A stretch of 64,000 nt of DNA from NCBI RefSeq assembly GCF_964204645.1, contig NC_134034.1, positions 11,155,414 to 11,219,413 of the forward strand. Direction: 5' to 3'. The notes beneath the pieces were generated by a model, which did no database searches, was not told the DNA's origin, and saw only the letters and a list, made by a program, of their open reading frames with translations. Positions 1-64,000 of the stretch are shown here, in pieces. The number at the start of each line of letters is the position of its first letter. Within the stretch, counting starts at the first letter, position 1. Source of the DNA: Tubulanus polymorphus (Eukaryota > Nemertea > Palaeonemertea > Tubulaniformes > Tubulanidae). Position numbers and translations under genes: made by a program.

Positions 1-1459
1 TTAACTGTCTGGAGATAGACGGATCCCTGGCACCGGTTTCAGCAAGCAATAAATTATGATCATTTACTAATGGAAACCTCTCATTTTCGTTGACTTCAAT
101 GATTCAGTAAAATTATGATTAGCTACTGATTGATGATGACTTTCTCATTATCAATGACTTCAATGATTCAGTAGAATTAGGAAATTACAATAGAACTTGC
201 TCAAATGGGATATTTGATTATTCAGCTTCGTAAAACCGGGGCCGACCCAGAAACACGGGTTCAATTTTGCTGACAAGATTGAATTGTTTTTTTTTTTAAA
301 TTTTATAATCATTAATACTCGACTAATTACTGGATAGCCTTTTTTAATCGGCGGAATCCAAGGAAGTACCGACAACTATCGCGACACATCACCGATCTAC
401 TAATTAACGAATCTACTAATTAGGAACTTAATTACCGACCTCTACTAACAAACAGTTTCTCACACGCGACGACTTTCAAAATACTTCGCAGTAAAATTAG
501 TTTCCATCTCGTCCTAATTTATCATATTTCTGTTTTTTGTTTTATGTTTACACGCACGTTCGTCTCGTTCAAACCCTGAATATATTTACACCGATTTTAT
601 TTACATAGCTGAGAAAATCAGAATCATATCGACCCCCCCCGAAATACCCCCCTATCATATCGCCCCCTCTATCGCACAGGCTTTCACGCTATCATCCCCT
701 CGGGTCTCACCACGAACCCCCACCCCCCACGCAACATACACACAAATACCCCTATTTCATAACACGCAAGGATATGTGAAGATTAAGACACCACACACGG
801 TAAACGCGACGCACTCGCGAATTTCAGATTCCCGTCGGAATTCCATTTATACGAGAAAATCTTCAGCTCTATTCGTAGAAACGCGAAACTCCCTTAAAAA
901 ACGTCGGCTTTTATCTAAAAACAAAAATCTTTTGGCAATAGATTACCGCCTACACGCGAATCTCCCTATGACATCATCAAAACTGTGAAACGCGGAAATT
1001 AACTGGATCGAAGTTCAGACGATCAGGATGGTTTATCGCGGTAGTTCAGTGGAGGCGGCCATCTTGAAACCGCCCTCTCTAGTTATAAATTTAGGAGTTA
1101 TTTTCAGCGTAAATTTTCGCATTAACATCCCAGACTCACACGTTTAATACGAGCACGGCACACGCTATATCGGGCACACGGTTTTAAATTGGCACACGTT
1201 TTATCATCATTGATTTGATTAGAATGATGTGTACTTATTAAACTCACACTCTCTCTCGCGCGCGCGCACACGTCCGGCACACGCCTCATTATTAAAACTA
1301 TATTTCGAATACCACACGGAAAGAAATCGAAAATGGCCTAAGCCAACAAATCACAACAGTGGCGCCATCTATACGTGGATTCGGCTATCAGTCACAAATC
1401 AAACGCAGTCGACGAACGCCAATGTTTCATCAGTGAAAAATAATGCCACATCGCAGGAC
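1..1459. other. AT-rich intergenic flank, no gene seen
   Basis: No coding exon with splice signals or a recognisable protein was found on either strand. The stretch holds short imperfect repeats of a CAATGATTCAGTA motif near positions 95-175, C-rich runs near 630-735, and many scattered GGCACACG words that lead into the tandem array that follows. It lies downstream of the TLK stop codon. Confidence 0.6.
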
Positions 1460-1600
1460 TATCGGACTAACTGGCACACGACTGTGACCAGTAATATCGG
1501 ACTAACTGGCACACGACTGTGACCAGTAATATCGGACTAACTGGCACACGACTGTGACCAGTAATATCGGATTAACTGGCACATGGTTTTAGCCAACAAT
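1460..1600. repeat. 35-bp tandem repeat, about 4 copies
   Basis: A 35-bp unit containing GGACTAACTGGCACACGACT repeats head to tail with starts near 1466, 1501, 1536 and 1571. The first three copies are almost identical. The fourth decays into looser GGCACACG-containing sequence up to about 1690. No open frame is conserved across it. Confidence 0.85.
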
Positions 1601-1936
1601 CTTGGAATAATTGGCACACGGTAGTCAGCAGTGCTCCGGACTGTCAACTGGCACACGTTAATCCCGCATTAATCAGCAACGGCACGCGACGAGTCAGCAC
1701 ACCATCCAGTCGTTTTCCGAAGTCGAGTGATTCTAAAATCCGGATTCTTCTTTCGTCGTCTGTCGTCGTGTTGTAATAATGACTAGTTGCAATTGTCGCT
1801 AACGGCGACCGTTGTTATCACGACGGCGTTAGAGAATGATGATGGTGATGATGAGATGACGATGAATAATGATTCGGCGAAGATGACGACGACGAGGTAT
1901 CGTGTAATTGCCTGGAAATATAAAACGAAAAAGATT

Positions 1937-1942
1937 TTTATT
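1937..1942 (-). terminator. Candidate poly(A) signal for TLK
   Basis: AATAAA reads on the minus strand 127 bp below the TLK stop codon, in an AT-rich tract. It is the nearest canonical hexamer, so it is the likeliest cleavage signal. A transcript 3' end is needed to confirm it. Confidence 0.45.
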
Positions 1943-2068
1943 TTAAATTTCGCCCATCTCCAGATCATTGGTTTTTCGAGGAAAAATTTGACAAAAAATT
2001 TTCACTCAGAAAATTTAGATTTCTCTTATTTAGCCGAGTTAAATACCTAATTAATGATTTGGATTGTT

Positions 2069-5000
2069 TTACTTTGTCGTAGGGGAGGAAGGTGCCGAGG
2101 TCATCTTCAATTGGGGACTGAAAAAAAAGCGACAACAGTGCAAACAACAGTTACAATAGCAACAACGAGCAGACGACGTAAGCAGACGACGTAAGCAGAC
2201 GGTTGCGAGCTGCGACAAGCAGGAAACGCACGCAACAAAAATTAATCGAAAAATAACAACCAGGCAATTTCTCCTAAATTCCAGTGGCTGTACAGGGTGG
2301 CCACTTTTATCTGACTTGCTTCCCCCCCCGACTATTCCCAGACATGTACATTGTTTTCCCTGACTTGATTTGCTAAGAATCCAATTAACGTACTCAATAC
2401 GCAAGACGTAAACGAAAACTGTTTGATTTTTACACACGATCTCGCAATCTCGACAAATTTCCCCGACTTTTAGCTTTGTTACAAAATTCCCAAGACTTTC
2501 CTTGATTTCCAGGTAAGAGGCCAACCTGTTGTAGTATATAGTATCATGGCAACGAATTAACAACAGTAGCATTATCGACGGCGCGTCTGCTAATGGAGCG
2601 AGACGGATACTTACTTGGATTTTAAAACCGACGGTTTCAAATAATCGTCTTGCGACAGAGCGAGCACGTCGGGTCGCGCGTCCTTTGACTTTTGAAGACA
2701 CCTTCGGATAAAATTCTACGAGGACGAAAAAAACAACAAAACGAACATTTTTGATATTTCGATGGTTTTTTTGGTTTATTCTGCCGATTGACGCTTGACG
2801 AGTGTCTTACCTTGGCCTCCTGCGTGACTACCGGTTTAGCCGGGAACTCGGGAGCGGCTGGCCCATTCACAATTAAATTCTGTTCTAATATCTCAGCTTG
2901 TGATTTGTCATGGCCAAAAGGCTGGAAAAGGAATTCAACAGATAAATTGTAAATCGATTCAAGGATGATTCTAAGGGAAGTGTTTGTTTGAAAGAATGAT
3001 TTCAGCAGAAGTGTCTACATTTCATGGGAGTAGTTTTCTCAAAAAACTGATTTGGCTAGTTTTAGAAATATCGATGACACAAATATACAGACCTTTCTGC
3101 CGTAGAGACATTGATAAAATATCACTCCCACCGACCACACGTCGACTTTTGAAGAAATCTTAGGTGGCGATTTTCCAATATGAAAGCACTCGGGCGGAAG
3201 GTACCTGTCAACAGAACACGATATACATGTTTCATCATCAGTTCTAACTTAAGCAATGGTTTATTTACTATCAGTTATGACGAACAGATTTTCCGGCGCC
3301 CCAAAGTTTAATTGTGTAATGACGAGGTTTTGCAGTATTTGAGTAACAAATTGCCCACTGTTCACCCCTCACCTATGATCGCCGCCCCCCCCCCCCAAGA
3401 CCTCGTTGTAACTATACATACCAGTATGTTCCAGCACCTTGAGACGTTAAATCCATACCACTATCAGGATTATATTTATCTTCTTCCATGATTTTACTGA
3501 GACCGAAGTCGGTGATTTTGATTTCACCGCTCGCGTTCCCAGAACCGAGAAGAATGTTACCTACAACGTACAACGTATGCAATACTGTAGCAAGGGCGGG
3601 GCCATGATTTCTGTAAGGCAGGGTATCAGGGTACTGAAGGGCACAAAAGTAATCGCGAAGGGCAGCCTGACGTGGCAAGCGCTGAAGCCATCAATGGGGG
3701 TCTGGTTCTTCCCCCAGAAAATTGTGAAATCTTGAATTTCTAATGGCTGTCATTCATATTTCTTTGTAAAATGAAGAAAAAAAAAACCAATTTTTTCCTA
3801 AAAATTTTGAGGGCACCTCTAGATCCCCCCTTGTATAGATAGATCCACAGGGCTGTAGACTAGAGGGGACCCACTGGATACAGTCGACTAGAAAACGCTT
3901 ACGACTAACTGGGTACGAGAATCCGGAACTCGTAACTGTGACAAAGAACCAACGAATGAACCATCGGGACCGAAAAGGACAAGAGATTACAAACATAGCT
4001 TACCGGGTTTAAGATCGTAATGTATGACGGGAGGCTTGATTTCGTTGAGATATTTCAACGCGTTAATCGTTTGAACCATGATTGAACGAGCCTCTCGTTC
4101 GGGAATAATCTTATTCTGTTTCAGATAGAAATCCAGGTCGTTCCCGTTACAATACTCTAACACTGTACAAAAACTGAAAATTATAATTATAATCATTTCA
4201 ATAATAATCATGATGATAATGATAGATTATATTTTGAGATAGTGCTTCGAATTATAAAATTTACTACCCTACTCCCTCTCTACCACTCTCCCTACTCCCT
4301 CTCTACCACTCTCCCTACTCCCTCTCTACCACTCTTCCTCTCCCTCTCTACCCCTCTTCCTCTCCCTCTCTACCCCTCTTCCTCTCCCTACTCCCTCTCT
4401 ACCACTCTCCCTACTCCCTCTCTACCACTCTCCCTACTCCCTCTCTACCACTCTCCCTACTCCCTCTCTACCCCTCTTCCTCTCCCTACTCCCTCTCTAC
4501 CACTCTCCCTACTCCCTCTCTCCCTACTCCCTCTCTACCCCTCTTCCTCTCCCTCTCTACCCCTCTTCCTCTCCCTACTCCTCTCTACCACTCTCCCTAC
4601 TCCCTCTCTACCACTCTCCCTACTCCCTCTCTACCACTCTCCCTACTCCCTCTCTACCCCTCTTCCTCTCCCTCTCTACCCCTCTTCCTCTCCCTACTCC
4701 CTCTCTACCACTCTCCCTACTCCCTCTCTCCCTACTCCCTCTCTACCCCTCTTCCTCTCCCTCTCTACCCCTCTTCCTCTCCCTACTCCCTCTCTACCCC
4801 TCTCCCTACTCCCTCTCTCCCTACTCCCTCTCTCCCTCTCTCCCTCTCTACCACTCTCCCTACTCCCTCTCTACCCCTCTCCCTACTCCCTCTCTCCCTA
4901 CTCCCTCTCTACCACTCTTCCTCTCCCTACTCCCTCTCTACCCCTCTCCCTACTCCCTTTCTACCACTCTTCCTCTCCCTACTCCCTCTCTACCCCTCTT

Positions 5001-7719
5001 CCTCTCCCTACTCCCTCTCTACCCCTCTTCCTCTCCCTACTCCCTCTCTACCACTCTCCCTACTCCCTCTCTCCCTACTCCCTCTCTACCCCTCTTCCTC
5101 TCCCTACTCCCTCTCTACCCCTCTTCCTCTTTCTACTCCCTCTCTACCCCTCTCCCTACTCCCTCTCTCCCTACTCCCTCTCTCCCTACTCCCTCTCTAC
5201 CCCTCTTCCTCTCCCTACTCCCTCTCTACCCCTCTTCCTCTCCCTACTCCCTCTCTACCACTCTTCCTCTCCCTACTCCCTCTCTACCCCTCTTCCTCTC
5301 CCTATTCCCTCTCTACCCCTCTTCCTCTCCCTACTCCCTCTCTACCCCTCTTCCTCTTTCTACTCCCTCTCTACCCCTCTTCCTCTCCCTACTCCCTCTC
5401 TACCCCTCTTCCTCTCCCTACTCCCTTTCTACCACTCTTCCTCTCCCTACTCCCTCTCTACCCCTCTTCCTCTCCCTATTCCCTCTCTACCCCTCTTCCT
5501 CTCCCTACTCCCTCTCTACCCCTCTTCCTCTCCCTACTCCCTCTCTACCCCTCTTCCTCTCCCTACTCCCTCTCTCCCTACTCCCTCTCTACCCCTCTTC
5601 CTCTCCCTACTCCCTCTCTACCCCTCTTCCTCTTTCTACTCCCTCTCTACCCCTCTCCCTACTCCCTCTCTCCCTACTCCCTCTCTACCCCTCTTCCTCT
5701 TTCTACTCCCTCTCTACCCCTCTCCCTACTCCCTCTCTCCCTACTCCCTCTCTACCCCTCTTCCTCTCCCTACTCCCTTTCTACCCCTCTTCCTCTTTCT
5801 ACTCCCTCTCTACCCCTCTCCCTACTCCCTCTCTCCCTACTCCCTCTCTACCCCTCTTCCTCTTTCTACTCCCTCTCTACCCCTCTCCCTACTCCCTCTC
5901 TCCCTACTCCCTCTCTACCCCTCTTCCTCTCCCTACTCCCTTTCTACCCCTCTTCCTCTTTCTACTCCCTCTCTACCCCTCTCCCTACTCCCTCTCTCCC
6001 TACTCCCTCTCTACCCCTCTTCCTCTCCCTACTCCCTTTCTACCACTCTTCCTCTCCCTACTCCCTCTCTACCCCTCTTCCTCTCCCTACTCCCTCTCTA
6101 CCCCTCTTCCTCCCCCTACTCCCTCTCTACCCCTCTCCCTACTCCCTCTCTCCCTACTCCCTCTCTACCCCTCTTCCTCTCCCTACTCCCTCTCTACCAC
6201 TCTTCCTCTCCCTACTCCCTCTCTACCCCTCTTCCTCTCTCTACTCCCTCTCTACCCCTCTTCCTCTCCCTACTCCCTCTCTACCCCTCTTCCTCTCTCT
6301 ACTGTTGTACTAGCCACTAAATGATGTTATGTAGTAGTTTTGATAATACAACACACATTTCGAGATTTTGACACAAATGATCGAATCAGTTTTCGAACGA
6401 ACCACTAGGGGGCTTACCAATTATTATCTATTTCGAATACGTCGCGTAGTTTAACTATTCTAGCGTGGTCTAGTTGTTTGTGTATGTTACATTCCCGTAC
6501 GGCGTGTCTGCAAAACAAACAGAACAAATCGGTTAATAGTATGATTGACAGGCGCGTACGCGCGGTGGGCGGGGCTATACGTACTTTATATAGTTCGCCT
6601 TCTTTTCGTCGTTCCACGAATTGTTTAATTGGTGAATTTTACATGCCACGTAACTTTGGTCTTTCAGATCAAATGCCTACAAACGATAAATCAGTACGCC
6701 GATGATAATACGCGATATGCGAACCAATCAATTAACAGGGTGGCGCCACCTTAATTTGACTCGCATTCTCGCTAACTTTCCCCCGATACGCGCGTTGTTT
6801 TCCCCGACTCGATCTGATAAGAATCCGATCGAACAATTAACACAGTCAAATATGTAGACATTGACGGAAACTGTTCTGATTTTATCTAGCAATATCAACA
6901 AATTTCACTGACTTTTCCCTGATTTTGAGCTTTTCTACATTTCCCGACTTTTATTAGACTCACTTTTCCCCCGACTATTCCCCGACATGCGCGTTGTTTT
7001 CCCTGACTTGATCTGCTAAGAATCCGATCAATTAACGCAGTCAAATATGTAAAACATTGACGGAAACTGTTTGATTTTATGCACGATCTAGAAGCTTTCT
7101 TACAAAATTCCTCGACTTTTTTCAAGAAAAGAAAATTCCCCGACTTTCCTTGCTTTCCAATTAAGTGGCCACGCAGTAATATTTAGGATTTCAGGCGATT
7201 GCGATGAAACTCGAAAATTTCTGGACGGTTTTCGAAGCTGATTTTCTCACCTTATGTACTTCGCTAAATCCACCTTTTCCTAATAGATTCAGTAGAAGAT
7301 AACGTTCGTTTAAAATCGGATGAGATTTAAACCTGGAATTCAACAAACAAATCCGTTAATTTCTTCGTGTTTCCGAAACGATGGTCGGTTCCGTAAAAAT
7401 CCCCCTATGACATCATCGAAATAGTCGACTAATGAACGTTAGTATCGATAAGTCTTCCAGAAAAGATGGTTGCCTTCCTCAATCCCCCTATGACATCATC
7501 AAATTATCTACGAGTGAATATTATTTAAAGACGCTTCTACTAGTAAAGATGTCAGACTCCATAAATCCCCCTATGACATCATCAAATTATCTACTAGCGA
7601 ATCTATAGATGCTTCAAAAAAGATGTCTGCCTCCTTAATTCCCCCTTTGACATTATCAATTGTCTACCAGTGAATATAATCTATAAACGCTTCTACAAGT
7701 AAAGATGTTCGAATCCATA

Positions 7720-7776
<57 letters not shown>

Positions 7777-10700
7777 AATATGTGTCTTATAAAGCGCTAC
7801 ATCCAGCGAAGCTGGACCCACGACCTGGCTTCCCAGAGCCGAACGCTCTAACCACTACTCAGCCACACCGCTCCAAATCCCCCTATGACATCACAGTTTT
7901 ACACTTACCGACTGTTATCCTCGTTAGTGATACGTTTTAATTCCCTAATGTGTAAGTTTCGTTCTCGTTCTAGTTTTTCTAACTCCAGTTGGAGGTCGGC
8001 GTCTTCCTTTTTCAACGACGCCTGCCGCAGTTTCAGGATATCGTCCTGTTCGTAATATTCCACGACCGACAACGACATCGCCCTAACGGAGAAAATATGT
8101 ACACTTATAAATCATCGATAATTTCATCAGTTCAACCGAATCCACTTTTATTTTGGTGTGCTTTTTTCCCTATTTCCTGACACGCGCGTTGTTTTCCCAA
8201 ATACGAATATATTCATAATAATACGTTATTACAGTGAACTAATTGAGAGCAGTCACTTTTATTTCAGTTGCTTTCTTTTGACTTTTCCCCGAAATACGCG
8301 TTGTTTTCCCTGACTTGATCTGCTAAGAATCAGATCAAACAATTAACACAGTCAAATATGTAAGACATAGACGGAAACTGTTTTGATTTTATGCATCTAG
8401 CAATATCAACAAATTTCACTGACTTTTCCCTGATTTGTAGCATTTCTACAACATTCCTCGACTTTTTAATGAAATGAATTTTCCTGACTTTCCCTGAATA
8501 TGCTTGCCGCGAAAGAAAGTAAAACTCTCTAATCGATTCAAATCAGAAAACAGTTAATTTCCGATTTTCAACGAGAAAATCAAATCTCAACCGCTGGATT
8601 TGCACTTACTTCGGATCGGCTCCGGGTTTGAGGAATCCGTCGTTGTCCCTATTCGCGTTACGGCTTCCCTTCCCGCCGCTGGAGTTCGATAAACTCGGTT
8701 TACGTTTCATCAGCAGTTTGCGTTGACGATCGATTTCCTCGCGTTCAGAAGCGATTCGTTCTTGTTCCCTGAAACAAAATCGAAAATCCGAATTCAATAG
8801 AGGAGGAGGGAGGTTAGAAGGCAAAGAGGGCGCAAGAGGGAGAGGAAGCAACCTGGAGGTGGCACAGAGAGGGAAATGAGGGAGAAATCAGAAATCAATA
8901 TACTTGTTTAATCTGGGAGGAGGTAGAGGAGCAGAGTAGGAAGATTTGAAGTCAAATGGAGGTAGTTTGAAGGGTAGAGAGAGTGAAGAGGAAGGGAGAT
9001 GAGAGCAGGGAGCCTGAAGGGTAGAGGAAGGGGGAGGGAGGTGAGGGAAAGTATGAGCCTGGAGGGAAGAGGGAGGCAGTTGAGGGAGAGTAGGGTGCCT
9101 GAAGGGCAGCGAAGGGAGGGAATATAAGACGTACCTCATCAGATCTGTAAATGCATAACCGTCGACCCAGTTTTCTACGAACGTCGCTCCTTGTCGTATA
9201 GTTGTAAATTGACCCAATCTCAGACGATTTTCCATACTCTTCTCACGGGTCGTTTTCTTCTCCAGTTTACTCTGAATCGGGATAAATAATGTATGAGCAG
9301 ACAGAACATGAACGGACGCAACACGAACAAATGCAACATGAGCAGACGCAATATGAGCAGATGCAACATGAACAGACGCAACATGAGCAGACGCAACATG
9401 AGCAGACGCAACATGAGCAGATGCAACATGAACAGATGCAACATGAGCAGATGCAACATGAACAGACGGAACAGGAGCAGACGGAACATGAGCAGACGTG
9501 AACAGACATGAGCTGACAAACTCGATCAAAATCCATCTTGTTCCCGGCTCTCTAAAACTTGTGTCGAAAATATGCGGTACATACCTTTTCGACAAGTAAT
9601 TGTTTGGTCATCGAGACACATTTATCTATCGTCTCTTTCTGTTTGTCGATTAGTTTTTGTTGAGCCGTTAATTGACGTCTTAATTCGTCGTTAGCCTAAA
9701 AATATTAATTGATTTGTGTACAATTAATCACATGCTAACTAATATCGATTCTTATTAATAATATTTCTGAGGGATTATGTTTCATGAAAATAGCTTTTCG
9801 AGGCTTACCCTGTGTAGTTCGTCTATCGTGCTATCTTTCTTCTCGAGAACTTGTTGCGATTTGGCTTCGAGTTGTTGTAAATGACCACTTGTGAGATCCG
9901 TCTTGAAAAAATAGAGAAAAATTCACTGAAATATTAACTCAATCCCGACTATCGTCCGGTAAATATTCTGGGGAAGTGTCTGCATATTGCTTCTATATCC
10001 CAATTACTGTAGACTCCTGAATTTGTACCGATCTCGGTAAAGTGTTTATTCAGTCGTTTCGTATTAGCAAATTTTTATCCTTTACATGACTAAACTTTTC
10101 TAATTCGGTAACCGCCTAATAGGGTAAAAACAATCCCAGTTCCAACTGTACTGATTTAGGAGTAGTTAACCGTACAACTACAGAAAAACATTTCTAATGA
10201 CCTATTTCTAATAACTGAAGGAGCTTTAAAGGAGCTTTGCCCATTTTGCATCAAGAGTTTCAAGCACCTTCAAAAGCATTTACAATTTAGAAGAAGTTTT
10301 TAAGGAGATTAGAAGTTGTAGGGACCCTGAAGGATTCTTTATTACCTGAACATGAGCGGTTTTCGACGTCGGGAATAGATTTCCGCGTCCGTCCATGTTT
10401 CCAAACATCGTCATATTAGAATGATTTTGATTCAGCGTGTTGAACACCGAGCTATGCTGCTGCTGTTGAGGAGACGCAGGATGCTGCAACGTGAAAAAAA
10501 ATTTCATCATCAAACCATCCATAAATATCAACGAAACCAAACTGATTTTGTCTTCTCATTTCCGATTGGCCCTTTAACCTAATAAATTAGTAGATCGTCC
10601 AATCAGAGCCAGTTTTACATTCGAATATTTACCTTAAAATATTCGCTAATTTTTTTACTACTTCCTCCGTCTGCTCGTTTACCTGCGGCAACAATAAACA

Positions 10701-12773
10701 AACAACGCAACGTTAGAAACCATAGTTACAAATATCTCGATGATTCTCGACCCAATTCCATGCGTTAAATTAGGTCGTTTCTGACGTAGGAGTGGACCCA
10801 ACAGTGGAACAGTCGTAAAACCAGGTCCTATGTGGACCCAGTTCCACCAGTTAAATTTGACTTTGCAGTTAAAATAAGAAGTTCAATTTCGTTATTTCAA
10901 CAGTAAAGTCAAAGTTCCACAGAGAGAACTGTGGAACCAGGGGCCAATTGCACAGTCGTGACTTAAGTCCAAACGTGGACTTAAACTTTATGACTGGTAT
11001 TAAGTCGTTAGATTGGCTATAGAACTAACTTGGTCTTAGATTGGTCTTAAGTCTAAGTCATGACTATGCAACCGGCCCCAGGTGTGGAACCGGGGCCCAG
11101 TTTCACAAAAGGGATTAAGGCCTAAATCGATCTAAGATAAACTGAATTAATGAAGAAATTAAATCGATTTAAGAGTTAAACCTTTTTGTGGAACTGGGCC
11201 CTGGTGTGGAACCAGGTGTGGAACCGGTTGACAATGCTTATTAACTTACCACCGCTTCCTTCGTCCGGCGCCTTCGTTCGTTTACGTTTTCGCTCGCTTC
11301 CACTCGGAGTACGATTCTTTTCGGGAGTCTGCGCGAAAGAGATGTCAAGAACATCATAACGAAATATATACGCCGAGGAGGGGAGTGAAGGAGAGGGGTA
11401 GGAAGACCGAGATGGCTGTTCCTCAATCAAATACTGGTGGAATCAGAAATCACCGAGATATTACTGTAACGTAGACGTGAGACGAGCACGCTGCTACGCC
11501 CAGAGTGAACGGTGCACGACTCCATCAATAGTTGCCGTCGGTAACCGGTAACTGTTGATTATTATTTCTTTTCTCCGTCTTTTTCTCGTAGCAGCCGTCG
11601 TCGTGCGTTTTTCGTTAATCAGACACAAAAATGTGTCGCGCGCGAATAAAGCCGGTTGCCACGGTAACAGACTTACAGGTTACACAACACATACGTCTGT
11701 TGTCTGTCCGTCTGTTGTGCGTCGTCTGTGAATGAGGTCGAGGGGGGAGGGGGAGATGGTGTAGTACAGCTAAAAAACCTAATTATCTAGTGTTAAATGA
11801 TTATACCGAGTTGCAGTGTGTTAGCAGCTATCTTTGCAAACCCCGGCAATGATTATCTAGTCTAGTGATGGATCTAGTTGGATTTTAGCCGCACGCACGA
11901 TGTAAGCAGCCAGCAGGACTCCAACCTGCTTTTGTCACTCGTTATCCCACTGTGAGCTACTGACCCGAGGCCGCTCTGAGCTTTTACAAACATTTGATCT
12001 TGGCTTCCCAAGACGAACCCTTATTGGATTGTTCATTTAACCTCAAGACCGGGCCACGACCTTTGAAGTGTTGCCCGCACACTGCGAGCAGACAGCAGGA
12101 CTCGAACCCACTTGTCACCCCTCGACGATGATCTTGGTTTCCCGAAAACTAACCCCCATTGGGTTGTTCATGCAGGACGACCATTAAGTTTTGCCCGCAA
12201 ACTGCAAGCAGCCAGCAGGACTCGAACCCACTTGACCAGGCGCGGATCTACGGAGGGGGCCCGGGTCCTTTAAGTGAAGATCGTTTTTTTTATGCTTTAG
12301 TTTATCAGCAGCAGGAAAGGGGAAAGTATTTGTCATGAATTCTTGCCTCAGAATGCAGGAAATGGCCCCAAAACAGAGTTTCAAAAATTTTCTGGGGCAG
12401 GGCCTACGCCGCTCGGTGTCAATACAGTATCATCATAGCTACATTTATTAGGTGGTCCCCCCCTAAATTGGGCTCTAGATCTGCCCCTGTTGACACTCAG
12501 AAGTAATGAATGCACCCTTTTACTGAGGTGTTGAATACTTACATTAGCCTGTTCGTCTTTGTCCTGATCGCTACCGGGATGAGAATCAACACTAGTCACG
12601 CTCGTGTTCGAATTATCCTGGTGATGATTCATCATATTCGCCACTACGACCGGCGGCGCGGCGGCTACGGCGATGCCACCTGGCGTCGTAGTCTGTAACT
12701 TGCCGCCGAACAGACGCGCTTCGAGCAACTCTTGTTTACGAGGATCAACTTGAATCGCATGCAGATTCTCCAT
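2069..12773 (-). CDS. TLK2: Tousled-like serine/threonine kinase (TLK)
   Basis: Nuclear kinase whose family phosphorylates the histone chaperone ASF1 and supports replication-coupled chromatin assembly. Eighteen coding exons, 5' to 3': 12543-12781 (ATG at 12771-12773), 11250-11328, 10633-10682, 10346-10483, 9809-9901, 9585-9695, 9135-9271, 8610-8768, 7909-8082, 7251-7332, 6585-6676, 6418-6507, 4004-4173, 3422-3560, 3093-3204, 2811-2921, 2615-2715, 2069-2117. All junctions keep phase and total 705 aa. The N-terminus [20 protein letters not shown] and the motif KKISEYFK match TLK; a coiled coil spans roughly residues 180-390. Kinase motifs: P-loop GKGGFSEV (about 409), VACKIH lysine (about 431), catalytic HYDLKPGN (about 530; TLKs carry HYD rather than HRD), DFG (about 553) and LPPEC. 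The first coding exon opens with 8 nt of leader after an acceptor, so a non-coding upstream exon exists. The symbol is for the family; TLK1 and TLK2 cannot be told apart here. Confidence 0.95.
2290..2515 (-). repeat. Dispersed CCCTGACTTGATC-type repeat
   Basis: One copy of an interspersed element of about 230 bp, in the last TLK intron region. Shared words are GGTGGCCACTT, TTTTCCCTGACTTGATCTGC, AATCCGAT, CGGAAACTGTTTGATTTTA and AACAAATTTCC. Other copies lie at 6735-7175 and 8165-8500, and in reverse orientation at 47600-48030 and 55565-55785. No terminal repeats or coding capacity were seen. Confidence 0.7.
4250..6304. repeat. 2-kb CT-rich minisatellite in TLK intron
   Basis: About 2.05 kb of almost pure pyrimidine on the plus strand, built from CTCCCTACTCCCTCTCTACC-like units with CTTCCTCTCC and CTTTCTACTCC variants. 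It fills most of the intron between TLK exons 6418-6507 and 4004-4173. The transcribed strand product is a purine-rich GGTAGAGAGGGAGTAGGGAG array. The absence of stops in one plus-strand frame comes from the repeat composition and is not evidence of a gene. Confidence 0.97.
6735..7175 (-). repeat. Dispersed CCCTGACTTGATC-type repeat, two copies
   Basis: Two head-to-tail copies, near 6735-6950 and 6955-7175, of the same element as at 2290-2515. Both share the CGCGTTGTTTTCCC, GATCTGATAAGAATCCGATC and GGAAACTGTT words. They lie in the TLK intron between exons 7251-7332 and 6585-6676. Confidence 0.7.
7403..7660. repeat. CCCCTATGACATCATC repeat array
   Basis: About four irregular units of 60-80 bp, each with CCCCTATGACATCATCAAAT, a partly conserved TCTACTAGTGAAT and AAAGATG. 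The TGACATCA core is one base from a CRE/AP-1 palindrome. Related arrays lie at 12812-13055 and, reversed, at 37745-38120; single copies occur near 965 and 7880. Confidence 0.75.
7720..7876 (-). mobile_element. tRNA-derived SINE with (ATT)n tail
   Basis: Read on the minus strand, a tRNA-like head begins GGAGCGGTGTGGCTGAGTAG with an A-box-like TGGCTGAGTAGTGG, then TTAGAGC and a degenerate B-box region. It continues into GCGCTTTATAAGACACAT and ends in a long ATT/AAT microsatellite. The second SINE at 60335-60515 has a better B box. The head is typical of RNA polymerase III-derived SINEs; the family is not identified. Confidence 0.75.
8165..8500 (-). repeat. Dispersed CCCTGACTTGATC-type repeat
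   Basis: Third minus-oriented copy of the element seen at 2290-2515 and 6735-7175, in the TLK intron between exons 8610-8768 and 7909-8082. CGCGTTGTTTTCCC, GATCTGCTAAGAATC and GACGGAAACTGTTTTGATTT are conserved. Confidence 0.65.
9289..9500. repeat. 15-bp minisatellite in TLK intron
   Basis: About 14 copies of ATGAGCAGACGCAAC and close variants (ATGAACAGATGCAAC). The period of 15 is a multiple of three, so several frames on both strands stay open. It lies between TLK exons 9585-9695 and 9135-9271, ending 18 bp upstream of the latter exon's acceptor. Confidence 0.92.
10938..11092. mobile_element. Short inverted-repeat element (GGGGCC termini)
   Basis: The left end GGGGCCAATTGCACAGTCGT is complementary to the right end ATGACTATGCAACCGGCCCC, and CTTAAGTC words lie just inside each end. 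It is about 155 bp with no coding capacity. The interior phrase ATTGGCTATAGAACTAA recurs in the large array at 20752-21372 and at 50025-50215, which links them as one family. Confidence 0.65.
11093..11212. mobile_element. Short inverted-repeat element (GGGCCCAGTT termini)
   Basis: The left end GGGGCCCAGTTTCACAAAAG pairs with the right end CCTTTTTGTGGAACTGGGCC. The interior AAATCGAT and ATCGATTTAAG are also complementary. It abuts the previous element directly. The terminal phrase resembles the unit amplified at 40900-41275. Confidence 0.6.
11890..12232 (-). mobile_element. tRNA-like SINE fragments, three partial units
   Basis: The minus strand repeats a block with B-box-like GGTTCGAGTCCTGCTGGCTG near 11907-11935, 12090-12115 and 12212-12232. 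The first copy also has a tRNA-like GTCAGTAGCTCACAGTGGGA head. Units of 120-150 bp look like degenerate tandem SINE copies. None folds into a complete tRNA by eye. Confidence 0.5.
12236..12492. mobile_element. MITE with GGCGCGGATCTA termini
   Basis: The left end CCAGGCGCGGATCTACGG is complementary to the right end CTCTAGATCTGCCCCTG. About 255 bp with no conserved reading frame. The GGATC-containing terminus recurs at 17871-18129, 36355 and 38410, which suggests one hAT-like MITE family; the superfamily is inferred from the terminus only. Confidence 0.55.
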
Positions 12774-12811
12774 TATCGAACCTGAAAAATACAATCGACA
12801 CCGATTCAGCC

Positions 12812-13055
12812 TTTCATCCCCCTATGACATCACCAAACCGTGTTGAAAAGATGGCTACTTCAAATATAAATCCCCCTATGACATAATCGAATTGTTTCGC
12901 AAAGATGGCTATTTCAAAGTATAGATTCCCCTACGACATCATAAATTGTTTATAAGCATTAAGAATAGATGGCTACCTCCATAAATCCCTCTATGACATC
13001 ATCAGATTATCAAAATAAGGTTTTAAGAGATGAATCTCCCTATGACATCATTAAT
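12812..13055. repeat. CCCCTATGACATCATC repeat array
   Basis: Four or five degenerate units carrying CCCCTATGACATCA and AAGATGGCTAC, just upstream of the first TLK coding exon. Same family as 7403-7660 and 37745-38120. The AGATGGC words match the GGCAGCCATCTT words of the DPY19L array read in reverse. Confidence 0.7.
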
Positions 13056-13404
13056 CTGCCAGCAGACCCTTTCAAATGATAGGGCTGGCATAGAGGTCAA
13101 AAACGAAGATCCTAAAAACCGCTTTTTCAATTTCTTACGAAGACAATACTGGAGGCCACAGTTAGCTTTGCAATGCACATAGTTAAAAACTGACGCCCAT
13201 TTGGTTATTAAACAGAAGTTTCAATTGTACTACTTAGTAATTTATGCGGATGAGTGCATGCGTTAGTGAAACAATGCTCTCTCTATCTCTCTCTAGTACC
13301 GGTCGGACCCTCGTACTCGTAACCTACGTTCTACCTATATTCAATAGTACAACGTGTAAAAACGCTAATCAATAAGTATCATTGCCTGCCTGCGAAGACT
13401 AGAG

Positions 13405-13445
13405 GAAACACATATAATATATATATAATATATATATATATATAA
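13405..13445. repeat. (TA)n microsatellite
   Basis: Alternating TA for about 40 bp with two interruptions. No function is suggested. Confidence 0.9.
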
Positions 13446-13599
13446 ATGTACGTCTGTGACAATGCCATACGATAATATACTATTAGTACTAAACGCACCA
13501 TATACACACACACTACAGACACTACTACAGTCATCGGCTATTATCAGATTACATGTAATCCTAATTAATGTAATCCCCGGGAAATCTATCTGTTCAAGG

Positions 13600-14128
13600 C
13601 GTGCCTTAACCCATCTAACAAGTCCTATCCCATATAAATCAGGCCTAACCAACAGATCCAACCCATCTACGAAAATCAGGCCTAACCTATCTACATTCAG
13701 ATCAAATTCATCCGAATCAGGCCTTAACCTATCAAAATCAGACCTCAGATTCATCTTAAACAGACCTAACCCATCAAACCAGGCTTACCTATCTAAATCA
13801 GACCTACCAATCGAAATCAGGTCAAACCCATTTAAATCAGACCTTACTCATCTAAATCAGGCCTAACCTATGTAAATCAGGCCTCAACCAGCTAAACAGG
13901 CCTAACAGATCTAAATCAGACCTAACCCAGCTAAATCAGGCCTAACCCATGTAGGCCTAAATCAGGCCTCACCCAGCTAAACAGGCCGAACAGATCTAAA
14001 TCAGACCTAACCCAGCTAAATCAAGCCTAACCCATGTAGGCCTAAATCAGGCCTCACCCAGCTAAACAGGCCTAACAGATCTAAATCAGACCTAACCCAG
14101 CTAAATCAGGCCTAACCTATCTAAAAAG
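13600..14128. repeat. AAATCAGGCCTAACC tandem repeat
   Basis: Roughly 30 imperfect units of 15-20 bp with consensus AAATCAGGCCTAACCCATCT. Nested longer repeats of about 85 bp appear in the second half, from 13960. Low-copy drift makes the long frames across it meaningless. Confidence 0.88.
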
Positions 14129-14549
14129 ATCGATTCATACAATTCTAGATTGTATCTTTCTAGTCAGTAACCTGACTGTGCGTTAGTTTCACGATCGGAT
14201 TTTTTCATTTAAGCTCATCCGATTATAAAAAGCTTACCACCAACGATTAGGTAACTAACTAGTATCTTTCGGGATACCAGATATTGCAATATCACAGTAT
14301 ACCGACTCGAAGTTTGAAGGTGCTCCCTGTTTGACTTCGATTTATGTTTCTAATCGAGAAAACGCAGGAAAGAATTAAATTAGTAGAACATCTTTGTTTC
14401 AATCTTTAGTATTCTCCCGATAAAATCTAGTACCAATCAGGACACTGCCGAAACCCAACTATATCAGCCCTATCAGCAGACCCTGGCATACCCATCAGTC
14501 CGCCCCACAGCCCTAGGGCTGCAAATGTAGCTGATTTTAAACGATCATA

Positions 14550-14938
14550 CAGTCAACTCCCGATATACCGCCCACATTGGTGCAGAACGATTTTGGCGGT
14601 GTAGAGAGTATGGCGGTATATTGGAGGTGTTTTACTATGTATTTGTATAGAGATGTACATTGAAAAACCTGGTGGTAGGCGGGGGTGGTGGTATATGGCA
14701 GGGTGGTATATCGGGGGTGGTGGTATATGGCAGGATGGTATATCGGGGGTGTTTTACTATGTATTTGTATAGAGACATACATTGAGAAAACCTGGTGGTA
14801 GGCGGGGGTGGCGGTATATGGCAGGGTGGTAAATCGGGGGTGTTTTACTATGTATTTGTATAGAGATGTACATTGAGAAAACCTGGCGGTAGGCGGGGGT
14901 GGCGGTAAATGGGAGGGCGGTATATCGGGGGTTGAATG
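14550..14938. mobile_element. pogo/Tc1-like MITE with internal tandem expansion
   Basis: TA target dinucleotides at 14548-14549 and 14939-14940 flank the termini CAGTCAACTCCCGATATACC and its near complement GGTATATCGGGGGTTGAATG. The CAGT start and TA target are typical of pogo/Tc1-mariner elements. The interior holds about three 115-bp tandem units containing GTTTTACTATGTATTTGTAT. There is no transposase, so it is non-autonomous. Confidence 0.75.
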
Positions 14939-14940
14939 TA

Positions 14941-16700
14941 CACACAATTTTACAAAATTACATAAAAGGAAGTTCTAGCCCCCCCCCCTTATCACAACTA
15001 CCTGCCCACGCACATCATGTTTAGCTCTAGTCCACACTGCCCTATATCACAATTCTCAATCTGCATAGGCCTACGATATACGGAAGTCCTCGATAGGTTT
15101 CTGTTGACCCGAAAACCTGACAGTGCCTCTCAAAGATTAACAACAGCTCCGTTGACATTCCCGATTTCAAATTGGACTAATTGGGATTAGATATTTGGGC
15201 TAGAAGATAGTAAACTCAATCATTTGGGAATTTTCCATTCAATCTGAGTAGGCCTAACTCGTAGGCCTACTTTAGTTAAATCGGCAACTACACCACTAGT
15301 AACCAGCTATAGGCGCTAACTATGTTATCAGCAATAATATCGAAGAAATCTATTCTGGTACGTTAAAACTGAAATACAGATATAATGACCTTATTTTTAA
15401 TCGTTCATTTCTAAAAATGGTAGGCCTATTGTGATGAGAAGGGGTCAAGGTAAAGAGGAGCACCACATTGGCCATCGTTAAGGTCAAGGAATAAAACAGA
15501 TGATAGGCCTAAAATCTTCGTATTTTCCAAACAGCCCCTTGTCCACTGTTGAGTACCGAAGGCTTTAACTTGGAGCTTTGCGCTTGACGTGGCGTCAAGT
15601 AGGCCTACAGCCGATGAGATTGTCAAATTTTCAAATCGTCAATTTTCCAAAAAAATTAAGACCAGTCTTAGTTCTATAGCCAATTCAACAACTTAAGATT
15701 TAAGACCACTTTGGTCTCGACTATGCAACTGGCCCCTGGTTAAGTTAACACTACAGCCAAATTTAAGTCAGTAGGCCTAGTCAAGTAAAACCAACCCCAC
15801 GCGCCGTTTATAAGTCCGGTTTCAAATCAATTTCAGTTTCTCAATCCTTAAGACTCAATTTCTCGGCTCAAGCAACTCAAAAAGGCCCAAACACTAGATT
15901 GAAACCAGCAGCATAGCCTAGACTGAGATTTAAGATCAGTCTAGAGAGCCAATCTAACAGCCAATCTAAATTTACATGAATTTATGACTTCGAAGACCAC
16001 TTTCGACTTGAAGTCACGACTGCAACTTAGCCCAAATATTTCAACTGCGAAACCCCGAGGACTAGCTGAATATCAAACTGAATGGTAACAACCTTAATCA
16101 TGCCCAGCTCTCAGCAAGCTTTGTCCATAAAAACTGGACATCTTGGATTGGACTCCAGACTAAGGGAGACCCATCAAAAATTAACTACATTTTGACTTCC
16201 TAATCATAGGTCATATTATAAGAACTGAACTGATGATGACTCTGGAGTCAAACTTGACTCGAAAATGATGTAAGGGTGGTTTAATTCGTTTACCCACTGA
16301 TCTAGGATTCGGGCATCATTTTTACATGTTGTTGGATGCAGCAGATTCTTTCCCCAGCATCAGTCACAATCACCACCTTTATTCGACCATTCCATTCACG
16401 ACAAATAGGGGTGTGTAGGTTATACACAGAGCATGTTTTTGTTTGCATTAACAAATATTCTGGTGAATAAATTCATAAAATACACCAAAAGCTTATATTT
16501 AGAGTCTGTTGATGGTATCTATTAGGCCTGATTATATATTCGCAATATCTGGGATGGGGATTTCCAACCCACCTTTCCCCGTCAGGTCGGGGATTCTCTC
16601 TAATCCAATATGGCCACTCTCCTGATCGTGACCCGAGGAGGCTCGTTTAAACGCTAATAATTCCAATCCCGCGCCACCGAACTACATTCTACCAGCCCGA
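14941..16700. other. Intergenic/5' intronic sequence, no gene seen
   Basis: No plausible coding exon on either strand. Scattered copies of AGGCCTA and of AGTTCTATAGCCAATCTAAC words near 15650-15990 are fragments of the MITE families described elsewhere. It probably belongs to the first intron or upstream region of TLK. Confidence 0.5.
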
Positions 16701-16880
16701 ATACGGAGATGAAGAGTCTTACTAACGATCCCATGTGTCCGGGATTTTCCTGGCCGCTTTTTCAATCAGAAATCGAGCTTGATTCGAGTGACGAATTCGC
16801 TGGAAAAACTGTGGTTGTGTCCCTGTTTCTTTAGTGACGTCACGAGCGCGCGGTGACGATTTTGATTGACAGGTGCTCGC
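16700..16880 (-). promoter_or_regulatory. Candidate TLK promoter and 5' exon
   Basis: A GC- and CpG-richer island in AT-rich surroundings. It holds a perfect palindromic CRE, TGACGTCA, at 16835-16842. About 120 bp below it on the minus strand is a donor-like TTAGTAAGAC at about 16711-16720. This suits a non-coding first exon joining the TLK acceptor at 12782-12783, but no transcript supports it and it could serve another gene. Confidence 0.4.
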
Positions 16881-17723
16881 CGCCGGTCGGGCACGGCCCA
16901 GTAATTAAACGAATTGTTTAATTGTTGTTAATTAATCTTTAGATATTAAAATTCGAGAAGGCTAAAAAAATTCCCGTGATTTTTTACTAGGTCAGTGGGT
17001 TGAATCATTGGAGTGATTGGCAGGTGCGTCTCCGGATGGTCCCGCCCTCCAAATTAACTTATCTACCTTTGTTCAATAATTCTAACGAATTTCATCCCGA
17101 TTTTTTACTAAGATATTTTCAATGGGTCAATGGGTCGGTTCTCGCTGTTCCGTCCCAGTTGCTGCGCGCTGTTGCAGCCGGGAAGTTCCTCCCACATTTT
17201 CCTGGGTCGATGATGACCTTTGACCTTCTAGGAAGTAGGTATTTGTAAATAAAGCCCACGTGCTTTTGTTTACGAAATACAAAAACGATTTCTTTTGTGG
17301 TCCAAATCGATGACTCCTAATTCCATAAATAATACTGCTAACGAAATAAACTGCCTTGCTAAGACTTCTTTTGCCTTAGGCAGGTTTTGATTTAGAATCA
17401 CTGAAGTGAATCGATCTCTGGTGTTGTTTTTGACCAGAAAACACTCTTTCCTTATTCCGGAATAGTCTAAACTGTGTAAGATGGAATTGTAATTCTCTTC
17501 TGGCGCATTTGTTTCAACAGACTATGCTCTACTTATTCCAGAATGCATTTACCGGTAGTCTATCTATGAACCTAATAAAGAAGTGGCAGAGAGTTCCTAA
17601 ACCGGAAGAAACCTGCCTAATCAAGTGTTCATTAAAACACAAAATTCCTCTCCTCCTCCTGGTGCTATTGTAGGTACCAGGGATAAAAGAAAAAAAAAAC
17701 AACAAAAAATTACTCAATATAAT
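16881..17723. other. Intergenic, no gene seen
   Basis: AT-rich sequence. The 82-codon plus-strand frame at 17000-17248 has no recognisable domain, no signal peptide and no splice context, so I do not call it. Confidence 0.5.
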
Positions 17724-17729
17724 TTTATT
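17724..17729 (-). terminator. Candidate poly(A) signal for TTLL9
   Basis: AATAAA on the minus strand, inside an AT-rich run about 425 bp below the TTLL9 stop codon. It is the first canonical hexamer met after the gene. Confidence 0.4.
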
Positions 17730-17875
17730 AATAAATAAATAATTTAATCATGGTAAATCAATGGTTTGAACTTCAGATGAAATAACAAGGTGCTTTATGA
17801 TTAAAATGAAATATATAATCTTTCAAATTTCAAATTACACGCTATAACAATTAACGCAGCCTACACCTCCCGAAT

Positions 17876-18129
17876 ATGGGGTGGATCCAGGGTCTGATTC
17901 AGAGAGGAGTGCACCCCTTAATAGGGCGTATAAATTAAATGGGCACCCCAAAGAAATTTCATCAGAAAGCATTTTCAGGTTTTTTTTTTTGAATTACGGA
18001 GAGAAGCTTAAATGAATCTGAACTTTTTTGGAATCAATTTAATGTTTTTCGTTTTCCCGCATAATTTCAGGGTAACTTGACATTTTTAGGGGGTGCTTCC
18101 CCTGCACCCTCCCCTCGGATCCACCCCTG
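17876..18129. mobile_element. GGATCC-ended MITE in TTLL9 3' flank
   Basis: The left end GGGGTGGATCCAGGGTCTG and right end CCCTCGGATCCACCCCTG are inverted repeats. About 255 bp and non-coding. It ends 24 bp below the TTLL9 stop and probably contributes most of that gene's 3' UTR. Similar left ends occur at 36355 and 38410. A T-run at 17980-17990 lies inside it. Confidence 0.6.
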
Positions 18130-18152
18130 CAAATTCGCTCTCTGTCCGGGTG

Positions 18153-19529
18153 TTAAGATCCAGCAGCTGCTGTCGCCGCGGTAACTGCTGCAGCCGCTGC
18201 CGCTTTTTTCGTCGCTTGCAGCTGCAAACTTTTATACAAACGTTTCAACTGTAATTTACGATCGTTCCAACAACCGAGGAACGAATTCGTCAAAAACGCC
18301 GGGTTACTCAACGTGTCGATGCCCCCTTCGTTAAACATCACCGGGCCGTCGTCCCAAATCATATCGAACCCACCGACGCGTCTCTCTTTACCCGTCAATC
18401 GACCTTCCATGTCGATGACGTTCATCACGTCGTCTAGGAGACCGTATTTCAGGTCGTAGTCCTCCTTGCTGCTGGCGGTCAGCGACGGCGACGCATTAAC
18501 CTCGATCAACCACGGCTTCAAACCGCGATTGAGCAGAATATCGTAACCGTAGAGCTCGAAACAATGCTTGTCGTTGATCATCGTTTTTTGAACGCTTTGC
18601 AGACTTTTGACGAATATATCGTCGATCGCGCGGAAACACCGTTCGACGGCTTCGACGCCGTGATGCGCCGTGAGGTAACCGCGTAGTTGTCGCACCGACC
18701 ACTTACAACCTTTCTCCGGATCGTAGTCGGGCGCCGTTTTCTGAATGGCGACGTTCGTCAAGTGCACGTAGTTGTCGTCGATCGAATCGAGCGAGAATCG
18801 CGTGTTGGAGAATCGCGCGAATCCGCCGCGGTAAAGCCACGCGCGAAGCGGTACGTACGACGTAACCAGGACGTAAACGCGAAGGTCGAATTTTCGACCG
18901 CCGATCAGATACGGATCGTCGATATAACGCTGTACGACGTACGTCTCCGGACCCGGGTTATTCGGATCGCTCGGCTGACTGAACGTCTCGCCTTTCTTCC
19001 AGTCGATTATATCCTTCAATTTGCGGAACAAGAATATCCCTTTACCCTGCGCCTTGGCGACCGGTTTCATAATCCAAATTTGTCCGGGCTTCTTTTTGAA
19101 TTCTTCGACGAAAATATGATATTCGGACGGAACTTCGAATGTCGTCGGGAAAAAATCGCATTTCTGCGCCTCGACCTTTCCGTGCTCGCGTTCGATTTGT
19201 TTGCGCATTCGCTTCAGGTTTTTCACCATCAGATTTTTACGCGTCAATTCGTAGTGATTGCGAAAGTGGCAAAGTTTCATGTGCTCTTCCAAGTACGAAT
19301 GGTCGAAGTATTCTTTCATCCAGATGACATCGCACCAGTAGATATCCCAGTCGCTGCCGCCGCCGCTGCTGTCGCTGGGAACTTCCTGCCAACCGCGACC
19401 GCGCAACACGTCCAATATCGTGTTCGTAAAACCGCATTTGAATCTGACGACTCCGCCGCGATCGGCCGCCGCTATTTTCCGCGGCCCTCCCCGACCCGTA
19501 TACGTCGACGTTTTCGACTGCTTCGACAT
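18153..19529 (-). CDS. TTLL9: Tubulin polyglutamylase TTLL9, intronless
   Basis: ATP-dependent tubulin tyrosine ligase-like enzyme that adds glutamates to axonemal tubulin in cilia and flagella. A single open frame of 458 aa covers the whole protein. Landmarks: [13 protein letters not shown] (about 65-77), [14 protein letters not shown] (86-99), [17 protein letters not shown] (152-168, nucleotide-binding lysines), [21 protein letters not shown] (197-217), [10 protein letters not shown] (256-265) and [20 protein letters not shown] then NASPSL (325-350). It aligns end to end with vertebrate TTLL9, about 440 aa, except for a longer N-terminus and an Ala-rich tail of about 20 residues. The start ATG at 19527-19529 fits the family N-terminus. 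The lack of any intron is odd, since vertebrate TTLL9 is multi-exonic and its neighbours here are intron-rich; a functional retrocopy is a good explanation. Strong G/C third positions. Confidence 0.93.
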
Positions 19530-19791
19530 TTTAACAATTCACCTTCAACCCGTCTTTTAAACGAACCCCCATATATGGATGATTACAGTTTTTAAAGGCG
19601 TCAAAACTGGTGGAATTTGCCACTAATTCAACGCTTTTGCGATGGTCGTTAGGGACGCCATTGTGATGCGTATTCGTTCACGGACGGGTTCGGCCGGTCG
19701 CAACTTATGGAGCGAGGGTCGAAACCCACATTTCTTCTCACGCTCGGCGACGAGCCGCGCACATCCGACACCGGGCGGTGTTTCGTCGAAG

Positions 19792-19825
19792 CAGGGAAGT
19801 GTGATGATCTCATCACACTTCCCTG
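19792..19825. repeat. Perfect 16-bp inverted repeat
   Basis: CAGGGAAGTGTGATGA is followed after two bases by its exact complement. It lies about 260 bp upstream of the TTLL9 start codon. It could be a cruciform or a binding site for a dimeric factor, or the relic of a MITE. Confidence 0.8.
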
Positions 19826-20219
19826 GTCGAAGACTCAAATTTCAAACGTCTCAACAAATCCGTTTTCTCCTTGCCAGGGGCGTAGCCAGAAGGATATAAA
19901 ATTTTCTGAGTGCCATTTTTCATTTTGTCAACGAGGATAATTGGTGGATTTCAGTGCAGAGCGACCCCTTCATGATGTATTGTGATAAACCGTCCTTGGG
20001 CTTCTGGATTTGCCTCTGCTTGCAATGATCAAATCAAAACCTCTCGAAAATAATCAAAACCCCTCAAAAATAAAACGAAAACAACACTAAAATTTCGTAT
20101 TAGCATTGTATATATATATCTATATATATATTCAGATGCATATATTATATTATCAGCAATTTATATTTTTCATGTCCCATAAATCTTTTTTTGTATTAAA
20201 AACCTTCATCCAATGATGA

Positions 20220-20247
20220 TAAAAAATCTCTCTCTCTCTCTCTCTCT
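20220..20247. repeat. (CT)n microsatellite
   Basis: About ten CT dinucleotides in intergenic sequence upstream of TTLL9. A short TA-rich tract lies 80-120 bp to the left. Confidence 0.85.
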
Positions 20248-20471
20248 TGTTTTTTTAAAACGAAATTTCAGAAGAAGAAAACGAAAAGTCGATTTCAAAA
20301 TAGAATTGATATGAAAACATGCACAAACAGAAATTGATGATGAAGTCACATCCTCCTAAAACTGCAGCAGCATAAGCACATTAAATGTAAATACGTCGTT
20401 GATTATTAGCAATTACAACAATTAAAACCGTTTGTATTCCTAAAACTAAACTTATTGCTTTGTGGCAAATA

Positions 20472-20584
20472 GCATCCTCGCTTGCCAGGGTTTGATTGCC
20501 TCTCGCCAGACGCGAAAACCCTGGCCGCGGCAGACGGGCTTTACCTTCGGCGAGAGGCGATCAAACCCTGGCAAGCGAGGATGC
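20472..20584. mobile_element. 113-bp hairpin MITE with 7-bp target duplication
   Basis: Arms of 36 bp start GCATCCTCGCTTGCCAGGG and are complementary with one mismatch. The loop is about 41 bp. GCAAATA stands directly on both sides (20465-20471 and 20585-20591), which is a target-site duplication. The near-perfect arms suggest a young insertion. The terminal phrase CCTCGCTTGCCAGGG recurs at 37114-37132 and, amplified, at 42468-42835. Confidence 0.85.
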
Positions 20585-20751
20585 GCAAATAAATGACTGT
20601 TTGCCTCCAATGATCCATCAGCATTTGAAGACCCCTGATCCAGGACTCAGTTCCAGAGTTTACATTTAACTCATTGAAAATGAACTAACTCTACGTCAGA
20701 ATGACCCAGTGTCAAATCTCAACTGAGAACCATGGATCCGAGAACCCGAGG

Positions 20752-21372
20752 CTAGTTGCATAATCAGGGCTCAGACTTAAGACCAGTCTAAGATCATTTT
20801 AGTTCTACAGCCAATCTAACAACTTAACACCAGTCCAAGACCAACTTAGTACTATAGCCAAGCCAAATTTAGTTCTATATCCAATCTAACAACGTAAGAC
20901 CAGTCTAAACTCATTTTTGGCGCTACGGTCAATCTAACAACTTAAGACCAGTCTAAGCTTATTTTGGCTCTACGGTCATTCTAACAACTTATGACCAGTC
21001 TTAGCTCATTTTAGTTCTATAGCCAATCTAACAACTTAACACCAGTCAAAGACCAACTTAGTACTATAGCCAATCCAACTTTAGTTCTATATCCAATCTA
21101 ACAACTTAAGACCAGTCTAAACTCATTTTTGGCTCTACGGTCAATCTAACAACTTATGACCAGTCTTAGCTCATTTTGGTTCTGTAGCCAATCTAACAAC
21201 TTAAGACCAGTCTAAACTCATTTTTGGCTCTACGGTCAATCTAACAACTTATGACCAGTCTAGGCTAATTTTGGTTCTGTAGCCAATCTAAGATCTTATG
21301 AACATTCTAAGCTCACTTCGGTTCTACAACCAATCAATCATCTTAGTCATGACTGTACAACCAGCCCGAGGA
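20752..21372. mobile_element. MITE with internally amplified units
   Basis: The outer ends GAGGCTAGTTGCATAATCAG and GTACAACCAGCCCGAG resemble the termini of the small element at 10938-11092. Between them lie about ten tandem units of 55-65 bp with AACAACTTAAGACCAGTCTA and TTCTATAGCCAATCT. The structure reads as a short MITE whose interior expanded into a minisatellite. Confidence 0.65.
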
Positions 21373-21810
21373 GGATCATTTTCAATATCATTACCCCAGT
21401 AAAATAACATGCACATATATCTTACACATTCATTCAGAGAATGAAAAACCGCTCCCAATAATTAGAAGAAAAAAAAAACCGGAAAAAAATTTATTACATC
21501 TTCACAACATGTCATGATCGTAAAAACAATAGTGTTGCTTGGCAACGATAACGCCACATTTTCAACAATTGATATTTTTCTAAAAATCGGATATAAAAAC
21601 GTCGACGAATTCTACTATTTACGCGTTTCGCTACGTACGAGTATAATCACGTAAATATTCGCCACTAGGTGGCAGCTCATGCACGATTCGACGATTATTG
21701 ATTATTATTATTGATTATTGCGATAATGTATGAAGTAAATGCCGAAATAAAATGTCATTAAACATATTTACACAAAATACAGGTGACGAAATCCCCGTCA
21801 CAAGATACGC

Positions 21811-22250
21811 CGGATCCAGTTCCACAGTTTTGCGAGATAGTTTTAGTTTACCGAGTTGAAATCAGTTTAAACTTAATACAACAGGTTCAAAGTGTTGAGT
21901 TGAGGCTGTGGGATAAGTCATAAAGGCACTTTTTCGATAGGAAATGTACCAAGTAAGCACTTTTTAAGCACTTTTGCAAGACAGCCAGCAGAGACACTCG
22001 CGAGAAAGCCAGCGTTCTTATCTACAATGTGAATCTTTGAATCTATGGTCGGAAAAAAATTTGGGATACCGAAAGTCAAAAGTAAGCGCTTTGGAAGCAT
22101 TTTGAAATTTGTGTGAAAATTAAGTACACTTTCTAAAGCCCTTTCTAAATATTTTTTTTTTCGAAAGCACTTTTAAGCACTTATGGGAGACTAGCTATGA
22201 ATCTTTGTAACATCGAGTAAACTGATAACCCCGTGGAACTGGATCCTGAC
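21811..22250. mobile_element. Element with GGATCCAGTTCCACAG ends
   Basis: The left end GGATCCAGTTCCACAGTTTT pairs with the right end CCCCGTGGAACTGGATCC. The 400-bp interior has AAGCACTTTT repeats but no coding frame. The same termini frame much smaller copies, for example 44268-44366. This could be one long element or two solo ends. Confidence 0.5.
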
Positions 22251-22478
22251 TTATAGAACACGGTCATGGAAGGGTTGTATTCGACTCGGTCGATCCGACT
22301 CTGAACGAAGATTTTTGCAGATATGATTTCTAACACCCAGGATCCAGTTCATAGTTGTGAGTTAAGATTTGACTCATTCAAAACAGGGTTGTTGCGGGTA
22401 TTCCAATTTCATTTCCATAACTTGTCTGTACCCAGACAATAAAATTTCTTTACCCTAAGTTACACATCCCTAACCTAA

Positions 22479-22836
22479 AGCCTAGCGCACATCGACACTG
22501 CGATTGGAGACAACTAGTTGCTACCTAACGATTACCCCGCGCACATCGAAATCTAGTTACAACCGGTCAGTTGCAGCAACTGCATGGCGCGTGTCGATCG
22601 TCGAGATCCAGAGCGCGCACATCGACGGATATGACTGCGATTGAGTACAACCAATTGCTCAAAAGTAGAACATGGGCAACTGGCTGGAACTGGAGATAGA
22701 TCGACGCTTACCAATCGTAAGCTCGCTCACATCGACACATTCAAGCAACTGATCGTATCCAGCCAGTTCCTCTCATGCGCCGAAAACTGCCTTGCAACTA
22801 GTTGTCTCCAATCGCAGTGTCGATGTGTGCTAGGCT
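22479..22836. mobile_element. 358-bp MITE, TAA duplication, long terminal repeats
   Basis: Terminal inverted repeats of about 45 bp begin AGCCTAGCGCACATCGACAC and end with the complement GTGTCGATGTGTGCTAGGCT. TAA occurs directly outside both ends (22476-22478, 22837-22839). A 3-bp TTA/TAA target is the hallmark of PIF/Harbinger elements. Further internal CGCACATCGA words suggest nested sub-repeats. No transposase. Confidence 0.8.
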
Positions 22837-23312
22837 TAAAACAGGCAATAAAGGCCCAGTCAAAGCAAACACTGCAAGTGCCAATAGTGATACTATTGAC
22901 AATGTGTTTTCATAAAGTTTGTTATATGAATTGTATAGCAAGACATTTAGGCATATAGCCTAAAATAAGATGGACAAATTTATTTTGAGACCATTTTCTG
23001 ATTTTCCATACCCATAGAGAGTGAAAAAAAAACAAACAAAATTTCCATCACTTTTCAAGGGCCTGGAAAAAGAAATTCACAAGTTCCAAAACCCACGACT
23101 AAAATGAACTAATTTTAACTCAAACTGTGGAATCGGATCCCAAAGTTTTTCGATGTAGCCCAATTCTGCAATTGACGAAATATTCAACCTATTAGTTAAT
23201 CGTCTAACAGTTTCAGGATTTCAGTTTCTAAACTGCATCATCAGAGTAAATTTCACTTAAACACCGTTGTAAATAGTTGAGTTGTTTCCAGTCGTGATGA
23301 ATACCGTATTGA

Positions 23313-23461
23313 GAGAAACCCACGATATCAATTCGAGCAACTGTTATTATTTCGGATTTTTCCACCCATCTTCCGAGTTTATTTGAAAAAAAAAAAAATC
23401 ATTTTCAAAAAGGAAAAAAAACCAATAACAGTTGCTTAAATTGATATTGTGGGTTTTTCTC
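23313..23461. repeat. Inverted repeat, AAACCCAC/GTGGGTTT arms
   Basis: GAGAAACCCACGATATCAAT at the left is complementary to the right-hand ATTGATATTGTGGGTTT, and the inner CAACTGTTATT/AATAACAGTTG words also pair. About 150 bp. The arm phrase resembles the arms at 40255-40490 and an isolated end near 43770-43810. Confidence 0.6.
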
Positions 23462-23469
23462 AATGATAA

Positions 23470-23830
23470 ACCTAACATTGCTAATAACTATGTACTTCTT
23501 TTAAAAGTTTTGAAAGAAGGTTTCTAGTTTCCCCTTTTCTCTTTCGATTGGTGGATTTTAGACTTTTGTATCAAGTTATACAATGACTTGTCTACTTACT
23601 TTAAGTCTACTTTAACAACTTTTCAAAGCAACTTAACAACTTTTAACGAAGTCTACTCCGAGGGCATCCCCCCGTCGGGTACAGAGCTCTTACGGCTCTT
23701 ACGGCTCGGGGATGTCCTCCTCAAATATGTAAATTTTCAATTAACATGTAGTAATCGAAGAAAATTTTTATACCCATGTTCACATACTTGAGAAAATAAA
23801 TTCATTCATTCATTCATAACAACCCATCCA
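23470..23830 (+). mobile_element. Possible retroelement 3' tail with (CATT)n
   Basis: AGAAAATAAATTCATTCATTCATTCAT closes this stretch as a run of CATT repeats at about 23795-23820 (positions given in place of the full run). A terminal short tandem repeat is typical of LINE or SINE 3' ends. A 67-codon open frame runs into it, but I recognise no reverse transcriptase motif, so this is only a possibility. Confidence 0.3.
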
Positions 23831-24089
23831 CCAAAAAAAAACCGGGGCGATAAAACCAGCGGCTAGATTCGTATCCATTTCAAATATCGTTTTAATCCGA
23901 TACCAGACACCGGGTGAAATTCAACATGAAAATGCAGGCAAACAAAACAAAGAAATAAACGTTATATTGCAATGATTTTTTTTTCAGGAAGGCAACCGAT
24001 TATGTAAGGGGCTGAAGCTTTCCTACATTGTTAAGTATCAATAGACATAAGCGAGATAATAGACATTCACGAAACAAAGTCACCGGTAA

Positions 24090-24370
24090 CCTTTTAGGCG
24101 CGTCTGCACCGCAGTGCGGTGTATAAATTAGTGATGAACTTTGCCAGTACACAACATCGCGGCGTATTGATGTTATTAGTTTTTATCTCTTTTGAAAGAT
24201 GGCAGTAACTTATGATCATGGTGAAATATTAGTAACTAACGATACACCGCGCCGCGGTGTAGACGCACTATAGCGGTATGCCCGTTATTCAACACACTGG
24301 GGTGGAATTTTTTAAAATTTTCAAATTATCTCCAGCACTATATGGTATTGATTAGTCAGCACTGAAAGGG
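24090..24370. mobile_element. piggyBac-like MITE, copy 1 (diverged left end)
   Basis: The right terminus GCACTGAAAGGG is followed by TTAA at 24371-24374. The left terminus CCTTTTAGGCGCGTCTGCAC is a diverged copy and its TTAA has decayed. The interior has GCAGTGCGGTGTA and ATACACCGCGCCGCGGTGTA palindromes. It matches the intact copy at 30251-30512. It lies just downstream of the zinc-finger gene. Confidence 0.75.
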
Positions 24371-24496
24371 TTAAGAACAAATCACATTGCAATCAAATTG
24401 CAATCTCAGACATTTTCGTTGGATCATTTTTTTCCGCGTTTTTGGAGCCGAAATCAACTCAATATTCAGCCGTTCAACGAGCGGAATAACTAAACT

Positions 24497-27400
24497 TCAG
24501 TTACCGGACTCCGTTACGGAACAAACAGCCGTGATCAACAACTGTTCCTCAGAGGCGGCAGGGGTTAGTTCATTATCCTCGTCTCCGTATCGCTCGACAG
24601 AGCCACCCATTATTTGCGGTTGCGGAATGAATTCACAATCGCCGGAATTCGACGTAGCAGCAGACGCGTTAATCGTCTGATCACCATTGCCCGGACCCGT
24701 GGTGCCATCTATTGTCTGCGGCGATATCGTCATAGATCGTGTTTCGGCGTCGTTAACAATAACGCCCCCTATAGGAACCATGGTAGCTACCGATTCACCG
24801 TTATTCGCGATGTCGTCGTCCTGTTGCGAAATCAGCGCCGAAACGGCTCCGCGAATTTCATCGTTTTCTTCCTCCTCTTTACCGCCACTGCCAGGTGGCA
24901 ACAGCAGTGCAGCATTACCGCCACCAGGTGGCAGCGACGCATCCTCGTCGACGGACAGAACATGAACTAACGATGGGATATCTCCGGCCGTCGCGGTCGA
25001 GAACGATTCCGAGACAGACGTGGTGGCGCCACCTACCGGTGATACATCTAACATGATCGGCGATGCCGTGAACTCCGACTGCAGCGCCACGTCCGTACCG
25101 ATATTCCTGCTGTCGTCATCGTCGCCATGGCGATCAGCCTCGATTACCGAATTGATCACCGATTCAACGTGTTGCAGAGTCTCGTGGTTACGATTATCGT
25201 TGACACCAGGGGGCGCTGTACCGTGACCGGCGGCCGACGCGACGATGACGAGTTTTCCGTCGTGAAACGTCGCCGAGCTCCCCCCGGCTCCGCTCATGAC
25301 GACCAGACCCTCGTTTCCTCCTCCTCCGCACGTGCTCAGTACCTCACTACCGCTGACAACGAGGTGCATCGCGTCCGGGTTACCGTGGGAACCGGGCGGA
25401 AGCACAATACTGATCGGTCGTTGCGTGGAGGTCGTAGGCGGCGCCACCGGAACGGTCAGATCGCCGTCGGACGGGAATTCCGCGTTCAACATGGCCGCCG
25501 TCGTCGCCGCGGTGATGGCCTTCTGTTCGGCGACGTGATGCGTTTTGACATGCTCGTGAAGCAGGTCCTCGCTCGCGAAAACCGTCTTACAATACAAACA
25601 ACTGAAACTACACGTCGTCGCCACGGATACTCCGCCTGTCTGCACGTCAACAGACGAATCACCTCGGTGAGTCTTCGCGTGAATCTTCAACAATCCGAGA
25701 TTCCCGAATCCCTTGCCGCAACCGCACACGTACGGACGCTCGCCGCCGTGTACTTTCATGTGCGCGGTCAGGTTGCCGCGGTTGATGAACGTCGACGAGC
25801 AGACGTTACACTGGTGCGGACGCGCCGACACCGTCGACGTATCGTGACTCGATTTCACGTGTCGGTGCAGGTCGACGCGCGACGCGAACTCCGTCGCGCA
25901 AACCCCGCAGCGGAATCTCGCCGGCGGCGACTGCGTCGGAGTCTTCGACGGCATCGTCGACGTCGCCGTTGTCACGGCGACGCCGCAGCAATGTTTCTCG
26001 AATAAATGCTTCTGCAGACCCTCGTTGTCGCTGAACGAAGCGCCGCACGACGAACACTCAAACGATTTACGCGCGGTGTGCGTCAATAGGTGGCGCTGAT
26101 AGCCGCCGTTGTGGGTGAATACACGACCGCAGTATTGACACGTGTAGCGGTCGGACGCGTGCGTTTTGATGTGCAATTTCAGGAACTTGACCTTCGTGAA
26201 CTCGCGGTTGCAGAAACTGCACTGAACCGGTTTGCCGGGTTCCTCGACCGGGATGTATTTATCTAGATCATTCGAATCTGAAAAATAGCGAAATCAATTT
26301 AGAGATCTCAATTAACCACTGATATTCCTAGAGGTAACTATGGCATGTAGTGAGGATCCACCGGGTGTCGCTAGTGTGCTGTAGCAAATCAACTACTGCA
26401 GCAATAGATTCCACTTATGGGTAGTGAGGATCCACCAGGTGTCGCTAGTGTGCTGTAGCAAATCAACTACTGCAGCAATAGATTCCACTTATGGGTAGTG
26501 AGGATCCACCAGGTGTCGCTAGTGTGCTGTAGCAAATCAACTACTGCAGCAATAGATTCCACTTATGGCAAGTGAGGATCCACCAGGTGATGCAGTAGGA
26601 CATCAACTACTAGTGAGGATCCACCAGGTGTCGCTAGTGAGCAGAGTGAAATCAAAGGCGAATTTATCTTGTCAAATCAGATTCGATTTTCCTAATCATA
26701 ATTTGCTAGTCGCCTGTAATCTAATCAAATAAGATTTGCACAACAGGATGAATTTGACGCCTTGTTCCAAACGGCTGACAAGAAAATACTGTCCCACTTT
26801 TTAAAATATTTTTTCCTAATAATGAGTTTCAGGTTTCTTTTTCAGTTTTGACATTTATATCACTGTTTTTCGAAAACAATTTGTGAGTCTAACATCTTCA
26901 AATTGTATCAAATCACCTACGGGGGTGATTAGATGATTTGACAAATAGATTTGAATTTGATACCATGTTAAATTAAAAAATTAGATCAAATTTAATTATG
27001 ACAAGATAATAACGATTTTACTTAAATCAAATTTGATTTGACGTGATAAATTCGCCTCAACTTCTGCAGCAATAGAGAATTCCACTTGTGGCAAGTGAGG
27101 ACCCACCAGGCGTCGCTATAATTACCTGGTATTTTTAGCACTTCTGATTGGTTGATCGAGTTTTGAATTGAAGGCGATGAGACACAATCCGGAACCATCT
27201 GAAAAATACAAAATAGATTTCAATTTGAATAAGAAGATGCTAATTTTCAATCTATGATTCAGCTATCGCCACCTGGGGGCGATACTCGTACCTGTGAAGT
27301 CACGATTACGTATTCAGCGCCGTTTGAACTAGATTTCTGGCCGTCTATCTCCATGGCGACAGTGGAAGCCGGGTTGATAACAACCGATGCTTTCGGAGAC

Positions 27401-28231
27401 TGAACATCACCGGATAGTATCACTGATACTTCATCGTTGCTATGGCGACGTTTCTTAGCGACGAGCTTCGGATCGAGGCTAATAACGGGATTCTGAAAAA
27501 TTATTTGAAAATCGTCTAAAATATTTTTGCGATGAAATTCAGAGGCAAGTTGAACATATTGTACGCCGGGGGTGGAGGGATGAGCGATACCACCAGCTAT
27601 TTTCCGGCAGGGGTATAGGTAGGGTAAGAGATGAAGAGTTGAGTTCATAATGTTGGTAGTAATAATGTAAGCGAGTAGGGTGAGTACAACCGCCAAATAA
27701 AACGCCCGAATTTTCAGCTCCGTTTCTCAAACCCTCTACCAAACTCTCTTCTGCATCCTTTTATAATATGCATACGTAATCAGTGCGATCATCAGCCAAT
27801 CAGAATGGAATAACATCATTTACAGCTCCATCAATGTTGTCTGTTTCATATTGATAAACTGGCAATGCTTCAAACTTGTCTACGGCTAAAAAGCGGCCTA
27901 ACTAACTCATCTCTTTGGCCTAACTCTTAGAGGCTATAACTCTTTTGAGCAGACTTGAGTATGGCCTGGGTGATGATGATGATGCTGTCAAACTCAGTCA
28001 AAAAGTGACCAGGATTTTTTATCTAAATGAAGACATAATCAAATGGCAGAATGGGACCTTCTTGTGTGTGTTGACTTTAATAAAAATGTTGGCTTCCTTT
28101 CATTTTGGCTATTTTCTTCCGTGGACTTCTCGTCGTGTGGCGGAGTGTGAGTGGTTTTTTATTTAGTGGTTTTTTGGCTTGAAATTTAGCGTTGATTCGA
28201 GAAGAAAGGAATGAATTACCTCCATATCCAT
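24497..28231 (-). CDS. C2H2 zinc-finger protein, seven fingers
   Basis: Probable sequence-specific DNA-binding regulator in the nucleus; I do not recognise an orthologue. Coding exons: 28220-28231 (part of an exon running to about 28384), 27292-27492, 27126-27198 and 24497-26277. Phases agree and give 688 aa. Start: ATG at 28229-28231; earlier ATGs in the exon reach stops quickly, though the frame stays open upstream, so a longer N-terminus is possible. Fingers from about residue 115: CSFCNREFTKVKFLKLHIKTH-type finger (positions 26130-26222), then YTCQYCGRVF, FECSSCGASF, FRCGVCATEF, HQCNVCSSTF, the unusual YVCGCGKGF (Cys-x-Cys spacing) and FSCLYCKTVF. The C-terminal 350 residues are low-complexity, rich in Gly, Ser, Thr and acidic residues, possibly a regulatory tail. 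The exon is GC-rich, so its opposite strand is also open. Confidence 0.88.
26360..26640. repeat. 74-bp tandem repeat, about 4 copies
   Basis: Units carry GTGAGGATCCACCAGGTGTC, GCTAGTGTGCTGTAGCAAAT and CTACTGCAGCAATAGATTCC. Full copies start near 26350, 26425 and 26499, followed by truncated ones; a lone copy reappears at 27060-27115 beyond the next MITE. It lies in the zinc-finger gene intron upstream of its main exon. Confidence 0.88.
26651..27056. mobile_element. MITE splitting the 74-bp repeat array
   Basis: The ends AGGCGAATTTATCTTGTCAA and TGATAAATTCGCCT are inverted repeats; CAA stands outside both. The inner halves hold many AAATCAAATTTGA-type words that can self-pair. The 74-bp repeat resumes directly after it at 27057, so it inserted into an existing array. 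Confidence 0.7.
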
Positions 28232-28436
28232 CTGAGTTGTAGCTTTCCTCGTCGTCAATTCAATTACAACCAGTCGGCCACATTTTACAATTCGTACAGC
28301 TGAATTTTTAACGTCGAGACGGAAATTTTTTACACATCTTTTTGTTCTCCACAAATCACCATTACAGTCGACCGGTGCTGCCACCTGTCAGCATCGCGCT
28401 AAATACCGACGAGAAACTACCGCCGTTGAATTGTTC

Positions 28437-28599
28437 ATCGGGTTCGAGCCCCGATAAAACCACACTGCCCGAACGAGTGGTTGATTGAACCAATATTATA
28501 TTCAATACCCACAATCAACCGTGGCCCCGTCGGAATTTAACTCTTTTGAGATAAAACTTTGCCATTGAGTAATTCAAACTTAACCATAGCTGCATGTGG
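28437..28599. other. Upstream flank of the zinc-finger gene
   Basis: Between the first zinc-finger exon and the foldback element. It holds a short T-arm-like hairpin at 28437-28453 without the rest of a tRNA, and CAATCAACC/GGTTGATTG words that pair around 28475-28510. A promoter could be here, but no clear core element is visible. Confidence 0.35.
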
Positions 28600-29893
28600 C
28601 ACAGGGACTTGTCACGACTGATAATGGATGAGACCAATGATGGGGGTACCAGTATCCCTGCAACTGTATAATAAAATAACAAGGGTGGCAACAAATTTTC
28701 AATCTGACAATGACTTATCCACTTCAATCGACTGTAATTCCAAAAATTCTCAACCGATTCACATGAAATAAGCTTTAATACAACCTAGAAGACTTTCTGC
28801 TTCGAACGAGCCTACAACCACCACTCTCCGACAATTATCTCACAACGAAATCACCTTTTTTTGACGAGAGATAGCTCAAAATGGAGGTGTACCGATTCTA
28901 TGGTGGACAGCAAAATGGTCGTTTTTTTCAATTCAAACGATGATTTCTATGTGAGATCTTAGAGAAAACCCCAACAAACCATACATTTTTTAAAACTACG
29001 CGGTCATACCTGTACGCTTATCTCATTTATTTGTATAATCCACGCGATGGGTGAGCTCACAAGCTCAAAATCGAAAATGAGGACGAACACGGCGTTCAAC
29101 TTGTCATCAACTGGGCGGCCATTAATCACGTGATATCGTAGTAACGGGCTAAATATTTCACGCGCATTGATTGGCTTAGAGATTTCGAAAAACATTACAA
29201 AATTTATCAAAAGTTCTGTTAATTAATAAAATATCCGTATTATGAAAATATAGTGCAACATTCGTCTGAGGGGTGGTATTATTAGCAAACATTTCCTTTT
29301 TTCAAGTCTACAGACGTAGACTTGTCGCGGTTTTATTAACATAGCCCGAACCTGCACGTCACGTGATTAATGGCCGCCAGCGCGATAGTGCGAGGTGACT
29401 TTTTCGTATATTTGTTCGATTTTGAGCTTGCGAGCTCACCCATCGCGTGGATTATACAAATAAATGAGATAAGCGTACAGGTATGACCGCGTAGTTTTAA
29501 AAAATGTATGGTTTGTTGGGGTTATCTCTAAGATTTCACATAGAAATCATCGTTTGAAGTGAAAAATACGACCATTTTGCTGTCCACCATAGAATCGGTA
29601 CACCTCCAATTTGAGCTATCTCTCGTCAAAAAACGGTGATTTCGTTGTGAGATAATTGTCCTAGAGTGGTGGTTAAAGGCTCGTTGGAAGCAGAAAGTCT
29701 TCTAGGTTGTATTAAAGCTTATTTCATGTGAATCGGTTGAGAATTTTTGGAATTACAGTCGATTGAAGTGGAGAAGTCATTGTCAGATTGAAAATTTGTT
29801 GCCACCCTTGTTTTTTATATTATACAGGGATAGTGGACCTGGTCATTGATATTGGTTTTATTCATTCACTATCAATTGTGACAAGTCCCTGTG
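28600..29893. mobile_element. 1.29-kb foldback element with exact 8-bp duplication
   Basis: Two arms of about 553 bp (28600-29152 and 29341-29893) are inverted copies that read as highly similar by eye, around a spacer of about 190 bp. Termini are CACAGGGACTTGTCAC and its exact complement. GCATGTGG occurs directly outside both ends (28592-28599 and 29894-29901). An 8-bp duplication is typical of hAT and a few other DNA transposon superfamilies. No transposase frame exists, so it is non-autonomous. Transcribed, it would form a hairpin of over 500 bp. It sits about 215 bp upstream of the first zinc-finger exon. Confidence 0.9.
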
Positions 29894-29901
29894 GCATGTG
29901 G

Positions 29902-30246
29902 GGTTAGCAAGACCACTAGTCCAAGACCCGATCTTAGTTCTATAGCCAAAACTACTTGAAGACACTTTTGGACGTTACAACTGTGTGAAACTGGGCCAAA
30001 TTTACTCACTCCATCCGTTCTGAAACAACAACTTCCACAAGACAATAAACAGAAACACCAACAAATTAATTGTTAAACTTGTAAATAATTCTTTTGTAAT
30101 CATCAATACATAAACATTCATCAATACATAAAAGTTCAAACCATCAAACGGATTCCAGAACAGCAGATTCTGCGAATCAACCACAAAAAAGATCGCACCC
30201 TCCACCATATTTAAGTACATCAACTTCTAAACAGCTCAAGACCCAG
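29902..30246. other. Intergenic, no gene seen
   Basis: AT-rich with a small ACATTCATCAATACATAAA repeat near 30110-30130 and a fragment of the AGTTCTATAGCC repeat family. No splice-supported coding exon. Confidence 0.5.
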
Positions 30247-30250
30247 TTAA

Positions 30251-30512
30251 CCCTTTCAGTGCGTCTACACTGCAGTGCGGTGTACGAATCAGTGATTGAT
30301 TTTGCTAGTACACCGCACTGCGGTGTATTGATTTAATTAGTAATTACTAATCATCTCTATTGAAAGATGGCAAACCACTAACGATACACCGCGCCGCGGT
30401 GTAGACGCACTATAGTGGTATTCCCGTTATTCAACACACTAGGGTGGAATTTTTAGAAATATTCAAATTATCTCCAGCACTATAGGGTATTAATAAGTCA
30501 GCACTGAAAGGG
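30251..30512. mobile_element. piggyBac-like MITE, intact copy
   Basis: TTAA at 30247-30250 and 30513-30516 flanks inverted termini CCCTTTCAGTGC and GCACTGAAAGGG. A TTAA duplication with a CCC start is diagnostic of the piggyBac superfamily. The 262-bp body carries three near-palindromes: CTACACTGCAGTGCGGTGTA, TACACCGCACTGCGGTGTA and ATACACCGCGCCGCGGTGTA. Diverged copies lie at 24090-24370, 43675-43746 and 57524-57606. Non-coding. Confidence 0.88.
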
Positions 30513-30890
30513 TTAAAACTACAAAGACCCATAGATTAGGACCTGTTAACTGACCCCAGGCGGCAGGGCACTCCCTCAGCAGCATTAGTTTAATAAGATC
30601 ATCATAGATTTCTGCAAACATCTGGTAAACCCGAGTTTACTGTCACTCGGGGAAGAATTCTACCAACTTACTAGCAATTTCAACTGTCTCAATTTGACTG
30701 CAGTAACAGACAGGACGTACAGTATTTCACTCAGTATTCGACACCGTTTCGCAGTAAGACACAAGTCTACTATTTTACAAACTCTGTATTTGACATCAAC
30801 TCATCTAGAGTTAAACAAGTCTCATCTGCCAAACCTCGTTAACAATCAGATCCGACACTCTTCCACACTGATCCTTCTGCCGTCTGTCAA

Positions 30891-33800
30891 TCAATGCGCG
30901 TTCGCTTCTACTTGCATGATGTGATAGACGTTATTTTTGAAAACTGATTTGAATTCCGGCGACGGTTTGTTGTTTAAATCTTTGCAGACGGCGCGATTCC
31001 CGCGATTTTCCTCGTCCTCGATGTCCCAGATTTCGGGCATTGCGCAACCGGCCCTGCAAACGCGAACAAACACAAACAACATTAACTCGGTTAAGAATTC
31101 AGTAAAACTCACAACTCGAAGTAAAACTAAGTCAGGTTTTGACGTTTCAGCAGACGTATTTTAAAAAAACTTTTTTTTGAAAATGGCTCCTAGCATATTC
31201 TCACGGGTGATTCCCAGATATAAGCAGTTTCCAAGTTGTAGAGTGTAAAAGATGAAGACAATCGAGGCCGGAGCTGATCAACTGTTGAAGTATAAGATCT
31301 CGAGGACCCCCAGATTTCGAACAACACTCACCCCGATGATCTGTAACACCAACTGTTCTCTAAGATGACGTAATCGACTTGTAAATCTCGATAATTCTGC
31401 CAAACTTCCCTCCGCGGTTTACGACTGTACATCGAATAAACCTTTTTCGTCCTCGCTCTGAAAAAATGGCCCGTTTTGCGAAGAATTTAAGATGAAAACG
31501 TTTATGATAATAATGATAATAATCATGGTATCAGCTGGTTCTAAAGTCTAAGCGAATGCCGTTTGTAAATGGAGTTAATACCTGAGTCCAACGTCTTCAT
31601 AATGCGGGTGATTTACTATAGGACGTCCCGTGCATAGTTTGATCGTCGCCATCGTCGGCATCGGGCCGCCAAATACAGCATCTAAAATACATCAAATACA
31701 TTGTGTACACACATACTGCTGAAAAACTTTGTCTAAAAAGAACTGCAGAAAGTAACTCTGTCACTATCTGGATTCAAACTGTCAATTATGGGGATGGAGA
31801 GCTCGGAGAACTATAGAAAGTAACTCAACTATAGAAAGTATCAACGTCAGGATTCAAACTACCTATTGTCTGGGTTGGAGAGCTCAGAGAAGAACTACAG
31901 AAAGAAACTCTGTCACCGTCAGGATTCAAACTATCAATTGTCAGGGGTGTAGAGCTCTGAGAAGAACCACAGAAAGAACCTCTGACACTTTCAGGATTCA
32001 AACTACCAATTGTTGGAGTTGGAGAGCTCAGAGAAGAACTACAGAAAGAAACTCTGTCACCGTCAGGATTCAAACTATCAATTGTCGGGGGTGTAGAGCT
32101 CTGAGAAGAACCACAGAAAGAACCTCTGACACTTTCAGGATTCAAACTATCAATCATGGGGGGTCGAGAGCTCAGCAATTCTGAAGAATCGTCACAAACA
32201 ATCTCACAATCGATGATGTCAGAAGTTTCTTTCTGAAAGATTTTCAGATAGTAAGACATCTATGAAGCGCACACGTACTTTTATGAGTTGATGAATTGAC
32301 CCATTCGATCATCTCTTCCATCGCGGCGTTGCTGAATTCACCTTGTATGCTCCATTCATGTTTCAGATTACTGTAGCCGATTACACTCATCCCCGCTAAC
32401 AGTAATCCTAACACGCCCAGATGGTGAACGCGTTCCTTATAAGGGAAAAACTGTAAAACAAACATTATAAATTTATTATGATAATGCAGGATAGGTCACG
32501 ATTGAATGTATTTCAGTTTAGGAATATTAATTCCAAATGACAAACTCTCTACCGGCCGCTTCTATCAGGTTTACAGATTACAAACTCTCTACCGGCCGCT
32601 TCTATCAGGTTTACAGATTACAAACTCTCTACCGGCCGCTTCTATCAGGTTTATAGATTACAAACTCTCTACCGGCCGCTTCTATCAGGTTTACAGATTA
32701 CAAACTCTCTACCGGCCGCTTCTATCAGGTTTACAGATTACAAACTCTCTACCGGCCGCTTCTATCAGGTTTACAGATTACAAACTCTCTACCGGCCGCT
32801 TCTATCAGGTTTACAGATTACAAACTCTCTACCGGCCGCTTCTATCAGGTTTACAGATTACAAACTCTCTACCGGCCGCTTCTATCAGGTTTATAGATTA
32901 CAAACTCTCTACCGGCCGCTTCTATCAGGTTTATAGATTACAAACTCTCTACCGGCCGCTTCTATCAGGTTTACAGATTACAAACTCTCTACCGGCCGCT
33001 TCTATCAGGTTTACAGATTACAAACTCTCTACCGGCCGCTTCTATCAGGTTTACAGATTACAAACTCTCTACCGGCCGCTTCTATCAGGTTAACAGATTA
33101 CAAACTCTCTACCGGCCGCTTCTATCAGGTTTACAGATTACAATCTCTCTACCGGCCGCTTCTATCAGGTTTACAGATTACAAACTCTCTACCGGCCGCT
33201 TCTATCAGGTTTACAGATTACAAACTCTCTACCAGCCGCTTCTATCGGGTTTACAGATTACAAACTCTCTACCGGCCGCTTCTATCAGGTTTACAGATTA
33301 CAAACTCTCTACCGGACGCTTCTATCAGGTTTACAGATTACAAACTCTCTACCGGCCGCTTCTATCAGGTTTACTGATTACAAACTCTCTACCGGCCGCT
33401 TCTATCGGCTTTACAGAATACAAACTCTCTACCGGCCGCTTCTATCAGGTCACAGATTACAAACTCTCTACCAGCCGCTTCTATCAGGTTTACAGATTAT
33501 ACTATTCAGGAATAGGTAGAGCGTATTCTGGTCTATATGCGCCAGAATTCCAGAATTGGTAGAAACCAATCGAAACCTGCCAAACTCTACCGGCGGCTTC
33601 TATCGGGTTTACAGTTTATACTATTCCGGAATAGGTAGACGCCTATTCTAGTTGAAACGACCGAATAATTCTAAGAAATGGAATGAAAATTTATCCCGTA
33701 CCTTGTCCGACGCGAGCAACGACGCTAATAAACATAAATGTGGCGTCCAAAACAGTTTCAAACGCATGATTAACACAGCCATGATTGAGTAGGCAGCTAA

Positions 33801-36800
33801 CTGGATTATATGGTATAGAACTTCACTGTGCTGTTTAGATCGATACTCACTGAAAGTATATGCGATTAGGAAAATCAATTTCACGCCACTTTTAACCCAT
33901 AATACCGAATTAGACTCAAGTTTCTGGTCCTGGTTTTACAGTCGAGTTGAATCTAGCATTAAATATTGGAAATTAAACTCAAATGACAACTGCAGAACAG
34001 GGGACTGGGTCTTGAACCGTGGAACTGCGTTCAGAACAGTAGAACTAGGTTCAGAACTGTGGAACTGGTTTCAAAACGTGAAACTAGCTCCAGAACTGTG
34101 GAACTGAGTCTATAAATGCGGAACTGGGTTCAAAACAGTAGAACTAGGTTCAGAACTGTGGAACTGGTTTCAAAACTTGAAACTAGCTCCAGAACTGTGG
34201 AACTGAGTCTATAAATGCGGAACTGGGTTCAGAACAGTAGAACTAGGTTCAGAACTGTGGAACTGGTTTCAAAACTTGAAACTAGCTCCAGAACTGTGGA
34301 ACTGAGTCTATAAATGCGGAACTGGGTTCAGAACTGTTGAACTAGCTCCTGAACAATAGAACTAGGTTCAGAACTGCGGAACTGAATCCAGAATTGTGGA
34401 CCTAAATTCCGAACTGTGGAACTGGCTCCTGATCTGCGGAACTGGATCCTGAACTGTGGAAACAGCTCCTGGACTGTGGAACTGAGTCAACAAACAACTT
34501 CACACAAATTTACCTTTCGATGTTATTATTCGTTGTTTTATGACTATCAGTAGCTTGTTCAGCTGCAGATTTTCGATATTCATTCATCAACATCTAAAGC
34601 CAAAAAAATTCAAAAACCATTTTCAGAGACACTTCTCATCGAGGTCAAACCGATTCAAAGCAGAATAAATAAGAGAACAAACTTCGGGGTCCAGTTTTAT
34701 AAACTGGCATTGATATTAAGCAGGAAGGTTAGTCAGCCCCCCAGAGTTAAAGTCAATACCAGTCCATAAAACCGGCTCAATGGATATTCAGGGCCGACGT
34801 ATACCCGTATCGGTACTTACAGTGAATAAAGCGGCTAACACCCCGACAACGCAGGCCGGTAGCACCAATGTCTGACTCAGTTTGACGAACGGTTCTTTTC
34901 CTAGAAAGTCGAATTCAACGGCGCACGTGTACAACATCGTGTGGAAGTTTTTATACGTCGAGAATTTACTGCGCAAAATATCAGCGATATGAGCCTAGAA
35001 TATAGATATATTGGTCGTGAAACAAAGAAATTCCGCTTTTCGATATGTCAGGGTGCCAACCTCTGAAAAGTGCCATCAGTGACACCAAATTCTTTCGAAA
35101 CATTTCAATGAAATATGAAAATGTTCAAATTAATCAGTAATCAACAGTAAGACCCTCAGTAACATGTTTCATATTTCTGTTCAAATTAATCAGTTAATCA
35201 ACAGTAAGACCCTCAGTAACATCTTTCATATTTCTGTTCAAATTAATTAGTAATCAACAGTAAGACCCTCAGTAACATCTTTCATATTTCTGTTCAAATT
35301 AATCAGTAATCAACAGTAAGACCCTCAGTAACATCTTTCATATTTCTGTTCAAATTAATCAGTAATCAACAGTAAGACCCTCAGTAACATCTTTCATATT
35401 TCTTTTCAAATTAATCAGTAATCAACAGTAAGATCCTCAGTAACATCTTTCATATTTCTGTTCAAATTAATCAGTAATCAACAGTAACACCCTCAGTAAC
35501 ATGTTTCATATTTCTGTGCAAAGTAATCATTAATCAACAGTAAGACCCTCAGTAACATCTTTCATATTTCTGTTCAAATTAATCAGTAATCAACAGTAAC
35601 ACCCTCAGTAACATGTTTCATATTTCTGTGCAAAGTAATCATTAATCAACAGTAAGACCCTCAGTAACATCTTTCATATTTCTGTTCAAATTTATCAGTA
35701 ATCAACAGTAACACCCTCAGTAACATGTTTCATATTTCTGTGCAAAGTAATCATTAATCAACAGTAAGACCCTCAGTAACATCTTTCATATTTCTGTTCA
35801 AATTAATCAGTAATCAACAGTAACACCCTCAGTAACATGTTTCATATTTCTGTGCAAAGTAATCATTAATCAACAGTAAGACCCTCGCTAACATCTTTCA
35901 TATTTCTGTTCAAATTTATCAGTAATCAACAGTAACCCCCTCAGTAACATGTTTCATATTTCTGTATGTATCAAACGAATCAAATCAGTATTTCTCTACA
36001 TAATAGTTGTAACAAATACTGAAAATCAGGAACAGTTTGCAGCAGCTCTGCGTTTTTATCTTCTTCAACTTACGTCATCAGCAACGCGAAGTAATTTCGA
36101 TATCAAGAATTTGACTCCCACTAAACCGGTAAGTAGCAGAACACCTTGAGCAACCTAGAATAGAGTTTCAGAATACAACGCCACATACTTCCACGTGTAT
36201 TTGAAAATATGGACAGTTTCGCGGTACAAGTTTTCCGTACGAACCCAAATTAAGAGAATGTGTTTGAGTTTTTCTATGAATGGTTCCAAGTAAACAATCA
36301 ACTGAAATAGACACAAATTAGGTATTAATAGTGAACGTAGTCTAGAGCAAGCAACAGGCGGATCCAGGGGCTGACTTCGACGGGAGCACAAAGAAATGTA
36401 AAGGGCGTACAGTTGAAAAGGGCGTACAATTAAAAGGGGCAAGAATCCACGCAGAGCGAGCGTCAAGTCAAATCAAGGGTCTGGAAAATTTAGAAATCGC
36501 TGCGCATTTTCATACAATTTCCAGGCATTTGAACGATATTAACGAGTATATAAGTAAAGTTGATCCTGCGTTGCAGACTGGTGTCTGATTAGTCGTCGGT
36601 GGAAAAAGTGACATGAAAAAAATCGCCATCGTATCTTTCAAAACGGCACAAGAGAACTGCGCGACGATAGCACGTCATCGTAGAGCTGTTTTCAATCTCA
36701 CTAATGTATTCCGGACTACATGAAATACGGCCTGGAGCCTGACGATTATTGCGTAATTATTCAGAACTTACGTGAATAGTGACTAGAGCCGAGAAGAAAA

Positions 36801-39800
36801 ATGAGGTGAGAAGCATCTCATTACCGAACAGCAACAAATAACTCACGACTAAACCCATCTGAAATTCAGAAACCATTTATCAGACTCAGAGAAACTCTCG
36901 GAATTTATCGATTTTACGATCGAAACGAGTTTGTACTCACAGATTGACCGATCAGGATGATCTTAATTTTACGCGATCCTATGAAACGCAAGGCGTAAAC
37001 GGCGAACACGGCCAAACTCTGAGTCAACAACGCGAACTGAGCAAACTGAAAATATCGCAACAGCAGACGGATGGAGAATTAAAAAGAAAATAGATGACAC
37101 CACTGAGGAAGGTCATCCTCGCTTGCCAGGGGTCTGGTATCACTCCCGAAATCTTTTCCACCAGCCCCCTGGCCTCACGAAGCGTGATTTCATTACTGGC
37201 GCTGTTGCGCATGACGTCATATATCGATTTGCGAAATACTTCCTTGTTCAGTAAAACGTTCGCTGATTGGTCCATTTAACGGGAAAACCAATAGAAGCCT
37301 AAAGTCGTTTGTTACAAGCGCTGTGATTGGTACGACCGGATTCTGGTCGGCTAGTAACGACTCCAACGACTCGTGAGGTCAAGGGGTTCGGCGAACAGCT
37401 TAAGCATAATGGGTTCGAATTCCTTGACGGGTGAAGATGAGGAGAGTAGGTATCGAATACTCACCTGCCAGGGCAACATGAATGAAACTGTCGCTATCGC
37501 TATTAGGACGCTGTGCTTGTAATTCGGACGGGAAATTCTACGAGAAAAAACAGAACAGATTTCCGTATACGAATGAAGCGTTTTACTGCACGGTGAAAAT
37601 GAAGTGGATTTCAGCGAAACTTACTTTAAAACATGAGTAACTACTAATAACTGTATGAGTAGGAATGGGTAGGCGAAACTCTCTCGCAGCGGCGGTGTCC
37701 ACTGGACGCGGGTAGCCTGGAAAATTCATTCAACTTGCGTTATCAGTAACTGATGTCATACGGGGATTTATGGTGGCAGCCATCTTGTTCGGGACAATGG
37801 TAGGTTAATTTGATGATCTCATAGGGGGACGTATGGAGACAGCCATCGTTAACTTCTGTGATAGTCTATAGAGGTTCTAAGTGATGTCATGGGGGGGATT
37901 TATGGAGGCAACCATCTTTTCTGGAAGGTTCTTTAGCTCAATTTGATGACGTCAAAAGGGGATGTATGGAGATCTTTTCTGGAAGCATTATAGATCAAAT
38001 TGATGATGTCATAGGGGGATTTATGGCACCACGCATCTTTAATGGAAGCGTCTATAGATCGAAACGCTGGTAGGTAATTTGATGACGTCATAGGGTGATT
38101 TACGGAGGTGGCCATCGGTACTCACTTCTCCGTGATTGTAGAAAAAACAGACAACGGACAACAGACCCCCGAATAAACTTCCGCTGAAATGAGAAAAAAC
38201 AGGTTGCGAATTGCGCAAAAACTGCCGACAATTGTTGAGTCTTCGTTTTTTGTTTTTGTTTTTTTTACCTTATATGCACGGCTAACAGGAATAAAACGGA
38301 GACTCCAACGCCGTTTACGAAAAATACGTTATCCACGTAAAAATACGCCGGATCACCGAAACCTGCAGTTTAAAAAAAAGTCAATTCAAATCTTTTAATT
38401 ACCGCGGTAAAAACAAGCGGCGGATCCAGGGTCTAAGAATCAGGGGGGGGGGTGTCGACGTAACAAATTTGGGACTTTTTGAAAAATCATGTATCTGTTA
38501 GCAACATAATCAAGGTGAAACAAATGAGGAATTTGTAACTGTGTTCATTTTTTCTAAATAGAAAAACTTTTTGAAAAGTACGAACCCTCGCAACTTTGAA
38601 CCGGTGGTAGATTCCCTCCTCGATTCACCGTGAAACATTCTTTCGTTTTGATTCCCAGCGAACCGGTGATCGAATCATAAATACGAAAACCAATCCCGAG
38701 AACGACCTAAAAAAAGAAAAAAAATAGAATCATAAACATTTTCAGTCAGAAGTACTGAAAGAATATCGGAGCCAGTTTTACCGCAGTGGCTCTTTGAACC
38801 CAGGCTTACAAGAATGGTTCTTTGAACCCGGGCTTACAAGAATGGTTCTTTGAACCCGACTTACAAGAATGGTTCTTTGAACCCGACTTACAAGAATGGT
38901 TCTTAGAACCCGGGCTTACATGAGTGGTTCTCAGTTCTTTGAACCCAGGCTTACCTCGGGGATTCTACAAACCCGGGCTTACCTCAGGAGGTACCACAAA
39001 TCCGGGCTTACCTCACAGGGGGTTCTACAAACCCAGGCTTACCTCACAGGGGGTTCTACAAACCCAGGCTTACCTCACAGGGGGTTCTATAAACCCAGGC
39101 TTACCTCAAGAGGTTTGACAAACCCGGGCTTACCTCGGATGGTTCTACAAACCAGGGTTTACCTCGGGGGTTTTTAGTAACCCAGGCTTACCTCAGGGGT
39201 TTCTATAAACCCAGTCTTACCTCCGGGTATAAGTTGAATCGTTTTAAAGTATTTATAACAGCCGGATATTCAGTGATGTTGTCTCTCATCACTGAATGCA
39301 ATCCTTCAAATAATGACTCGGCTTCGATAATAGTTTTATAATACGAGTAATATAATCCCTGAAAATAGAATAAACATCAGCGTTTCAAAATTACCAGTTT
39401 CCTTCCACCCAGTCAGAGAAAATGACGAATATTCCCCTGGTTTTTAAGACTATATTAATAAATGACGTACCATTTCAGTTCTAAACGTGAACTCACGCTC
39501 GAGACTAGACAAATGTGAAAAATGCCGATCGCTTTCAAACATGTAGGAAATGTGTTGACTGAAAAATTACGCGCAAAAACAACAATTATTTTATAAAAAA
39601 AAAAACAATTAAAAAACAACTACGGATTGAAAAAAGTGAGAGTTTTAATTGGTCTCTGGTCTGAAGTGAGAGTTTTAAGCCGCGATCACACGAGCGTTTC
39701 TTGGCCCGGAACAACTATTCACACGGGTGCCAAATGGGTTGGGCCAAATTTGGTCCAGACCAAAGCCAATTTTTAGCACGGGGTTAATTATTGCAACTGG

Positions 39801-42440
39801 GGGTGACGCGTGAGCACGCCTTGAATTGGTATATGTTATCAAGCGATGGGTTGTTGAATTGTATTGTTTGTCTACATTAACTATCAACTCAATGCGATTC
39901 AATAGGTTTTCATTTTCATTTCGTAAACATCGTCAGCGTTTACAACAATATTGTATCAGTTAACCGTGAATCAATAGTCGGTTCGATTAGGTTTTGAGTA
40001 TATCGCAGCTGGTTAAATATCATCGCAGCTGGCTGAATATCATCGCAGGTGCACATTTTGAATCAAATAAACTAGTAATTGCAGTTCGTATCTCCAGTTC
40101 GAATCCAATAATCACTCAAAATAATTAAACGCCATCCAGTTACTGTGGTTTAAAGTCGACTAGTAACAGTATGACTTACTGGGTATTGATTTATTCTAAT
40201 CTGACAGTTTCAAAATTTTGTTTAGACCTCATCATCAGAGAAATGAGAATAACACGATCTTAGTAGATAAAACCCACAATAAAAAGAAAAAACAAATCTT
40301 GTAACTTAACGTTTTAACTCATAACTATGAGCCATTTTCAAAAACTGTTTTTGAAAATGGCTCATAGAATTGAGTTGAGCCATTTTCAAAAACTGTTTTT
40401 GCAAATGGCTCATAGAATTCAGTTGAAACGTTAAGCTACAAGATAGTTTTTTCTTTTTATTGTGGGTTTTATCTACTATTGATATTGGACCGCCACTTGT
40501 CTATGGAAACTAACGCGATCTTGTTTGTTCCCTGATGTTGAAGTTTAGTCAAAACTTCAAGAAAAAAAGTCGAAACTTCAAGAAAAAAAAAACCGTCAGA
40601 ATAAATGGTTCAAAGACTGCGAGTTTTTGCTAATCAATTAATGAGTTGTATCAGATCAATTCAATGAATTTCAATCAGTACAAGCGTTTATGGAGTGATA
40701 TCTTAATAGCACAAAACTGTAAGGACATGATGCCACTTTCTAATAACGTGCGAGAAATGTGAGAAAATAAAAACTTACTAGTGGAAGAAACCGCAGAGCA
40801 CGGCTGAAAAAAAAACATGAATAAATTTGTAATTATTCATTGTTGAAGTTTTTGAGGGCGTGTTTCATTGAAATAGACACAAAGCGAGTTGAGTTTCATG
40901 AAAATGTTTAACTCAAATTTTTAGTGGACTTTTTGATGAAACTGGGCCAGGTCTTAGGGAATTAAACTTTTTCATGAAACTGGGCCCAGTCTAAAGGAAT
41001 TACACTTTTTCATGAAACTGGGCCCGGTCTTAGGGAATTAAACCTTTTCATGAAACTGGGCCCAGTCTAAAGGAATTACACTTTTTCATGAAACTGGGCC
41101 CGGTCTAAAGAAATTAAACTTTTTCATGAAACTGGGCCCAGTCTAAAGGAATTAAACTTTTTCATGAAACTGGGCCCGGTCTTAGGGAATTAAACTTTTC
41201 ACAAAATTGGGCCCGGTCTTAGGGAATTAAAATTTTTCATGAAACTGGGCCCGGTCTTCCATCTTTCCAAAATCGTAGTTTATCGAGCAAAAGTTGAAAC
41301 GTACATGTATTATATATGGTATCTATAGACTGTGGTAGATGAGACTGACAGCTGCACAATGAGAACAGCTGTCAACTCTCTCGGTGTTTGTACCATGAAA
41401 CACATGTGGGTCTCAAATCACTACTTCACAATAGATACATAAAAATCCAGCTTTCTCCATCACAGCAGTTATACTTAATATCAATACAGAGTAAGATTTT
41501 CACTAAATAAATGAAGATTTTCATATCTTCCATGTCATAGTCATTTCTTAGTTAATTTCTAACAATTTTTCAAACTACAAAAATTCTCAATTTCTTTTCT
41601 TTCACTTTTCAAATCAACATCGCGTCAATCTAACAGTAGCGTTAAAAAACCTTCAATTACAAGATTGCTGCAGAGCAGATTCCCGATTGAGAGCTGCCTT
41701 GTTGGGAAAAATTTCCTCTTCTATACCCATAAAATGCATCGTATCACAACTTTTCAAAAACATTTCTTGATAATTTGCAAATAGACATATAAATCAGTAT
41801 TCACATCTCACAGACTGATACCGGCTCTGTTCCACAATAAAGATTTTGGTCCAAAAGTGGTTTCTAAAATCTTGAAATTAGCTCTAATTTGAAATGCAAA
41901 TACATTTTGCGTCCTTTCTTTCATAGGCCTAATAAATTCCTGAAGCAATCTACCACTGTCCTCTAGATTTACTCCAGCCCAATAGGACATATTTGATTCA
42001 TTGGCCACAATCTGCATTCATAATTCAAGGATCAAGGCCCAGGACCAGGTCCCAGGACCACTGAATTTTGTTGGTTGGCCCTAACGCCAAAGGACTTCAC
42101 ACAGGCTCTATTTAGGGTGAAATTGGACTCCTAAGTTTTGGTCCTCTGCTATGCCCCGCCAGCATGCTACATGTTAGTGACTACGAATTCACAAAGAATT
42201 TCAAAGTTTGTTCAATAAAGAGAAATTGAATTTAAGTCACTTACCGATAGCGGCAATCAATACGAGATATCCAGGGGTCAGGCCTGACCCTCCGAACAGC
42301 GACCCCCAAACTGATTTATCACCCTGCTGCTGCTGGTTTTTCCGGTTGTCCCTCGTTCTTGTCACCACTCGGCCATTTTTATTTGCTCCAGTTTTCGATT
42401 GGTTTTGATTTTGTTGCCGGCTTTTCTTCGTGGCCGCCAT
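30891..42440 (-). CDS. DPY19L1: DPY19-like C-mannosyltransferase
   Basis: Multi-pass ER enzyme that links mannose from dolichol-phosphate-mannose to tryptophans in thrombospondin-type W-x-x-W motifs. Twenty coding exons: 42245-42440, 40779-40803, 39471-39558, 39221-39358, 38586-38706, 38269-38362, 38126-38183, 37625-37716, 37465-37537, 36941-37045, 36772-36858, 36245-36301, 36074-36154, 34821-34994, 34514-34593, 33702-33849, 32279-32450, 31582-31681, 31332-31457, 30891-31053. All phases fit; 725 aa. Family signatures: [18 protein letters not shown] (E82 and D84 fall where GT-C enzymes carry their acidic motif), [71 protein letters not shown] and GCAMPEIWD near the C-terminus. Closest by eye to the L1/L2 branch. 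Exon 2 is only 25 nt. Introns are loaded with minisatellites. It starts about 630 bp from a divergent SPMIP7-like gene. Confidence 0.94.
31745..32165. repeat. About 75-bp tandem repeat in DPY19L intron
   Basis: Six units share GGATTCAAACTATCAATTGT, GGAGAGCTC and AGAAGAACTACAGAAAGAA. They alternate between two subtypes. The period of about 75 keeps a 144-codon minus-strand frame open. It lies between exons 32279-32450 and 31582-31681. Confidence 0.88.
32530..33500. repeat. 40-bp minisatellite, about 24 copies
   Basis: A highly uniform array of ACAAACTCTCTACCGGCCGC followed by TTCTATCAGGTTTACAGATT. Copies differ by only a few substitutions, so it is young or homogenised by gene conversion. Two diverged partial copies continue to about 33620. 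It lies between DPY19L exons 33702-33849 and 32279-32450, ending 80 bp from the latter's acceptor. Confidence 0.97.
34005..34490. repeat. AACTGTGGAACTGG tandem repeat
   Basis: About 18 units near 26 bp of the type CAGAACTGTGGAACTGGTTT. Higher-order units of about 110 bp are visible from 34040. The core AACTGTGGAAC is the terminal phrase of the small MITE family at 44268-44366, so this array is probably an amplified MITE end. Confidence 0.85.
35110..35960. repeat. 56-60-bp tandem repeat in DPY19L intron
   Basis: About 14 units of AATCAGTAATCAACAGTAAG, ACCCTCAGTAACATCTTTCA and TATTTCTGTTCAAATT. From 35460 a two-unit period appears (ATGTTTCATATTTCTGTGCAA alternating with ATCTTTCATATTTCTGTTCA). 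It lies between exons 36074-36154 and 34821-34994. Confidence 0.95.
37109..37135. repeat. Partial copy of the hairpin MITE terminus
   Basis: CATCCTCGCTTGCCAGGGG matches the end of the hairpin element at 20472-20584. Its other arm is not recognisable, so this is a solo or decayed end, in the DPY19L intron between exons 37465-37537 and 36941-37045. Confidence 0.6.
37745..38120. repeat. Reverse CCCCTATGACATCATC array
   Basis: Five units carry TTGATGATGTCATAGGGGGA, TTTATGGAGGCAGCCATCTT and GGAAGC-TCTATAGATC. They are the reverse complement of the arrays in TLK at 7403-7660 and 12812-13055. They lie between DPY19L exons 38126-38183 and 37625-37716, starting 5 bp from the acceptor of the former's neighbour side. 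Confidence 0.75.
38775..39225 (-). repeat. Minisatellite of repeated splice-donor units
   Basis: About 14 units of 28-31 bp. Read on the minus strand, most carry GAGGTAAGCCTGGGTTTGTA, a near-consensus 5' splice site. The true donor of the DPY19L exon 39221-39358 (GAG then GTAAGACTGGG, GT at 39219-39220) is itself the first unit, and the next GT is 29 bp on. The distal half switches to TTCTTGTAAG units. Only the first GT preserves the protein: reading into the intron gives an in-frame TAG after five codons. Confidence 0.9.
39674..39960. mobile_element. MITE with AAGCCGCGATCAC end, right end decayed
   Basis: The left end TTTAAGCCGCGATCACACG and the interior GGGCCAAATTTGGTCC match the complete element at 49352-49604. 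The complementary right end is not visible. It lies between DPY19L exons 40779-40803 and 39471-39558. Confidence 0.55.
40180..40500. repeat. Large palindrome with nested hairpin
   Basis: Outer arms TAGATAAAACCCACAATAAA and its complement TTTATTGTGGGTTTTATCTA surround inner ACTTAACGTTTTAAC/CGTTAAG words. Two tandem copies of GAGCCATTTTCAAAAACTG and its complement fill the centre. Probably a foldback MITE. Arm phrases recur at 23313-23461 and 43760-43810. Confidence 0.7.
40900..41275. repeat. 38-bp TTTTTCATGAAACTGGGCCC array
   Basis: About nine units of TTTTTCATGAAACTGGGCCC plus GGTCTTAGGGAATTAAAC, alternating CCCGGTCTTAGGG and CCCAGTCTAAAGG subtypes. The unit looks like the amplified terminus of small MITEs such as 55068-55192. 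It lies in the first DPY19L intron, 100 bp upstream of the 25-nt exon. Confidence 0.9.
41280..42240. other. First DPY19L intron, no further gene seen
   Basis: AT-rich intronic sequence. The 69-codon minus-strand frame at 41808-42017 has no splice-compatible ends or known domain. Confidence 0.5.
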
Positions 42441-43067
42441 CTTGACACAACAATGTGGGCAATGTCGAAACCTCGCGTGCCAGGGTTAGACTAGTGATTG
42501 AATTGAATTGATAAATCCTCGCTTGCCGGCGTCAGAAACCTCGCGTGCCAGAGTTAGACTAGTGATTGAATTGAATTGATAAGTCCTCGCTTGCCGGCGT
42601 CAGACACCTCGCGTGCCAGAGTTAGACTAGTGATTGAATTGAATTGATAAAATCCTCGCTTGCCGGCGTCAGAAACCTCGCGTGCCAGAGTTAGACGAAC
42701 GATTGAATTGAATTGATAATCCTCGCTTGCCGGCGTCAAAAACGTCGCGTGCCAGAGTTAGACTAGTGATTGAATTGAATTGATAATCCTCGCATGCCGG
42801 GGTCCGAATCCTCGCATGCCAAGGTTTGATGTTATATTGTATTGACTTGAATTGATGTAGAATGTCGGTTGAAACGTATTGAAAGTGTAGAATGTCGGTA
42901 TATTTTGACGTAGCTAAGCGACCCATTATTGTTTACATATGGCGGACCCGGAATAAACCAATCATCTGAACAAAAGCTGCGTTTACTTTAAAAACACTTC
43001 AAACAAGTTTCACAGACGATAAATCACACGGGAATTTACTCACAAATAATTCAAATAATTGATCGAA
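42441..43067. promoter_or_regulatory. Divergent promoter region, DPY19L and SPMIP7-like
   Basis: The two start codons face away from each other across 627 bp, so both promoters must lie here unless a distal 5' exon exists. About 370 bp of it is minisatellite (42468-42835). A unique stretch at 42836-43067 contains CAAT-like ACCAATCATC near 42956 and a TTGTTTAC word near 42925, but no clear TATA box. Confidence 0.5.
42468..42835. repeat. 68-bp minisatellite in the divergent promoter
   Basis: Five units carry CCTCGCGTGCCAGAGTTAGA, CTAGTGATTGAATTGAATTG and ATCCTCGCTTGCCGGCGTC. Starts fall near 42470, 42538, 42606, 42675 and 42744. CCTCGCTTGCC is the terminal phrase of the hairpin MITE at 20472-20584, so the array appears to descend from it. 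Confidence 0.88.
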
Positions 43068-46000
43068 ATGACTGAAGTGATCGCTCCAGGACCGGTGCTT
43101 TCGGATTCCACATTCCGAACGCGTCCGGACTGTAAAATCTATTTCCTGACCGACACGAACTCCGGCGGTAACGCCATGCAACAAATCGAATCCAATCGCC
43201 AACGACGACACATGAAATTCCCGACGTTATCCGGGAAACGCGACGTCGATTCGTTCCAGCACGCGAAGACGTCGACGCCGGCGTTTAAAAAATTCAACGA
43301 CGACGGCGACCACCGCGTTCCGGCGCCGTTTCGGTCGTTCGATAATATTGTCGATCCGGTATCGGGATTCGTGAGTATCGGCGGCGACGTGGACCGTGAC
43401 ACGGGCGTCCGGCGGATTAAATCGCTCGTCCAGTTGAATCGTACGCCTCAGAACGTCGTGCCTCGCGAGATTCACTCGATTCGGAAATCGATGCCGTCCG
43501 CGCCGCCCGAGACGAATCGAGAACGAGAATGGGACCCGCCGGCTCCGTATTTGTGGAACAGTCGAGCCGTTTCGGACGAGGCCATCCGCGCAGCTTTAGG
43601 AGGTGAGAGATTTGAAAAAACTTACATTTTTGGTAGGCCTACTAGTAAAAAATCAGGGGCTGCAGTTGGTTAATCCTTTCAGTGTGTCTACACCACAATG
43701 CGGTGTATGAAACAGTGATGGATTTTGCAAGTACACCGCATTGCCAAACTATCAGATAATTTTTCTTTTTTATTGTGGGTTTTTGTCGACTAATTGATAT
43801 CGGACAGCCACTTGTCTATGGAAACCAAGATCTAATGGAGTCTATGTCGCCCTACCATCTAACTCTGTATATCACTTTCCTCATAATTATGATTGAAATT
43901 GGAGAACCTGCCATTTTCTGACTCTACAATGTGCTTTAGAAATATCTTAGAAATATAGCTTATCAAAAGAATTTAGATAAAACGAGTCATCGGATTTAGC
44001 AAATTTACCGAAATCAAAATGGATAGGGCCTGACTAAAACATCAAATGCAATGAACAGTGTGAAATGTTTGCATTGTCAACATAATTTGCTTCTGGCTGA
44101 ATTTAACTTTAAACATAATAATATTCAAATACTAATTGATAAAAGCAATAATTGCTCAAACCCTTCACTATTGACGGTAAATATTTAATACATGTCAATA
44201 TTTCTAATGATATTTGTTTACAATGTAAATTGAAGATTTTAGAAGCCTACTGAGAATAGAGGAATTGGGACCCGACTCCACAGTTCTCGACAACTCTAAA
44301 GTTCGATTAGTCCAATTTGAAATATTTAACTCTGATCTAAACTCAAAACTGTGGAACTGGATCCTAGCCGGATTCTGGTGTTCAAATATTTTGCTTCTGA
44401 AACAGTTATCTTTATCTGACGTTTTATTTCTACATAGATATAGAAATTTGGAATCAAATGTGCTCCTCTAGCAGACCCGCCTCACACTTCTGTTGAGATG
44501 TTAGTAAATTAATCAAGGGCTCAACTACTCCTGAAAATATCAAAATACTGTAAACTTCTTAAGTTCATTTTCAATCACTCCATTTCTTTATGTGTCAAAT
44601 GGTCTGTCTTGTGAAATGATTTTTGAAATTGCTGAGTTCAGAAAGTGTGGTTTTCCAACCTTTAGTAAAACTGGAATGACAAAAATTGTTTTCTTAAACG
44701 CCGTCGTTGCCTACAAGACCTGAGTGAACGAACATTAATTTCCGCCTCGATTCCTGCTGTAAAGTTTGAATTATAGGATATGAATAGAGCGTCAATGGAG
44801 GCTTTTGTTCCGACGAAATTGAACCGCCACAAAAACGAAAAATTCTTGTACCTTTCGATGAATGTTTTTATTCAGACTGATTGTCGAGGTACCTGTTTTT
44901 AATCGAATCACTTCCCGCTCTCGGGGCATTCAACCTGTCATAGATAATTCAACCTGTTTTTTTTCTTACAAAGGCCAAAATCATGTCGCTTGTTTCTGTA
45001 TCGTGGGATTTAGATTTTCCTCGTCTTTTTTTTCTCATGAACGAAATATCGCCTCGCTATAAGTTGTTTTAAGTGACGAAAATTTAATGAAACTAACCAG
45101 GAATTCTTGTGGTCTTCGAGATGTCATTGTAAAATGAAAACATTTTCCAATTTTGAAATGGCCCATCTTTATTGTATATACGTTTTAGGGCCAAACCTTT
45201 AAGGGGAAAATTTTTGTCAGTTATCCAGAAGAAAAGAAAGAGCCATTTTGACAAGTTACTAGGTCCAACCTCGTTATTTTAGATGTTTTTGAAGAAATAC
45301 ATCCGGAAATATTCGATTTACGAAAGGGTCGAATTTCCAACGATATTTGGCGAAAAGGGCAACCTGGCAAACACCCACGAGACCATCCCCTAAATCCGCC
45401 CCGTCAAGTGGCCGTGCATCGAGTGAACAATAACTGATTCGATGTCGTTACCCCAGTGAACTGAACATTTCTGATCCTCTCCCTATGGGTGTTGCGCATA
45501 CGGTAGACTTCGCTCAAGTCGGATCTGTAAAAATATGCCCGACTTGAGAGTGATATCCGAGTCGGATGGTTATGTACATGTATTTCATACATAGTGCCAC
45601 AAAAAATATTTCAACAAACATCCGGAGTTGAACAGTAATCCGAGTTGATCGGAACCGACTCGAGCGGAGTCTACTGTACTTTCTTTTATCGTGAATGTTT
45701 TCTTGTAATTCGTTAGGCTGGACGAGTAAAGTAGACCCTCGAAAAGTGGAAGAACAAAAACTAAGAGGTGCCCGGGTAAGTTCCTACCGTACGCGTCGAG
45801 TTTGATTCGATTGCGAGAATTTTCATCGTTTTTTTTTCTTTTCAATATTGAGACTTATTGTTTTTGAATTGCAGAGTCGATTCGAACCGAAAACGTCCGA
45901 TGAATTAGCTCGGGATAAACGAGATCGTTTAGCGTTGAAATACGTGTACACGTCATCCACTCAGAGGTAAGGCCTAACACCGGTAGGCGGCGCCGCCTGA

Positions 46001-47076
46001 TATCTTTCTTCCTTTACTAAACTCGGACGTTTGACCCATGTTTCAGTGTCCTCCATGACAGGTTTTAGAGCGGTGGCCACCCCTTTTTCATTTTCACATC
46101 CACCCCTCTGAAAATCAGCCACCCCTTATAAAACATCTGCTGCCCCTACCTGAGTAGATGTCAATATTCTATCAATGCTGATAATTGCTTTGAAATATAT
46201 CGAGCTAATGTGAAAAATAGAAGATTACACGGAAATTAAGGTTTATTTTCTGTATTTGTTTGGGGGACAGCCTTGCTACATCAGCAGCAATGATGTCATA
46301 CACTTAAAAATGAATGCAGCCCTTAAAAAAATGCCAGCATAAAAAAGGAAACACTGATGTTTTGTCTAAACAGTGTGAAGTGAGTCGTTGTAGCTGTGAG
46401 GATCAATAGTTGTTGACGACTTATCCAACTGACGACTTACATTTAGACTATAGCCCTAAATTGAATTAGAAATACAATTTGAGACTCAAAAATAAAGATG
46501 AATCCAGCGACAACTAAAGCCAGTTTGACTCACTTTTTCGTCGGAAAAATTCGATTCATGACATCTTTTTCTCCTACCCCACTGAAGAATGACCAACCCT
46601 ACCCCGTCATTGTCCCTATATTCTATCCAAGACCTCGTCATTTTTCAGGGCATACGAAGAGATACCGTGGGACGGTATGTTACACCCGAGGAAATGGCCG
46701 TACACACATACACTGGAGGATAAACCCGATATGATATCACAACGATGGAGGAATAAACGTTACGATTCAGCGGCGAAAGACTGGCAGGTGTGACCCCCCT
46801 CGACGCTACCCTCATCTAACAACTCACCTTTATCATCTTGATGTGTATCCTATCTACTGTTCTAATGCATCTTCATAAATAAAATTCTGACGTCATCTTT
46901 TTATTTTAGTTTCTCTCAATACTATCTCTCTTTTTAATCTCTAGCTCTTTCTCTCTTCCTCTTTCTCCTCTCACTGCCTCCCCTCTCCCTCTCTCCTCGC
47001 ACTGATTCTCCTCTTTCTTTCTCTTCTTACTGACTCTCATTCCCCTTTTCTTCTCTTCTCCGTCTCTGCTCTTCCC

Positions 47077-47131
<55 letters not shown>

Positions 47132-47254
47132 CCTCCCTCCCTCCCTCCCTCCCTCCCTCCCTCCCTCCCTCCCTCCCTCCCTCCCTCCCTCCCTCCCTCC
47201 CTCCCTCCCTCCCTCCCTCCCTCCCTCCCTCCCTCCCTCCCTCCCTCCCTCCCT

Positions 47255-47291
<37 letters not shown>

Positions 47292-49877
47292 AGGAGACTC
47301 AATCACTTCTCTACACCAGTATTTCAGGTAAATTCGAGGGTCGCCATTAAAAACAATCTTGACCCAAGTTCGAAGTTATTCTGTTCATTTGTTTTACACA
47401 GTTCTTGATTTATTTTCCCTTTTTCGTCACCAATTCTCCGCATTTTGTTGAAAATCAGATTTTTTGTTTCATTCGAATGTGTTTAAAGAACACTTTTTTT
47501 TTCGTTTGTTTGAAGCTCGCCGGCAAAGAATGGGATCAATACCAAACACGCGAAGGACATTACGAAAATCGACCGGTGACGTTGTAAGTATTTTACATAA
47601 CTATACAGGGTGGCACCTCTTAACTGGAAATCGGGGAAATGTCAGGAAATTTTTCTTTTTTTTTTAAACCGGAGAATTTTGTAAAATAGCTTATTAATAT
47701 ATCAGGAAAAGTCAGGATAATTTGTTGAGATCGCTAGATCGCACGTAAAGTCAAATAGTTTCCATCTATGTCTGACGTAGATGGAAACTATTTGACTTAT
47801 ATTTGACTGTGTTTATTGATTGATTTCTGTAGCAGACAAAGTCAGGGAAATGTCAGGAAAATTTTATTTTTTTTTAAACCGTGAAATTTTGTAAAATACC
47901 TTAATATCAGGAAAAGTCAGGCTAGATCGCACGTAAAGTCAAATAGTTTCCATCTATGTCTGACATATTTGACTGTGTTTATTGATTGAATTCTTAGCAG
48001 ACGAAGTCAGGAAATAGGGAAAAAGCAAGTCACGCTGCGCTACAGTTCAAATGTCTTTTTTGTGCGAAAACGAAAGTCGTTATTCAGGGTTTTTTTTTCT
48101 AATATCTTCTTTTCGCAGTTGTGAACCGCTGGTCAGAGCGCAGCAGATCCCCGGTTACAGGTAACAACAACTTATTGAGTCAACGAAAAAAAAAAAAATT
48201 AAAAAAAGAATTTTTTATCAATATCACCGCTACGTTAGACTTCCGTTGATTGCCTCTGATAACCCAGTGCCCGCCCGGACAAAATTAAATTAAATTCAAT
48301 AATCTCCTTGCACTCAATACACCCTTTCGGGTCATTATATTTACAAAATAGTAAATTACACATTTTCTTAATCCAATTTATCAATTTATATTTAAAAAAA
48401 ATTACTTTGTTCATCGTGACCCCGATCCCGATCCCTCCCCGAGTCAAGCCCCTGTATTCGCCCCTACAGTGAAACCTCGCTACAACGAACTTTACCAGAC
48501 CAGAAAATCTGTTGGTTATAACCGATAGTTCTATATACAGTTGAACCTCGTTACAGCGAACTTTAGGAGACCAGAAAATCTGTTGGTTATAACCGATAGT
48601 ACGTTTTATCCGGTATGAAATTGATTAACTTTTCGTGCTCGGGACGAAATTCTATATTTGTTATATCCGATGAATCGTTGTTTTTGGGTTCGTTTAACGA
48701 GGTTCCACTGTACTGTATCAGTGTACGTAGCCTGTGGACTCTTACTGCACCGCCGGTCCTTATGAACATCGAGCAAAATTACATTTATAGTTTAAAAGAT
48801 GTTTGCCTTTTTCTCTTGAAATTCGTCACACAGCGGTTTCATAGGTTCCAACGACAAGGACGCGATTGACAACGCGACAGAACGCTTCCAGCCGCACACG
48901 GTCAAACGCAACGAGCAGCCGAAATACTGCGAAACTGGACAGTACGTATAAATACGAAATAATCAGATATTACATTCGAACTTGTTTAAGTCTCGTTGTA
49001 CCTACGAGCAATTATTGAGATAATTAAGAATGTGACGACTTATATCAGATGATAGACTGTATTAGAAATACGAATTGAGACTCAAAAATAGAGATGACTT
49101 CGGTAATGTCAGCGACGACTTATCAGAAGACGACTTATCCGAGTTTGAACTATTCTGAGTTTGAGTCAGTGTGGAGACCATTTCTGCTGTGAAAAATAAT
49201 CATTTATATAATCATATTTTGCAGTCGTCCTCACATACCAGGGTTCGCTGGATGTACGCTTTACCGCAGTAATACAATGCCCGTATCTTCGATGACGCAT
49301 CCAGCGCCACCGTTCCAACCGGTTACTGGAACTATTTACAAGTAAATATTAAGCCGCGATCACGCGGAGACGATTTGGCCCGGGCCAAATTGACACGGAT
49401 CAGGCTCTGGCCAAATTTGGCCCGTGCCTAATTAGAGAGCGCGTTCACACGCAAACCATTCACTCGATACTAAACAATGCTCAAACAAAGCGAAGTGGAT
49501 CATTTCCGGTGCTAGTTGCAATTCAAACGCAATCATTCGTCTGGTGCTAAAATTTGGCTCGGGCCAAATTTGGACCGGGCCAAAATGTTCTTGTGATCGC
49601 GGCTTTAGGTTGCTCTGTCGATCCCTATTTTAAGATTTAAAAAGAAACTTTAACCGTAATTTATCTTTTTACGCGACTGAGCGCTTGATTTTAAATCCAA
49701 ATCGACAACCATCTTAAAATTCCGTTTTCTTTTTTTCAATCAAATTTCAGGTCGCTCCCCGCCGTAATGAACAACAAAGAACATCATCGCGAGGGTAAGA
49801 TGTCGAAAATGGTGACGTTAGTTCCGCCGTGCAATCCGTTCAACAAGATCGAAAAAGAGGAGGTGCTTGTTAATTGA
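43068..49877 (+). CDS. SPMIP7: SPMIP7/SPATA48-like sperm microtubule protein
   Basis: Likely an inner-microtubule or axonemal protein of sperm and motile cilia. Nine exons: 43068-43602, 45717-45775, 45875-45966, 46649-46787, 47516-47583, 48119-48160, 48834-48941, 49225-49341, 49751-49877. All junctions keep phase; 428 aa. It has no signal peptide, membrane segment or coiled coil. The best family cues are YEEIPWDGML, the basic/aromatic AKDWQLAGKEWDQYQTREGH stretch, repeated IPGYSGFIG/IPGFAGCTLY blocks (Pro-Gly-Tyr/Phe motifs like other microtubule inner proteins), THPAPPFQP and a C-terminal VPPCNPFNKIEKEE. These match my memory of human SPATA48, now SPMIP7; a database search should confirm it. 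The start at 43068 is the first in-frame ATG. A MITE sits 10 bp past the exon 8 end. Confidence 0.72.
43675..43746. mobile_element. piggyBac-like MITE, left-end fragment
   Basis: CCTTTCAGTGTGTCTACACC then CAATGCGGTGTATGAAACAG match the left third of the element at 30251-30512. The rest is missing. It lies in intron 1 of the SPMIP7-like gene. Confidence 0.65.
44268..44366. mobile_element. About 100-bp MITE with GGAACTGGATCC termini
   Basis: The ends GGGACCCGACTCCACAGTT and AACTGTGGAACTGGATCC are inverted repeats. Related copies or solo ends lie near 10900, 20640-20740, 22330-22390, 50215-50330 and 59392-59480. Non-coding. Confidence 0.6.
45501..45676. mobile_element. Tc1/pogo-like MITE, 176 bp, TA target
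   Basis: TA at 45499-45500 and 45677-45678 flanks termini CGGTAGACTTCGCTCAAGTC and GACTCGAGCGGAGTCTACTG, inverted copies of each other. Non-coding. Its right end is 40 bp from the acceptor of SPMIP7-like exon 2, so it may contain the branch region's upstream edge. Confidence 0.75.
46905..47291. repeat. Polypyrimidine tract: (CT)n and (CCCT)n
   Basis: CT-rich from 46905, then about 20 CT units, roughly 150 bp of CCCT repeats, and another CT run, between exons 4 and 5 of the SPMIP7-like gene. Mirror symmetry and strand asymmetry are those of triplex-forming tracts. Confidence 0.97.
47600..48030 (+). repeat. Dispersed GGGTGGCACCTCTTA-type repeat, two copies
   Basis: Two plus-oriented copies of the element found reversed in TLK (2290-2515). 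AGTCAGGAAA, GCTAGATCGCACGTAAAGTC, AAATAGTTTCCATCTATGTC and TTTGACTGTGTTTATTGATT are shared. A short perfect palindrome around ATGTCTGACGTAGAT is in the first copy. They lie in SPMIP7-like intron 5. Confidence 0.7.
48467..48710. mobile_element. Tigger/pogo-like MITE with duplicated left end
   Basis: The full element is 48538-48710: termini CAGTTGAACCTCGTTACAGC and GTTTAACGAGGTTCCACTG, flanked by TA at 48536-48537 and 48711-48712. CAGT-GAACCTCG is the classic pogo/Tigger terminus. A second left end, CAGTGAAACCTCGCTACAAC, begins at 48467, so a partial tandem copy precedes it. Non-coding, in SPMIP7-like intron 6. Confidence 0.82.
49352..49604. mobile_element. 253-bp MITE with TTA duplication beside a splice donor
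   Basis: TTA at 49349-49351 and 49605-49607 flanks termini AGCCGCGATCAC and GTGATCGCGGCT. The interior has complementary GGGCCAAATT words near each end. A 3-bp TTA target suggests PIF/Harbinger. The element starts 11 bp after the last base of SPMIP7-like exon 8, and its left TTA lies at intron positions 8-10. Relatives at 39674-39960 and 59728-59940. Confidence 0.85.
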
Positions 49878-50024
49878 TTGACAACCGCTGGAAAACGACT
49901 TCAGTATTAATTTCACAAGTTTCTAAAAAAAAAAAAAACATTTCATACTGAATCGTTGAAGACATCGTTATTTCGGTCGAGAAGTCGAAATCGTGAAATC
50001 TTACTTCACGACTAAGAAACTGCA

Positions 50025-50340
50025 CCTGAGGCCTACTCCTTAGTCCAAAAGTGGTAATAAATCTTTGGTCTTAAGTTGTTAGATTTGGCTATAGAACTAA
50101 AAAGATCCAAAAGCGGCCTTAAATCTAAGTGCGGTCTTGAGTTGTTAGATTTGGCTATAGAACCAAAAAGTCTTAGAATATTCTTAGTCTAAGCCATGAC
50201 TATGAAATCGGCCTCGGATCCAGTTCCACATTGAATCCAGTAATTGTGAGTTAGATTCAACTCTGAGTTGATTGAATTGATTCATTTCCAATGTTTTCAC
50301 TCTGGGGTCAAATTTAGATTTGGAACCGGAATCGGGATTT
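50025..50340. repeat. Two adjacent small MITE-like repeats
   Basis: First, 50025-50215: GTTGTTAGATTTGGCTATAG in two copies with a GACTATGAAATCGGCCTCGG right end, related to 10938-11092. Second, 50215-50330: GGATCCAGTTCCACATT to GGAACCGGAATCGGG, related to 44268-44366. Both are in the 3' region of the SPMIP7-like gene. Confidence 0.5.
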
Positions 50341-50614
50341 TATATTTGTTGATATAAAAGTCTGAAATATTTGTTCAGTTTTCTGATAAATCGTGGGACT
50401 GTTACTGCTGAGTTCGTGTGCAATTATTGATTTGTCGAATCATATTTTATGATATATATATTCGTTGTGTTTTGACGCGTGTTTTAATCGTTTCTGCTGT
50501 TGTTAATAGTTAATGATAGTTTAAAGAATAATACATATGTATTCTGTTTTGTAAAATGTAATTTTTGCGAATTTTTTGGTTAAACTTAAAATCATGATTG
50601 AACGTTTCTTTGGT

Positions 50615-50620
50615 AATAAA
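50615..50620 (+). terminator. Candidate poly(A) signal for SPMIP7-like gene
   Basis: AATAAA 738 bp after the stop codon, followed by a second AAATAA and a GT-rich stretch. It would make the MITE-like repeats at 50025-50340 part of the 3' UTR. Confidence 0.4.
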
Positions 50621-50739
50621 CTGTAAATAAGTAGAGGGTCAACAAGAATTCTGTTTTGCTTCGTTTTTTCCTCAATCTTGATTGGTTGTGGTCTTCACTG
50701 CGAGATTTGCGGGAGTTCTACGTTGACCAGCCACGTATG

Positions 50740-50900
50740 AAAATTAGACCAACACAGCAGTGGAACGGATCCAGAGTCAAACCCAGACAACAGTGGAAAT
50801 GGTTCTAGAGTCAAATTGAACCCACACAACTGTGGAACTGGATCCATCAGAGCCAAATTAAACCCACACAACTGTGGAACCTGATCAAGAGACGAATTAA
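50740..50900. repeat. ACACAACTGTGGAACTGGAT repeats
   Basis: Three or four units of about 45 bp with CACAACTGTGGAACTGGATC and TCAAATTAAACCC, another local expansion of the AACTGTGGAAC phrase. It lies between the SPMIP7-like gene and the orphan secreted gene. Confidence 0.7.
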
Positions 50901-51023
50901 ACCCGTGTTTCCATTTCAACGGATACATCGATTTCCCACAAAATATTAGAAAAACTAAAATCGTTGTTATTCCGATTCTGCAAATGAACTATTATTCTAT
51001 TTCAAAAACAATCGTAGACAATT

Positions 51024-52507
51024 CTATTCTACGTTAAAACCATTTCCTTCGCCGATATCAGACAAATTAGCACCGAGTCGCTCCTCAGCCTTGTCCACTC
51101 GTTCAGACGCTGCCTTCAACTCGTCGACGACCAGTTCCTTCGCCGTATCCAGATCTTCTTTCATTTCAGGTATTTCCGCTAACTTATCTTCTACTTCTTC
51201 GTACTCCTCTTCGAGGTTCTTTTGCCTCAACTCGTTATTTTCCACTTTCGGTTCCACTTCGTTCTGCAATTCGTGATCCAAACCGTCCACTTGTTGTTTC
51301 ATCGTATCCATATTCATTTTGAGCACCTTCAAAGAATATTAAGTTAAACACTATGTTATTATACAGTTTTCGCGAATATCCATCAATTACTTCTTTAACT
51401 ATTGATTTTCGTGGCAATTTTTGTCAAATGTTTCCATAGTTAAAAGAATATGTTTAGAAATGTGTTTTTCATAAATCTATTCTTTAGCTTATGTCTATAA
51501 GACCTTGACTGTACAACGTTTCAAGGTCATATCGTGAATAAAATTCCCGTACAAAATGTCGCCACATCACCGCGCACGTCAAAACATAAAGGATTGTAAG
51601 GCCTATATCGGAGAACGCCAAAATGGTTTCGTTTGAAAAAGTTTCAACGAAAGAATGTTCAGTTGAAAAAAAGAACTACTGTTAAGGATCTTTTTATTCG
51701 AAAAACGTTAAGAAATCGTAACTATTGTACATACCGTAACTATTGTATCGCTCTTCTTATTCTTATTCTTGTTCTTTTTCTTTTTCTTTGCCTCGCAGAC
51801 GGCGCTCAAACCTATGAGCAGCGCAGCGACGAAAACGAACAATTTGAACCTGTAATGAGATCGGAACGAAAAATCTAAAATCCGTAAGTGGCTAATGCTT
51901 AAAAAAAACAACCTCCTACCTCCAATCTCGCTCCCATCGCAAATATTTCAAACAAAACTATCCCCAAAATATATTGTTTTATCAATGATGATATCCAACG
52001 CTTCCAATTTATAGCTCCAGTGTTAGGAGGGGTAGGGAAAGTTCTGCGCGATGCGATAGGGGTGGATCTAGAAGGGGGACGTTATCGCGTTTACAGCAAC
52101 AACGTTGAAGATTCAATTTGAAACGTATCGGTGTCAATGCTCTCGACCAGCCTTTTGCAAAAAAAACCAGAATAAATTTTCATAACTTAATCTTGAATGT
52201 AACATGTTGTCCGTGTTGTAACGCTGATATACGGTAAAATCGCCCCCTCAATACACAAGAACAAATTACTTTAACTTAAAACATTAAAACCACACGATCC
52301 ATTGGTTCAGTTTCACGGAAAAGTTTATAAGCTCAAAATGCTCAAAAGTAGAATCGTTGTCCTCAATGAAAAAGCGCGAAGCACAACCACAACAGCGCAA
52401 TTAGAACCGCAAATTTGAGTTAAATCTTTGTTCACGGAACTGGACACAAGTTTATTGTGTGTATCAGAAAGACATAGTTGAAAAATGATTGGAGCTTACC
52501 CGTTCAT
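51024..52507 (-). CDS. Small secreted coiled-coil protein, unrecognised
   Basis: Three exons: 52500-52507 (start), 51735-51849 and 51024-51326. Phases fit and give 141 aa. The N-terminus MNGFKLFVFVAALLIGLSAV followed by CEA is a clear signal peptide. Next comes a lysine/asparagine block of about 12 residues, starting AKKKKKNKN. The last exon is one long acidic helix rich in Glu, Lys and Leu with heptad-like spacing and no cysteine or aromatic-rich core, ending GNGFNVE. The mature protein should be a soluble, charged coiled coil in the secretory pathway or outside the cell. The first exon carries only 8 coding bases, so the start depends on a splice that transcripts should confirm. I know no named family for it. 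Confidence 0.68.
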
Positions 52508-53379
52508 GATGAAATCAGACCTCTCGAATGACCGTCAATGCTGCAAGCAAGTCAGATGTGTCTTCTTTCGGCCGTCCTGCTCGTTGATTATATACAATAG
52601 GAATCATCGAATACACGTCACTCGCAGATGTAAGATTCGACATCTTGACCCGACTGGCTGGAAACAATGGACACGTTATAGGCGATCATCACTGATACGG
52701 AACTAATGAATGACATTATCACAGCAGCTTGTCAGCGAATTAAGTTACCCTTGAGAAGATCGCCCTGTTGAACTTCTATTCGAATTGAAACCCTTTTAGT
52801 GTTGTTTCTTTTCGAAGAAGTTTTGACCCAGTTCCACAGTTGTCGGGTTTAATTTGGCTCTGAACCCAGTTTCACAGTTGCGTGGGTTTAATTTGACCCT
52901 GAACCCAAGTTCCACGGGACTTGTGTGGGCTTAATTTGACTCTGAATCGTTCGAAGAGAGGTCTGTGAGTTTAATTTGATTAGTGGATCGTGAACCACAG
53001 CTCTGTGAGTTTAATTCGACTCTAGACCAAGTTCCACAGGGTTTGATTTGGCTCTGAATCCTGTTACACAGTTGTGCGGGTATAATTAAGTAGGCGGCCG
53101 CGAAGTCCAGTCGAGTTCGGATCCGTCATTTAGTGATCCATTTTTCGAGCCATGCGTGCATCCGGATTGTTTCTAGCTCGAAGCGGCTCTGGGAACCTCG
53201 CGGCTGTATCTTACCGTGCTTTGGACGGCTCTGGCAACGTCACGGCGCACTAGTTATTTCCGGGTTTGAGAATTTTACACCAATTTTAGGGCTTGAATAA
53301 AGTTTGTTTTGTCGACTATCGAAGTAACAAACGAAGACATTATGTAGTTAGGAAAAGTGATTCGAGTAAAAAGGAAGAA
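52508..53379. other. Intergenic: gene starts and TTCCACAG repeats
   Basis: The region between two divergent genes (orphan secreted, minus; SH3BP5, plus). 52825-53090 holds about six units of GTTCCACAGTTGTG with GGTTTAATTTGACTCTGAA, about 40 bp each. 53100-53340 is less AT-rich and is the likeliest SH3BP5 promoter; no TATA box is evident. Confidence 0.55.
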
Positions 53380-56300
53380 ATGGCGGAATTTGAGCGGAAT
53401 TTATCAGACGAATCGACTTTAAAAACTAAACAGAAGCCTGAACAACAGGTGTGTTCTGTTCTGCCCTAAAATTTTGGGTGGGACTTTACTTTGCGTCTTT
53501 GGGTCAGTCGAGTCCAGCATATCTAGGGTCCAGTAAATTCACGAACAAGTTAAACTGTAATTTTTCGTTTAACGATTGCCAAAATTGTAGGAGGGTCCAG
53601 TAAATTCACAAATAAGTTAAACTGAAATTTTTGGCCATAATAATTTGTATGTAGGAGCACCTTTTTACCACGACTGGCACTGACAAATTAACGAACAGGT
53701 CCTCTTGTTGCATGGCCCCGAAATGTTGTGTAATACATACATAGACTGTCAAAATGTCGCTGGCAGAAATCTCTTCTAAAAATCAATATTAAGTGGAATA
53801 TGACAGATATTCAAAAGAGGACACTAATTCAAGTTTAGTGCAATTTTTTTTAAAACTACAAACGTAGGCTATTTCAAAAACCAAATTCTGTTAGGGATAG
53901 AATTAACAGTCATTCTTGGCTCAGCGCCAGAGGGAACACCAATTTTTCGAACCCGCCGATTATTGTTTTTCATTTTTTGTTTTTCTGTTTTTTCTTATAA
54001 GATTTCTTGCCAGAAATCGACCACATCAAACGACTCGGACAACAATCGATGTTTATCGTCGTCGCCGGTCGGCGGTTGCTCGGAAACGACTTTGAAACGA
54101 CCGATATTGTTGCCGGTGACTCGTCATCCGTTGATGACCGACGCGGATGGCGATCGCGTCGCGTTTGACGATGATGATTTGAACGATGAAAATGATGAGG
54201 AAATCTATAACGGCGATGAGAACGACTGTCCACCACCGGAAGCGGACCCTGAAGTTGAGGTGAGTTCGTAAAGGTCGTGCGAGGAGGATGTAATGGCAGA
54301 TCTAATCTGGGATCTGTTCAGATTCTGGAGGTAGATCCAATCAGGGTGTGATCAGTTTCTGGAGGTAGATCCGATTGGGGTGTGATCATATTCTGGAGGC
54401 AGATCCAATCAGGGTGTGATCAGATTCTGGAGTCAGATCTAAGCTGGGATCTGTTCAGATTCTGGAGGTAGATCCAATAAAGGTGTGATCAGATTCTGGA
54501 GGCAGATCCGATTGGGGTGTGATCAGATCCTGGAGGCAGATCCAATCAGGGTGTGATCAGATTCTGGAGTCAGATCTAAGCTGGGATCTGTTCAGATTCT
54601 GGAGGTAGATCCAATAAAGGTGTGATCAGATTCTGGAGGCAGATCCAATCAGGGTGTGATCAGATTCTGGAGGCAGATCTAAGCTGGGATCTGTTCAGAT
54701 TCTGGAGGTAGATCCAATAAGGGTGTGATCAGATTCTGGAGTCAGATTTAAGCTGGGATCTGTTCAGATTCTGTAGGTAGATCCAATAAGGGTCTGATCA
54801 GATTCTGGAGGTAGATCTAATCAGGCTCTGATCAGATTCTGGAGGTAGATCTAATCAGGCTCCGATCAGAGTAGATCTAAAGCGATAATTTTTCTCTTTT
54901 TTTCGTTGTAGACTGAACTGGAAATTCTAAACAGCGCCGCCACCGAAATAAACTCATTAGAGTTGAAATTGGATGTGAGTTCACTTTAACTTCTTTAGTC
55001 CTTTGACTGAAGTTAAAATTGATTCATTTTCGATGAGTTAACTATGAATGGATTAAATCCGAACTGGGAACTAGGTCCTGGTTTATGAAAAGTCTTCTAC
55101 TTAAAATGATCATGTTTGAATTGTTACTTAGTAAACTTAAAACCAAAAATTTGAGTTAAACTTTTTCATGAAACCGGACCCTGGACCTAGTTCATTGACT
55201 TAGGTTGTAATTAGTTGATTTTCGATGAGTCAAATAACACTCAAAGTCAAATCTAACGCAGAACTCTGTAATCCCGATAAAATGGAATATCGATAAAGCC
55301 ACAAAAGAATCACAACTATGATAAAAAATGCATCTTGAATTTTGTTCCAGTTGAGATTCGGTTCTCTCTACCAAAAGAAATGGTATACGTATATTTTCTC
55401 TTCTCTCTCAGGGAGCGCGAGGACATTTTCAGAAGCTGCACGAAGAAGCCACGTTGGCGATTCGCCAGTTGAAAGCGAAACTCGGGCGTTGCGTCGGAAA
55501 AGCGCGTCCGTTTTACGAGGCTAAGAGCGAGGCTAAACAGGTAAAATATAGCCATCGTCATTTCGATCAGGGTGGCGCCACTTACCAGGGAGACCGGGGA
55601 AAAGTCGGGGAATTTCCATCTTTCGAAAAAAGTAAGGGAATAGCCGGGAATTTTGTAAAAGAAAGGAAGAAGCAAAAAAACATCAGGGAAAAGTTCGGAA
55701 ATTTTGTCAAGATCGATAGATTCTGCATGAAATCAATCAGTTTCTGCTTACGTATTTGACTGTGTTAATTGATTGAATTCTTAGCAGATCAATGTTCATG
55801 AATCAATGTTTATGAAATGAATGTTGTTGTTGTTGTTGTGTTTAAACAGGCTCAGCAGGCGACTCAAGAAGCCGCTCGTAAGTTCCGTCGAGCGATCAGT
55901 TTGTACGACGCGGCGAAGGAAACGATCAGTCTCGCCGAGGATCGATTTCAGAGCGTCGACACGCGCGAATTCGACTCGGCCTGGCAACAAGCGCTCAGCA
56001 ACGCTACCGTTCGGGTAAGATTAGATATTGAGCGGAATCGAGGAGAATCGTGCATCTGAGTGATCGGGATATAATGAGGGATTTCTGTGGAGCTATTGTG
56101 GGTTTGAAACAGTGGGTTGAAAATTTGAATAATTGACATGGCAAATGTTTGACTTAAAGAGTTCGACAGTTCTCAGCTCAGTTCCACATTTCAGGACTCA
56201 GTTCCACAGTTTTGGACTCCGTTCCATAGTACTTGATCAAGTTCCACAATTCACCACTCAGTTCCACAGTTCAGGACTCAGTTCCACAGTTTTGCGCTCT

Positions 56301-58160
56301 TTTCAAAATGATCTTTAAAACCTGTTTTTGTTTCGTCGTAGCTTTTTGAAGCTGAATGTGAGAAATCTTGGAGCGAAGAAGAACATCGACATCAGATGGG
56401 TCGATTAGCTGAAGTGGAAATCAAAGTGAATTTATTACAAAAACAAGAAACTAAAAATATCGCCAAAGCCAGGTAAACTTGTGATTGTCTCCTTTCCCGG
56501 ATGAGGTAACCGGAACCCTGCACCCCCTCAGATATTTATTATTCCAAATTTTGTCATCTACACTTCACATGTGTTCAGTACTTCACCCGAGACATTTTCA
56601 ATCGAAAATGAACTACAAACACCAAACATCAGATCAGTTATCAGGATACTTTCAACAGCTGATCCTCCACACTTCACATGTGTTCAGAACTTCACCTGAG
56701 ACATTTTCAATTGAAAATGAACTACAAACATCAGACATCAGACAAGTTATCAGGATACTTTCAACAACTGATCCTCCACACTTCACATGTGTTCAGAACC
56801 TGAGACATTTTCAATTGAAAATGAACTACAAACACCAGATATTAGACATTTTATCAACAAACTTCCAAAAACTGATCATCCACAACTCACATTATGTCTG
56901 AGGGAGTCTGAGAGAGGGGTTCCAGGCTGACCAGGCGTGGTTCCATACAAATAGAATGACGGCTTCAAAACTTCAAAATTATCCGTTATATTTTCGCACT
57001 TTTTTCACGGTTCGATTCGAAATGTTTTTTCTTTTTTTTTTTGCCGAACACAGAATATACTTTGAAACGAAGGCGATGTACGAGGAAAACTTGCTCAAAA
57101 TGAAACGCACGATCGAAGAGTTGCAGACGTCGATCGCGTCGGCGAAAACTCGCTACCGCAAATCGCTGCTGAATCTCGAACGAATATCCGAACAGCGCCA
57201 TCTGCAGAAAAACTTGAACAACTTCAAATACGACCTCGTCAGCGACGGCGACAGTCACGATTCACTGGATGCTATTTTACGTAAGTTTACAGATACCGAT
57301 TTCTGATTGACCTGATTCGATTCAATCCAGGATACGCCCGATGTAACAGTTTGACTGCGTATATCACGGTCCATAGGACTCCTGGTTTGATTCTTTAGTC
57401 AAACTCCTAAACAGAAAATGCTTTGAAAGGTGCTTGAAACTCCTTTAATTCGAAACAAATTCCTTAATCTCCTTTAAAAAACTCTTTCAATTTTGAGTAA
57501 TATGCAATAAAAAATTACTAATGACATCAATACACCGCGGTGCGGTGTACTAATAAATTTCATCACCATGGTATACACCGCATTGTGGTGTAGATGCACT
57601 GAAAGAATCAATAGTATCGGCAATAGGCTTTCTATGGATCAGCAATTTAGGGACCAACTTTTACCCTTTGAATCTGATGACGCCGTGATTCTCTGTCTCT
57701 GAAAGGGTTAAAAGTAACTGTTTGCGTTTAACTTTCATTGCATAAATTAGAACGAATATTTCTCGACTGTTTTTCAGGTTTATCGATCGGAAGCGGTTCT
57801 ACGTGTACGTCGCGTTCTGACTCGATCTCTATGCAATCGTGGCAATCCGACCTTGACCTGGAGAGTCCGTCTGGGGGCGGTTCGAAACCCGATTGCGACG
57901 GTAACGGAGGAGCGGCCGGTGCGAGTTCCATTCTTCAAGCGATCGATCAGTTACAATTGACGACAGGCTGCGATTCGATATCGCAGTATTCGCAGGACAG
58001 CGGCGTTATCGCCGATGCAGGTGGCAGCACCGTCGGTGGTGATAAAACGGCGATTCCGACATTGGAAATAGTTCACGAACATGAGAGCCACCTAGTGGGG
58101 GCAACGGGTACAACAGGGCCAGCAGACATAGTACAAACTGAGACAACGCCCGAGAAATAA
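53380..58160 (+). CDS. SH3BP5: SH3BP5 (RAB11 guanine exchange factor)
   Basis: Coiled-coil protein that activates RAB11 in membrane traffic; the vertebrate protein also binds BTK and JNK at mitochondria. Eight exons: 53380-53448, 54014-54259, 54912-54974, 55412-55540, 55850-56014, 56342-56472, 57054-57280, 57778-58160. Phases fit; 470 aa against about 455 in human. Order: acidic, disordered N-terminus (to about 105); the long antiparallel coiled-coil domain (about 106-343) with ELEILNSAATEINSLELKLD, GRCVGKARPFYEAKSEAKQA, QQATQEAARKFRRAISLYDA, AKETISLAEDR and YFETKAMYEENLLKMKRTIE; then a Ser/Gly-rich tail. Exon 2 could instead start at 54002, adding four residues, because two acceptors lie 12 bp apart; I prefer the one preceded by TTGCCAG. 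Introns carry a 34/68-bp tandem repeat and several MITEs. Confidence 0.94.
54290..54870. repeat. 34-bp repeat with higher-order units, SH3BP5 intron 2
   Basis: About 17 units of GATCAGATTCTGGAGGTAGA followed by TCCAATCAGGGTGT. They alternate with AAGCTGGGATCTGTTCAGAT types, giving a higher-order period of about 100-130 bp. Many units contain CTGGAGGTAGAT, a weak donor-like word close to the true GAGGTGAGT donor. Confidence 0.93.
55068..55192. mobile_element. About 125-bp MITE with CATGAAACCGGACCC end
   Basis: AGGTCCTGGTTTATGAAAAG at the left pairs with ACTTTTTCATGAAACCGGAC and CCTGGACCT at the right. A likely relative or source of the array at 40900-41275. It lies in SH3BP5 intron 3. Confidence 0.6.
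55565..55785 (+). repeat. Dispersed GGGTGGCGCCACTTA-type repeat
   Basis: A plus-oriented copy of the element in TLK and the SPMIP7-like gene: CAGGGTGGCGCCACTTACC, GGGGAAAAGTCGGGGAATTT, AAATTTTGTCAAGATCG, TTGACTGTGTTAATTGATTG and TTAGCAGATCA. It lies in SH3BP5 intron 4. Confidence 0.7.
56155..56300. repeat. CTCAGTTCCACAGTTCAGGA repeats
   Basis: Six units of about 21 bp with the GTTCCACAGTT core, in SH3BP5 intron 5. Same phrase as the arrays at 34005-34490 and 58160-58345. Confidence 0.8.
56560..56890. repeat. About 110-bp tandem repeat, three copies
   Basis: Units contain CCACACTTCACATGTGTTCA, GAGACATTTTCAATTGAAAA and TGAACTACAAACATCAGACA. The inner TTTTCAATTGAAAA is a perfect palindrome. 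It lies in SH3BP5 intron 6. Confidence 0.85.
57524..57606. mobile_element. piggyBac-like MITE, fragment
   Basis: ATACACCGCGGTGCGGTGTA, then TATACACCGCATTGTGGTGT and AGATGCACTGAAAG match the palindromic body and right end of 30251-30512. The ends are eroded. It lies in SH3BP5 intron 7. Confidence 0.6.
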
Positions 58161-58345
58161 TTCCACAATTCAGGTTCCTGTTCCACAGTTCAGGATTGAG
58201 TTCCACAATTCAGGTCCTGTTCCACAGTTTACGATTGAGTTCCACAATTCAGGTTCCTGTTCCACTGTTCACTATCCAGTTCCACAGTACCGGATCCAGT
58301 TCCTCAGAATTCAGTTCCACAGTTCAGAATTTGGATCCGATTGTG
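58161..58345. repeat. GTTCCACAATTCAGGTCCT repeats in SH3BP5 3' region
   Basis: About eight short units of 20-30 bp with GTTCCACA(G/A)TTCAGG directly after the SH3BP5 stop, so probably transcribed as 3' UTR. Confidence 0.75.
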
Positions 58346-58709
58346 GAAACACAGTAAACCTTGCCTCGCTCGGCTAAACTGGAGCTAAGGATCGGAAAAA
58401 TACGGTAGCAAGTCAGAAAAATATTTTTTTTTCAGAGTAAGTTGAAATTCCGCGTTGGTCGTGTCTCCGAGTCGGGCAAGGTTTCGTTGTCACTATGTCA
58501 GTGTTATCCACAGATTCTGTGTTAACTAAGTTTTAACGACTGCGCCACCCCTGAGGTTATATTTCGATGCTAGTCAAATTTGAGTGATCGGAATTCATAT
58601 AGTATTATTAAAACGTCGTTCAGGGTGTCCGCGCGGTTCTCAATAGTTCTCGGTGGAAATTTATAAACTCTTACGGTTTAAATGTTGGATGATGAGAACT
58701 AATTTCTGT

Positions 58710-59004
58710 GAAGTCATTCTCAGCTGGAACTGTAGAACAACGGCAAGAAATGAAACCATTTTATCAGAAAACCCGACAGTCGATGATATAACTATTTATT
58801 CCGACAGTTTTGAAATTTCGACTAAACTTCATCATCGGAGAAAAGATTTTCCATTTTAGATTTTCGAATTTTGTTTTTCTGACGACGAAATCTTGTCAAA
58901 ACTTCAAAACTGTCGGAGTGAATTGTTATATAGTTAATTCTCTCATAATATGGTTTCATTTCTTGACCCCTACAGTTCGACACCTCTCAGCTGAGAATGA
59001 CTTC
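58710..59004. mobile_element. 295-bp foldback MITE
   Basis: GAAGTCATTCTCAGCTGGAA with AAGAAATGAAACCATTTTAT at the left, and TATGGTTTCATTTCTTGACC with CAGCTGAGAATGACTTC at the right, form arms of about 60 bp. Inner CCGACAGTTTTGAAAT and AAAACTGTCGG also pair. It is probably within the SH3BP5 3' UTR. Confidence 0.72.
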
Positions 59005-59518
59005 TGAGATCTTCATCAACTGTGAGCTTCGTACATTTAATGAAACCATTTTATTTGCAAAATGTACTTAAAAAAACTGAATTAAGCCTTGATTTCGGAT
59101 GGTTTGACGTATTATGTGGCCTGTTTGCAATTGAAGATATATTGTGATTTTAATGTCTTACTCTTGGAGGGAGGGTAAGGGGGGGGTCGAAGCAGATCAT
59201 GATGAATTTTTTAGACTCGGATTAACCAGTATTTGTTTCTTTCATATTTTGTTTACTATCGCATTTAAAACGATGCGCACTATCATGTTCAATGTATATC
59301 GGGTATATATTTATTTAGAATATCAATTCCATTGTTGTCGGTCGGATTCAACTGTCAAAATATTACGACAACCGTGAAGCTTAGACTTCAAGACCTGGTT
59401 CCACGGTTAGGAGTTCAGATTTGAAGAAAGTTAATTCATTTGAAATGAACTGATTTTAACTCCATCGGTCTCAGGTTTTGAAAATACGGATTACAAATTA
59501 CAAATGATTTCTACTTAA

Positions 59519-59683
59519 GGGGTCATTCATTTATTACGTACGCATTAGGGGAGGGGGAGGGGTCAGTGCAATTGCGTACTGTAATGCTTAATGTATATGA
59601 AAAAATGACCGATTTTGCGTACAGAGGGGGAGGGGGGTTGAAAAATTCAAATTTTATGCGTACGTAATAAATGAATGATCCCC
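59519..59683. mobile_element. 165-bp MITE, GGGGTCATTCATTTATTACG ends
   Basis: Terminal repeats of 27 bp: GGGGTCATTCATTTATTACG plus TACGCA, and the complement ending AATGAATGATCCCC. The two arms are almost perfect, so it is young. The interior has G-rich AGGGGGAGGGG words. No clear target duplication. Confidence 0.8.
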
Positions 59684-59727
59684 AAAGAAATATTAGACTC
59701 ATTAGCCAGTTCCATAGTCGAGACTTA

Positions 59728-59940
59728 AGTCGCGATCACACAAATTTGGCCCGGAGCCACTACACGCGGGTGCCAATTTGATCCTGGTGACTCACTTAGC
59801 TTTGTTTAAGCATTGTTTAGTATCGAGTGAGTGGTTTATGTGCGAATGCACTCTCTTATAAGGCGCAGGCCAAATTTGACTCGGGGCCTGATCCGTGCCA
59901 ATTTGGCCGGGGCCAAATCGTCTCCGTGTGATCGTGGCTT
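59728..59940. mobile_element. MITE related to 49352-49604
   Basis: Termini AGTCGCGATCACAC and GTGTGATCGTGGCT with complementary GGCCAAATT words inside. TTA precedes the left end and TTTA follows the right. The interior GTTTAAGCATTGTTTAGTAT also matches the 49352-49604 copy in reverse. Confidence 0.72.
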
Positions 59941-60239
59941 TTAATCCATGAAAATGATCTTAAATCATTGTGCAAATAGCCCAAGTTCTACAGATCTTAG
60001 TTCAGTTTGACTCAAAAAAATTGAAATTGGTTTTTTGCTATGTTTTAATTTTGAGTCAAATGAGTCAAATAGCACTGTTGACTCGTGATCTGTATCCAGA
60101 TCGTGTATCCTGTATCCAGATTCAATAGGCTTTATTTCTAAGCATCTCTTTGTCGGATGTTTCGATTATTCGTGTGATTCTGTATTTTAAGTCCGCTTAC
60201 AAGTCAAGCAATCTTCGTATCTATGAGATATGAATAATG

Positions 60240-60245
60240 AATAAA
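60240..60245 (+). terminator. Possible distal poly(A) signal for SH3BP5
   Basis: AATAAA about 2.1 kb after the stop, followed by TTTACTTTTTC. It would give SH3BP5 a long 3' UTR containing three MITEs. Only transcripts can tell. Confidence 0.3.
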
Positions 60246-60334
60246 ACTTTACTTTTTCAGAAGATTCTGTCTATTTCTTTTCTGTAGACTGTCAGACTCG
60301 GGAATTAATCTATTTTTAAGTCCCAATTTGTAAT

Positions 60335-60515
60335 GTTCCTAATCAATTTACGTACCCTGGTAGTGAAAGTCGGTTAGGAATCATTTATCAGGCCATGTAC
60401 CCACTTTCAACTCCAGGGTGGATGGAGGCAACGAGGATAAGTGTCATTACGGGATTCGAACCCACGAGCTGGCTTCCCGGAGTCGGGCGCTCTAACCATT
60501 AGCCCACACCGCTCA
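60335..60515 (-). mobile_element. tRNA-derived SINE
   Basis: On the minus strand the head GAGCGGTGTGGGCTAATGGT with TTAGAGCG is an A-box region, and GGGTTCGAATCCCG is a good B box, about 45 bp apart. A non-tRNA body with GGGTACATGGCCTGATAAAT follows. Better preserved than the copy at 7720-7876, to which it is related at the head. Confidence 0.8.
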
Positions 60516-60715
60516 CTCTAGACCGCTTGTGATGATAAGTCATCAAAGTAATGATAATCACTTCACGCTTTTTAATTTTCGGCATTGAAAATCGGGCTCC
60601 AACACATGTGCCATAAAACCGAACGATTCAAGCGGATCATTTTATCTAGAAAATGAATCTAATGCTATAGAAAATGGCAAGCTGATTAGACGAGATATTT
60701 CACTGGCGCATTAAG

Positions 60716-60721
60716 TTTATT
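60716..60721 (-). terminator. Candidate poly(A) signal, membrane-protein gene
   Basis: AATAAA on the minus strand about 250 bp below the stop codon at 60973. Confidence 0.35.
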
Positions 60722-60972
60722 TTGTATTTGGCATCATTTGCCGTGAAATTTCAATCAACCTCGACCGTTGCACAAGAGACGTTACGATTTGGTGAGCTTT
60801 GACATATACATACATAGCTTAAAAGTGACGTCACATTGGCCATCAAGAATACACGGAGTTGAAGGCCAATATGACGCATGGTGAACAATTGGCGGGCTAC
60901 ATTACACCAGGAACGATGTCTCAATACACAAAGGCCTCCTATTCTTCAATTCAAATAGTATTTTTACGGTTG

Positions 60973-62158
60973 TTAAATTTCGACGATTTTACTGTCATTA
61001 AATTTCGTGTCTGTCGCCGAATTCGGCCTTGAATTGACGAACAGATTGAGTGAAGCGCCCCCTGTATAAAGAGATTTAGGCGGGTTCGCGTGCTCGTCAC
61101 GATTCCACGGGTAACCTTGACTAAAATCGATCGGTTCGTTGAGTAGCGCACGTGACTTCGTCGGCGGCCTGTCATTGGTCGGTTTGATCCGTGACCTTGA
61201 TGACGTACGATAGGTGTCGTCTTTTTGTAAACTGTAGATTTCGATGTTCGTCTGCTGTGGTACTTCCGGTACCGATGACACTTTACTTCCGTTCTTCGTT
61301 ATCCGGGCCACATTACTTCGCCTCTTTGCTGAAAAGAACCGTCGATGAATCTCACCTGGAAGCCGATTAGAAAATCAAATAACTGTCACGTGACACTTAC
61401 CGCAGCGACATCTACACGGTATCTTGAAACAGCAGACGACAACAATTGTTGTCATGACCATCACAGCAACAGCGCCCCCTGCCGCAATACCGATAACTTC
61501 TTCCAAATTCAATATGGCCGGGTTCTTTAAGGACGAAAAGGAAAGTTTTTGTTTTGGTCAAATATCATGAAAAAGGTTCGTAACGGATGTATCTTTCTGT
61601 CGTTGAATACGTACCCAGCCAGTTATTGTAATTGCCGGGTAGGAATTTGGGGCGCCACCGTCGAATTGAAGAGCCATTGACAATTGGACATCTCTATCGA
61701 TATCCTGTATACTCAATGATACTTGGTCGTCATTATCGCTCCTCGCTACTCCGATCAAAATGCGAGCTACAATTTCAAGAATTCGGAATCGTTGTGGTGA
61801 TGATATTGACTCTATCAACACTGTACCCAATTCCAAATTTGGATCCAGTGCTACAATCCTGTTAACCTGTTTGCACAGTTACTGGATCGAATCAAAACAG
61901 TGGAAATTCCCAACTACATATTCGGTGCCGCAGATTTTTTTGACCAGGTTCCACTGTGACTAAGGAACCGAGTCGGACTGGGTCCAAGTTTAAACAAGTC
62001 AGAATTGATTTTGGATTTTATAGAAATACGAAAGAAAAATTAAACGGATCTCTCGAAAATAAAATAAAAAAAGACAACATACCTTTGACGCGAATGGACA
62101 ATTCAATTCCTATCAATATCATTTCGATTATCCATAGCCAGATGCATTTGTGAACCAT
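60973..62158 (-). CDS. Single-pass type I membrane protein, unrecognised
   Basis: Exons found: 62083-62158 (signal peptide, MVHKCIWLWIIEMILIGIEL), 61615-61866 or 61858 (ectodomain, about 84 aa, acidic), 61401-61524 (VIGIAAGGAVAVMVMTTIVV-type membrane span followed by CRCRC palmitoylation-like cysteines) and 60973-61328 (cytoplasmic tail of about 118 aa, basic, Ser/Thr/Pro-rich, ending DSKIVEI). The last three join in phase. The signal exon ends in phase 1, while the ectodomain exon needs phase 0 or 2. So either a small exon is missing between them or the first exon is wrong; the overall model is incomplete there. The ectodomain has no cysteines, so no Ig or EGF fold is likely. Probably a surface receptor or adhesion molecule, but no family is recognised. 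Confidence 0.55.
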
Positions 62159-62159
62159 G

Positions 62160-62565
62160 GTGATCAGAACCGTTGCGGAATATTTAAGTTTCAATGAAAT
62201 CGTTGTTTATAGTTGTAACTTCTTTGAAAAGAAAACGAATTGAAAAATCTCAACCAACAAGGCTTCAGAATAGAACGACTCAACAAGTTTGCGCCTATAC
62301 TGACTTACCAAAAGTTAAATGACGACACAATTCTGATGAAATATAATAAGGCATTCCTAAAGAGGGCCCTGTACTATGGTGTTAAGTTGTTTAGTTTGTT
62401 GTAGACGGTTTTCGTCGAGTTCTCGTCAATTCGAATTTAATCAACGGTTAATTATTGACTTTAGGCTTTTACCGCAGACGACTTTAGTAACGAATGTAAA
62501 TACTACAACGACTATAACGGTTAAATAACGGCCGCCGTATTTCAAATATTCAAATATACGATTTA
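62160..62565. other. Intergenic, no gene seen
   Basis: AT-rich sequence upstream of the membrane-protein gene. The promoter of that gene should lie here, but no core element stands out. Confidence 0.4.
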
Positions 62566-62905
62566 GGATAGGATAGGATTGTAAATTTCTATAGCGCCTT
62601 GTAAATAGCAGGACTATTATCAAAGGCGCTCTCCAGACGAAGATGATGACTTGAACAGAAATGTCTTGAGCTGTGCTTTGAATGCTGGCAGAGAGTCAAT
62701 ATCACGGAGAGGTTGCGGAAGGGAGTTCCACACTGTAGGTGCAAATGTCTCAAATGCACGTCCGCCGAATGACTTAAGACGACATGATCTGACTAACAGA
62801 AGGTTCTGCGACCCGGAACGAAGTGTTCGGACTGGTCTGTAAACTGTTAACAGGCTGGAGAGGTAAGCGGGTGCCAAGTTGTGGAGGCACTTGAAAATCA
62901 GATTT
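62566..62905 (-). pseudogene. CR1/L2-type LINE, 5'-truncated 3' end
   Basis: The minus-strand frame CLHNLAPAYLSSLLTVYRPV, then RTLRSGSQNLLLV, GGRAFETFAPTVWNSLPQPL and FKAQLKTFLF is the standard C-terminus of CR1/L2-clade non-LTR reverse transcriptases (positions about 62620-62895). A stop upstream shows truncation. The 3' tail continues with GGCGCTATAGAAATTTACAA and ends in TCCTATCC repeats. The catalytic domain is absent, so it is a dead copy. Confidence 0.85.
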
Positions 62906-63702
62906 AAGGATCAGGATTAAGTTCTTCTGTATTTTAGATACTAATAATAATAATAAAGATAATATCCTTTTTGAACCTAGAGCGTGTATTCATTTTAAAA
63001 TACATTCATTTCGACGGATAAAACATCTTTTCTTCCGAAAAATGTCTATCGTATATTTACAAAGTGAAAGTCTTCTCTTGAACCCAAAACTTCGTTCGAA
63101 TTCCCCGATACAAATAAAGACAGACACAGATAACACTGATTGAGATAACCTCGATAATTTCTAGGTTTATACCTGAATCAATACATGATAGCATTGATAC
63201 GAAAAAGCAATTCATTATACAGGACAACCGGAGAGACACCAGCTGCGTGGAGCATCACAGGAGTTAACCGGACATCTTTGATACTTGGGTAGGATCAGGG
63301 AGCATTCCCTAAGTAGAATTAACGTAAATATATATTTTCTGATGTAGTTTCTGATATATTTTCTGATGTAGAATCGTCATACATCTGTACAATGTACCGT
63401 AGTACAATGACCGGTGAATCTTATGCGCTCGGGTCAATCATCTTGTGCCAGCAACAGTCGTGATCACAAGCAGACTGCCTCAAAGTCTCTAAGTCTTGAC
63501 TTACTCTGGTCTCGGTATCATAAAGACTGCGTGGTTGGAAGACTAAGTCTGGATTGTGTAATTGGGCAGTTCTCTACACAATAAGAGCTGGAATCATAAC
63601 TGATTTTCTATACGTAATCGTATTTCAGGAGTTTCCCGAAGACCGCTGTCAATCAAAAAAGACGTTTTGTTTATTGCGCGCGTTCACGATAAAACTCAAA
63701 CA
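62906..63702. other. Intergenic, no gene seen
   Basis: AT-rich with a short AAT run at 62940-62955 and repeated ATTTTCTGATGTAG at 63340-63372. The divergent promoter of the 63703 gene probably lies in the last few hundred bases. Confidence 0.45.
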
Positions 63703-63881
63703 ATGCCAACGACGACGGTGACGCTAAAAAGTTTTTGCCGGTGGTTGTTTTTAGCGATGGTTTTTATACCACGTGTTACGATGAAGAATTGTATCGGTGT
63801 TACTAGTTGTATCTGTGACATGGACGATGGCAGCGGACGGATCGATATCACATCGATAGGACGAACAGACGGAGTACCCCG
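63703..63881 (+). CDS. First exon of a secreted/membrane protein (partial)
   Basis: ATG at 63703 opens MPTTTVTLKSFCRWLFLAMV, a signal peptide, followed by NCIGVTSCICDMDDGSGRID, ITSIGRTDGVPR and then a consensus donor (GTAAGC) at 63882. The protein continues beyond the window. The C-x-C...DDGSGxIDI pattern at the mature N-terminus resembles animal proteins whose ectodomain is a mannose-6-phosphate-receptor-homology-like or ATG27-like beta fold, but with only about 35 mature residues this is weak. The upstream frame is open, but no better ATG exists. Confident as an exon, not in function. Confidence 0.6.
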
Positions 63882-64000
63882 GTAAGCTTTGAACGTATAC
63901 AGACCTAACAATAAAATTCGAAATTACCCCCCCCCCTGCAAAACAGACTTAATTCGAACAGTTTATGCCGGTGTTTTTACGACTGGGGGTTCGAAGCCGT
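63882..64000 (+). other. First intron, running off the window
   Basis: Begins at the GTAAGC donor after the partial gene's first exon and contains a C-run at 63927-63934. No acceptor is seen before the edge. Confidence 0.5.

Follow-up and report, generated by a model that had tools for sequence, protein, structure and literature searches.

The window analysed here, a stretch of 64,000 bp (C10:11155414-11219413), carries at positions 28600-29893 a 1294-bp unit consisting mostly of two inverted arms. Is this unit a transposon, and if so, which enzyme moved it? The first-pass annotation had proposed a foldback transposon with complementary termini and an exact 8-bp target duplication. Direct reading of the sequence bore out both features: CACAGGGACTTGTCAC is found at 28600-28615 on the + strand and at 29878-29893 on the - strand, and exact copies of GCATGTGG flank the element on the left (28592-28599) and on the right (29894-29901). 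The alignment of the left arm (28600-29133, + strand) with the right arm (29359-29893, - strand) shows 489 identical positions, with 31 mismatches and gaps in 29 columns. As claimed, the arms are long, pair over most of their length and form the bulk of the element, which places it in the foldback-type structural class. The figures given for them were too high: the arms measure 534 and 535 bp (not about 553 bp) and together account for 1069 of the 1294 bp, i.e., 82.6% (not over 85%).

The similarity of the arms is concentrated in an inner core of 402 bp (28674-29075 and 29415-29816), which is gap-free and has 388 of 402 positions identical (97%). No other inverted repeat in the window is as long: among the 25 longest of 92 pairs, the runner-up has 135 bp. 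The outer ~75 bp of the arms are poorly alike (58 identical positions, 9 mismatches and 16 gap columns), and so are the innermost ~57 bp (43, 8 and 12, respectively). The two ends of the element are distinct and were named L, the diverged outer ~74 bp of the left arm, and R, the outer ~76 bp of the right arm, which also occurs in short MITE-like copies. The loop of 225 bp between the arms (29134-29358) contains TAGCCCGAA at 29342-29350 (consensus positions 743-751), the place where a long copy described below has a 7.5-kb interior. We looked for tandem repeats within the arms and saw none. The 14 differences between the core arms show no excess of A/G changes, which says little about editing, a process acting on RNA.

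The search for similarly ended copies with 8-bp duplications, proposed by the first-pass annotation, was successful. In 267.8 Mb of sequence (77 contigs), the 16-bp terminus had 393+371 matches with at most two mismatches, whereas its reversed control had 22+17. Full-length copies number at least 33: of the 40 places scored (260 candidates), 33 align over positions 1-1294 with 94-100% identity, and the other seven align to part of the element only. We cut out 30 loci (L009-L038). Exact 8-bp duplications, differing between loci, flank 26 of the 30 and show a weak palindromic preference near GTTWWAAC. The duplication was inexact in L028 (7/8) and L033 (6/8), and absent in L031. A tandem duplication of the right end and flank makes L032 look larger than it is, and this copy matches at 7/8 positions at the inner end and at 8/8 at the duplicated outer end.

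Most copies are very similar. Twenty-three of the 30 loci are within ~1.0% of their consensus, the other seven are at 1.6-4.0%, and the window copy has four differences over 1294 sites. The core arms are 89-97.5% identical inside single copies. Between the two arms of the consensus there are 30 mismatches and 29 columns with gaps, whereas the 23 close copies differ from the consensus at 13 sites or fewer. The differences between arms thus exceed those between copies, so that most of them are common to the copies and the unit spread in its present form. The family is young.

We then used longer patterns for the two ends to class the copies by size. The L-end pattern (36 bp, at most two mismatches) had 73 matches and the R-end pattern (40 bp, at most one mismatch) had 95, with none in either control. 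For 56 of the 73 L ends, a listed R end lies no more than 20 kb away; the other 17 are unpaired, some of the latter being foldback copies with an R end that is cut or beyond the mismatch limit. The pairs include 14 of less than 300 bp, six of 300-1000 bp, three of 1000-1270 bp, 29 of 1270-1310 bp, one of 1310-2500 bp and three above 2500 bp. The short derivatives have both family ends, with 132-310 bp between L and R. In two of them (L056 and L057) the R end is joined to the L end and the duplications are exact, and another copy (L055, 644 bp) has one arm. By eye, the flanks of L010, L016, L026 and L030 contain, beside the foldback copies, stretches resembling an element with ends near TAGTCAGTAACCTGACTGTGG.

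The insertion of the family is also documented by an empty site. When we joined the flanks of another family member, L017, keeping its duplication once, all 40 scored places (110 candidates) matched across the junction with 95-99% identity. L017 sits in a host repeat, and the further copies of that repeat among the scored places are empty; since all 40 places are copies of this repeat, the result concerns L017 and none is informative on the window copy. The further copies, the target-site duplications and this empty site strongly support the identification as a foldback transposon.

The absence of a transposase noted by the first-pass annotation is right for the window copy, and we searched for a coding relative among the long L-R pairs. 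Four candidates were judged to be nested insertions and rejected, the inserts being named by eye from their open frames. L039 is a short copy in which a LINE-type reverse transcriptase is nested, C4:13135289-13147503 has a nested Penelope-like frame in L040 (13138000-13147700 read), L084 has a nested reverse-transcriptase-like frame, and L085 has 848 bp inserted into its left arm, with a duplication of 9 bp. Positions 412-1259 of L085 are a dispersed element with ends near TAGTCAGTAACCTGACTGTGG.

A further copy, L083 (C5:10492263-10501098), is 8836 bp long and has ACCAGAAT duplicated on both sides. Its ends match consensus positions 1-751 on the left (95.5%) and 743-1294 on the right (96.4%), i.e., they are at 3.6-4.5% from the consensus, and between them lies an interior of 7529 bp. 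Both junctions of the interior show the 9-bp near-repeat TAGCMCGAA, which corresponds to consensus positions 743-751, and the 1294-bp form is L083 minus its interior, joined at this near-repeat. The arms of L083 pair over 577 and 579 bp, with 505 identities, 58 mismatches and 30 gap columns. At 4314-4532 (interior positions 3461-3679), L083 contains a dispersed repeat of ~220 bp found in dozens of places at 83-87% identity.

The interior of L083 carries the remains of two genes. On the + strand, 1756-2592 matches the RFX_DNA_binding profile (2.6e-8, over the cut-off) just upstream of transposase remains: the stretch 2634-3386 is similar to the P-type protein of L061, a locus matched by PF21787 in the same genome (64 of 277 residues identical, E 7e-11 in tblastn against a 9-kb database, with stops present). 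Further on, 3934-4236 (+) matches the RNase-H C-terminal profile PF21789 with an E-value of 0.0044, below the cut-off. The PF21787 profile itself had no match at L083, nor did the 136-aa transposase piece (2622-3029) and a 103-aa piece (3165-3473) match any Pfam profile. The RFX-like and transposase frames are probably exons of one gene. A THAP DNA-binding domain is usual in the P superfamily; we found none in the pieces of L083 that were scanned, which cover part of the frames, and RFX_DNA_binding is found there and in L086. The - strand, read from 8175 to ~6080, holds a PIF1 helicase, with profile matches at 1.1e-8, 2e-8 and, below the cut-off, 1.2e-4, and a match to the Pif1 2B domain (5e-7). 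The search for a partner transposase therefore returned a probable relative, with the reservation that the reading frames of both genes, transposase and helicase, are broken. L083 carries the remains of a P-type (TNP-like RNase H) transposase, and the window element would belong to the same superfamily through the arms they have in common. P-superfamily elements make target-site duplications of 7-8 bp, in agreement with the exact 8-bp duplications of 26 of the 30 loci and with ACCAGAAT in L083.

Relatives of this interior are found elsewhere in the genome. In L086 (C17), RFX-like, transposase-end and PIF1 stretches follow each other at 2258-4725 in the same order as in L083 (tblastx, 30% identical protein); its RFX match is just over the cut-off (6.1e-6) and its C-terminal transposase-like frame has no Pfam match. 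Three places at C5:18.102-18.126 Mb match L083 in pieces from 4208 through PIF1 (DNA 77-94% identical). Their overlap with the transposase frame is limited to its final ~29 bases, and they thus support PIF1 more than the pair of transposase and PIF1. We also observed a further relative of the RFX-like, P-type and PIF1 stretch at C9:7141715. The PIF1 pieces had no match at E 1e-3 in the fetched stretches of other P-type loci.

Does this interior belong to the family? It could be an unrelated element inserted into a foldback copy, in which case it would not reveal the family's own mobiliser. The near-repeat at both junctions could be the 9-bp target duplication of such a nested insert, other sequences are nested in family members (L084, L085 and L039), and L083 itself is the one full-length interior of this type found among 40 scored of 2749 candidates. 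Yet, the interior lacks inverted ends (its terminal 300 bp give a best match of 12 bp), and its RFX-like, transposase-like and PIF1 stretches recur in order in L086. The superfamily of its transposase makes duplications of about 8 bp, and in excerpts of one report those of Galileo are of 7 bp (PMC2775673). Furthermore, the palindrome of the arms runs on for 25 bases into the interior beside the right arm. Of these bases, 19 of 25 agree in register, and 22 of 5000 shuffles scored at least as high. This fits the loss of an original interior by deletion better than a later insertion, although it is not proof. We therefore regard a nested insert as unlikely.

Instead, we favour the reading, to which we give a probability of roughly three in four, that the window element is a young, non-autonomous P-superfamily transposon made of two terminal inverted repeats (TIRs), mobilised in trans and derived from an element of the L083 kind by loss of the interior. 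We observed the arms, the termini, the duplications, the copy number, the low divergence, the empty site of L017 and a long relative with P-type remains; from these we infer that a P-type enzyme moved the family. The ancestor would have been of ~8.8 kb with arms of ~580 bp, with transposase frames running inward from the left arm and PIF1 from the right. The direction of change was presumably from the long to the two-arm form: the 7.5-kb interior would have been lost at TAGCMCGAA, and the two-arm unit would then have spread in a fixed form. A P-superfamily transposase acting in trans would bind the termini and arms, excise the element and rejoin it with an 8-bp stagger. The two-arm form would retain what the transposase requires while being short, and hairpins in the arms could yield further deletions, e.g., the short copies. 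L083 probably descends from the source of the family. Given its broken frames and the single full-length interior among the 40 scored of 2749 candidates, it cannot itself have been the most recent source of a family this young, and we found no intact source copy.

Could another enzyme of this genome have moved the family? Other P-type families were rejected as a source, as none of the 20 PF21787 matches has paired family termini in its 1.5-kb flanks; L063, L064, L067 and L068 have one unpaired terminus match each, with four mismatches. The nearest of these 20 matches to any of the 168 listed ends is at 146 kb. Two P-type families, A and B, showed no family termini within ~4.8 kb on either side, save one unpaired match with four mismatches (L082). 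Three P-type loci (L060, L061 and L062, at C8:4049685, C4:10193313 and C6:18195588) share 99.6% identity across 3.4 kb, which marks them as a P-type family of very recent date; they lack the foldback-family ends. Elements of the Mutator/Foldback group have a MULE transposase and 9-bp duplications; the duplications here are of 8 bp.

Mobilisation by a hAT transposase would agree with the 8-bp duplications, and hAT domains are plentiful: there are 79 PF05699 matches, eight of them with an open frame of 735 aa. A terminal CAGGG would also suit hAT. However, the outermost bases are CACAGGG and the duplication abuts them, so that CAGGG is not terminal. None of the 79 matches lies between family ends, and the nearest is 22 kb from the 168 listed L or R ends, a distance that depends on a weak profile and on mismatch-limited lists. 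This makes hAT a very improbable mobiliser. The 735-aa frame, found in eight places of equal score (on C1, C3, C4, C6, C7, C10 and C12), is probably that of another recently active transposon.

The window copy might have been domesticated as a hairpin supplying siRNA or regulating a neighbouring gene. The first-pass annotation had suggested dsRNA as a source of siRNA or an ADAR substrate and, with the first zinc-finger exon placed within 220 bp of the element, a possible action on its promoter. Folding predicts a single long hairpin with a minimum free energy of -877 kcal/mol, a value with no shuffle control at this length, and long dsRNA is predicted if the element is transcribed. This fits a domesticated hairpin, but the prediction restates the arms and is not independent of their alignment, and with four of 1294 sites differing from the consensus the copy resembles any recent insertion. 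The claimed distance of the zinc-finger exon was not confirmed. In our scan of positions 20001-38000, the - strand has C2H2 motifs between 25535 and 26221 (also found with Pfam), and the nearest outside the element (26159-26221, -) is 2371 bp from 28592. A nearer motif, at 28628-28693, is inside the element and is probably a chance match. At E 0.01, no Pfam profile matched the open reading frames at 28166-28384 and 27262-27696 (-). Neither the motif scan nor these searches revealed a gene feature within 220 bp and, with the closest finger motif found 2.4 kb off, an effect on the promoter is unsupported, although a non-coding first exon may lie closer. We find domestication scarcely credible; the window element probably has no host function. 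Elsewhere in the window there are inverted clusters of a GGAACTG-type short repeat (34001-34493 and 56160-56294; by eye, the flank of L034 is similar), a 692-aa open frame that consists of a simple amino-acid repeat and is unlikely to be a gene (4242-6320, +), and a 458-aa open frame resembling, by eye, a tubulin-tyrosine-ligase-like protein (18153-19529, -). Finally, long palindromes are a known type of assembly artefact, but a palindromic read chimera is highly improbable here given that the arm differences are largely common to copies elsewhere, the duplications are exact and there is an empty site.

The two-arm P-superfamily transposon that we favour has parallels among described elements, which we compared using excerpts of the cited reports. 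It resembles Galileo of Drosophila in having a P-superfamily transposase relative, very long TIRs and many deletion forms consisting of two TIRs alone. GalileoN has TIRs of ~575 bp around a middle of ~350 bp (PMC2775673), compared with 534/535-bp arms around 225 bp in the window element, and Galileo TIRs range from ~300 bp to 1.2 kb (PMC3573991). By analogy, the window family would work like the two-TIR copies of Galileo (GalileoN and Newton). We do not claim that it is Galileo, whose duplications are of 7 bp with the consensus GTAGTAC (PMC2775673), whereas ours are of 8 bp with a weak GTTWWAAC preference. Galileo arms are also described with tandem repeats, which were not seen in the window arms. 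Its transposase has a THAP domain (PMC3688188), whereas L083 has an RFX-like match, no THAP in the scanned pieces, and a PIF1 helicase beside the transposase.

Foldback (FB) of Drosophila consists mostly of long inverted arms. Like FB, Tetris of Drosophila and the Tm1 Mutator/Foldback elements of nematodes (PMC3169594), the window family is non-autonomous with long inverted arms. Tetris was placed in Mutator from its 8-10-bp duplications with no transposase in hand; its mobiliser was not found, and foldback elements can be orphans (PMC4079207). In contrast, the window family has P-type transposase remains. The short family members (132-310 bp, with exact duplications in L056 and L057) resemble MITEs, which are usually shorter than 600 bp (PMC3573991), whereas the main form has 1294 bp and 534-bp arms. 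Zisupton/KDZ elements match in their 8-bp duplications (PMC12730594), but L083 carries P-type remains.

A more tentative proposal, which we hold at clearly lower odds than the main reading, is that the source elements form a P-superfamily branch not described so far: elements of ~8.8 kb with 580-bp arms, a transposase binding DNA by an RFX-like domain that replaces THAP, and a convergent PIF1-like helicase that moves along with the transposase and could aid the unwinding or replication of palindromic arms. The role of the helicase in handling the arms is a guess. If true, it would explain the tolerance of foldback ends and the success of two-arm derivatives in this lineage. Our literature search, a weak one in which several terms were required jointly in one open library, returned no P-type element with PIF1 or RFX.

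A single genome thus holds the two-arm form, MITE-size derivatives, and a long copy showing how the former may have arisen by a single interior deletion. Should the RFX-like and PIF1 stretches truly belong to the element, they would widen the known cargo of the P superfamily and provide a testable idea on the handling of long palindromic ends. Long arms of this kind have been tied to inversions in Drosophila, in the excerpted text of PMC2775673, and the dozens of near-identical copies in this genome may be candidate inversion breakpoints.
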